A stretch of DNA of 34,653 nt from a virus: IMG/VR virus record IMGVR_UViG_3300044796_000284, positions 1 through 34,653 of that record. One strand, written 5' to 3'. This document shows, in pieces, positions 1 through 34,653 of this stretch. A program made the translations under genes and the position numbers. Position 1 is the stretch's first letter; every line of letters begins with the position of its first letter. The notes below the pieces were generated by a model, which saw only the letters and a list, made by a program, of their open reading frames with translations, made no database searches and was not told where the DNA came from.

Positions 1-72
1 GGCATGGACAAGGCCGGCGGAGACCTCAAAGCCGTCGTCCACACCGTCCGCGCCGACCTCGCCAAGGCGTGA
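1..72 (+). CDS. 3' end of late lipoprotein gene (partial, continues from the window end)
   Basis: The frame open from base 1 encodes GMDKAGGDLKAVVHTVRADL followed by AKA and stops with TGA at 70-72. It equals the last 23 residues of the lipoprotein gene at 33506-34582. It is a fragment only because the linear window cuts a circular molecule here. The complete copy is described at that position. Confidence 0.9.
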   Translation, partial: GMDKAGGDLKAVVHTVRADLAKA

Positions 73-143
73 TTGATCGCCCCTCGGCCCTCGTCTCCTC
101 GACGTCTGAATCCCCATGACCGAAGAGCGCCTCAAAAAAATCG
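1..143. repeat. Terminal direct repeat, left copy
   Basis: The first 143 bases are repeated at the very end of the window (34511-34653) with two mismatches: G127 versus A34637, and A136 versus G34646. Both mismatches fall on third codon positions of the gene starting at 116 and are silent. The copy spans the end of the lipoprotein gene, the intergenic leader and the first nine codons of the next gene, so joining the ends restores continuous genes. This is best explained as the overlap of a circular assembly. A natural terminal repeat is possible but would usually be identical. Confidence 0.93.
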
Positions 144-337
144 AGGAGTCGATCCAGCGTATTGAGCGTGGCCTGTTCGGCGATGAAGAGCTGGGCCAGC
201 TCGGGCTGGTTTCGCGCACCAATAATCATGCCGGCCGCATCAAGCGCCTCGAGCGGCTGGCGTGGGCGATCACCGTCGCCATGACGCTCGGGGGCATGGC
301 CTACAAGGTCGCCGTGGATTGGTGGCCGAAGAAGTAG
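116..337 (+). CDS. Small membrane protein, holin-like (73 aa)
   Basis: The product has a charged, probably helical N-terminus (residues 1-25, many E, K and R), a short middle part, and one hydrophobic segment at about residues 48-66, followed by a basic end (WWPKK). This layout of helix plus single membrane segment resembles small phage holins of the XhlA type, but no family signature is certain. It lies 43 bases after the lipoprotein gene and closes the late block, a common place for lysis genes. No endolysin was recognised nearby, so the lysis role is inferred from position and topology. The leader before the ATG is CT-rich without a Shine-Dalgarno site. Confidence 0.7.
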   Translation: MTEERLKKIEESIQRIERGLFGDEELGQLGLVSRTNNHAGRIKRLERLAWAITVAMTLGGMAYKVAVDWWPKK

Positions 338-356
338 GGAAACTCAGTCCAGTTTT

Positions 357-1058
357 CTATTCCGAAAACCGATAGGTGCGGAGCCAGTCGCGATGATTGT
401 TATTGCTTAACAGAATTTCTGGCGTGCTCAGATCTTGCGACTTAACGCACCATTCATATTTTTCTTCGACGTTCCATGCCAGCCGTTTCCCTTGCGCGAG
501 CAGTATGAACGGCATCCCTTTTGGCAGTGAGAACTGAAATTTACCGTCACTGTCACTAACTGGCGCGGCTAACGGTTTAGGTAGATAAACGGGCTCGACG
601 ATACTCTGTAGGTCGTCCCATGTTGAAGCCGGAAGCACATAAACAGTGACTCCGCCCATCTTATAGTTTCCTGCACCCTTGGTCACGATAAACATCTGAC
701 CGTGGTATTGGGTTTGCTCCTCTGGTTTTGCCAGTGCCGGATTATGTTCGATTTCTCTCTCTCGCGCGGCTTTTCTTTCCTGTTCCTTATCCGCGACTTT
801 TTTTGCGTGCAAAGCTTGGTCCCTCATAGCGACGAGATCATCCATCGAGACTGAGGTAATCATTGAAAACGGAACGGGATCAACGCCTCCGGAGTAATCG
901 AGGACGACACGATCTTTTTCCCAACGCACCACTTCCACGTGTCGTAGCACCCGACCACTCGTGAGTGTTACTTCGTCCGGCATTTGTGGGGCCGCTTTGT
1001 CGGAATCTGCGGCGGTTGCGGCCAGGGCGATGATCAGGAACAGAGCTATTTTTTTCAT
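357..1058 (-). CDS. Secreted or periplasmic protein of unknown function, candidate lysogenic-conversion gene
   Basis: This 233-residue protein is the only leftward gene. It starts with a signal peptide (MKKIALFLIIALAATAADS, likely cut after the alanine-rich part). A short beta-like domain follows (about 25-75), then a charged helical stretch (about 80-115, rich in K, E and R) and a C-terminal part (about 120-233) containing GGVTVYVLPAS and SDSDGKFQFSLPKG, which resembles the beta-sandwich of carboxypeptidase-regulatory-like domains. A GGAG site lies 10 bases before the ATG on the minus strand. Base composition is visibly poorer in G+C than the neighbours. A lone, reversed, exported protein beside a repressor-like gene fits a moron expressed from a prophage, but that is inference. 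Confidence 0.82.
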   Translation of the reverse strand: MKKIALFLIIALAATAADSDKAAPQMPDEVTLTSGRVLRHVEVVRWEKDRVVLDYSGGVDPVPFSMITSVSMDDLVAMRDQALHAKKVADKEQERKAAREREIEHNPALAKPEEQTQYHGQMFIVTKGAGNYKMGGVTVYVLPASTWDDLQSIVEPVYLPKPLAAPVSDSDGKFQFSLPKGMPFILLAQGKRLAWNVEEKYEWCVKSQDLSTPEILLSNNNHRDWLRTYRFSE

Positions 1059-1060
1059 GA

Positions 1061-1090
1061 TTGACTGTCTCCAATGATTGGGGATAGATA
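1061..1090 (+). promoter_or_regulatory. Possible rightward promoter in the divergent region
   Basis: TTGACT (1061-1066) is followed after 18 bases by TAGATA (1085-1090). The -35 match is good and the -10 match is weak. It lies between the leftward secreted-protein gene and the XRE-type HTH gene, where divergent promoters are expected. The AT-rich stretch GTTAAATATA at 1147-1156 is another possible -10 region. Confidence 0.3.
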
Positions 1091-1099
1091 CAAATAGTG

Positions 1100-1126
1100 C
1101 CGAGCGGTGTTTCTACCACCGCCCGG
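1100..1126. promoter_or_regulatory. Hyphenated dyad, candidate operator
   Basis: GCGGTG (1104-1109) and CACCGC (1117-1122) form a perfect 6-bp inverted repeat with a 7-base spacer. It is flanked by CCG (1100-1102) and CGG (1124-1126), which extend the symmetry. It sits in the divergent intergenic region 50 bases upstream of the XRE-type gene, a natural place for repressor binding. It could instead act as an RNA hairpin in the leader. Confidence 0.4.
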
Positions 1127-1177
1127 CGATCCACTAAAACCACATCGTTAAATATAGGAGTAATGGACAAATGAGCC

Positions 1178-1396
1178 ATGAACCAAAAAGATCAGTTCGC
1201 CAAGAAATTACGCGAGGCCCGCAAGCGCCTCGGCCTCAGTCAATCCATCGCGGCCAAAAAATGGCAGGTTCCGTTGAAGAACCTCCAGAATTGGGAGCAG
1301 GGCATCGTTCTTCCCACGGGGACGACGTTACTGCGGTTGCTTCCGCTTCTCAGCGCCCCCAAGTCTTCAACTTCGACGCCCAAGGTATCCGGGTAG
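1178..1396 (+). CDS. XRE/Cro-type helix-turn-helix protein, short (72 aa)
   Basis: Residues 5-60 form a five-helix Cro/C1-type DNA-binding domain: KLREARKRLGLSQSIAAKKW is followed by the turn, the recognition helix and NWEQG, the usual signature of this fold. There is no dimerisation domain; only about 12 residues follow the last helix. Its 3' end overlaps the BRO-N gene by 136 bases in a different frame. The best Shine-Dalgarno site (AGGAG, 1156-1160) is 17 bases from this ATG but 10 bases from an ATG at 1171 in the BRO-N frame, so the start signals are unusual. It is a likely early-lytic or lysogeny regulator. It may instead be the N-terminal half of a frameshifted HTH-BRO protein. Confidence 0.75.
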   Translation: MNQKDQFAKKLREARKRLGLSQSIAAKKWQVPLKNLQNWEQGIVLPTGTTLLRLLPLLSAPKSSTSTPKVSG

Positions 1397-2175
1397 TCGG
1401 TGACTGGGCAGCTCCTTGGTTTATTGCCAAAGACGTTTGCGATGCGTTAGAGCTCACAAACCCAACAGAAGCGGTGAGGGGTCTTGATGCTGATGAAAAG
1501 GGTCTCAGGACTACTGAGACCCTTGGTGGCGCGCAGTCCCTTGTCGCTGTCAACGAATCGGGGCTCTACGCTCTGATCTTCCGTTCCCGCAAGCCGTCGG
1601 CACGCATCTTTCGGCGCTGGGTCACGACCGAAGTTCTGCCGGCCATCCGCAAGCAGGGCTTCTACCAGGTGCCTCCGCCGGAGGTCCCGGCTCCCGCCCC
1701 GGCCCCGATGCCATCGGCGCCTCCCGCGCTCGTCGAGCCCCAGCGGATCAATGGCTCCTTGGACGAGGTCGATTGCTCTCATATGCCCTTCGTCTGGCGC
1801 CTGCGGAACCTCCACTGGACCCACGACGACTACCCGGACCTGGTAGAGGCCAGTTCCCAGCGCAAGCCGGGCGGCGACGAATTCCCTCCCCGCCAGTGGA
1901 AACAACTCTACTATACCCTGGTCTTTCTCTGCTCCTACGAGGCGGGCGCGCAGGTCTCCAGTGCCGACCTGGCCGGCCGCCTCCGCCTGGAGTGCCCGGA
2001 ATTCACCGTCCTCCAGATCCAGCGTGCCCTCCCGTGGATGCTGATCCACCGCTTTGGCGTGGCGCGTTCCAACGACATCGGCACCATCCCTGGCCATGCC
2101 GTCCGCGGCTACCGCAACATCCGGGTCCGCCCCTATGTGCCCCGCCTCGAAGCGGGCGCGGAGGTGGCATCATGA
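1261..2175 (+). CDS. BRO-N domain protein, antirepressor-like
   Basis: After a poorly structured start, a BRO-N/antirepressor domain is clear (about residues 34-135). Its landmarks are FNFDAQGIRVV, WFIAKDVCDALEL, LRTTETLGGAQ, VNESGLYALIFRSRKPSA and RWVTTEVLPAIRKQGFY. A proline-rich linker follows (about 136-160), then a C-terminal domain of about 140 residues that I do not recognise. The start is uncertain. ATG 1261 lies inside the HTH gene without a ribosome-binding site. The same frame is open from ATG 1171, which has AGGAG at a good distance, but residues coded from 1171 to about 1350 look like an out-of-frame reading of the HTH gene. A -1 shift at the C5 run near 1359 would fuse HTH and BRO-N. 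The family often acts as antirepressors in phages. Confidence 0.8.
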   Translation: MAGSVEEPPELGAGHRSSHGDDVTAVASASQRPQVFNFDAQGIRVVGDWAAPWFIAKDVCDALELTNPTEAVRGLDADEKGLRTTETLGGAQSLVAVNESGLYALIFRSRKPSARIFRRWVTTEVLPAIRKQGFYQVPPPEVPAPAPAPMPSAPPALVEPQRINGSLDEVDCSHMPFVWRLRNLHWTHDDYPDLVEASSQRKPGGDEFPPRQWKQLYYTLVFLCSYEAGAQVSSADLAGRLRLECPEFTVLQIQRALPWMLIHRFGVARSNDIGTIPGHAVRGYRNIRVRPYVPRLEAGAEVAS

Positions 2176-2393
2176 GCGCCGTGAATCGTGGCCAAAGGGC
2201 GGCCTGCGTCTTGCGTCTGTTCCATACGCTGGCTGAACGGGACCTGACAGGCTACATCCTCGCCCGGGCCATCGGCTTTCGGATGATGGGGAAGGATCTC
2301 TTCGAGGCCGCCCAGTGGTTCGAGGTCGCCCCGGCCGAGTTGGAGCGGCGCATCGCCGAATGCCGGGCCAACCTGGGCGAACTCGCATTCTAG
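2172..2393 (+). CDS. Small protein of unknown function, last gene of the regulatory cluster (73 aa)
   Basis: The gene starts with an ATGA overlap on the BRO-N stop, so the two are translationally coupled. The product is mostly helical. The segment DLFEAAQWFEVAPAELERRI reads like a small helix-turn-helix (FEAAQWF, turn, PAELERRIAEC). It may assist the BRO-N protein or bind DNA. No family was recognised. A strong hairpin follows 26 bases after the stop. Confidence 0.65.
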   Translation: MSAVNRGQRAACVLRLFHTLAERDLTGYILARAIGFRMMGKDLFEAAQWFEVAPAELERRIAECRANLGELAF

Positions 2394-2418
2394 TCCTTGG
2401 TCCGTCGTTTGAGCTGTC

Positions 2419-2453
2419 GCGGCCCGATCGGGTGTTTCACCGGATCGGGCCGC
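2419..2453. terminator. Strong hairpin closing the regulatory cluster
   Basis: An 11-bp perfect inverted repeat (GCGGCCCGATC 2419-2429, GATCGGGCCGC 2443-2453) encloses a second 4-bp stem (GGTG 2431-2434, CACC 2438-2441) with a TTT loop and one G-G mismatch between the stems. No U-tract follows, so it is not a textbook intrinsic terminator. It may be a bidirectional terminator, an RNA stabiliser or a protein site. The rest of the gap (2394-2626) holds no convincing gene. Confidence 0.6.
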
Positions 2454-2596
2454 AGTGCGAAATAGGCGGCGGCAGCCGTAGCGAACGGGAGCGAAATTGT
2501 CCGCCGGTCGGGCTGGTTGTCTGCAGTGGGTTTTGGCCGAGCCATGAAGCAATAAATGAGCGGCGTGAGCTAGCCCGCAATTTTAATCTTGCTTTA

Positions 2597-2625
2597 GTGT
2601 ATGATGCTATCACATGTCATCACAC
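2597..2625. promoter_or_regulatory. Candidate early promoter with overlapping dyad operator
   Basis: This AT-rich patch contains TATGAT (2600-2605), one base from the -10 consensus. Overlapping it is an inverted repeat TGATG (2602-2606) / CATCA (2618-2622), extended imperfectly by GTG and CAC at the ends. It lies directly before the ATG at 2627 of a ribbon-helix-helix-like protein, so autoregulation of the early operon is plausible. No good -35 hexamer was found at the usual distance. Confidence 0.45.
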
Positions 2626-2626
2626 G

Positions 2627-2977
2627 ATGAATATTGCTTCCCTGCTGCCGGAGATCAAAGGAGCGCTATCCTCGATGGAGGAATCAGCGATTTCGGCAGT
2701 CCAAGCCGGTGAGAAGGTCCGCACGACGGTATCGCTGGACCCGACGGTCGCGTTGGCGGCGGTGCGGGCGGCATCCCGGGAGCACCGAGACTTCTCCGGC
2801 CTGTGCGGGATGGCCTTGCGGGAATACGTGGAGCGCAATCCGGGACCGGCGTCGGACCTGATCGAGCTATTTGCCAAGCTGGGAGTGGCGCTGGAGCGCC
2901 GACCGGCGATCCGCGCCGACCTTGAAAAAATCGCGCGGGCGGCGACCCGCGCAAAACGAGTGAGGATGCCGCTATGA
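2627..2977 (+). CDS. Ribbon-helix-helix-like DNA-binding protein, first gene of the early operon
   Basis: The 116-residue product has an N-terminal helix (1-25) and then a segment that fits a ribbon-helix-helix fold: strand VRTTVSLD (about 34-41), helix PTVALAAVRAASREH, turn, helix DFSGLCGMALREYVERN. The C-terminal part is helical and basic at its end (RAATRAKRVRM). RHH proteins act as dimers that insert the paired strands into operator DNA. The dyad directly before this gene is a candidate site. The frame is open further upstream, but the ATG at 2627 follows the AT-rich promoter patch and is preferred. The stop overlaps the next start (ATGA). Confidence 0.65.
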   Translation: MNIASLLPEIKGALSSMEESAISAVQAGEKVRTTVSLDPTVALAAVRAASREHRDFSGLCGMALREYVERNPGPASDLIELFAKLGVALERRPAIRADLEKIARAATRAKRVRMPL

Positions 2978-3288
2978 AACTGCTGCTGATAGAGGCCCGA
3001 CTGTTCTTGGTCGACTGGATCAAGGATCTCCGGACGCAGGGCAACCATGCCGGCGTGCTCGATGCCGAGACGCTGCAGGAGATTGGCGGTAACGTTGAAC
3101 AGGAGCGCGTTGTTTGCGCCCAATCAGCCTATACCGCCCGCGTGGAAGACGAGGAGGGCATCGCCTTGCTCGAACACGCGCTCGACCATGGCATCGACAA
3201 GAGCGAAGAGGCGGAGATTCGCCTGGCGCTCCGCCACATCAAGCGCAGCCGCGATCTCGATGGCGGGCTGTCTGTTCGATTGGGCTGA
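2974..3288 (+). CDS. Unknown early protein (104 aa)
   Basis: Coupled to the preceding gene by an ATGA overlap. The product is soluble, predicted mostly helical and acidic in its middle part (VEDEEGIALLEHALDHGIDK), with a basic patch near the C-terminus (LALRHIKRSRDL). No domain was recognised. Its place in a run of small overlapping genes suggests an early accessory or host-takeover function, which is inference from position only. Confidence 0.65.
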   Translation: MKLLLIEARLFLVDWIKDLRTQGNHAGVLDAETLQEIGGNVEQERVVCAQSAYTARVEDEEGIALLEHALDHGIDKSEEAEIRLALRHIKRSRDLDGGLSVRLG

Positions 3289-3291
3289 GCC

Positions 3292-3411
3292 ATGAGGACA
3301 CTATTCGCATTTTTCGCCGTGATCGTCGTCGGCACCTGGCTCGCGGTCTGCGAGTGGAATGACCACCGGAAGATCGTCAAGGCCGGCGGCTACCTGGAGG
3401 GCGCTGAATGA
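3292..3411 (+). CDS. Single-pass membrane micropeptide (39 aa)
   Basis: A short frame begins at ATG 3292, three bases after the previous stop, and ends with TGA at 3409-3411, overlapping the next ATG at 3408. The product starts MRTLFAFFAVIVVGTWLAVC, a membrane segment at residues 4-20, followed by a charged tail (EWNDHRKIVKAGGYLEGAE). The tight packing with overlaps on both sides argues that it is a real gene despite its size. Its function is unknown. Confidence 0.6.
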   Translation: MRTLFAFFAVIVVGTWLAVCEWNDHRKIVKAGGYLEGAE

Positions 3412-3707
3412 GCTCTTCCGATCCCATGGCAAACCTGCGGCGGGAGCCGCACGCCACGAAGAGCGGGCGCTCCTGGCAGGAGTCGGTCTGGACGGTCTGG
3501 CCGTCGGTGGGCCAATGGCCGGGGGTCCTCGATATCTACGAGGCGGCGGCATTTCTCCGGATCCACCCGGATTCGATTCGTCGGGCCTGCACGCCGGATC
3601 GGAATGGCAAGGCCAAGCTCGAGCACCAACGCATCGGCGCGGCCTATCGGTTCAGGAAGTCGGCCCTCGAACGGCACGGCCTGGTAACGGAAAGGAGCGC
3701 AGCATGA
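3408..3707 (+). CDS. Excisionase/MerR-type winged helix DNA-binding protein
   Basis: Residues 42-90 match the small winged-helix fold of excisionases and HTH_17 proteins: GVLDIYEAAAFLRIHPDSIR (helix-turn-helix), a wing with charged residues, and AAYRFRKSALERH, the typical closing helix. The first 40 residues look unstructured. Family members bind DNA as directionality factors for integrases or as regulators and packaging proteins. No integrase is present here, so a regulatory role is more likely. It is coupled to both neighbours by ATGA overlaps. Confidence 0.72.
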   Translation: MSSSDPMANLRREPHATKSGRSWQESVWTVWPSVGQWPGVLDIYEAAAFLRIHPDSIRRACTPDRNGKAKLEHQRIGAAYRFRKSALERHGLVTERSAA

Positions 3708-3964
3708 AATACATCGTCTTCCACCGACCCTCGGCGGCACTGCCGCTGGTCGTGATCTTCAACGGCCCGCTGGAGCATCGGGAGATGGCCCGGATGCTCA
3801 AGGGCGACAACTATACGCCGACGAGCGCGGGCTTTGTCAACGATCGGGGCGACGCCTACGGCGAGAGCCGCAGCCTAGGCCTTGAGGCGAAGCCGGATGA
3901 CGGCGAGCTGATCCGGCTGATGTCCCGGGCAACGCTCGGCGTCCCCTTCCGGCCGGCATCCTGA
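3704..3964 (+). CDS. Unknown early protein (86 aa)
   Basis: A good Shine-Dalgarno site (AAAGGAG, 3691-3697) sits six bases before the ATG, which overlaps the preceding stop. The start MKYIVFHRPSAALPLVVIFN suggests a beta strand pair, then a helix with LEHREMARMLKG. The pattern would fit a small alpha/beta protein. The C-terminal half (SRSLGLEAKPDDGELIRLM) is polar. No family was recognised. Confidence 0.62.
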   Translation: MKYIVFHRPSAALPLVVIFNGPLEHREMARMLKGDNYTPTSAGFVNDRGDAYGESRSLGLEAKPDDGELIRLMSRATLGVPFRPAS

Positions 3965-3972
3965 CTTTCACC

Positions 3973-4323
3973 ATGGAAACGCTCATTCACCCAGCTCCTT
4001 CGCGTGCGGCCAATGGCCCGCAACGCTTCCCGCATCTTGCGGGCAAAAAGGGATACCAGGTATTCTACGTCGACGCGGAAGGCAGGTTGATGCAATTCGA
4101 GCCTCCGAATCGAGACGGCTACATGAACGTGCGCTTCGCGGTCGGAGTTGCCCAACACATGATCGAGCGAATGGGCGCGCTTCGCGCCTATATCATCCGG
4201 AATACCTTCGGCCCGAAGGGCTGCATCGGCTCCGGCCATGTGGTGCGGTGGACGCCCGAGATCCGGACCGAAGAGCAGATCGAGGCCGCACCCCACTTTA
4301 GCCTTCTCTGCGTCTCGCCATGA
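3973..4323 (+). CDS. Unknown early protein (116 aa)
   Basis: The leader before the ATG (CTGACTTTCACC) is CT-rich, without a Shine-Dalgarno site. The product has a middle part rich in aromatic and charged residues (GYQVFYVDAEGRLMQFEPPN), then a helix (GVAQHMIERMGALRAYIIRN). It looks like a small alpha/beta fold but matches nothing I can name. Its stop overlaps the next start. Confidence 0.6.
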   Translation: METLIHPAPSRAANGPQRFPHLAGKKGYQVFYVDAEGRLMQFEPPNRDGYMNVRFAVGVAQHMIERMGALRAYIIRNTFGPKGCIGSGHVVRWTPEIRTEEQIEAAPHFSLLCVSP

Positions 4324-4655
4324 ACAAACAGCCGACAGTTGAGCTGGTTTTCACCGCCGCGGAGGTCGCGGCATTTGCGGGCGTCGATGAGTCCGCTTTG
4401 CGGGGTCACGAGCCGGATGGCTTTGGTTCACCTGGGCACTGGCGCATGCACGGCGGCCAGGTGATCTATACGCTGGCCGGCGCCCGGCTGCTGGCGCAGG
4501 CGATTTCGCTCAGCGGCAACGAAGAGGGCGCCGCGGCTCTGTTAAACGGCGTAAACAAGGCGGAAGAGGCGGAGATCCGGCCGCCTGCGCCTGGAATCCC
4601 CGCCGTGAGAAAGAATGACGATGCCCCGTGGTTCCGCGCGGGCGCAATGGAGTAA
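4320..4655 (+). CDS. Unknown early protein with possible HTH (111 aa)
   Basis: Coupled to the upstream gene by ATGA. The segment VFTAAEVAAFAGVDESALRG near the N-terminus has the spacing of a helix-turn-helix, and VIYTLAGARLLAQAI resembles the closing helix of MerR-like folds, so DNA binding is plausible. The C-terminal third (EEAEIRPPAPGIPAVRKN) is proline-rich and probably disordered. Confidence 0.55.
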   Translation: MNKQPTVELVFTAAEVAAFAGVDESALRGHEPDGFGSPGHWRMHGGQVIYTLAGARLLAQAISLSGNEEGAAALLNGVNKAEEAEIRPPAPGIPAVRKNDDAPWFRAGAME

Positions 4656-4662
4656 CCCCGCC

Positions 4663-4890
4663 ATGTCCTTCGTCAAAGATTCCAAGCGCTTTGTGCCACC
4701 CGAGCTCCGGCCGGTCGTCCTCCCCCCGCCGGATGAACTCGCCCGCCGAGGCTTCACCTTCGAGCGGGTGGATCAGGCCTACGAGTCGCCCGTGCGGCTC
4801 CGCCAAGCCGGCTTCGCCTGTGGGATATTCCCGACCCGGTCGGCAGCTGCCCAGCTGATCAAGACGCTGGTGGCAAAGGAGGGCTCATGA
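4663..4890 (+). CDS. Unknown early protein (75 aa)
   Basis: The ATG at 4663 is preferred over an in-frame ATG at 4615 because the latter lies inside the preceding gene. The product has a proline-rich part (PPELRPVVLPPPDELARRG) followed by a small alpha/beta segment ending in a helix (TRSAAAQLIKTLVAKEG). No family was recognised. A strong AAAGGAGG site near its 3' end (4875-4882) serves the next gene. Confidence 0.58.
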   Translation: MSFVKDSKRFVPPELRPVVLPPPDELARRGFTFERVDQAYESPVRLRQAGFACGIFPTRSAAAQLIKTLVAKEGS

Positions 4891-5129
4891 GCGCCGACTA
4901 CAATGAGCGAGGCGAGACCGTGTTTGGCGCGCCCGTAGTCTTTCGCCGGCTGACGCTTTGCGAGCGGCGGATCGATGCCGGCGAGAACAGGGGCGGGTTC
5001 TCCTCCTTCGCCCTCGAGGGCCGGATCGATGGCGGCCCACTCGAACTATGGAAAGCCAACGGGCGCTGGCGCGAGAACGACAAGGCCCATCCCAGCGATC
5101 TGGCCATCACGGCCGACGCCCACGCCTGA
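4887..5129 (+). CDS. Unknown early protein (80 aa), last of the small-gene run
   Basis: The start follows AAAGGAGG (4875-4882) by four bases and overlaps the previous stop. The product is polar with several beta-like stretches (TVFGAPVVFRRLTLCERRID, FSSFALEGRIDGGPLELWK). No domain was recognised. A GC hairpin-like CCCC/GGGG pair and a TTGACG-type box follow before the next, much larger gene. Confidence 0.6.
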   Translation: MSADYNERGETVFGAPVVFRRLTLCERRIDAGENRGGFSSFALEGRIDGGPLELWKANGRWRENDKAHPSDLAITADAHA

Positions 5130-5150
5130 CCCCCTTTTTCAACCCTTGGG

Positions 5151-5180
5151 GTGACCACCGCCCCTTAGAATAGATCACCA
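5151..5180 (+). promoter_or_regulatory. TTGACG-type box upstream of the ParB-like gene (divergent copy)
   Basis: GTGACC (5151-5156) followed by ACCGCCCCTTAGAATAG matches the layout of the box seen before many late genes (TTGACG, GC-rich middle with CCGCC, then TT-rich end). It starts 29 bases before ATG 5180. CCCC (5131-5134) and GGGG (5148-5151) could pair just upstream. This is the weakest and only early copy of the motif. Confidence 0.35.
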
Positions 5181-7645
5181 TGAAATCAACCGACACCGAA
5201 TCACTCTCCTCCGAAGCGCCGGCGCCGGCCGGCAAATTCCAGACGCCCAACGCCGACGGCATCTTTGAGAATGCCGAGCAGATCTACGTGCCCATGGCGG
5301 CCGGATGCATCTGCCATTTCCTCGTGGCCGAAACGGCGCATGGGTTTGTCCCGGGATTTAAGTTTTTCACCCGCCAGCCGCGGAACCAGGTTGAGTCGTT
5401 GCCATCCGTGAATGGAGACGCCTTCAAACTGCGCGAGGCGGCGCTCGCCGAAGCCTTCGATGCGGCCACTAAGTTCTTTTCCGATCACAAGGACGCGCTG
5501 AAACGGTTGGCGACGTGGGGCGAAGGCCAGCCGACCCTCGTCCAGTTCTTCGCGCTGAGTGCGGAAGGCTTGGTGCGGGATGGCGAGGTTGTTCCCGCCC
5601 TGCCAAAGGCGGGCTGGACGCTGGCGGCGCTCGTGGACGCGAAGGAAAACGAGCTGAAGGAGTTCGCCGGGGATGCCAGCGATCCTCAGCGTGCGGAGGC
5701 GGCCCGGAAGGAACTCAATTACCGGCGGCCTTTTTGCGTTGATGTGGAGGGAGCGGCAGATTTCCCGCCCGCCGATCCGATCCGCTCGCGCTTCGAGTCC
5801 ATCGCCGTCGACGATATCGAATTTAACGCCAACCCGCGCAAGAACCGCACGGCGGCCAAGCTCGCCGAGCTGACCGCCAGCATCAAGGGCCTCGGCGAAG
5901 TGCTGCACCCGATCGCGGTTCGCGACATGGGCGAGGATCGGCCGGCCGAGACGAAGCGCTATCAGGGCGTCTTTGGTGAGGGGCGGTGGCTCGCCGTGCA
6001 GGAGCTGGGCTGGACGCACATCGACGCGAAGGTCTACACCGGCGTCAACGCGGCCGACGTGCTTGCGCGTGCCCTGGTGGAGAACCTGATGAAGGAGGAT
6101 ATGAACGCGATTGACGAGGCCGAGGGCTTCGCCGACCTCAAGCGCATGGGTTGGACGGCGGCGCGGATGTCGGAGCAGACGGGCAAATCCGACCGCACGA
6201 TCCGCCGGGCAATCGGCCTGATGAAGCTGCCTGAGGCGACCCGGGCGCTCGTGCGCTCCGAGGAGTTGTCGGCCCGCCAGGCGCGGGAGCTGGCCAAGTG
6301 GGTATCGGACGGCGCCGGCGATGAAGGCAAGGGCTCGGCGGATTTCGTCGCGCGGCCTGGCCTGTGCGAAATCATCGGCAACGTCGCGAGCAAATCGTCG
6401 TGTAACATCTCCTCCGACGAGCTCGCGGATGGTATCCCGGAGAAGGCAATCTCCGCGTTGGTGTCGGCGAAGGAGCTGATCGAGATCAACGGCTCGAAGT
6501 ATTACGACGAGCTTTGCGCTCGAAACCTCTTCGCGCTGGCTCCTGAGACTGGGAAGTATTTCACCATCGGTGACGGCGCGGTGCACCTCGCGCGCCTCTA
6601 CTGCTGGCCGGAAACCGACTGGGCCGGCCTCAAGAAGACCATCGACAAGGAAGTCAAGGACGCGGCCGCGGCACGTGCCGCGAAGGCTGCAACACGGGTC
6701 GAGGTTGCCCAGACGGCCGGTGTAAACGTGAACCTCGGCGCGCTCAAGGAGAGCAAGACGGAGCACGTCGTCCTGACCGGCGCCCTCGAGATCTATGCCG
6801 AGCATCTGCCCGAAGAGATCGTGGCCACCGGCATCGATCCCGTGACGAAGGCGGAGGTAGCGGTCTGCACACAGCCGGCGAAGCTCCAGTTGCTCCGGAA
6901 TGCCGAGGCCAGGGCGATCGGTGACGACAAGGCGGCCAAAATTGAGGCCGCCGATGATCAGGCCCGATCGAAACTGGCGAAGGTGAAGAGGCTCGGCGCA
7001 CGTGAGATGGCCTTCGTGATGGAGGCGACGCAATGCTCCGGGAATGGCACGCTCGACGAATTCGAGACGTGGGAAGCGGCCGGACTCAAACACCCGAAGA
7101 ACTGGCAAAAGCTGAGCTTGCGCCAGTTGCTCGAAACGCTGGAGCCGGCCGAGCAATTCCGGCTGTTCGTCACAGCACAACTCAACTGGCTGCAGCTCGA
7201 GCCACTCGCGGCTCTCCTTCGCTGGATCCTTGAGGTCCCAAAGCTTGGTCTGATCGAGGAAGACCCGCGCGAGCGCGAGAAGCTGCTCAAGCGCCTGGCG
7301 GCGGAGTTGTTTGCAGGGCCCAAGCCGGCCGCATTTGAAAGCCGCGAGTCGGGCGTCATCGTTGATTTTCCTGATCGTTCGGAAGCGCAGGCATACGTCA
7401 ACGAACAGGCAGGACGACACGGCTTCGCGGCTTATGAAGTAGCGATCGAGAAAACAGGAAAGACCTACTGCATCCGCTATTCGATTGGAACGAAGGAAGT
7501 GAAAGAGCGGGCACGGGCGGCGATTGATGCTGGCGCGCCGCCGATGGAAGTCGCGTTGAAGTTTGGGCTTTCGGTCAGGGACCCAGCCTTAGACGGCACC
7601 AAGAAGCAAAATGTCGAGCCATCCAAGAAGGCCCGCAAGTCATGA
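5180..7645 (+). CDS. ParB/Spo0J-like nuclease-domain protein, large
   Basis: In this 821-residue protein, residues 205-305 form a ParB N-terminal domain (SIAVDDIEFNANPRKN, a helix around IKGLGEVLHPIAVR, and GEGRWLAVQELGW with the family GxxR box). Residues 306-375 hold the following helical HTH part (MNAIDEAEGFADLKRMGWTA, TGKSDRTIRRAIGLMKLP). The N-terminal 200 residues and the C-terminal 400 are not recognised; the last 120 may contain a small alpha/beta domain. Family members bind and slide on DNA using CTP, or cut DNA. In phages such proteins often act in replication or transcription and not partition. No ParA gene is present. It overlaps the next gene (ATGA). Confidence 0.85.
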   Translation: MKSTDTESLSSEAPAPAGKFQTPNADGIFENAEQIYVPMAAGCICHFLVAETAHGFVPGFKFFTRQPRNQVESLPSVNGDAFKLREAALAEAFDAATKFFSDHKDALKRLATWGEGQPTLVQFFALSAEGLVRDGEVVPALPKAGWTLAALVDAKENELKEFAGDASDPQRAEAARKELNYRRPFCVDVEGAADFPPADPIRSRFESIAVDDIEFNANPRKNRTAAKLAELTASIKGLGEVLHPIAVRDMGEDRPAETKRYQGVFGEGRWLAVQELGWTHIDAKVYTGVNAADVLARALVENLMKEDMNAIDEAEGFADLKRMGWTAARMSEQTGKSDRTIRRAIGLMKLPEATRALVRSEELSARQARELAKWVSDGAGDEGKGSADFVARPGLCEIIGNVASKSSCNISSDELADGIPEKAISALVSAKELIEINGSKYYDELCARNLFALAPETGKYFTIGDGAVHLARLYCWPETDWAGLKKTIDKEVKDAAAARAAKAATRVEVAQTAGVNVNLGALKESKTEHVVLTGALEIYAEHLPEEIVATGIDPVTKAEVAVCTQPAKLQLLRNAEARAIGDDKAAKIEAADDQARSKLAKVKRLGAREMAFVMEATQCSGNGTLDEFETWEAAGLKHPKNWQKLSLRQLLETLEPAEQFRLFVTAQLNWLQLEPLAALLRWILEVPKLGLIEEDPREREKLLKRLAAELFAGPKPAAFESRESGVIVDFPDRSEAQAYVNEQAGRHGFAAYEVAIEKTGKTYCIRYSIGTKEVKERARAAIDAGAPPMEVALKFGLSVRDPALDGTKKQNVEPSKKARKS

Positions 7646-8238
7646 TCACTCTCGACCAGCTTAAACCCTTTTGCTCGACGGACGTGACGCGCTCGTGGCT
7701 GATGGATCCCTTCACTGATGGGAGGTTCACCTTCGCTACGAACGGGTGGATCATCATTCGCGTGCCTGGCTGGGTGGAGGGTGCGCGTCTATCGACTGCC
7801 CCCGGCCGGCAAATAAGCACGGCGGCGCAGGCGCGGGAGATCATTCAACCGTGCGCTGATCTCGCGGCGTCTGCCTTTCGCCCTTTCCCCCAGCCTAGTG
7901 CCAACCCGGTGCCCCAGCTCGTGCCGTGTGAATACTGCGAGGGCGAAGGCTGCGATGAGTGCGACATGTCCGGCAAATACGACCAGGCCAAACCGGCCTA
8001 CGACGCCATCTTCGGTTCGGTTTTTAACGTGCAATTCCTCAACCTGATTTGGCGGCTCGATCAGGAGGTTGTCGGCGGCGTCGGGTGTGCGCCGTCGCTC
8101 GAACGTGACAAGGACTATCCGAATGCGCGGAAGCTCCTCGTGCGATGTCTCGCCGAGCCGCTCTGCATCGTGCTGATGCCCATGCGGTGGACCGTCGCGG
8201 AGTGTCCCAATCTCAAAGCTCAGCACTTCAGCCAATGA
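7642..8238 (+). CDS. Replication-associated protein, possibly sliding-clamp-like, with CxxC cluster
   Basis: The N-terminus (ITLDQLKPFCSTD, then GRFTFATNGWIIIRVPG) resembles the opening of beta-clamp-like phage proteins, where a strand pair ends in a T-[DN]-G turn. A cysteine cluster CEYCEGEGCDECDMSGK (about residues 94-110) looks like half a DnaJ-type zinc finger. At 198 residues it is about half the length of a bacterial clamp subunit. Position between the ParB-like and methyltransferase genes supports a DNA-metabolism role. The clamp comparison is tentative. Confidence 0.55.
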   Translation: MITLDQLKPFCSTDVTRSWLMDPFTDGRFTFATNGWIIIRVPGWVEGARLSTAPGRQISTAAQAREIIQPCADLAASAFRPFPQPSANPVPQLVPCEYCEGEGCDECDMSGKYDQAKPAYDAIFGSVFNVQFLNLIWRLDQEVVGGVGCAPSLERDKDYPNARKLLVRCLAEPLCIVLMPMRWTVAECPNLKAQHFSQ

Positions 8239-10145
8239 CGTCGACCGCCACCATCTACGACGAGGTCACGCGCCTCGGCCCCCCGCCCCCTGTCCACCTG
8301 ACGCCGCGGGGCATCCCGATCGGGCGCGGTCGTGTCTATCTGACGGCGGAACAGCTCTCGCGGATCGATCCGTTCCATTTTGACGGGTTTGCCGGCGGCG
8401 GTGGAGCATCGGAGGGCTATTACCTGGCCACGGGGCGCCACGCGGACGTGGCATGCAACCATGACCGCGAGGCTCTGGCCATGCACCGGGCGAACCACCC
8501 ATTCACCGAGCATTTCGAACAGGATATCCGGCGGATGCAGTGGCGGGCCGCCGCCGGCGGCCGGCTGGTGACGAGCGCGCACTTCTCCCCCGACTGTAAG
8601 GATTTCTCGAAGGCGAAGGGTGGTAAGCCGAAGAGCAAGCGGATACGCGGCCTGGCGTGGACCATCATTCACATGGTCAACGAGCTTGGCGCGCAGGCGC
8701 CGCTGCTGATCACGATGGAGAACGTGGAGGAGTTCAAGGAGTGGTGTCCGCTCCTGCCCGACGGCACGCGCAACAAGCGGCTGCTGGGGCTGTTTTTCCG
8801 GTGCTTCGTGGGTGCGCTGCATCGCCGGGGCTACGCGGTGGAGTGGCGTGAGCTGCGGGCCTGCGAGGCCTCGAGGGCGCCGACGATCCGCAAACGGCTC
8901 TACCTGATCGCGCGGCGGGACAGCCAGCCGATCACCTGGCCGGAGCATCTGTTTGGTGAAGGCAAACCCAACCGGCAGGGCATCGCGGCCGATATTCTCG
9001 ATTTCACGTTGCCGGGTCCGTCGATCTTCATGACGCGGCGCCAGGCCCGGGCCTACACGCGGCGCACGGGCATCAAGATCCAGCGGCCGCTGAAACGAGC
9101 CTCCCTGCAGCGTCTGGCCAAAGGGGTCGGCCGGTATGCGGTCCACACCAATACGCCCTTCCTGGTGGCCCTGACGCACCAAGGAAACGATGGCGTCGAG
9201 TCGATCGAGGAAGCGGTCAAGACTGTCACCGGGGCTAATCGAGGAGAGAAAGGACTCGCGAAGGTTTCACTCGCTGCGCCCTTTTTGACGGAGCATGCCA
9301 ACGCCAAGCATGAGCGGAATTTCCGGCTCGACCAAGGGCTGCGGACCCAATGCGCCCAGGTCAAAGGCGGTCACTTCGCTCTGGTCGTGCCTGTGCTCGC
9401 CGGCGTGGGCGGCCGCGCGGCGCAATCCCGGCCGCGCCCAGGTGGCGATCCACTGGCCAGCGTCACGGCCAAGGCGGACGTGGTGGTCGCGGCCGTGCAC
9501 CTGGTGAGGCAATTCGGGACCGGGATCGGGAGCGCTGCCGACAAGCCGACCGGCACGGTGATGTCTGATGGTGGCGGCAAGACTCTGCTTTCGTCCGTCT
9601 TCCTCGCCCAGAACAACACCGGCGTCGTGGGACACCGGGCGAGCAAGCCGCTTTCGACCATCATGGGCCGGGGCACGAATCAATCGGTCGTCGCGGTCGG
9701 CCTGTCGAAATATTACGGCAATGAGAAGGATGGCCATCATGTTGAGGCCGGTCTCGGGACCGTGACGGTGAAGGAACGCTTTGGTCTCTTCGAAGCGCAG
9801 CTCGAGATCCCGATCCTGACGGATGAGCTGGCCAAGCAGGCGCGCCGGGTGGCGAAGTTTCTGCGCTGCCATGGTATCAAGGTGGATGGCGAATTCGCGA
9901 TGTGCGGCGAGTTTGTGATCGTGGATATCGGCATGCGGATGCTGACCGCCCGCGAACTCTACCGTGCGCAAGGCTTCGGTGAGGATTACATCATCGACTT
10001 TGGCTATCTCAAAGACGGCACCCGGATCACGCTGACCAAGACAGCCCAGGTGAAGATGTGCGGTAACAGCGTGTGCCCGCCGATGGCGGAGGCACTCTTC
10101 CGGCTCAACCTGCCCGCGCACCATCTGATGAAGGAGGCTGCTTGA
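8235..10145 (+). CDS. DNA (cytosine-5) methyltransferase
   Basis: The 636-residue product transfers a methyl group from AdoMet to C5 of cytosine. Motif I is HFDGFAGGGGASEG (48-61), the catalytic motif IV is FSPDCKDFS with Cys121 (most relatives have PPC, here PDC), motif VI is ENVEEF (162-167), motif VIII is TIRKRLYLIA (217-226), and motif X is CGNSVCPP near 610. Between VIII and IX lies a long target-recognition region (about 230-560) made of imperfect units of about 40 residues, each with a hydrophobic start, a glycine-rich middle and a P/L-x-T-V/I-x element. The ATG at 8235 overlaps the previous stop and is chosen over upstream in-frame codons inside that gene. A likely role is protecting phage DNA from host restriction. 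Confidence 0.93.
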   Translation: MTSTATIYDEVTRLGPPPPVHLTPRGIPIGRGRVYLTAEQLSRIDPFHFDGFAGGGGASEGYYLATGRHADVACNHDREALAMHRANHPFTEHFEQDIRRMQWRAAAGGRLVTSAHFSPDCKDFSKAKGGKPKSKRIRGLAWTIIHMVNELGAQAPLLITMENVEEFKEWCPLLPDGTRNKRLLGLFFRCFVGALHRRGYAVEWRELRACEASRAPTIRKRLYLIARRDSQPITWPEHLFGEGKPNRQGIAADILDFTLPGPSIFMTRRQARAYTRRTGIKIQRPLKRASLQRLAKGVGRYAVHTNTPFLVALTHQGNDGVESIEEAVKTVTGANRGEKGLAKVSLAAPFLTEHANAKHERNFRLDQGLRTQCAQVKGGHFALVVPVLAGVGGRAAQSRPRPGGDPLASVTAKADVVVAAVHLVRQFGTGIGSAADKPTGTVMSDGGGKTLLSSVFLAQNNTGVVGHRASKPLSTIMGRGTNQSVVAVGLSKYYGNEKDGHHVEAGLGTVTVKERFGLFEAQLEIPILTDELAKQARRVAKFLRCHGIKVDGEFAMCGEFVIVDIGMRMLTARELYRAQGFGEDYIIDFGYLKDGTRITLTKTAQVKMCGNSVCPPMAEALFRLNLPAHHLMKEAA

Positions 10146-10435
10146 TGAACGGCCAAGTTTTCAAATCCACGGGCGAGATCTGGCGGCGGAAGGATATTCC
10201 GGCGATCGAGGTGTTGCGCGCCTATCGGAAGATGACGGCGCGGCCCTTTGGGGACCTCCGGATGGTAGATGAAATCCTCGCCCTCCAATTTCCGGGCTGC
10301 CCGGAAAAGGTCATCTACTCGGCGATGTCGCGGGAGTGTGGTCTGTGCCGCATCGAATACGGGGTTTCCCTGCGGCGCGGCTGGCTGACCGCCCGCGGGT
10401 CCGCCGCGCTCGCCGAGCTGGAGGGCGGACTATGA
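10145..10435 (+). CDS. Small unknown protein, possible winged helix (96 aa)
   Basis: The start follows AAGGAGG (10131-10137) by seven bases and shares one base with the methyltransferase stop (TGATG). The C-terminal half (PEKVIYSAMSRECGLCRIEY, then LRRGWLTARGSAALAEL) has the pattern of a winged-helix domain, with a helix, a turn and a two-strand wing. It may bind DNA. No family was recognised. It is coupled to the next gene by ATGA. Confidence 0.62.
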   Translation: MNGQVFKSTGEIWRRKDIPAIEVLRAYRKMTARPFGDLRMVDEILALQFPGCPEKVIYSAMSRECGLCRIEYGVSLRRGWLTARGSAALAELEGGL

Positions 10436-11049
10436 AAGAGCGTCCGATTCTGATGTCGGGGCCGATGGTCCGGGGAATCTTGGACGGACGGAAGCTGCAG
10501 ACGCGGCGGCTGATCAAACCACAGCCTCAACAGGAAGGCGGCCGACTCTATTGGATCGGAGAGCGGTTCACCTACGACATCACTCCAGGAACAGACATTG
10601 ATCGCAGCCCATACGGTGTTCCGGGGGACCGACTGTGGGTGAAAGAGACGTTCTTTCCGGTCCACAAGTGGAAGCATGCTCCGCTCTTTGCTGCCGTCAA
10701 AGGCGAGATAATTTGCCGGGCTGATTACGACTACCGCGAAAGCCGTGGATCCGTGATCGGTTGCCACAAATGGACGCCGTCGATTTTCATGCCGCGCCGG
10801 TTGAGCAGGATCCTGCTCGAGGTGACTGCGGTGCGTGTCGAGCGGCTCAACTCGATCACGGAGCAGGATGCACTCGCGGAAGGCTGTGCGATTGATGCTG
10901 GCCACGTCTTCAAGGTAGCTGGCGCCGAACATTTCGGCCACCGAACCGCCGTCGGGTGCTATCAAACCCTTTGGACTATCATCAATGGCCCGGGCTCATG
11001 GGCGATAAATCCTTGGGTCTGGGTGATCGAATTCACCCGCGTTGTTTGA
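10432..11049 (+). CDS. ASCH-like domain phage protein
   Basis: The N-terminus MKERPILMSGPMVRGILDGR, then KLQTRRLIKPQP, is the hallmark of a family of phage proteins related to the ASCH/PUA fold, common beside replication genes in lambda-like phages and often labelled morphogenetic protein. PYGVPGDRLWVKETFF, SRILLEVTAVRVERL and the closing WVWVIEF are other usual blocks of this family. The fold is thought to bind RNA or modified nucleobases; the exact role is unknown. At 205 residues its length is normal for the family. Confidence 0.82.
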   Translation: MKERPILMSGPMVRGILDGRKLQTRRLIKPQPQQEGGRLYWIGERFTYDITPGTDIDRSPYGVPGDRLWVKETFFPVHKWKHAPLFAAVKGEIICRADYDYRESRGSVIGCHKWTPSIFMPRRLSRILLEVTAVRVERLNSITEQDALAEGCAIDAGHVFKVAGAEHFGHRTAVGCYQTLWTIINGPGSWAINPWVWVIEFTRVV

Positions 11050-11062
11050 GCACACACTTTCC

Positions 11063-13303
11063 ATGTCGGACACCCCTTCCAATTCCGCCGGCGCCGAGGC
11101 TGCCGGCCCACTCCAACAGATTTACGGCCTCATTGGCGGCCGGCCGATCCTTCTGCCCATTCCCAAGGGCGAGAAGGGTCCGGCCTTTCCCGGATGGCAG
11201 AAAATCACCTGGAAGCAGTCGCAGGAACGCGGCCTGCTGACGGAGTGGCGCGACGCGCTGCCTGGCGAGGCGGTGGCAGTCGGGAAAAAGCGGGTGCCCC
11301 GCGGGCCGGCCCGGCCCTACTGCGAGGTGCTCGCGGAACGTGCGACCGGCGGCAACATCGGCGTGTTGCTGGGCGAACCTTCCGTCCTCGAGGAGAACGG
11401 TCGCACGTGGAACCTGTGTTCCATCGATATCGACGACACTGCGGCCGTGGAATCGTTCATCGCGGAAAACCCGCTGATCGCCTTCACCCTGCAGACGGCT
11501 GGCGCGCGCGGCCGCAACCTGTGGCTGTGGATCGAAGGGCCGTATCCGAAGCTCGCCAAGGGGCTGCGCTGGCTCGCCCTCGATGATCACGAAAGCAAGG
11601 CGGAGAAAGGCGGCTGGGTGAAAAAAGGCGATCCGGATCCGGATCACCCCTTCGGCGAATGGCGGGCCACTGGCGGGCAGACTGTTTTCTTCGGGAAGCA
11701 CCCGAGCGGGTGCGACTACCAGTGGCTGGTGCGGAAGCCGCCGGTGCGGATCACCTTTGACGAGATCAACTGGCCAAAGAGCGTCTTCCTGCCGTGGGCG
11801 AAGCCGGAATTGCCGCCGGACGAGGCCGCGATCGCGGCCGAGAACGCCAAGAAGCAGGCCGAGCTGATCAAGCAATACGGCCGGCCGTGGGACGTGGCCG
11901 ATAACGGCTCGATCACGCTGAACCAGCCGTTTTTCGCGGGACTATACGCCGGCCGCCGGCGGATCGTCTATTCCCCGGAGGAAGCGCGCTTCTGGCTGTA
12001 TCAAGGCGACGACAGCGGCCTGTGGGCGAAGCATACCGAGGACAAAATCCGCACGGAGATGGCGGCCGACATCAAGGAGGTCGCCGACGACTTCGACAAG
12101 CCGGACATGATCATGTCGCGAACGACGGGCCTCATGAGTGCGATCACCGCCATGTTGCGCGGCCAGGTGGAGAAGTGGGATGCCTTCAAGCGCCCGATCT
12201 CCCCCAAGACGAACCGGCCACGCGCCCTCGTGCACTGCCAAAACTGCATGCTGGATCTCGACGTGACGCCGCCGGTGGCACACACGTTTTCGGCAGATTA
12301 CCTCAGCCGAAACCAGCTCGCCGTCCATCTAAAGGAGGGCACGGAGTGCCCTCGCTTCATCGAATATCTCCGCGCCGCGGTGTCCGCCGATGACCTGGAG
12401 CTGATGCAGAAATTTGCGGGCCAGATGTTGATTGGCGTCAACTATGCCCAGAAAATCCTTATTCTCACCGGCACCGCCGGTGGTGGTAAATCGACTTTTG
12501 TCCGGATCATCCGGGCAATCATCGGCGAGAAGAATGTCGGGCAACTCCGCACGGAGCACCTCGGGAGCCGTTTCGAGCTCTCCATGATGATGGGGAAATC
12601 GCTGCTGGTTGGCGTCGACGTGCCCGGCAAGTTCCTGCAGGCGGAGTTCGCTCACAAGATCAAGGGCCTGTGCGGCGGCGACCCCTTGGTCGCCGAATCC
12701 AAGCACGGCAACGACACCTTCGAGGTCGTCGGCGAGTTCAACGCGCTGATCACCTGCAACGGCCGGCTGAAAGTGAAGCTCGACGAGGACTCGGAGGCGT
12801 GGATGCGGCGCCTCGGCATCGTCAACTTCGACTCCCCGCCGCCCGCGCGCCCCGACCCCCACTTTGTCATGAAACTGGTGGCGTCCGAAGGGTCCGGAAT
12901 CCTGAACTGGATGATCGAAGGCGCCGCGAAACTGCTCAAGGACATCGAAGAAACAGGCACGATGCAGCTCTCGACGTCGCAGAAGGATAGGGTCCAGAGC
13001 CTGCTCGCGGAGTCGGACAGCGTGTGCGATTTCGTCCGGCGCGGCCTGACGAAGTCGCCAGACGCCAAATGCACGACGGAGCAGCTCCTCGAGGCCTATG
13101 TTCACTATTGCGAGGCCCGCGGTTGGGTGGCCGAGGGCACAAAGATCGTCGAGCGTGAGCTGCCCGACGCGATGCTCGACATCCACCGGGTCAGCAAGTC
13201 CAACGACATCAAGCTCGGCACGTCTTTCGACGAGAAAGCGAAGCGTGGTTACCGCGGCATCGAAATCCTGAAATTGGATGGGGAGGAAACGCCCGGTGCC
13301 TAA
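11063..13303 (+). CDS. Primase-polymerase / SF3 helicase (phage-plasmid primase type)
   Basis: This 746-residue replication protein joins two activities. Residues 20-230 form a prim-pol domain, with the metal-binding acidic pair in CSIDIDD (D122, D124) and the GRNLWLWIEG strand. Residues 290-430 form a D5_N-like linker with HCQNCMLDLD. Residues 445-600 are a superfamily 3 helicase: Walker A GTAGGGKST (470-478), Walker B around LLVGVDV (514-520), sensor ALITCNG, arginine finger region WMRRLGIVNF. The C-terminal 130 residues include a D5-type winged helix (CDFVRRGLTKSPDAKCTTEQ). It should unwind DNA and make primers. ATG 11063 is preferred to TTG 11042, which lies in the previous gene. It has a CT-rich leader without Shine-Dalgarno site. 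Confidence 0.92.
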   Translation: MSDTPSNSAGAEAAGPLQQIYGLIGGRPILLPIPKGEKGPAFPGWQKITWKQSQERGLLTEWRDALPGEAVAVGKKRVPRGPARPYCEVLAERATGGNIGVLLGEPSVLEENGRTWNLCSIDIDDTAAVESFIAENPLIAFTLQTAGARGRNLWLWIEGPYPKLAKGLRWLALDDHESKAEKGGWVKKGDPDPDHPFGEWRATGGQTVFFGKHPSGCDYQWLVRKPPVRITFDEINWPKSVFLPWAKPELPPDEAAIAAENAKKQAELIKQYGRPWDVADNGSITLNQPFFAGLYAGRRRIVYSPEEARFWLYQGDDSGLWAKHTEDKIRTEMAADIKEVADDFDKPDMIMSRTTGLMSAITAMLRGQVEKWDAFKRPISPKTNRPRALVHCQNCMLDLDVTPPVAHTFSADYLSRNQLAVHLKEGTECPRFIEYLRAAVSADDLELMQKFAGQMLIGVNYAQKILILTGTAGGGKSTFVRIIRAIIGEKNVGQLRTEHLGSRFELSMMMGKSLLVGVDVPGKFLQAEFAHKIKGLCGGDPLVAESKHGNDTFEVVGEFNALITCNGRLKVKLDEDSEAWMRRLGIVNFDSPPPARPDPHFVMKLVASEGSGILNWMIEGAAKLLKDIEETGTMQLSTSQKDRVQSLLAESDSVCDFVRRGLTKSPDAKCTTEQLLEAYVHYCEARGWVAEGTKIVERELPDAMLDIHRVSKSNDIKLGTSFDEKAKRGYRGIEILKLDGEETPGA

Positions 13304-14033
13304 ATACAGCACGCCCTACACCGGCCCAATTGGGCACGTAGACCTGACCGAGCGGCGGCGCATCTGCGAGCGTATCGTCGGTGCCGTGGAATGGAATGAG
13401 GGCGGCATCTGGGGCTATTGCACGTGCCCAGGCGTGCAGAACCACAGCAATGCCAACGGTAGGCGCGACTGCCGCGTCTACGCCGAGGAGACGCCCGGCC
13501 GCTCGCGCACGGGCGGCACGCTCCCCCCCGGCGTGACTTGTCTGCACACGAGCTGCGGTGCAGCGATCGAGGCTGCCAGCTATCGCATCCGCTCCGAGAT
13601 CGGGCGCGCGAAGGTGGCTGCAGCGGCGGACCCGCGGGTCCGCGGTAGCGGGATATTCCGTGCGGTTGAGAATGCTAGGGCGGGAGCACGCGACAATCTG
13701 GCCCAGCCTCCCCTGCCACGGACGGTTCGGACGCCTGTTTTCAAATTCTCTGAGAAGGGGGCCAGTAGTTTGCGGACGGCTCGGACGGATATATCAAGAC
13801 CCTACGCGCTACATGCGCAGGCGCACACGCATACACACGTGCCTGCAGTAACTTCCAAGTTGCCGTCCGAGCCGTCAACCAATGTTGCACCGAAGGCAGC
13901 AACCAAGCCCTTACCTCAGCAACCAAAGCCTGCCAAGCCAACGGGCGACCAGGTATTCTGCCCCGTTCGCCTGGTCTGGATCACGCGCGAACAGTGGGCG
14001 CAGGAGCTCGCTGCCAAACCTTTGACCCCATGA
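13296..14033 (+). CDS. Zinc-ribbon replication accessory protein; carries the repeat cluster
   Basis: GTG 13296 is chosen because GGGAGG (13281-13286) lies nine bases before it; an in-frame ATG at 13278 is less well placed. Residues 35-95 hold a putative zinc-binding set: YCTCPG, H and N in QNHSNANGRRDCRVY, then CLHTSCGAA, like the zinc ribbon of primases. It probably works with the adjacent prim-pol/helicase protein, as a split-off primase zinc domain. The rest is a polar linker rich in T, A and P with repeated RTVRT/RTART segments, ending in a short domain (VFCPVRLVWITREQW). The linker DNA contains direct-repeat pairs described separately. Its stop overlaps the next start. Confidence 0.72.
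   Translation: MPKYSTPYTGPIGHVDLTERRRICERIVGAVEWNEGGIWGYCTCPGVQNHSNANGRRDCRVYAEETPGRSRTGGTLPPGVTCLHTSCGAAIEAASYRIRSEIGRAKVAAAADPRVRGSGIFRAVENARAGARDNLAQPPLPRTVRTPVFKFSEKGASSLRTARTDISRPYALHAQAHTHTHVPAVTSKLPSEPSTNVAPKAATKPLPQQPKPAKPTGDQVFCPVRLVWITREQWAQELAAKPLTP
13719..13876. repeat. CGGACGG direct-repeat pairs, candidate origin or packaging-protein sites
   Basis: Three bipartite repeats lie in the linker part of the zinc-ribbon gene. CGGACGG-TT-CGGACG is at 13719-13733, CGGACGG-CT-CGGACGG at 13773-13788, and the second is repeated in inverse orientation at 13863-13876 (CCGTCCG-AG-CCGTC). Units repeat every 9 bases. The inverted pair flanks about 75 bases with AT-rich and hairpin-forming parts. 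Clusters of this kind inside replication-gene linkers serve as origins in lambda-like phages; that role here is inferred. Confidence 0.55.
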
Positions 14034-14410
14034 CAGAAACCGAACAGCAACTCTCGGATCGCGGCTTCAGCGCCGACGACATCAACTTCATCATCGACCT
14101 GCTCGACGACAAGACGGGTGCGGCCGCCCGGGCTCACGCATCGCGCCTGCTATGTCTTATCTTTCTCCGCGTAGAGAAGGACAGCGCAGTAGGTTGCGCG
14201 CTCAGGCGTGCGCTCGGCTTCTCCAATGGCGTCTCGCTCGCTCGAGCGGCGCGTGACTTCGTGGTCAGCAAGCAATACCTGGAGGACCTGCAGGCACGGC
14301 TTGAGGAGCAGCTCGGAGAGCTGAGCTTCCTCTCCCGTCAGGCACGGGACGCGCATCCTCCCGGGCAAAATTTGCCGGGTCCTCCCGGCCGATCGTCGGC
14401 GCACAGGTAA
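14030..14410 (+). CDS. Small helical protein, possible HTH (126 aa)
   Basis: Starts with an ATGA overlap on the previous gene. The product is helical throughout. Its middle part (GVSLARAARDFVVSKQYLED) has the spacing of a helix-turn-helix, followed by a coiled-coil-like helix (LQARLEEQLGEL) and a proline- and glycine-rich tail. It could be a DNA-binding accessory factor placed between replication and packaging genes. The ACAGGT (14403-14408) / ACCTGT (14421-14426) pair at its end could form a weak hairpin before TTTAT. Confidence 0.6.
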   Translation: MTETEQQLSDRGFSADDINFIIDLLDDKTGAAARAHASRLLCLIFLRVEKDSAVGCALRRALGFSNGVSLARAARDFVVSKQYLEDLQARLEEQLGELSFLSRQARDAHPPGQNLPGPPGRSSAHR

Positions 14411-14456
14411 TTGCGATGCCACCTGTTTATGAGAGCGCATCAAGTTGCTGTGTTGG

Positions 14457-14480
14457 TTGACGCAACCGGCCTTGTTGAGA
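14457..14480 (+). promoter_or_regulatory. TTGACG box before the small terminase gene
   Basis: TTGACG (14457-14462) with CAACCGGCCTTGTTGAGA following, ending directly at ATG 14481. The same layout (TTGACG, GC-rich middle, T-rich end, ATG 23-29 bases after the first T) is found before four other genes. GGTTG (14455-14459) and CAACC (14463-14467) could also pair as a small hairpin. Confidence 0.5.
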
Positions 14481-15197
14481 ATGGACACGGTTGCGCCCAC
14501 GATCCCGCGGCTCACTCCTTCGACGATCGCGAAGGACTGGGCGGCGCGCGGGCATTTGGTCAGCAGGCAATACGTCGACAAGCTGATGCGGAAGGGAGCC
14601 GGAGGCGAGAAGCTCGAGGGAAAGCACGCCGAGACCCTTGAGGCAGCTTGGCTGTGGCGGACGGCACGGACGGATTTTTTGAAATCCGCGAAGGGGGGCG
14701 GAGGGGCGGCTCCTTCGCTGCCTGGGGTGTCCGCGTTTCCGCCATCTGGCCCCGGGCCGAGCAAGCCAGTGGTTGGGGATACGTCGCTCGACGCGCTGTT
14801 GGAGCGCGTGCGCGGCGTCGAGATGCAGGCCTTTGTTCGGTGGAGTAACGCCACGGGTTACGACCAGGCGGCTGAGGCGAAGGCCTACGAAGCCGCCTCG
14901 AAGGTTAGGATCTCTGCCGAAGGGCTCGTTGCAGCGCATCACAAGAAGCTCGGCCTCGTCGTCGACCTTGCCGATGCGCAGGTGCTGATCGATATGCGGC
15001 TCAACCCGATTCGCGGGATGCTGCAGACGCTCGATCGTGAGCTTGCCAAGGAATTCTATCCCGAGGAACCGGCGAAGCACCGGCCCCGCTTCCGGCGCGT
15101 GATTGCGCGGCTCTCTGTCGCCAGTCTCGCGATCGCCCGCGCCAAGAAGCGGCTGCACCCCGCCCTTTCCTCCCATGGAAGCGCTCGCGCAGCTTGA
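14481..15197 (+). CDS. Putative terminase small subunit
   Basis: The 238-residue product begins with an HTH-like segment (about residues 10-40: STIAKDWAARGHLVSRQYVD, then KLMRKG), followed by a linker rich in G and P and a helical C-terminal domain (ALLERVRGVEMQAF, AKAYEAASKVRISAEG). This is the layout of Nu1-type small subunits, which bind the packaging site and recruit the large subunit. The large terminase follows with a 23-base overlap. ATG 14481 is chosen over TTG 14445 because it ends the TTGACG box layout. One further CGGACGG pair (14658-14673) lies inside this gene. Confidence 0.72.
   Translation: MDTVAPTIPRLTPSTIAKDWAARGHLVSRQYVDKLMRKGAGGEKLEGKHAETLEAAWLWRTARTDFLKSAKGGGGAAPSLPGVSAFPPSGPGPSKPVVGDTSLDALLERVRGVEMQAFVRWSNATGYDQAAEAKAYEAASKVRISAEGLVAAHHKKLGLVVDLADAQVLIDMRLNPIRGMLQTLDRELAKEFYPEEPAKHRPRFRRVIARLSVASLAIARAKKRLHPALSSHGSARAA
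14658..14673 (+). repeat. Fourth CGGACGG direct-repeat pair, inside the small terminase gene
   Basis: CGGACGG-CA-CGGACGG matches the pairs at 13719-13876 in unit, period and orientation. The similarity to the 13719 copy continues downstream for about 30 bases (a TTTT-AAAT stretch followed by GAAGGGGG). Packaging sites often lie within small terminase genes, which favours a terminase-binding role; an origin role is the alternative. Confidence 0.55.
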
Positions 15198-17151
15198 GGA
15201 ACAAATCGACGCGAAGTTTGACGTCGAGGAGGTCACTGAAGTCGACCGCTACTCGGAGAACACGATCTATCTGCCCGACGGCGAAAAGACGGGCTTCATC
15301 GACCTGAACGAAACGCCGTGGGCACGCGAGCCGATCAACTCGCTCGTTGATCCTGAGGTTGTCGTAGAGGCTGGGGTCTACGGCACACAAATGGCCAAGA
15401 CAACGCAGGCCTCATGCGTTGCTCTCTCCGCGATCGGACGGCTCCGACAGCAGTTTATTTGGATGTGGCCGAAGGAGGCGGCCGGCCGCAAATTCTCCAA
15501 GTCGCGTTTTCAGCGCATCATCAACGCCTCGCCAGACCTCCGCGCGCTCAAGCCTGGCAACTCCGACCTGTTCACGAACCTCGAGCTGCACTTCAGCAAC
15601 GGCGGCATCGGCTTCTTTGTGGGATCGCACTCGGCCGTCGACCAAAAGTCTTCCTCTGTGCCGCTCGTGATCGTCGATGAAATCGAGGACATCGCTGCGG
15701 CGCTGGAAAAAGAGACGGACCCGATCACGTCCATCAACGAGCGCTCGAAAACTTTCACCGATCGGAAGCTCTTCCTTTTTGGCTCGTGCATGCTCGAGAT
15801 CGGGCCGGCCTGGCAGCAATACCTGCTCGGCGATCAGCGGCATTACTTCGTGCCGTGCCCCGACTGTGGCACCCGGCAGACGCTTGAATTCCGCGGGCCG
15901 GTCTGGCTCTTCAACCGGAAGACCGGCGAGCTGGAGCAGCGCGGCCGCGCCGATGACTTCCGGTTGTGGTGGGATCCGGCCGCCCGGATCGGCGAGCACG
16001 AGTGGGACTACGATGCCGTGCGCTCGTCGGCCTGCTACGTGTGCCCGGAGTGCTTGGCGAAGATCCGCGACAACAGCAAGCGGGCCATGCTGGGCGCCGC
16101 GTTCTGGCACCCCACCGCCAAGGCCAAGGTCTACGGCCACCGCTCCCGCCGAATCAATTCGCTTTACCCGCTATGGGCCTCGACCTCCTTTCCGAACTTC
16201 GCGATCGAGTTTCTCAACTCCCGCGTGTCCTCGAAGAAACTCCAAAACTTCCGGAATAATTGGGAGGCGAAGCCATGGAGCACGGGCCTTGATCTCGCCG
16301 ACAAGACCGCCGTGCAGAAGCGGCTCGCCTACCTCGTCACCGAACATGTGCAGGGCGTTATGCCGGGCGCCCGGTCGCTGCTCTTGGTCGACGTCCAGCG
16401 GCACTGCCTGATCTGGGCGTTATTCAGTTTTGGCGATGCCGGCGGCGCACACCTGGCCGACTGCGGCATCACGCGCGACTTCGATTCACTCCGCGAGATC
16501 GATGACAAGTTGAAGACCGACTACGTGGCACTCGACGCCCGTTACCGTTCACAGGAGGTTTACGAGGCCGTCCATCAACGTCGCGATCGATGGCTCGCCC
16601 TCCGCGGTGAGAAGACGGGTGCGCCCCTCTCAGTGAATTTCAACTTTGACCCGTTTACGGGCGACAAGGCAGGGCGGCAGGGTCTGTTCATCATCACCCT
16701 CGTTCACCTCAACACCTACACGTGGGGCGAGGAATTTCTCAACCGTCTATACCCGGCCAAGCAGGAAGCATCGGCTTTGCCGGGCGCCACACCGGGCGCA
16801 GCATCCGAGTCGCAGGGTGACAGTGAGGCGCCGCGGATCCGCGACTTCACCGTTTTCGCGACCTTTCCGAAGCTCGTTGATTTTGTGGCACAGCTTTTTT
16901 CGGAATACCTGATCGACTACATCGACGCGAAGAACCGGCCTCAGCGGAAGTGGAAGGAGTCGCCGAATAATCACCTCTTCGATTTATGCAAATACGCCTA
17001 CGCGATCGGCTCCTTCCTCGGCCTCACCCGTATCGCGGCCGATGCCCGTAAGGCCATGGCCGCCGCCGCAGCCGCCGCGGCGAGCAAACAACCCGAGCTC
17101 CCCCTGGCTCCATCAACCGGGGGCACGCCATTGTTCCCGCCGCAAACATGA
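15175..17151 (+). CDS. Terminase large subunit, lambda GpA type
   Basis: The 658-residue packaging motor has an N-terminal ATPase (about 40-210) with a deviant Walker A (GVYGTQMAKTTQ, 68-79) and Walker B LVIVDEIED (164-172). A zinc-ribbon insertion follows, with CPDC (228-231) and CPEC (290-293), and a C-terminal nuclease (about 395-620) whose first metal-binding aspartate is in LLLVDVQRH (D406), followed by VALDARYRSQEVYEAV. This order is that of the GpA family, which cuts and packages DNA at cos sites. Near the end is an alanine-rich tail (about 630-645). ATG 15175 is preferred to upstream starts that lie deeper in the small terminase gene. The stop overlaps the next start. Confidence 0.93.
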   Translation: MEALAQLEEQIDAKFDVEEVTEVDRYSENTIYLPDGEKTGFIDLNETPWAREPINSLVDPEVVVEAGVYGTQMAKTTQASCVALSAIGRLRQQFIWMWPKEAAGRKFSKSRFQRIINASPDLRALKPGNSDLFTNLELHFSNGGIGFFVGSHSAVDQKSSSVPLVIVDEIEDIAAALEKETDPITSINERSKTFTDRKLFLFGSCMLEIGPAWQQYLLGDQRHYFVPCPDCGTRQTLEFRGPVWLFNRKTGELEQRGRADDFRLWWDPAARIGEHEWDYDAVRSSACYVCPECLAKIRDNSKRAMLGAAFWHPTAKAKVYGHRSRRINSLYPLWASTSFPNFAIEFLNSRVSSKKLQNFRNNWEAKPWSTGLDLADKTAVQKRLAYLVTEHVQGVMPGARSLLLVDVQRHCLIWALFSFGDAGGAHLADCGITRDFDSLREIDDKLKTDYVALDARYRSQEVYEAVHQRRDRWLALRGEKTGAPLSVNFNFDPFTGDKAGRQGLFIITLVHLNTYTWGEEFLNRLYPAKQEASALPGATPGAASESQGDSEAPRIRDFTVFATFPKLVDFVAQLFSEYLIDYIDAKNRPQRKWKESPNNHLFDLCKYAYAIGSFLGLTRIAADARKAMAAAAAAAASKQPELPLAPSTGGTPLFPPQT

Positions 17152-17903
17152 AGGCGTATTACTCAGATGCCTCCGTCATGCTATATCACGGCGATTGCCG
17201 GGAAATCGTGCCCCAGCTCGCCGGCATGGGCCGGCGTTTTGCGGCGGCGATCGCAGATCCGCCCTACGGCGAGACTTCGCTGGAGTGGGATACCTGGCCT
17301 GCCGGCTGGCCGCGCGTGGTCGCACAGGTCACCGATCAGCTTTGGTGCTTCGGTTCGCTGCGCATGTTCATGAAGCACGCGGCCGATCTGTCGGATTGGA
17401 AGCTTGCGCAGGATGTCGTGTGGGAAAAGCACAACGGCAGTTCGCTGCACAACGATCGCTTCCGCAAGGTGCACGAGCTCGCGGCGCATTTCTATCGCGG
17501 TGAATGGGCTAAAATCGCTCCTACCCCCCCCATTGTCCATGTGACGGAGGATCGGAATCGCCTCGGCAAGGTGCATCGGAGCAACCGGCCCCAACACTTC
17601 GGCGGGGTCGAGAGCGGTGCAGGCTACGAATATGACGGGACGCGGCTGCAGCGCTCTGTCATCTATGCGCGCTCATGCCATCACGGCGCCGATCACCCGA
17701 CTCAGAAGCCTGAGGCAATCCTGCGGCCTCTGCTTGAATATTCGACGAAACTAGGTGACTCCGTGCTGGATCCCACCTGTGGAAGTGGGAGCCTTTGTGT
17801 TGTCGCCAAACATCTAGGCCGAACTGCTGTCGGGATCGAAGGCGATGAGCGCGAAATCGAAAAGGCGGCGCGCCGATGCTGCCAGGAGCTCGCCTTCGCT
17901 TGA
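17148..17903 (+). CDS. DNA adenine-N6 or cytosine-N4 methyltransferase, beta class
   Basis: The 251-residue enzyme has catalytic motif IV DPPY (37-40) near the N-terminus and the AdoMet-binding motif I DPTCGSGS (208-215) near the C-terminus, the beta-class order. HPTQKP (about 186-191) is the usual motif X just before motif I, and VGIEGDE fits motif II. DPPY most often goes with adenine-N6 methylation. It starts inside the terminase stop (ATGA) and so is part of the late packaging block, well apart from the C5 enzyme at 8235. It may mark DNA just before packaging, which is inference. Confidence 0.92.
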   Translation: MKAYYSDASVMLYHGDCREIVPQLAGMGRRFAAAIADPPYGETSLEWDTWPAGWPRVVAQVTDQLWCFGSLRMFMKHAADLSDWKLAQDVVWEKHNGSSLHNDRFRKVHELAAHFYRGEWAKIAPTPPIVHVTEDRNRLGKVHRSNRPQHFGGVESGAGYEYDGTRLQRSVIYARSCHHGADHPTQKPEAILRPLLEYSTKLGDSVLDPTCGSGSLCVVAKHLGRTAVGIEGDEREIEKAARRCCQELAFA

Positions 17904-17942
17904 CGGTCCCGGCTTCCGTGTAGGGTTGGCTCGGCTGCCAGC

Positions 17943-17968
17943 TTGACGCCCCCGGCTTAGTTGAAGCC
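17943..17968 (+). promoter_or_regulatory. TTGACG box before the connector gene
   Basis: TTGACG (17943-17948), then CCCCCGGCTTAGTTGAAGCC, directly before ATG 17969. GGCTT and AAGCC in its second half could pair as a 5-bp hairpin. The gap 17904-17968 holds nothing else recognisable. Confidence 0.5.
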
Positions 17969-18250
17969 ATGGCCACCTCGCCCCATCAACCCAAGTCCCT
18001 CTCGGACCAGATCACCGAACTCAAGGCTGACCTGCAGGAGAAAAAGAATCTCCGTTCCCAGATCCAGACCATCGGTCAGGCCAACTCGGGCGGTGGTCAG
18101 TCGACCACCTACGTTGATCTTTTCAAACTCAACCGCGAGATCGCGTGGCTCGAGGCCAAGATCGCTGCGTTCACCGACCAGCTCAACGGCGACACTGATA
18201 ATCTCCAGCCGGGCACGGTGCTCACTCAAGTGCGCGCCGATTACTTCTGA
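17969..18250 (+). CDS. Head-tail connector-like coiled-coil protein (gpW position)
   Basis: The 93-residue product is mainly two helices: KSLSDQITELKADLQEKKNL (about 9-30) and LFKLNREIAWLEAKIAAFTD (about 51-70), separated by a glycine- and serine-rich turn. It lies between large terminase and portal, exactly where lambda has W, a small head-completion protein. Family membership rests on position, size and helix content, and is not certain. It shares one base with the next start (TGATG). Confidence 0.6.
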   Translation: MATSPHQPKSLSDQITELKADLQEKKNLRSQIQTIGQANSGGGQSTTYVDLFKLNREIAWLEAKIAAFTDQLNGDTDNLQPGTVLTQVRADYF

Positions 18251-18483
18251 TGATCCCTGGCCTCATCGAAACCCGGCCCGACAATCATACGATTGTCCTT
18301 GTGCCCGCTGTCCGCCCGACACCGCTCTCAGTCGTGGAAGTTATCCGCTCCGAGGCGCACGCCGGTTATGCGAACACGAGCGATCCGCGCCCCATTCCTG
18401 CGGAGGTTAGTCGGCGTGACCAGGGTTGGATTTCGATTGGTTGGGGCTGCTACTGGAAACGCAACCGCGCCAACGCCGCATGA
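18250..18483 (+). CDS. Unknown small protein between connector and portal (77 aa)
   Basis: Overlaps its neighbours at both ends (TGATG with the gene before, ATGA with the portal). The N-terminal half (MIPGLIETRPDNHTIVLVPA, then RPTPLSVVEVIRSEA) suggests beta structure. The end is rich in tryptophan and basic residues (WISIGWGCYWKRNRAN). No family was recognised. Its place suggests a head-assembly role. Confidence 0.58.
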   Translation: MIPGLIETRPDNHTIVLVPAVRPTPLSVVEVIRSEAHAGYANTSDPRPIPAEVSRRDQGWISIGWGCYWKRNRANAA

Positions 18484-20168
18484 ACATGACCGCCGCTCAA
18501 CTCAATCAGCCGCGACTGGCGCCGGGCTCGATCGTCATCACCCCGGAGATGTCGTTTAGCATGGCAAAGGCTGGCTTCGACGTCGCGCGCTTCGGGGCCT
18601 ACCATGGCTCGCAGGATACCCGCTTTCGCGATTTCACCACCGGAGGTTTCGCAAGCAATTCCCGGCCCGAGTCCGATTACTTTCCGCGCAACGATCGGGC
18701 CCGGGTTATTGCTCGGCTGCGCGTTGGCATCCGCAACAATCCGTATCTCTACGCGATCCTGCGCAACTATGTTCTCGCCCTCGGCACGCCTCACCTGAAG
18801 AGCCAGACCTCCGACGCCGATTACAACGACTCAAAGGAGCGTCTCTTCGCGCGCTGGGCGCAGGATTGCGAGGTCGAGCACGATCTCTCCCTCGACCAGG
18901 TCGTCGAGATCTACAACTACGAGTCGTGCATCGCGGGCGAGCTCTTCGTCATCAAGCGCCGCGAGGGCTGGCTCCAGCTCATCGCCTCCGAGCTCTGCGG
19001 GTCGGCCCAGATTCGCGGCCCGCTCGCCATCCCGGCTGGCACGCTCTTTGCCGACGGCACCCCGGTGCCCGTTGGCAGCACCGAGCGCGATGGGGTCGTG
19101 CGCGATGTGAACAAGTTCATCGTCGGTTACCGTTTCGGCCAGCGTGACGAGCTGGGGCTCGTTTGGTTTTCTCCGGAGCGCAGCACGATCGTGCAGAAGC
19201 AATACGTCTTCCACCTCTTCGATCCGGACCGCGTTGAGCAGGGCCGCGGCGTTCCGCTCCTGGCGCCGGTCATGAATGTCGGGCAGGATGTTTTTGAGAC
19301 CGCCGAGTCCCGCGCCCAGCAGGTCAAGAATGCGTCGATGCTTTCCCTCTGGATCACCAAGAGCATCGACCCGACCGGCTTTGCCAACTCCCAGCGGGGC
19401 GTGCTCAACATGGGCGCCGGGGTGGATCCCGCCGTCCTGAAGGAAATTGCCACCACGCGTTCCGCCCACAAGGAGGTCCGCACCGGGCAGGTCATGTATG
19501 GCGCGCTCGGTGAGACCCTCGATGTCGTCACTCCCAAGCTCAACGCGGGCGACTGGCACGAGCATTACATTGATCTCGTCCAGGTTATCTGCGCCTGTCT
19601 GAACGGCATGCCGGTCGAGGTCGGTATCGAGGGCTTCCGTGATTCCAGTTATTCCAGCGCCCGCTCGACCATGAACATTTGGAAGAACAACGTGGCCCGC
19701 ATCCGTCGTCGCCTGAGCCAGCGCTTCCTTGAGCCGCTCCAGCTCTGGCAGGTGAACCGAGCCCGCGTCTTCGGCGATATCGGCCCGGCGCCCAAGTCTC
19801 AGAATCCCTCCGCCACCTACAACACCGATGAGAATGTCCGCTTCGGCTGGCCGGGCATTCCCGATATCGACGGCGCCAAGACCTCCGCCCAGAACGCCCT
19901 GGACCTGGCCAACGGCACGACGACGCGCGAGACGATCTACGCCGACAAGGGCGAGGATCGCGACCATCAGGACAAAATCTTCGCCGGCGAAAAAGCCAGC
20001 CTCCTCACGGAACTGATTGCGGCCGGTATGTCCAGCGGCTTGGAAGAGGCCGCGGCGAAATCCTGGGCAATCTCGCAAATGCCCGCGCAGGATCCCCGCG
20101 TCCTCGCCGCGCTCCTCACCGCCACCGGCGCCTTGGGCGATGTCCCGCCCCCGGCCGGCCGGCCGTGA
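18480..20168 (+). CDS. Portal protein, lambda GpB type
   Basis: At 562 residues it has the length of lambda-type portals. Conserved blocks include RARVIARLRVGIRNNPYLYA near the N-terminus, the NYESCIAGELFVIKRR strand pair, YVFHLFDPDRVEQGRGVPLL, APVMNVGQDVFETAESRAQQ (the long stem helix region) and LNAGDWHEHYIDLVQ. Twelve copies form the ring through which DNA is packaged and to which the tail attaches. ATG 18480 overlaps the preceding stop; an in-frame ATG at 18426 lies inside that gene. An intrinsic terminator follows directly after the stop. Confidence 0.92.
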   Translation: MNMTAAQLNQPRLAPGSIVITPEMSFSMAKAGFDVARFGAYHGSQDTRFRDFTTGGFASNSRPESDYFPRNDRARVIARLRVGIRNNPYLYAILRNYVLALGTPHLKSQTSDADYNDSKERLFARWAQDCEVEHDLSLDQVVEIYNYESCIAGELFVIKRREGWLQLIASELCGSAQIRGPLAIPAGTLFADGTPVPVGSTERDGVVRDVNKFIVGYRFGQRDELGLVWFSPERSTIVQKQYVFHLFDPDRVEQGRGVPLLAPVMNVGQDVFETAESRAQQVKNASMLSLWITKSIDPTGFANSQRGVLNMGAGVDPAVLKEIATTRSAHKEVRTGQVMYGALGETLDVVTPKLNAGDWHEHYIDLVQVICACLNGMPVEVGIEGFRDSSYSSARSTMNIWKNNVARIRRRLSQRFLEPLQLWQVNRARVFGDIGPAPKSQNPSATYNTDENVRFGWPGIPDIDGAKTSAQNALDLANGTTTRETIYADKGEDRDHQDKIFAGEKASLLTELIAAGMSSGLEEAAAKSWAISQMPAQDPRVLAALLTATGALGDVPPPAGRP

Positions 20169-20172
20169 CGAC

Positions 20173-20203
20173 AAGCCGTGGGCCCGCGGGTCCACGGCTT
20201 TTT
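20173..20203 (+). terminator. Intrinsic terminator after the portal gene
   Basis: A 9-bp perfect stem (AAGCCGTGG 20173-20181, CCACGGCTT 20192-20200) with a GC-rich loop that can itself pair (CCCGCGGG) is followed by a run of five T (20199-20203). It begins five bases after the portal stop. It separates the terminase-portal group from the protease-capsid group. Confidence 0.85.
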
Positions 20204-20239
20204 CCATCCCGCTCGGCATTGTAAACGGCTCTCCTCTGA

Positions 20240-20262
20240 TTGACGCGCTCGGCTTTGGTAAG
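20240..20262 (+). promoter_or_regulatory. TTGACG box before the protease gene
   Basis: TTGACG (20240-20245), then CGCTCGGCTTTGGTAAG, ending at ATG 20263. It follows the terminator at 20173-20203, as expected if the box marks the start of a new transcript. Confidence 0.5.
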
Positions 20263-21525
20263 ATGCCCGTTGCCGCTTTCAAGTCTCCGTTGCACGCCCG
20301 CCTCATGGCCCGCCCGGGCCAGGCCCGGTTCCGGGCGGTCGATTCCACCGATCAGGTCGCGGTCGATCTGCCGCGCGGCCTGATCAACGGTGTGTCGCTC
20401 CTCACCGCCAATCGCGAGGCCTTGGGCTGGTCCATGTGGGTCGATGCGCAGACGGTCGCCCTCTTCGCCACGTTGCTCAAGGGCCGCAAGCTGAAAGGCT
20501 ACGCCACCCACGGCGCGTGGGATTCGGATGGCACCCTCGACGAGGTCGGGCTCTGGCTCAACGCCCGGGTCGAGGGGGATAATCTCCGGGCCGATTTCTC
20601 CGCGCTCGATGCTTGGCGCGAATTCTCCAAGGCCGAATTCGCCACTCTCTTCGAGCTGGCCACCAAGGCCCCCGATGAGTTCGGGGCCTCGCTCCGCTTC
20701 GCCTATACCCTCGCCTGGGTCCGCCAGAACGGGGAGGACGTGCCGACTGCGATGTGCGGTTGGAACTGCGAGGATGATTGCCCGATGTTCGACCCCTCCG
20801 CGCCGGCCGATGCCGTGCGTTCGGATTTCCCCAGCGTGCGCCCGGTGAAGGTCATGTCCGCCGATTTCGTCGACGAGCCCGCCGCCAACGAGGGCCTGTT
20901 TCATGCCGGCCCTGTTGACGCGCCCGCCAATGGTATCCCGCCCGTTTCAACTCCACCCGCTTCCCTCATGGACATCAAAACCCTTAAAGCCGAATTCGGC
21001 TCCAAGCCCATCCAGCTCGCCCGGGCTGTCGACCTTTTCTCCGCCAACGATAAGCTCACCGTCGCCGAGCTCCGCGCGACGATCCAGACGGAGGAGCAAT
21101 CCGCCGAGCTCAGCACGCTCCGCACCGAGCACGGCAGCCTGAAGGCCGATCTCGGCAAGGTCGAGAAGGCCGGCTTCAAGGCCGCGGGCGATAAGTCCGC
21201 CGTCGATGTCCTGCTCTCCGAGCACGCCACTTTCAAGGCCCGCGATGCCGGCCTGACCACCGCCGAGGCCGCGCTCAAGACGGCCGGCTTCGAGGCCAAG
21301 GAAGGCAAGACCGCCCTGGAGCTCGCGCTCGCCGCGCTCTCCAAGGCCCGCGCCGACATCGCCACGCTCCGCGCCGGCGGCACGCCCGCGGTCGATACCG
21401 GCACCAAGCCCGGCGAAGGCGGCGGTCTTACCAAGACCCGGGCCGAATTCTCGGCGCTCAAGCCCGCTGATCGCCTGCAGTTCTCCAAGAGCGGCGGCAA
21501 AATCGTCGACCCCTCCAACAACTGA
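20263..21525 (+). CDS. Prohead protease-scaffold fusion
   Basis: The 420-residue product has an N-terminal protease part (about 1-210) and a C-terminal scaffold part (about 236-420). In the protease, GYATHGAWDSDG and the later FGASLRFAYTLA place a histidine and a serine as in the herpesvirus-type (U35-like) phage head proteases. The scaffold part is rich in A, K, E and L and contains long heptad-like helices with repeated units (KVEKAGFKAAGDKSAVDVLL and a second copy, LKTAGFEAKEGKTALELALA). The reading frame is open upstream into the portal gene, but ATG 20263 follows the terminator and the TTGACG box. An internal start at 20968 probably makes the scaffold separately, as Nu3 in lambda gpC. 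Confidence 0.82.
   Translation: MPVAAFKSPLHARLMARPGQARFRAVDSTDQVAVDLPRGLINGVSLLTANREALGWSMWVDAQTVALFATLLKGRKLKGYATHGAWDSDGTLDEVGLWLNARVEGDNLRADFSALDAWREFSKAEFATLFELATKAPDEFGASLRFAYTLAWVRQNGEDVPTAMCGWNCEDDCPMFDPSAPADAVRSDFPSVRPVKVMSADFVDEPAANEGLFHAGPVDAPANGIPPVSTPPASLMDIKTLKAEFGSKPIQLARAVDLFSANDKLTVAELRATIQTEEQSAELSTLRTEHGSLKADLGKVEKAGFKAAGDKSAVDVLLSEHATFKARDAGLTTAEAALKTAGFEAKEGKTALELALAALSKARADIATLRAGGTPAVDTGTKPGEGGGLTKTRAEFSALKPADRLQFSKSGGKIVDPSNN
20915..20941 (+). promoter_or_regulatory. Internal TTGACG box upstream of the nested scaffold start
   Basis: TTGACG (20915-20920), then CGCCCGCCAATGGTATC, lies inside the protease-scaffold gene, 53 bases before ATG 20968. The following leader CAACTCCACCCGCTTCCCTC is CT-rich like the leaders of other late genes. 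A start signal within a coding frame supports separate expression of the scaffold. Confidence 0.4.
20968..21525 (+). CDS. Nested scaffold protein (in-frame internal start)
   Basis: ATG 20968 begins MDIKTLKAEFGSKPIQLARA and shares the frame and stop of the protease-scaffold gene, giving a 185-residue helical protein. Scaffold proteins of this class guide coat assembly and are degraded or expelled. The CT-rich leader and the TTGACG box before this ATG support its use. This nested layout is known from lambda (C and Nu3). Whether both products are made here cannot be told from sequence. Confidence 0.6.
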   Translation: MDIKTLKAEFGSKPIQLARAVDLFSANDKLTVAELRATIQTEEQSAELSTLRTEHGSLKADLGKVEKAGFKAAGDKSAVDVLLSEHATFKARDAGLTTAEAALKTAGFEAKEGKTALELALAALSKARADIATLRAGGTPAVDTGTKPGEGGGLTKTRAEFSALKPADRLQFSKSGGKIVDPSNN

Positions 21526-21587
21526 GCGCTGTGCGCTCCCGTTAATCCGCGCCTCTTCATCCTCCTTCCAACTCAACGCTTCCTTTT

Positions 21588-22940
21588 ATGAAATCCTTCC
21601 TCAAGCTCTCCCGCGCTATGACCGTGTTGCTCTTCGTGGCGCTGGCCGCGACGCTTTTTGTCCGGTTCGCGCCGGCGGTTTATGCGCAGGCTGGTGCCGT
21701 CGGCATCGTCCTCTCGATCTTCGCCCTCGATCTGGCCCTCGCGCCGCTGGCCCCGCGCCGTCCGGGCTTCCTGTTTGCCAACGGTGGATTGACGACCCTC
21801 ATTCCCATCGTCACGCAGGCCCTCGACATCGTCTCGCGTGAGCAGGTGGGTTTCATCCCGTCCGTCAATCGCGACGCCAATGCGGACCGCCTGGCCAAGA
21901 ATCAGACGCTCTACTCCTGGCAGGCTCCGGCCGCCACGCTGAGCGATGTCACCCCGGGCGCGGCCACGCCCTCCGCCGGTGACAAGACGCTCGGAAACAA
22001 GAGCATCTCGATCACCAACTACAAGATGTCGGATTTCTACTTCACCGGCGAGGAAGAGAAGATGCTTCAGGCCGCCAACAACAGCTATGGCGGCGTTATC
22101 ACGGACATGGTCGAGCAGGCCATTCGCGCCATCGTCAACCAGATGGAGACCGACCTGTGGACCGCCGGCTACGTCGGCGCTTCCCGTGCTTACGGCGTGG
22201 CCGGCACCACCCCCTTCGCCACGAACACGGGCGAGTCGGCCCAGATGAAAAAGCTCCTCGACGACAACGGGGCACCGCTCGGCACCCGGGCGCTCATCAT
22301 CGACACCACCGCTGGCGCCCTCCTGCGCACGCTTTCCCAACTGACCAAGGTCAACGAGGCCGGCACGGACATGACGCTGCGCGATGGCCAGCTGCTCAAC
22401 CTGAACGGCTTCATGATCAAGGAGAGCAACGCCGTCGGTATCCCGGCCATCGGCACGTCGAATAATTCGGGCACCACCGACACCGCGGGCTACGCGAAAG
22501 GCGCCACCGTCATCACGCTGGCCGCCGCTGGCACCGGCACCATCATCGCGGGCGACATCATCACGATTGCCGGCGATACCCTCAACAAGTATGTCGTCGC
22601 CTCCGGCATCGCCAGCCTGGCCGCCGGTGGCACCATCACCCTGGCCGCGCCCGGCCTGCGTGCGGCCATCCCGACCTCGGCCAAGACGGTGACCGTTGTC
22701 GCCCTGTCCACTCGCAATCTCGCGTTCTCGCGCAACGCCATGCTGCTCGCCACGCGCCTCTGCGCTGTGCCGACCGGTGGCGACATCGCGAGCGATCGCA
22801 GCATCATCACCGATGCGCGGTCGGGCATCTCCATCGAGCTCGCCGAATACAAGCAGTATCGGCAGGTCCGCTACGAGATCAGCGCCGCGTGGGGCGTCTC
22901 GGTCAACAAGCCCGAGCATCTCACCGTCCTCCTCGGCTGA
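21588..22940 (+). CDS. Major capsid protein, P22-coat-like, with signal-peptide-like N-terminus
   Basis: From about residue 66 the 450-residue protein follows the P22-type coat pattern of the HK97 fold: TTLIPIVTQALDIVSREQVG and NRDANADRL at the start, an inserted glycine/threonine-rich beta domain (about 295-370, with GTIIAGDIITIAGDTLNKYV), then NLAFSRNAMLLATRL and GISIELAEYKQYRQ. The first 60 residues are odd. MKSFLKLSRA, a hydrophobic stretch (12-28) and AVYA|Q look like a Sec signal peptide, and a second hydrophobic segment follows (35-54). A TTG start at 21789 (residue 68) would give a normal coat protein. The upstream leader is CT-rich. A terminator follows. Confidence 0.85.
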   Translation: MKSFLKLSRAMTVLLFVALAATLFVRFAPAVYAQAGAVGIVLSIFALDLALAPLAPRRPGFLFANGGLTTLIPIVTQALDIVSREQVGFIPSVNRDANADRLAKNQTLYSWQAPAATLSDVTPGAATPSAGDKTLGNKSISITNYKMSDFYFTGEEEKMLQAANNSYGGVITDMVEQAIRAIVNQMETDLWTAGYVGASRAYGVAGTTPFATNTGESAQMKKLLDDNGAPLGTRALIIDTTAGALLRTLSQLTKVNEAGTDMTLRDGQLLNLNGFMIKESNAVGIPAIGTSNNSGTTDTAGYAKGATVITLAAAGTGTIIAGDIITIAGDTLNKYVVASGIASLAAGGTITLAAPGLRAAIPTSAKTVTVVALSTRNLAFSRNAMLLATRLCAVPTGGDIASDRSIITDARSGISIELAEYKQYRQVRYEISAAWGVSVNKPEHLTVLLG

Positions 22941-22965
22941 GTTCTTTCCCTGGTGTTAGGTTCAC

Positions 22966-22999
22966 CGCCCGCTCCGGCCCCGCGCCAGAGCGGGCGTTT
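22966..22999 (+). terminator. Hairpin terminator after the capsid gene
   Basis: A 9-bp perfect stem (CGCCCGCTC 22966-22974, GAGCGGGCG 22988-22996) with a 13-base GC-rich loop is followed by only three T. Its place after a highly expressed capsid gene is typical. The T tract is short, so termination may be partial. Confidence 0.65.
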
Positions 23000-23000
23000 G

Positions 23001-23068
23001 CCTTTGTTTGCGAGGCATCTCGCAGAACAAAGGACAAACACCGGGCCAGCAGCAGCGGGCCACGGTGT
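23001..23068 (+). ncRNA. Structured RNA element, copy D
   Basis: Hairpin P1 pairs CCTTTGTT (23001-23008) with AACAAAGG (23026-23033) and TGCGAG (23009-23014) with CTCGCA (23019-23024), with loop GCAT and bulged G23025. After ACAA, P2 pairs ACACC (23038-23042) with GGTGT (23064-23068), with internal loop GG / CAC and a short GCC/GGC inner stem with an enlarged AGCAGCAGCG loop. This is the most divergent of four copies. A second hairpin follows at 23071-23101. Confidence 0.6.
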
Positions 23069-23070
23069 CC

Positions 23071-23101
23071 CCCCAACGGTGCCGAGCGCGGCACAACGGG
23101 G
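23071..23101 (+). other. Companion hairpin after RNA element D
   Basis: CCCC (23071-23074) pairs with GGGG (23098-23101), and GTGCC (23079-23083) with GGCAC (23090-23094), loop GAGCGC. The two stems are separated by AACG on one side and AAC on the other, an internal loop like the AAC strand of the main element. It ends six bases before the CTCGTCTCCTCGAC tract. Confidence 0.45.
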
Positions 23102-23106
23102 TGCCC

Positions 23107-23120
23107 CTCGTCTCCTCGAC
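23107..23120 (+). repeat. CTCGTCTCCTCGAC tract before the 23147 gene
   Basis: This exact 14-base sequence also occurs at 90-103, 30410-30423 and 31295-31308 (and in the terminal copy at 34600-34613). Each copy lies 12-38 bases upstream of a start codon, within a CT-rich leader. It is a shared leader element of unknown role; ribosomal protein S1 binding or a regulatory site are both possible. Confidence 0.6.
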
Positions 23121-23146
23121 TTCCTCGCCCCCTCGACTCCAGCACC

Positions 23147-23515
23147 ATGATCCCCCTCACCTCCATCCGCGCCGCCCATCGGCACAAGACGGTCGGCTAC
23201 ATCGCCGCCGAGCCCTCCCCGGCCGTCTTCCGTTCGGCCACTCTCTACGTGCGCAGCTCCGAGATCGCCAAGTCCCGCGAGATGCGCCAGGCGGGTTTCA
23301 CCCCGGGTGCCACGCACTCCTGTCAGATCGCGCTGCCCTTCGGCGCGGATGCCCCCCAGCCGGCCAAGGAGCAGATTGCCGTCCTCGATCTCGCTGACCA
23401 GTGGCTCAATTACGACATCGTCGGCGTCACTCCCCTGCAGGGCTCCTCCTGCTATCGCCTCGACCTCAAGGTCCGCAACGGAGCTCCGGCGGCGCCCCGC
23501 CCGCCCCGCGCATGA
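23147..23515 (+). CDS. Head-tail completion protein candidate (122 aa)
   Basis: A small, mostly beta-type protein with segments AVFRSATLYVRSSEIAKSRE, TPGATHSCQIALPFG and CYRLDLKVRNGA, and a disordered proline-rich end. Its place directly after the capsid gene and before the 277-residue gene suggests a head-completion or neck protein. No family was recognised, so the role is inferred from position. The leader contains the CTCGTCTCCTCGAC tract and no Shine-Dalgarno site. Confidence 0.62.
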   Translation: MIPLTSIRAAHRHKTVGYIAAEPSPAVFRSATLYVRSSEIAKSREMRQAGFTPGATHSCQIALPFGADAPQPAKEQIAVLDLADQWLNYDIVGVTPLQGSSCYRLDLKVRNGAPAAPRPPRA

Positions 23516-24345
23516 TCACCACCCGGGTCGACTACGGTGGCGTTACCGCCATGGCGCGGGATCTCGCCAACTGGTCCGCGGCGCCCTATCGGAAGGTCCT
23601 CCTGTCGGAGACCGCCAGCATCATCAAGATCTGCGCTCTCCGCGCCAAGCCGGCCAGCCTGGCCAAGATCAAGACGGCGATCGAGCTCACCGCTGATCGC
23701 AACTTTGTCGGCGCCGATCAGAGCGTCGTCTCGATCAACCTCCGGGCGGCCAAGGGCCGCGTCTGGTTCGTCCCCGGGTCGATGACCTCCTCGCCGGAGC
23801 GGGCCACTCGTGGCGCCGGGCCCGTGCAGCCGGGCAAGCTCCGCCCCATCGTCTCCCATGGCAACTTCCTGCTCGTCTACGAAGCCGGCGGTGCCAAGGG
23901 CCATCACCTGCCGGATGCGGCCTGGCAGGCCTACCTGCTCGCGGTCAATGATCGCGACGGCTACATCAAGGCCCGGCTCAAGGAGCTGCGCTCCCGCCGC
24001 GGCCTCCAGTTGCTCTCCTGGCTCCAGATCGCTGATGGTCTCGGCGTGCCGCTCTCGACGGTCGCGCCCCAGGGCAGTCTGCAGGAGTCAATTGCCCGCG
24101 CCGCCCGCGGCCCCGGTGGGCGCAGCTACGCCAACGGCCGGGTGGCGATCGACGATGAGGGGAAGCAACTGCTCATCACCGTCACCAACGGCTCGCCGCT
24201 GGCCATCAAGCGTCAGGGACAGGATGAACTCGACCGCGCCATCAACCAGCGCGTCCGCGGTTTCGAGATCGCCGTCCGCAAAGGCGTCATCAACGACCTC
24301 CACCTCCGCGCCGCCCGCTGGAAAGGGATTTTCATTACGCCCTGA
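23512..24345 (+). CDS. Neck or minor tail protein candidate (277 aa)
   Basis: Starts with an ATGA overlap. The N-terminal half is helical (TAMARDLANWSAAPYRKVLL, SETASIIKICALRAKP), the middle contains a glycine- and histidine-rich segment (SHGNFLLVYEAGGAKGHHLP), and the C-terminal half alternates strands and helices. No named family fits. Its position after the head genes is typical of tail-completion proteins. The stop codon is part of the first stem of RNA element A. Confidence 0.6.
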   Translation: MITTRVDYGGVTAMARDLANWSAAPYRKVLLSETASIIKICALRAKPASLAKIKTAIELTADRNFVGADQSVVSINLRAAKGRVWFVPGSMTSSPERATRGAGPVQPGKLRPIVSHGNFLLVYEAGGAKGHHLPDAAWQAYLLAVNDRDGYIKARLKELRSRRGLQLLSWLQIADGLGVPLSTVAPQGSLQESIARAARGPGGRSYANGRVAIDDEGKQLLITVTNGSPLAIKRQGQDELDRAINQRVRGFEIAVRKGVINDLHLRAARWKGIFITP

Positions 24346-24410
24346 TTTCGCGACGGATGACGCGCGAGAATCAGGGACGTATCCCGGCCGGCGAGCACGC
24401 CGGAACGGGA
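24342..24410 (+). ncRNA. Structured RNA element, copy A
   Basis: P1 pairs CTGATT (24342-24347) with AATCAG (24369-24374) and TCGCG (24348-24352) with CGCGA (24363-24367), bulged G24368. P2 pairs TCCC (24382-24385) with GGGA (24407-24410). Inside it, the internal loop GG / AAC separates the stem CCGGCG (24388-24393) / CGCCGG (24398-24403), loop AGCA. The upstream stop codon (24343-24345) lies in P1. The same architecture with different stem sequences is found three more times. Confidence 0.68.
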
Positions 24411-24418
24411 CAGCCCAC

Positions 24419-24444
24419 CTGACGCCCCCGCCTATTATGTCAGG
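24419..24444 (+). promoter_or_regulatory. TTGACG-type box before ssb
   Basis: CTGACG (24419-24424), then CCCCCGCCTATTATGTC. CCTGAC (24418-24423) and GTCAGG (24439-24444) form a 6-bp inverted repeat around it. It follows RNA element A by eight bases and precedes ATG 24481 by about 60 bases. TATTAT in its second half resembles a -10 element but is too close to the TGACG half for the usual promoter spacing. Confidence 0.45.
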
Positions 24445-24480
24445 CCGTTTCCCGCTACGTAACCTCAACTCGCTTTCACC

Positions 24481-24897
24481 ATGGCCAACCTCAACAAAAT
24501 AATGCTCATTGGTAACCTGACCCGCGACCCCGAGTTGCGCGTCACGCCCAAGGGCACCGCAATCTGCACTTTCCCCCTCGCCCTGAATCACAAGTGGCGC
24601 GATCCGTCGGGCGCCGAGAAAGAAGAGGTCGTTTACGTCGAGCTTGAGGCATGGGGCAAGGCTGGCGAAACGATCGCCAAATACACCACCAAGGGCCGGC
24701 CGCTCTTCGTTGAGGGCCGTCTGCGTCTCGACCAGTGGGAGGACAAGGCCACCAAGGAAAAGCGCTCCCGCACCAAAGTCGTCGTGGAGCACTTCCAGTT
24801 TCTGGGCTCAAAGGCAGACAGCCCTGACCGCTCGATGCCCATGCCGCCTAAGCTCCCGGCCGCCGGAGACGCCATGGATGAAGACGTCCCGTTCTAG
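24481..24897 (+). CDS. ssb: Single-stranded DNA-binding protein
   Basis: The 138-residue product has the OB-fold of bacterial SSB: MANLNKIMLIGNLTRDPELR at the start, CTFPLALNHKWRD, VVYVELEAWGKAGE, KGRPLFVEGRLRLDQWED and KVVVEHFQFLG. It ends with the acidic tip DEDVPF, which in this family recruits replication partners. It is slightly shorter than E. coli SSB because the linker is short. Its location is odd: it lies among tail genes and about 10 kb from the other replication genes, with its own leader preceded by RNA element A and a TTGACG-type box. Confidence 0.95.
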   Translation: MANLNKIMLIGNLTRDPELRVTPKGTAICTFPLALNHKWRDPSGAEKEEVVYVELEAWGKAGETIAKYTTKGRPLFVEGRLRLDQWEDKATKEKRSRTKVVVEHFQFLGSKADSPDRSMPMPPKLPAAGDAMDEDVPF

Positions 24898-24909
24898 GGC
24901 TGGAATTCG

Positions 24910-24935
24910 AAAATCGTAAATCTAAAATCGTAAAT
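24910..24935 (+). repeat. Tandem AAAATCGTAAAT repeat
   Basis: The 12-base sequence AAAATCGTAAAT occurs twice (24910-24921 and 24924-24935) separated by CT, in an AT-rich patch between ssb and the next gene. Such an AT-rich direct repeat stands out in this high-G+C genome. It ends seven bases before the GTG start at 24943 and may be a promoter element or a protein site. Confidence 0.6.
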
Positions 24936-24942
24936 TCCTCCT

Positions 24943-25479
24943 GTGCCCGCCGCGAACATCACCCAAATCCTTAACTGGACCGAGGCCATCAACCCGGCCC
25001 TCGCAGCCCGGCTCAACACCTGCGGCGTCCCGGCCTACGTGGCCCGCGCCACCGACGATCTGCCCGACAACTACGCGCTCCCGATCTTCACGCGCGGGGC
25101 GGCTTCGGGTCACATGCGCCCTCTCCCGGCCGTGGTCGGCGGTTACGAGCACGATATCTTTGATGGCTGCATCATCACTGTAGAACTCTTCGCGCCCCGC
25201 ATTCAGGCCGATGTCACCGCCGCTTACCTGGCTGCCGTCTACGACCGCCTCGGCGATCTCGCCACCCGGGCCCGCTACGCCTTCCGCTGGAATGCCCGGG
25301 CCCAGCTCGCCGCCTTGCTCAGCTACCATCACGTCGACACCATGATCCCGCTGGCCGACGTCGTCGGCTACGACGAGGATCGCAACATCGACCGCCACAC
25401 CCTCGCCTGGCGCTGCCTTTGCGGCGTGCTGCCCGATGCGTGGCCCACCACCGCCGAAGGCTACGACCTGCCGGCGTAA
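24943..25479 (+). CDS. Tail completion or terminator protein candidate (178 aa)
   Basis: GTG start after CCTCCT, with no Shine-Dalgarno site. The product looks alpha/beta: helix ITQILNWTEAINPALAARLN, strand ALPIFTRGAA, strand GCIITVELFAP, then helix AAYLAAVYDRLGDLATRARY. The pattern of an N-terminal helix and paired strands with another helix is like tail terminator proteins, and the place just before the tail tube gene agrees, but no signature is certain. Confidence 0.6.
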   Translation: MPAANITQILNWTEAINPALAARLNTCGVPAYVARATDDLPDNYALPIFTRGAASGHMRPLPAVVGGYEHDIFDGCIITVELFAPRIQADVTAAYLAAVYDRLGDLATRARYAFRWNARAQLAALLSYHHVDTMIPLADVVGYDEDRNIDRHTLAWRCLCGVLPDAWPTTAEGYDLPA

Positions 25480-25517
25480 GTTACTTTTCGTCAGTCAACG
25501 TAAACCACCAAAAATCA

Positions 25518-25760
25518 ATGCACTACAGAAACGGAAGAGAAGCAAAGAACGGCGACAAGATCGTCAAACTCAGCGGCGGCAAAATTGAAGCCTTCGGCGT
25601 CTTACACGACGCTACGCCAGGCAATGACTACTGCAACGGCAATATCGCCGTCGTGCAGTCGGCCAACGATTACGCCTGCCTGTGCGATTGCATCCATGTC
25701 GATGACCTCGCGGCGATCCTCGCCGAAAAGGGTCTCGATAAACGACCGCCGGGCAAGTGA
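25518..25760 (+). CDS. Small conserved-looking protein of unknown function (80 aa)
   Basis: The product starts MHYRNGREAKNGDKIVKLSG, a compact beta segment that reads like a small SH3-like barrel (YRNGREAKNGDKIV, then strands GKIEAFGVLHD and GNIAVVQSANDYACL), followed by a short helix (VDDLAAILAEKG). Such small barrels often occur as cargo genes in phage tail regions. It is followed by its own strong terminator, so it can be expressed as a separate unit. Its composition is less G+C-rich than the flanking tail genes. Confidence 0.68.
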   Translation: MHYRNGREAKNGDKIVKLSGGKIEAFGVLHDATPGNDYCNGNIAVVQSANDYACLCDCIHVDDLAAILAEKGLDKRPPGK

Positions 25761-25796
25761 TCCCACGCGGGGAGCGAAAGCATCCTCTTCAACTGG

Positions 25797-25819
25797 TTGA
25801 CGGGCGCGCCTTGTTTAGG
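25797..25819 (+). promoter_or_regulatory. TTGACG-type box overlapping a terminator
   Basis: TTGACG (25797-25802), then GGCGCGCCTTGTTTAGG. Here the box overlaps the left arm of the terminator at 25803-25833. This copy shows that the box can be part of a hairpin, so at least some copies may act at the RNA level. Confidence 0.35.
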
Positions 25820-25833
25820 GGCGCGCCTTTTTT
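25803..25833 (+). terminator. Strong intrinsic terminator before the tail tube gene
   Basis: GGCGCGCC (25803-25810) and GGCGCGCC (25820-25827) form an 8-bp stem (the sequence is its own complement) with a 9-base loop TTGTTTAGG, followed by six T (25828-25833). This is a textbook intrinsic terminator, 40 bases before ATG 25873. Confidence 0.88.
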
Positions 25834-25872
25834 CTGCCCGCCTCGTCACCCTCAACTCTCCTCTTCTCTCCC

Positions 25873-26547
25873 ATGGGCGCCATTCAAAACCTCGCTGACG
25901 GCCTTCTCCCGACCGGCTCCTTCGACATCACCATGCTCGAGACGGGCACGAGCTTCATCGCCGATAGTTTCAGCTTCGACGAGAACACCACGAAGATCCA
26001 GTCGAAGTCTGCCCGCGGCCGGGTCAACCGCCAGAAGGTCATCGCGACCGATATCACCGGCTCGGCCGATTTTCAGCTCGCCGACTCCACCACCCTGGCT
26101 CCCCGGCCGCGCGAGACCTTCGCCGTCGACGCCGATCTCGATGGCAACGTCGAGCCCTACATGATCGAGAAGCCCGGTCGCAAATTCACTGCGGATGGCG
26201 AATACAAGTGCTCCGTCTCCATCATGGGCATGGCCAACCCGCTGCTCTACGACAGCGTCACCCTGATCGCCCCGGTCGTGCCCTCCCTCACGCATGCGGT
26301 GGCCATGACGGCCACCAATGCCCTCGCCGCCTTCCTCCCGCGCGACGTCACGCTCGGCGCATCCCCTTGGAGCGCCTCCGGGCTCCCGGCCGGCGTCACC
26401 ATGGTCGCCGCCACGGGCGTCATCTCCGGCACGCCCACCACGGCCGGCAGCTACAACGTCACCATCAAGTGCACCGGCTCCATCACGGTCGACGGTGTCG
26501 TCGAAACCCGCATCGGCGCCCGCAAGCAGGTCTGGGTCGTCGCCTGA
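25873..26547 (+). CDS. Major tail tube protein candidate with C-terminal Ig-like domain
   Basis: The 224-residue product has an N-terminal tube-like part (about 1-140: DITMLETGTSFIADSFSFDE, then ADFQLADSTTLAPRPRETFA and KFTADGEYKCSVSIMGM). The C-terminal domain (about 150-224) contains ASGLPAGVTMVAATGVISGT and PTTAGSYNVTIKCTGS, the signature of putative Ig-like domains that often decorate phage tail tubes and bind cell surfaces. The place after a terminator and before the chaperone-position and tape-measure genes fits a tail tube gene. The leader is CT-rich. Confidence 0.75.
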   Translation: MGAIQNLADGLLPTGSFDITMLETGTSFIADSFSFDENTTKIQSKSARGRVNRQKVIATDITGSADFQLADSTTLAPRPRETFAVDADLDGNVEPYMIEKPGRKFTADGEYKCSVSIMGMANPLLYDSVTLIAPVVPSLTHAVAMTATNALAAFLPRDVTLGASPWSASGLPAGVTMVAATGVISGTPTTAGSYNVTIKCTGSITVDGVVETRIGARKQVWVVA

Positions 26548-26558
26548 TTTTAGATAGC

Positions 26559-26640
26559 CACTGGCGCCTGTCCGCTCCGGACAGGTTGGCAGCCCCCGCC
26601 TTGCTTATGCCGCCAGTGCATGGGCAAGGCTTCATTTTTA
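26559..26640 (+). ncRNA. Leader RNA with nested and crossing stems, possible pseudoknot or attenuator
   Basis: CACTGGCG (26559-26566) pairs perfectly with CGCCAGTG (26611-26618). Inside lies CCTGTCCG (26567-26574) / CGGACAGG (26578-26585) with loop CTC. GCCTTGC (26598-26604), also inside, is complementary to GCAAGGC (26624-26630) outside, which is followed by TTCATTTTTA. The last pair would form a terminator-like hairpin that crosses the outer stem. The two are thus either alternatives or a pseudoknot. Confidence 0.55.
26586..26612 (+). promoter_or_regulatory. TTGACG-type box in the 26645 leader
   Basis: TTGGCA (26586-26591), then GCCCCCGCCTTGCTTATGC. It has one base different in the first half and lies 59 bases before ATG 26645. 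It overlaps the arm GCCTTGC of the structured leader. Confidence 0.4.
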
Positions 26641-26644
26641 TATC

Positions 26645-27301
26645 ATGACGCCGACAAACCATCCGACTCTTAGCACCGCCGAGCAATACGCGCGCGATGG
26701 GGCTTTTCTCGGTCTGGTCCCGCCGCCGTCCCTCGGTCTTCCCGATCGCCTCCTATCCAGCGCTGGGCTGCCTTTCGGCCCGGCGCTGGGCAAGCTGACC
26801 CCTTGGCGCCACCATCTGCTGCTCGGCTACGATTCGCCCTACATCACCGGGGCCGACTGCCGCCGCCGCCACCTCTGGCAGGCCCTCTATCTCTGCAGCC
26901 CGGCCTTCCGCCCGGGCTCCCGCGTGGCCTTCCTCGCGTTTCAGGCGCGCACCTTCTGGTTTGTTGCCCGCCACTTTCAGGCCGCCAGCGCCGCCCTCTG
27001 CGCCTGGTTGTCTGCCCCGTTCTCCTTCATGCCCGCCATGCCGGTCGAGAAAGCCGATGCTCAGGGCCGCCCCGAGGCCAGCCGACATTGGCTGATCTCC
27101 CTCATGCAGCTCGGGCGCATGGCCGGTTTCCAGCCCATGGAGGTCATTCACGTCCCCTACGCCATCCTCTGGCCCAGCCTCGACTCCGTCATGGCCGGCA
27201 AGGTCAAGGATCGCCCGAAGTTCAACCGCGCCCTCGACAAGGCCCGCGGCGAATACCTGCGGAATAAAAACCGGCTCCGTGCCCAAAGCGCCCGCAATTA
27301 A
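26645..27301 (+). CDS. Unknown tail protein in the chaperone position (218 aa)
   Basis: The gene lies between tail tube and tape measure, where tail assembly chaperones are found, but the product is not typical. It has a proline-rich N-terminus, a middle with CRRRHLWQALYLCSPAFRPG and aromatic-rich segments (FQARTFWFVARHFQA), and a basic C-terminus (KFNRALDKARGEYLRNKNRL). No classical slippery heptamer was recognised, and no second frame extends it. The next gene starts directly after its stop (TAAATG). Confidence 0.6.
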   Translation: MTPTNHPTLSTAEQYARDGAFLGLVPPPSLGLPDRLLSSAGLPFGPALGKLTPWRHHLLLGYDSPYITGADCRRRHLWQALYLCSPAFRPGSRVAFLAFQARTFWFVARHFQAASAALCAWLSAPFSFMPAMPVEKADAQGRPEASRHWLISLMQLGRMAGFQPMEVIHVPYAILWPSLDSVMAGKVKDRPKFNRALDKARGEYLRNKNRLRAQSARN

Positions 27302-28927
27302 ATGAGCTTCGGACCTGCAATCACCGCTACCATCGGCGCCGACGTCGCCCCGCTTGCCGCGGCTGGGCCGCAGGTCGAAGACGCTGCCGGCAAGATTGGC
27401 GCCAAGCTCACCGACAAGCTGATCGGCGCCCGTGATGTCGCAAATGTGGTCGCCACGGCGCTGGGACTCAATCTGGAGAAAATTGCCGAAAGTGTCTCGG
27501 CCTACGTCTTCGGCGTCACTGAAGAGGCCAAGAAGGATTTCGAGGCGTTGGCAGACACTGCCGAAAAGACGACGGCCATAGTGCAAGAGCAGCTGGCTAA
27601 GAGGCGCGACCAGACTCAGGAGCACCAACACAATCTCCAGCAGGAAGCGTCTCTTGAGCGGGATATGAACGGTCTGAAGCAGCAGCAGATCGATAAGGAG
27701 CAGGAAATTGCTAAATTGAAGGCGCAGGCGCTCGCTTATGCACTGGCCGGCCCTTCTGCCGCCGGCGCCACCTTGGCCGTAGATTCGGAGATCAACCGGG
27801 CAACAAACGAATTGCTGGGTATCCAACAGAAGATTGGTGCCAATCAGAAGGATCAACAGGCACTCAAGGGCACATTCGATGCTGAGGATCAGGATCGAAT
27901 GAAAAAGACTTATGCGTGGGAGCAGGGGAATTGGGAACTGGGGCTACGTAATCTCACGTTAAAACAACAGGCTGTTGCTTGGCTCGACCGTGAGAATGAG
28001 CGACTAAAGGAATGGGTCGCCTTCAAGGGTGAGGGCGTGGAGAAGGATATTCTTCGTCACCAAGCGGATATTGCCCACCTGAAATATACTGAGCTCACAG
28101 GCCAACTGGAGAAGGAAGCCCGGACCTCACAATTCGAGCAGCTTGAGCTCGAGGCCAAGCTGATGTCGGGGACTATCTCGCCGAACGAACGTATCCGGCT
28201 CGATATCATTCGCCTGCAGAATGAGGCCTTGGTTGTGCATACGAAGCTCCAGCAGCTGCTGTCCAAGCCGATTGCGGAATGGAATCAGGCGGACAAGGAT
28301 CAATTCAGTGCGCTGGAGAAGCAGAATGGGAAAATCGCCGAGCAAATCGAGGCGAAGAAAAAGTTGCTGGACGAGACGAAGAAGGTAGCTGCCGAAGAGA
28401 ACAAGATTCCCCCTGCGATTGAAGCGGCCTTCGCCGCGACCAAGGAATTCTCCGCGGGCATGGCTGAGATCTTCAAGCAGATGGAGAATATCTCGGCCGA
28501 GTGGGAGCAGTTCAAGGGCTCGATCACCACCTTTGGCCGGAGCGACAAGGATCTCTCGGACCGCGAACTGCAGCGCAAGGTCTCCAACATCAACCGCGAT
28601 ATTTTCCAGCGCCGCACGGCCGATGCCACCGCCCCGGGCAGCGCCTACTACAATCCCTCGGCCCCTGGCACCGATCTCCTGCTCGAGGCCCAGATGGGTA
28701 ACCTCCAGCAGACTCTCGCCGAGCTCAAGCTCCGCGAGACGGTCCGCCGTGATGCCTCCGCCTTCGGCCAGGATGCCGCCTTCCGCATGCACGATGGCCT
28801 CAACGAGCAGCGCTTCGCCGAGATCCTCCGCACCGCCACGGATTCGCAGACCGTGGTTGATGAGTTGAAGGGCTTGCGGACCGACCTCCGGACTGGTCGG
28901 ACACGCATCGGGACCGTTTCTCTATGA
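27302..28927 (+). CDS. Tape measure protein candidate (541 aa)
   Basis: The product begins with a small hydrophobic helical region (about 1-75), followed by long charged helices with coiled-coil character (about 80-470: EASLERDMNGLKQQQIDKEQ, KLLDETKKVAAEENKI) and an end rich in R, D and E. Helical content, position after the tube gene and lack of other candidates support a tape measure that sets tail length. It is short for this class; at the usual ratio of about 0.15 nm per residue this would mean a tail near 80 nm. Codon use between about 27560 and 28400 is visibly less G+C-rich than the flanks, suggesting exchange. The stop overlaps the next start. Confidence 0.7.
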   Translation: MSFGPAITATIGADVAPLAAAGPQVEDAAGKIGAKLTDKLIGARDVANVVATALGLNLEKIAESVSAYVFGVTEEAKKDFEALADTAEKTTAIVQEQLAKRRDQTQEHQHNLQQEASLERDMNGLKQQQIDKEQEIAKLKAQALAYALAGPSAAGATLAVDSEINRATNELLGIQQKIGANQKDQQALKGTFDAEDQDRMKKTYAWEQGNWELGLRNLTLKQQAVAWLDRENERLKEWVAFKGEGVEKDILRHQADIAHLKYTELTGQLEKEARTSQFEQLELEAKLMSGTISPNERIRLDIIRLQNEALVVHTKLQQLLSKPIAEWNQADKDQFSALEKQNGKIAEQIEAKKKLLDETKKVAAEENKIPPAIEAAFAATKEFSAGMAEIFKQMENISAEWEQFKGSITTFGRSDKDLSDRELQRKVSNINRDIFQRRTADATAPGSAYYNPSAPGTDLLLEAQMGNLQQTLAELKLRETVRRDASAFGQDAAFRMHDGLNEQRFAEILRTATDSQTVVDELKGLRTDLRTGRTRIGTVSL

Positions 28928-30195
28928 GCTCCGCGATTCCATTGTCCGACGACGGCGACTACTCCCAGCTCCTCGAGACCGAGGGCCGCACCACGGAGTT
29001 CCCGTTCCTGAATGCCCAGGTAAAGGATATCGCGACCAAGCTTTACCGCCTTCCGCTCGAGGTCAACCGGCTCGACTACGCGCCGGCCGCTGCCCTCAGC
29101 ACGCATCCGGACGATGCCGCCGCCTACCTCACCGATGAAACTCCGCCGCCGGCGATCGGCGGCGATGTCGTCCGCACGGTCCGCACCTACGCCAACATTC
29201 CCGGCACCCAGATCAGCTATGGCCCGTCGCTCCTGATCGCCTTCCCGGCCGTCCCCGAGAGCACGAATACCGCGCACACGACTTTCGCCATTGATTCCGT
29301 GTCCGGCTTCCCGACCACGCTGCAGACGGGTGCACTCTGGCTCAATCGTGCCAATGGCAATTATTATGCGTGGACATCCACCAATCGATTCTACGGCGCG
29401 GCGGTCCGCGTGTTGCCATCGATGACCGCGGCGACCGGCGGCACGTTCACGATCACCTACAAATCGAGCACGACCGCCCCTCTCGCGTGGAACGCCACGA
29501 TGGCCACGATCACCACCGCGCTCAATGCCTTGGCGGACATCGTTGCGGACGGCGTCGTCTTCAACGCCGGAATCGCTTACGGAAACAATTATCTGGGCAA
29601 CACCGCCAATGGCTCCCTCTGGCTCCGCGTGGATTCGGGCACACTGGCGCAGCCGCTGGTCTTCACCAGCAGCCTCACGCCGACGGCGGCGGCTGTCGTT
29701 TTCCCTTACTACGGATCACTCTCCGCCGGGGCCGATATCTATTTCTTCATCGCCATCTGGGCCACGGTCACCGCCCACGGCTACAATCCGGCCAATCTCC
29801 TCGCCGTCATCACGAATACCGGCATCAAGGAGCTGCCTTCCACCCGCTGGAGTGTAATCGACGTGAACACGATCGCTTGGGGTCCGACCACCAGCAACGC
29901 CGGAGACTACGTCAACGTCCAGCGCCTCGCTCCGTTCAACCGCAACTATCAGCCCGCCAGCCGCCTGATCCGGACCAAGAACACCACTACGTTTTATTTG
30001 CCCGGCGTCACCGGCGGCATCACGACTCCCGGCGACATCGCGGTCCCCGCCGACCTCCAGAACGCGCAGGATATGCTCAACGCGATCCTGACCACCACCG
30101 GCTTTCAAGTCTACCAAGCCGAAGGCCCGAGCACCTGGCAAGGACCCATCGTCCAGCTCAAGACCATCGCGATCAATCTGGCAGACCTGCCTTAA
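28924..30195 (+). CDS. Tail tip or baseplate protein of unknown type (423 aa)
   Basis: Coupled to the tape measure gene by ATGA. It begins with a mixed domain and then has a large beta-rich, serine/threonine- and alanine-rich part (TFTITYKSSTTAPLAWNATM, GSLWLRVDSGTLAQPLVFTS, FNRNYQPASRLIRTKNTTTF) that looks like stacked beta-sandwich domains. Position right after the tape measure is typical of distal tail or hub proteins. No named family was recognised. The TAA stop lies in the first stem of RNA element B. Confidence 0.65.
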   Translation: MSSAIPLSDDGDYSQLLETEGRTTEFPFLNAQVKDIATKLYRLPLEVNRLDYAPAAALSTHPDDAAAYLTDETPPPAIGGDVVRTVRTYANIPGTQISYGPSLLIAFPAVPESTNTAHTTFAIDSVSGFPTTLQTGALWLNRANGNYYAWTSTNRFYGAAVRVLPSMTAATGGTFTITYKSSTTAPLAWNATMATITTALNALADIVADGVVFNAGIAYGNNYLGNTANGSLWLRVDSGTLAQPLVFTSSLTPTAAAVVFPYYGSLSAGADIYFFIAIWATVTAHGYNPANLLAVITNTGIKELPSTRWSVIDVNTIAWGPTTSNAGDYVNVQRLAPFNRNYQPASRLIRTKNTTTFYLPGVTGGITTPGDIAVPADLQNAQDMLNAILTTTGFQVYQAEGPSTWQGPIVQLKTIAINLADLP

Positions 30196-30263
30196 TTTGG
30201 CCACGGCATTGCCGGGCCAGAATTAAGGACAGGTGCCGGGCGGCGAGCACGCCGCAACGGCAC
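30191..30263 (+). ncRNA. Structured RNA element, copy B
   Basis: P1 pairs CTTAATT (30191-30197) with AATTAAG (30221-30227), TGGCC (30198-30202) with GGCCA (30215-30219) and CGGC (30204-30207) with GCCG (30211-30214), with bulges A30203 and G30220. P2 pairs GTGCC (30233-30237) with GGCAC (30259-30263). Internal loop GG / AAC separates it from GCGGCG (30240-30245) / CGCCGC (30250-30255), loop AGCA. This is the best-formed copy, with 16 pairs in P1 and 11 in P2. The stop codon of the preceding gene is in P1. Confidence 0.72.
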
Positions 30264-30287
30264 TGCCGTAGTTTTGCCACTCCGCCA

Positions 30288-30355
30288 GTTTTTGTCGACG
30301 GGTGACGCGCCAGAAAACGGGAAGACCCCTGGCCGGCCAGCAGGCCGGAACAGGG
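30288..30355 (+). ncRNA. Structured RNA element, copy C
   Basis: P1 pairs GTTTT (30288-30292) with AAAAC (30314-30318), then after bulged G30313 TGTCG (30293-30297) with CGCCA (30308-30312, one mismatch). P2 pairs CCCT (30327-30330) with AGGG (30352-30355), internal loop GG / AAC, inner stem CCGGCC (30333-30338) / GGCCGG (30343-30348), loop AGCA. It stands only 24 bases after copy B, so the two are in tandem. A further small CTGCC / GGCAG hairpin follows. Confidence 0.62.
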
Positions 30356-30409
30356 CCGCAACAGCACTGCCAGCAACAGGGGCAGCCTCGTCCCTCGACT
30401 TTCTCGTCC

Positions 30410-30423
30410 CTCGTCTCCTCGAC
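30410..30423 (+). repeat. CTCGTCTCCTCGAC tract before the 30461 gene
   Basis: Exact copy of the 14-base tract seen at 90-103, 23107-23120 and 31295-31308. Here it is preceded by two shorter partial copies (CTCGTCCCTCGAC at 30388-30400, then CTCGTCC at 30403-30409), and followed after 12 bases by the TTGACG box. Confidence 0.6.
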
Positions 30424-30435
30424 TTCCCCCCGTGG

Positions 30436-30460
30436 TTGACGCTCCTGCCTCGGTAAAGGC
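30436..30460 (+). promoter_or_regulatory. TTGACG box before the 30461 gene
   Basis: TTGACG (30436-30441), then CTCCTGCCTCGGTAAAGGC, ending at ATG 30461. GCCT and AGGC in the second half can pair as a small hairpin, as in the box before 17969. Confidence 0.5.
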
Positions 30461-31279
30461 ATGGCAACCCGTATTTCCATCCCGCGCGGCTCGACCGTCT
30501 ACTTCCTGTTGTCGTGGACCCGTGACGGTGCGGCCCTCGATCTGACCGGCGCCGCCCTTTCCGCCTTCATCAAGGCCACTCCCGAGACGCCCGACTGTGC
30601 TGCCGCCTTTCAGACTTCCGACGCGGTCCCTCAATTGGTCTTCACCTGGCGCGATGATCCCGCCGGTCTCGCCATCCTGCAGTTCAAGGCCGGCGCCACG
30701 GCCGGACAGTTCTACGGTGCGGCACCGATCTGGCAGGCCGCCGCCACGCTGGCCAATGGCGATGTGATCATCGCCGAGGCCCACCAAGGCCCCCTGTTCG
30801 TCCCACCTCGTTCCGGCAATTCCCTGGATGCCGCGTGGGGCGACTGTCCGCCCGTTGATGGGGTCACGCAAACGCTGGCCCCCGGTGGCACCGTCGCCCT
30901 GCTTCCACCCGCCATGGCCAACTACGTCCTCAATCGCTCCGATCTCACCGGCATCACCGGCGGCACCTCCGCCACGCTCGACGGTCTCTCCGCTGCCACG
31001 CTCGCCGCCCTCGCCCCCGGCGCCAAGGTCGAGCTCTCCTTCACCGGAGATATCGAGTGCCAGTTCAAGCTCACCGCTTTGATTTCCGGCACCGCACCGT
31101 GGGTCGTGCCATGCGTCAACGACACCGCCCGCTGCTGGCAGCTCGTGCGCGTCTCCCGCCTCGGCCAGCCCTGCGCGTGGAATGCCGCCACCGGGAAATG
31201 GTATAAACTCTGGTCCATCGGCCCCGACGGCGCCGCCCTCCCCGCCATGGACCTCACCGGCTTCAGTCTCCCGAGATGA
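30461..31279 (+). CDS. Baseplate upper/fibre-connecting protein candidate (272 aa)
   Basis: The N-terminal domain (about 1-110) begins ATRISIPRGSTVYFLLSWTR, then DGAALDLTGAALSAFIKATP, the pattern of the immunoglobulin-like BppU-type domain that joins baseplate and receptor-binding protein. The middle contains SGNSLDAAWGDCPPVDGVTQ, and the end (about 180-272) is a second beta-rich domain. It lies directly before the fibre gene, in agreement. Relationship to BppU is by pattern only. Confidence 0.7.
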   Translation: MATRISIPRGSTVYFLLSWTRDGAALDLTGAALSAFIKATPETPDCAAAFQTSDAVPQLVFTWRDDPAGLAILQFKAGATAGQFYGAAPIWQAAATLANGDVIIAEAHQGPLFVPPRSGNSLDAAWGDCPPVDGVTQTLAPGGTVALLPPAMANYVLNRSDLTGITGGTSATLDGLSAATLAALAPGAKVELSFTGDIECQFKLTALISGTAPWVVPCVNDTARCWQLVRVSRLGQPCAWNAATGKWYKLWSIGPDGAALPAMDLTGFSLPR

Positions 31280-31294
31280 CGACCAGCTCGCCTC

Positions 31295-31308
31295 CTCGTC
31301 TCCTCGAC
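31295..31308 (+). repeat. CTCGTCTCCTCGAC tract before the fibre gene
   Basis: Exact copy of the 14-base tract, 14 bases before ATG 31323. The rest of the leader (TTCCCCCCGCCCTC) is CT-rich with no Shine-Dalgarno site. Confidence 0.6.
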
Positions 31309-31322
31309 TTCCCCCCGCCCTC

Positions 31323-33509
31323 ATGAGCAGCCCTTCCTCCCCTCCCACCATCGCCGCCCTCCTCGTCGACCCCGATACCGGCGCACCGATGGAGCCCGTC
31401 GACGTCTCCGGCTTCAAGCAGGCGCTCGCTCTCGACCTGGTCGACAACACTCCTGACGCGGGAAAGCCCGTCAGCACCGCGCAGGCGGCAGCCGCTTCCG
31501 CGGTGCTGGCGTCCGCCCAGGCTTTTGCCCAGCCGCGCGCCGCCGCCGTTGCCAACATTGCCGCCGCCTCGACGACCGACTTGTCCGCGATGTCTGGCGA
31601 CTACGCCAACATCACCGGCTCGGGTGTGCAGATCACCGGCTTTGGCACGTCAGCGGCCACCGGCACAGTCCGCAAGATCGTCTTCGCAGGCTGGAATTGC
31701 CTGATCAATTCCGCCTCCTTGATCCTTCCCGGCGCCGCCAATCTCAACACTTCCCCCGGCGACACCGCCACCGCCGTCTACGAGACCGCCGGCTGGCGCC
31801 TGCTCAACTTCAAGCGGGCCGATGGGCAGGAAGTGGCACAGGTTCCCTTCTGCGCGCTGCCAAAATCGGGTTACCTCAATGTATTTGGCGACAGCCAGAC
31901 TCTTGGTGCCAACAACTCCGGGGCGGCCTACACGACCACCGATGCCTACGGCAACCGCCTGAAGCCGGAATATCGCTGGACCGAAGCGCTGGCCGGCCGC
32001 GATGGCCGCAGCCTCACGCTCTACAACGCAGGAGAGGGCGGTAGCAAGATTTCGTGGGATCCTACGGCCGATCTGTCCGGGCCCACCTATAAGTGGCGAT
32101 CACATTTCAACCGCTTTGGAGTGACGGCTGATTCTTGGACCGGGGTGGCTGCTTTTATGCCCGGATGGAACGATCGCCCCGGCACATCGACGGACGCCCA
32201 ATTCGCGGCCAACATGCGCAGCGCCTACGCTGCTCTTGCTGCCCGCGCGCTGATCGATGGCTACGGTGGTATCTCCACCGCCGGCAATCTCTCCACCAGC
32301 ACGTCGACCTACATGCCGTCCTGGTCCACGACCGGCACCGAGGCCGACTATACCGCGACCAGCCCCGACGAGCGGCCCTACACGCGCCCATTCTCAATTC
32401 AAAATGCAGGCGGCGGCTATTCCCTTTCGCGTCAGACGATCCAGCTCCAGACGACCCAGTATGTCCAGTTTACGCTGACGGGAAAGCGCGGTTGTGGCAT
32501 CTTCTACGAGACGACGCCCGATGGTGGCCCGTTTTCCGTGCTCGTGAATGGGAATGTGGTTTGGACCGGCACCAGCCTCTACAACGACGGCACCAACTTC
32601 CGCTTTCCGCGCGTGGCGTGGATCGAGAATCTCCCGCCCACCGCCGTTATTCAGGTGCTGGGCGGCATGAGCGCCGGGCAGCAGGTGATTTTCCTCGCGG
32701 CCGGCTGGACCGACTGGGCGCCGGCCAACTTGCCCCGCCTCGTGATTTTCGGGGGCACGTCTGGCAATCTCGTCGCCGGTTCGCTCACCGACGTCGAAAT
32801 GTTCAACCAGGAGATGGCGGCCCGGGATGTCTGCGGCGCTTTCGGCGACTACAACATTTGGCACGCGGATGTCTACAGCTCATGGGTCCAGGCCACCGAT
32901 CAGGATCCCGGCGACACGGCTCACTTCACGCCCACGGGTGCGTGGCACGTTTACCAGGCCTTTCGGAAGCCCTTCAAGATCGGGCGGGCATACATTCCAG
33001 ATCGGGTCGATTTGATCGATCCTTCCAAGTTCCGGCAATCGCCGGGCGCAGCCATCGTCACGTCGGCAGCAAACACCAACGCAATCCTTCAATCTTCTGG
33101 CTCCGGCGAATCCCGTTTGCAGAGCGGCACAAGTGCTCGGGTTACTTTTAACGGCGGCACGTTATATGGAGTAAAATCCGATGGCAGCCCGGCGGAATGC
33201 GGGGCTTCCAACCTCCCTTGGAATAGTTTTTACCTTCGGCGCACTGTCACCGCCGCCGGCACAACCGGGGCGCAGAGCATCGGCACGATTTCCGGCACGG
33301 TGAATTTCGCTGCTGGTGCCAGCTCGCTTGTGGTCACCTGCACGAATACCGGCGTGGTTTCGGCTTCATCCTTTGTGCTCGTGGTGATCCGCACCAACGA
33401 TGCCACGCTCAAGAGTGTCGTGGCCGTGCCCGGCACGAATACTTTCACCATCTACGGCAATGCCGCCGCGACGGCTGAAACCTCGGTGGGCTTTGTCATT
33501 TTCCCATGA
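31323..33509 (+). CDS. Tail fibre or tailspike with SGNH hydrolase domain (728 aa)
   Basis: The N-terminus has the fibre motif LVDNTPDAGKPVSTAQAAAA (about 40-59), a probable trimerisation or attachment part, then a beta region to residue 175. Residues 180-590 form an SGNH/GDSL-type esterase: block I FGDSQTLG (Ser191), block II glycine in YNAGEGGSK, block III GWND (Asn283), block V DTAH (Asp531, His534). The enzyme probably removes acetyl or other ester groups from host surface polysaccharide during adsorption. The last 110 residues are a glycine/threonine-rich beta tail (TGAQSIGTISGTVNFAAGAS). ATG 31323 is chosen because earlier in-frame starts lie inside the previous gene. Confidence 0.85.
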   Translation: MSSPSSPPTIAALLVDPDTGAPMEPVDVSGFKQALALDLVDNTPDAGKPVSTAQAAAASAVLASAQAFAQPRAAAVANIAAASTTDLSAMSGDYANITGSGVQITGFGTSAATGTVRKIVFAGWNCLINSASLILPGAANLNTSPGDTATAVYETAGWRLLNFKRADGQEVAQVPFCALPKSGYLNVFGDSQTLGANNSGAAYTTTDAYGNRLKPEYRWTEALAGRDGRSLTLYNAGEGGSKISWDPTADLSGPTYKWRSHFNRFGVTADSWTGVAAFMPGWNDRPGTSTDAQFAANMRSAYAALAARALIDGYGGISTAGNLSTSTSTYMPSWSTTGTEADYTATSPDERPYTRPFSIQNAGGGYSLSRQTIQLQTTQYVQFTLTGKRGCGIFYETTPDGGPFSVLVNGNVVWTGTSLYNDGTNFRFPRVAWIENLPPTAVIQVLGGMSAGQQVIFLAAGWTDWAPANLPRLVIFGGTSGNLVAGSLTDVEMFNQEMAARDVCGAFGDYNIWHADVYSSWVQATDQDPGDTAHFTPTGAWHVYQAFRKPFKIGRAYIPDRVDLIDPSKFRQSPGAAIVTSAANTNAILQSSGSGESRLQSGTSARVTFNGGTLYGVKSDGSPAECGASNLPWNSFYLRRTVTAAGTTGAQSIGTISGTVNFAAGASSLVVTCTNTGVVSASSFVLVVIRTNDATLKSVVAVPGTNTFTIYGNAAATAETSVGFVIFP

Positions 33510-34582
33510 AGACATCCTCCCTCCTGTTGATTCTTGTTGTTTCGATCTGCCTCTCCGGCGGCTGCTCCACCGTTTCCTCCTGGTTCCACCGCGCACCCGC
33601 CCCGCTCGCCGCGCCCGTCGTCGCCCCGGCCGGCCCGGCTGCTGCCGCCGTGCCGCCCGCCGTCGCCTCGGCCGATACCGCCCACGCTGCCGCTCTCTCC
33701 CGCATCGCCGCCGGCGCCTCCGTCATCCACTCGCTCAACGGCGCGCAGCCGCCATCCGCCCTCACCTCCGGCGTTGAGGGTGAGGCTGCCGGCATCACCG
33801 CCCTCGCCGGCCAGCCCAGCCCCGCCGATGCCGCCGCCGCGGCCCAACGCGAACTGATCGTCAAGTCCGGCGACCTCGCCCGCATCTCCGCCCAATACGT
33901 CGCCCAGTCTGGCGAATTGTCCGCCCTCAATTCGCGGGTCGCCGCCGCGGAGCAAGCCCGCGATGCCGCCCTCGCCTCCGCCAAGTCCGAGCAGGAGGCC
34001 AGCCGCGCGAAGTATCAGGCCCAGTTCGACCAGCTCGCCGCTACCGCCAACGCCCGGGTGAAGGCTGCGCAGGACGAGGCGAACAACAAGGTGATGGCCA
34101 ATCAGGTCGCCTGGCTCAATCGCACCGCCGCCAGTTGCGCCGCCCTCGCCGTCGCCGCCATCGGCCTCGGCGCCATCTTCGGCGGCATCACCGCCCTGCG
34201 CACCGTGGGGCCCTTTGCCGCCCTCCTGGGTCTCGCCGCCCTCATGGCCTTCGGTCTGGCCCAGATCGTCGGCCAATGGTGGTTCAAATGGGCCGTCCTC
34301 TCCGCCTCCGGCATCGGCGTGGCCGGCTGCGCCTGGTGGGTCTGGCAGCACTACGAGCTCGGCACCCTCGCCGCCGACCTCGCCAAGAAATCCGCCGCCG
34401 CCCAAGGCGTGCTGCAGCAAGTCGTCCCCGTCCTCGACACCGCCTACGAAAGCGCCGACGCCACCGCGAAGACCTTCCTCGACGACAAGGTCTTCGCTCC
34501 CCTCTCCGCCGGCATGGACAAGGCCGGCGGAGACCTCAAAGCCGTCGTCCACACCGTCCGCGCCGACCTCGCCAAGGCGTGA
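33506..34582 (+). CDS. Lipoprotein with coiled coil and three membrane segments
   Basis: The 358-residue product starts with a lipoprotein-type signal (MKTSSLLLILVVSICLSGGC, modified cysteine at 20; the lipobox is imperfect). An alanine/proline-rich region follows (30-115), then a coiled coil (about 120-190: SGELSALNSRVAAAEQARDA), a block of three hydrophobic segments (about 208-275: ALAVAAIGLGAIFGGITALR, PFAALLGLAALMAFGLAQIV, then AVLSASGIGVAGCAWWVW) and a helical C-terminus. An envelope-spanning role in lysis or entry is plausible next to the holin-like gene. No close family was recognised. Confidence 0.72.
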   Translation: MKTSSLLLILVVSICLSGGCSTVSSWFHRAPAPLAAPVVAPAGPAAAAVPPAVASADTAHAAALSRIAAGASVIHSLNGAQPPSALTSGVEGEAAGITALAGQPSPADAAAAAQRELIVKSGDLARISAQYVAQSGELSALNSRVAAAEQARDAALASAKSEQEASRAKYQAQFDQLAATANARVKAAQDEANNKVMANQVAWLNRTAASCAALAVAAIGLGAIFGGITALRTVGPFAALLGLAALMAFGLAQIVGQWWFKWAVLSASGIGVAGCAWWVWQHYELGTLAADLAKKSAAAQGVLQQVVPVLDTAYESADATAKTFLDDKVFAPLSAGMDKAGGDLKAVVHTVRADLAKA

Positions 34583-34653
34583 TTGATCGCCCCTCGGCCC
34601 TCGTCTCCTCGACGTCTGAATCCCCATGACCGAAGAACGCCTCAAGAAAATCG
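34511..34653. repeat. Terminal direct repeat, right copy
   Basis: Second copy of bases 1-143 with two silent differences (A34637, G34646). See the left copy. The unique unit length is therefore about 34,510 bp. Confidence 0.93.
34627..34653 (+). CDS. 5' start of the holin-like gene (partial, continues at base 116)
   Basis: ATG 34626-34628 begins MTEERLKKI, identical in protein to the start of the complete gene at 116-337, and the window ends in the ninth codon. The two base differences from the left copy change no residue (GAA for GAG, AAG for AAA). Confidence 0.85.

Follow-up and report, generated by a model that had tools for sequence, protein, structure and literature searches.

Two-hairpin units in a tailed-phage genome are most likely copies of a host-derived mobile palindromic element

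We found that a tailed-phage genome carries four copies of a covarying two-hairpin unit, and that the same unit is scattered through genomes of the bacterial family Opitutaceae. The unit is mobile: it inserts precisely, without target duplication, and has spread between genomes and into phages. The initial annotation had read the four phage copies as an RNA that is folded and selected. The observation is confirmed, with partial support for the RNA interpretation; we read the unit as, most likely, a mobile palindromic element that derives from the host and is carried in the phage. The phage copies are probably insertions of a non-autonomous element that is native, in a patchy way, to Opitutaceae and is moved by a putative host enzyme.

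The window, the whole stretch of 34,653 nucleotides that was analysed (IMG/VR record IMGVR_UViG_3300044796_000284), is a tailed-phage genome whose gene order includes terminase, portal, capsid and single-strand-binding genes. A near-exact direct repeat of 143 bases lies at its two ends, and the genome is therefore probably complete and circularly permuted. Homologues of its capsid protein are present in two Opitutaceae genomes, in one of them at full length with 52% identity, which supports this family as the likely host. Opitutaceae are a family of soil and water bacteria. Annotated phages showed no DNA similarity to the region that carries the copies. The four copies and the neighbouring genes are as follows.

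21588..22940, + strand: major head protein gene, 5' of copy 1 (phrog_283, E 4e-81)
22997..23067, + strand: copy 1, with P1 at 22997-23038 (foot TTTG/CAAA plus a bulged A) and P2 at 23039-23067; placed by covariance model, fold and boundaries
23039-23067, + strand: P2 of copy 1, CACC-GG-GCCAGC-AGCA-GCGGGC-CAC-GGTG
24336..24410, + strand: copy 2, with P1 at 24336-24381 (foot TACG/CGTA) and P2 at 24382-24410; placed by fold, covariance model and boundaries
24481..24897, + strand: single-strand DNA binding protein gene, 3' of copy 2 (phrog_44, E 2e-39)
28924..30195, + strand: tail-region gene, ending within copy 3 (weak match to phrog_10909, major tail protein, E 7e-7)
30186..30262, + strand: copy 3, with P1 at 30186-30233 (foot CCTG/CAGG) and P2 at 30234-30262; placed by fold, covariance model and boundaries
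30281..30355, + strand: copy 4, with a decayed P1 at 30281-30326 (foot unpaired) and an intact P2 at 30327-30355; placed by fold, covariance model and boundaries

The places first proposed for the four copies held, with slightly shifted boundaries, the limits of the unit now being set by its base-paired feet. Copy 1 starts 57 nt past the stop of the major capsid gene. As had been described, two copies hold a stop codon inside P1: in copy 2 the TGA that closes a gene at 24345, and in copy 3 the TAA of the tail-region gene. Copies 1-3 fold far better than shuffled sequences (z-scores -5.65, -5.6 and -6.9), and copy 4, with its decayed P1, scores -0.7. The P2 pattern GGNNNNNNAGCANNNNNNMAC matched the window at exactly four places, which are the four copies, and four matches were reached in 0 of 100 shuffles. 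A covariance model built only from copies 2-4 recovered copy 1 (46.5 bits, E 2e-8) and found no further copy in the rest of the window, where the next match scored 8.9 bits; a structural descriptor matched the window 3 times and matched none of 60 random windows. The copies had been said to share a plan and not a sequence, but 26 of 76 alignment columns are invariant, so sequence is common to them too.

An intact unit consists of two hairpins, P1 and P2, that abut with no spacer once their feet are included. Its ends are exact: TTTG-CC..P1..GG-A-CAAA is followed directly by CACC-GG..AGCA..AAC-GGTG. P1 starts from a 4-bp foot, whose common form is TTTG/CAAA, and continues as CC...GG; a lone unpaired A separates the GG from the 3' foot, and frequently a G is bulged out ahead of AA. 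The original account of two hairpins stands, but it overlooked this foot, which pairs with the bases 3' of the bulged A. P2 has a 4-bp foot (commonly CACC/GGTG), a GG/AAC internal loop and an inner stem of 6 bp capped by an AGCA loop. P1 falls into several length classes, and the whole unit measures 54-57, 64, 66, 71, 75 or 96 nt. All four P1 foot pairs are formed in 109 of the 134 usable host copies, and the partners covary: we counted TTTG/CAAA in 83 host copies, TCTG/CAGA in 6, TCCG/CGGA in 4, TATG/CATA in 3 and TTGG/CCAA in 1. The phage feet likewise vary from copy to copy, as listed above.

When 85,000 species genomes were scanned with the pattern, at least 120 stretches matched, the majority in MAGs of Opitutaceae that bear the labels Lacunisphaera, Opitutus, Oleiharenicola or Opitutia. 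With the covariance model we counted 3-53 copies per carrier in 14 genomes, as lower bounds, and 44 copies in one complete 4.15-Mb genome. The element is patchy in the family, with 12 carriers among 150 sampled Opitutaceae genomes. In a sample of 388 genomes from the phylum Verrucomicrobiota, searched at reduced sensitivity, the 7 carriers were all already known Opitutaceae genomes and none lay outside that family. At least four other viral records hold one to five copies each, and identical copies are shared between different genomes. The search of related phages and Verrucomicrobiota that the initial annotation had proposed yielded more copies. A P1-only pattern scan of viral contigs gave 48 loci, none of which the covariance model scored as a copy. 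A non-exhaustive search of the open-access literature found no description of the two-hairpin element. We dropped the idea of a phage-specific regulatory family because copies are scattered through Opitutaceae genomes. We also rejected an integron attC site, suggested by the position at gene 3' ends and the bulge: inspection by eye showed no AAC..GTT core, and the copies are scattered in either orientation.

The precision of insertion is seen in a complete genome (G082), in which two near-identical sites, at 3394705 and 3397050, differ by an exact 57-nt insertion. The insert is a complete two-hairpin unit; it falls in a P2 loop, GGGCGGGCAGC|AGCCCGC, between AGC|AGC, and zero target bases are duplicated or lost. 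Similarly, heptamer arrays, (CTCAACT)n and (CAGGTCT)n, run on in phase past insertions, and nested copies are inserted in the P1 loop, the P1/P2 junction or the P2 loop of other copies. Sites without the element exist in orthologues of SNF2, QueA and SufD; for the 55-nt class in genes no exact empty sites were obtained, because the loops vary too. The insertion flanks have only a weak preference for C, which stands at -2 in 54% and at +1 in 67%, and the flank composition of the copies revealed no guide tetranucleotide and no clear target motif.

About half of the copies lie within ORFs, mostly in the sense direction, as placed by a codon-bias gene caller of our own making; several of the ORFs were borne out by Pfam as genuine protein genes, conserved ones among them. 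Pfam-supported host ORFs encode QueA, an SNF2 helicase, a DUF3516 helicase, DNA topoisomerase IV/gyrase A, SufB/D, pyruvate dehydrogenase E2, IspG, RsmB/F, CtaG and an amidase. Compared with element-free orthologues, the inserts occupy variable protein loops that also take unrelated palindromes. Sense copies in ORFs keep the frame open, although sampling by ORF partly guarantees this openness. Each length class prefers one reading frame, and the 55-, 64- and 71-nt classes, which are not multiples of three, are found in open frames. In-gene copies have on average 2.81 open frames of three in sense and 2.78 on the other strand (shuffles about 1.85-1.90); for copies outside genes the values are 2.45 and 2.65, also above shuffles (about 1.85). 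This depletion of stops, together with the keeping of frame, argues that in-ORF copies are probably translated; the predicted peptide encoded by the copies in QueA, SNF2 and SufD is, for example, GQTPGGQQPATV.

The copies also favour one orientation. Sense exceeds antisense by 55 to 8 in ORFs (p 1e-9) and by 32 to 6 in co-directional intergenic gaps (p 2e-5), both p values being optimistic as copies are not fully independent. Stop codons do not account for this bias, since antisense copies are equally open, and simple transposition of single-stranded DNA does not predict it. In G082 the strand of the copies switches along the chromosome (p 0.002) near the GC-skew turn; the skew turns near 1.7 Mb and dnaA lies at 3.14 Mb, which leaves the origin ambiguous. 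In a second genome, G123, the replication-strand ratio is 7:4 with the origin assumed at dnaA. Because skew turn and dnaA disagree in G082, we do not claim a replication-linked strand bias.

How might such a unit move? Transposition of the IS200/IS605 type by Y1 enzymes involves hairpins at both ends and makes no target duplication. The lack of target duplication, the end hairpins, the conservation of structure over sequence and the insertion into loops together suggest that the element is handled as single-stranded DNA by a Y1 HUH enzyme; both end hairpins and duplication-free insertion are what Y1 transposition of such DNA leads one to expect (PMC6006769). We propose that a host enzyme would recognise both hairpins on single-stranded DNA through their paired stems of free sequence, the GG/AAC internal loop, the AGCA loop and the bulged A, and that, acting in trans, it would cut and paste the strand as Y1 HUH transposases of the IS200/IS605/RAYT type do. 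Copies would then survive where they are harmless: past stop codons, between phage genes and, being free of stops in most frames, within flexible loops of proteins, probably as translated sequence. Y1 transposases are present in 12 of the 14 carrier genomes. Copies were absent from 30 sampled Y1/RAYT genes and their flanks of about 1.5 kb (some 39 further Y1 loci fall outside the sample), and a search with an imperfect descriptor in partial genomes gave no clear autonomous parent with P1 and P2 separated.

The stems were compared across 99 model matches in 83 loci, 97 of them distinct. Double changes occur in 23 of 26 stem pairs; 96.4% of stem cells are paired, as against 69.7% after shuffling, and 473 cells are doubly changed, as against 129. 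Sliding the stem partners out of register abolished the signal. Fitting the alignment to the covariance model somewhat inflates the pairing, but not by the observed margin. The covariation test that had been called for thus gave a strong result, with 0 of 500 shuffles as high. This covariation favours a cis-acting RNA element (in 3'-end processing, stabilisation, termination or as a protein site), kept because the fold works in the transcript, as do the sense bias and the stop codons overlapped by two phage copies. Among mismatched stem pairs G.T exceeds A.C (62 vs 41), at best a weak sign of RNA-level selection, but G.T pairs are rare overall, at about 2.5% of pair cells, which is few for a selected RNA. 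The placement of about half of the copies within protein-coding ORFs, the nested insertions, the want of a constant neighbour gene and the absence from 138 of 150 family genomes all stand against such a role. Moreover, template switching during replication can imitate compensatory change (PMC8794818); since hairpin-binding enzymes and template switching both give paired changes, covariation cannot separate DNA from RNA. Strict and permissive Rfam searches gave no gathering-threshold match, only one chance match elsewhere (E 4), and the view that no named RNA has this form accords with the curated models. We consider a cis-acting RNA unlikely, with the sense-strand bias leaving room for some role at the RNA level. 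The covarying two-hairpin family originally described is thus real, but RNA selection in the phage is not secured, the unit being a dispersed, patchy, mobile repeat of the host family.

A further alternative, which we judge distinctly unlikely, is a classical REP of unusual shape moved by its own RAYT (a REPtron). It fits a high-copy palindrome that is both intergenic and intragenic, the Y1 transposases of most carriers, the wealth of GTAG REPs, many of them intragenic, in Opitutus terrae (PMC3733652), and the atypical REP structures of some TnpA_REP classes (PMC6006769). Yet the flank and end composition of 109 intact copies revealed no REP tag, both ends being paired with no unpaired GTAG, GTGG or CGTC; the sampled Y1 loci have no nearby copies; and the unit is two abutting hairpins, not one. 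The initial annotation had set a REP-type mobile element against its own RNA reading, and what we found is largely that, except for the REP tag and the adjacency to a transposase.

It is quite improbable that the element is selected or mobile at the RNA level; on this view insertion or survival would be confined to the sense orientation through recognition of the folded transcript, whether by an enzyme of RNA-based mobility or by ribosomes hopping over the flush-ended double hairpin, and the element would be bacterial yet differ in kind from REPs and MITEs. A byp-like element, which ribosomes skip or which some other step takes out of the RNA, would explain the in-gene tolerance and the sense bias and would suit the compact fold, the meeting ends and the in-ORF length classes that are not multiples of three, but it is very improbable given that copies within ORFs average 2.81 stop-free sense frames out of 3 (1.90 when shuffled, in an ORF sample biased to open copies), that each length class has one favoured frame, which skipping would not need, and that insertions fall in variable loops.

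The best reading is therefore a new two-hairpin class of non-autonomous, phage-carried palindromic element, highly covarying and patchy over one bacterial family whose phages carry it. With its exact ends and its pair of empty and filled sites, it offers a clean natural system for asking what moves tag-less palindromes, why palindromes face transcription and whether the insert they encode is tolerated in proteins. It also cautions that strong stem covariation is by itself no proof of a functional RNA.

Terminal hairpins and insertion that duplicates no target are common to this element, IS200/IS605-derived MITEs (PATEs) and RAYT/REP systems; unlike these, the element showed, in what we searched, no parental IS with the same ends, no guide or target motif and, among the sampled Y1 loci, no adjacent Y1 gene, and the fixed tetra- or pentanucleotide target at the left end of PATEs is replaced by the weak preference for C at -2 and +1. 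REPs are short palindromes in many copies, mostly intergenic; this element is present in many copies too, but about half of them are in ORFs, and the unit is longer and double. The GTAG REPs of O. terrae are single hairpins of 20-40 bp with an unpaired GTAG or GTGG end (PMC3733652). They belong to the same family and are likewise palindromic, high-copy, often intragenic and amino-acid-encoding; the element differs in being tagless, with flush ends of paired bases. Coding palindromes in Nematomorpha mitochondria, which are perfect long inverted repeats (PMC6649704), are also retained in coding sequence, but they are not a dispersed bacterial two-hairpin family. Rickettsia palindromic elements (RPEs) are dispersed palindromes found in frame in unrelated conserved genes and in gaps (PMC10969869, PMC3733652). 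Like them, the element enters unrelated protein genes and keeps the frame open, as judged from Pfam-supported ORFs and element-free sites. Unlike RPEs, which we compared by description, it occurs in another phylum, has two abutting hairpins with freely covarying stems, measures 54-96 nt rather than about 150, uses several frames and is carried by phages. These findings extend the range of in-gene palindromic elements, of which those of Rickettsia and the GTAG repeats are the most familiar, to a structurally distinct two-hairpin class.

Directly after copy 1 we found a third hairpin (CCCC..GTGCCG-AGCG-CGGCAC-AAC-GGGG; window 23069-23100), which looks like a degenerate additional P2. Because the stretch GCAACRGCACTGCC lies downstream of both copy 3 and copy 4 (approximately window 30254-30267 and 30357-30370), it appears as if a longer segment had been duplicated. 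The phage genome itself is probably complete and circularly permuted, as a near-exact direct repeat of 143 bases occupies both window ends; it also carries genes for a ParB-like protein and for two DNA methyltransferases:

1-143 and 34511-34653, direct repeat
5180-7645, ParB-like protein
8145-10145, DNA methyltransferase
17148-17903, DNA methyltransferase

Among the surveyed host loci (L-numbers), composite copies in which one element sits inside another, at its P1/P2 junction, were found in the complete Opitutaceae genome G082 (L352, L354); these near-identical composites cluster at G082:C1:3391000-3443000, and the cluster is a recent local amplification. Several other copies have a P2 loop interrupted by a further palindrome, TTCGACAAGCTC..GAGCCTGTCGAA (L145, L158, L180, L181, L187, L204), and copies are also flanked by, and interrupt, arrays of heptamers, for example (CTCAACT)n or (CAGGTCT)n (L131, L195, L149, L203, L224, L282). 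Three copies lie on a small contig titled Devosia sp. MAG and binned as Devosia (L165), probably an Opitutaceae contig that was mis-binned.

We also observed that the same permissive loops of conserved Opitutaceae genes hold several unrelated palindromic repeats, all of which maintain an open frame (for example, GTGGGAGCGAGC..GCTCGCTCCCAC). Such loops occur in QueA (L285, L288, L289, L292, L293) and SNF2 (L307, L308, L309, L317).
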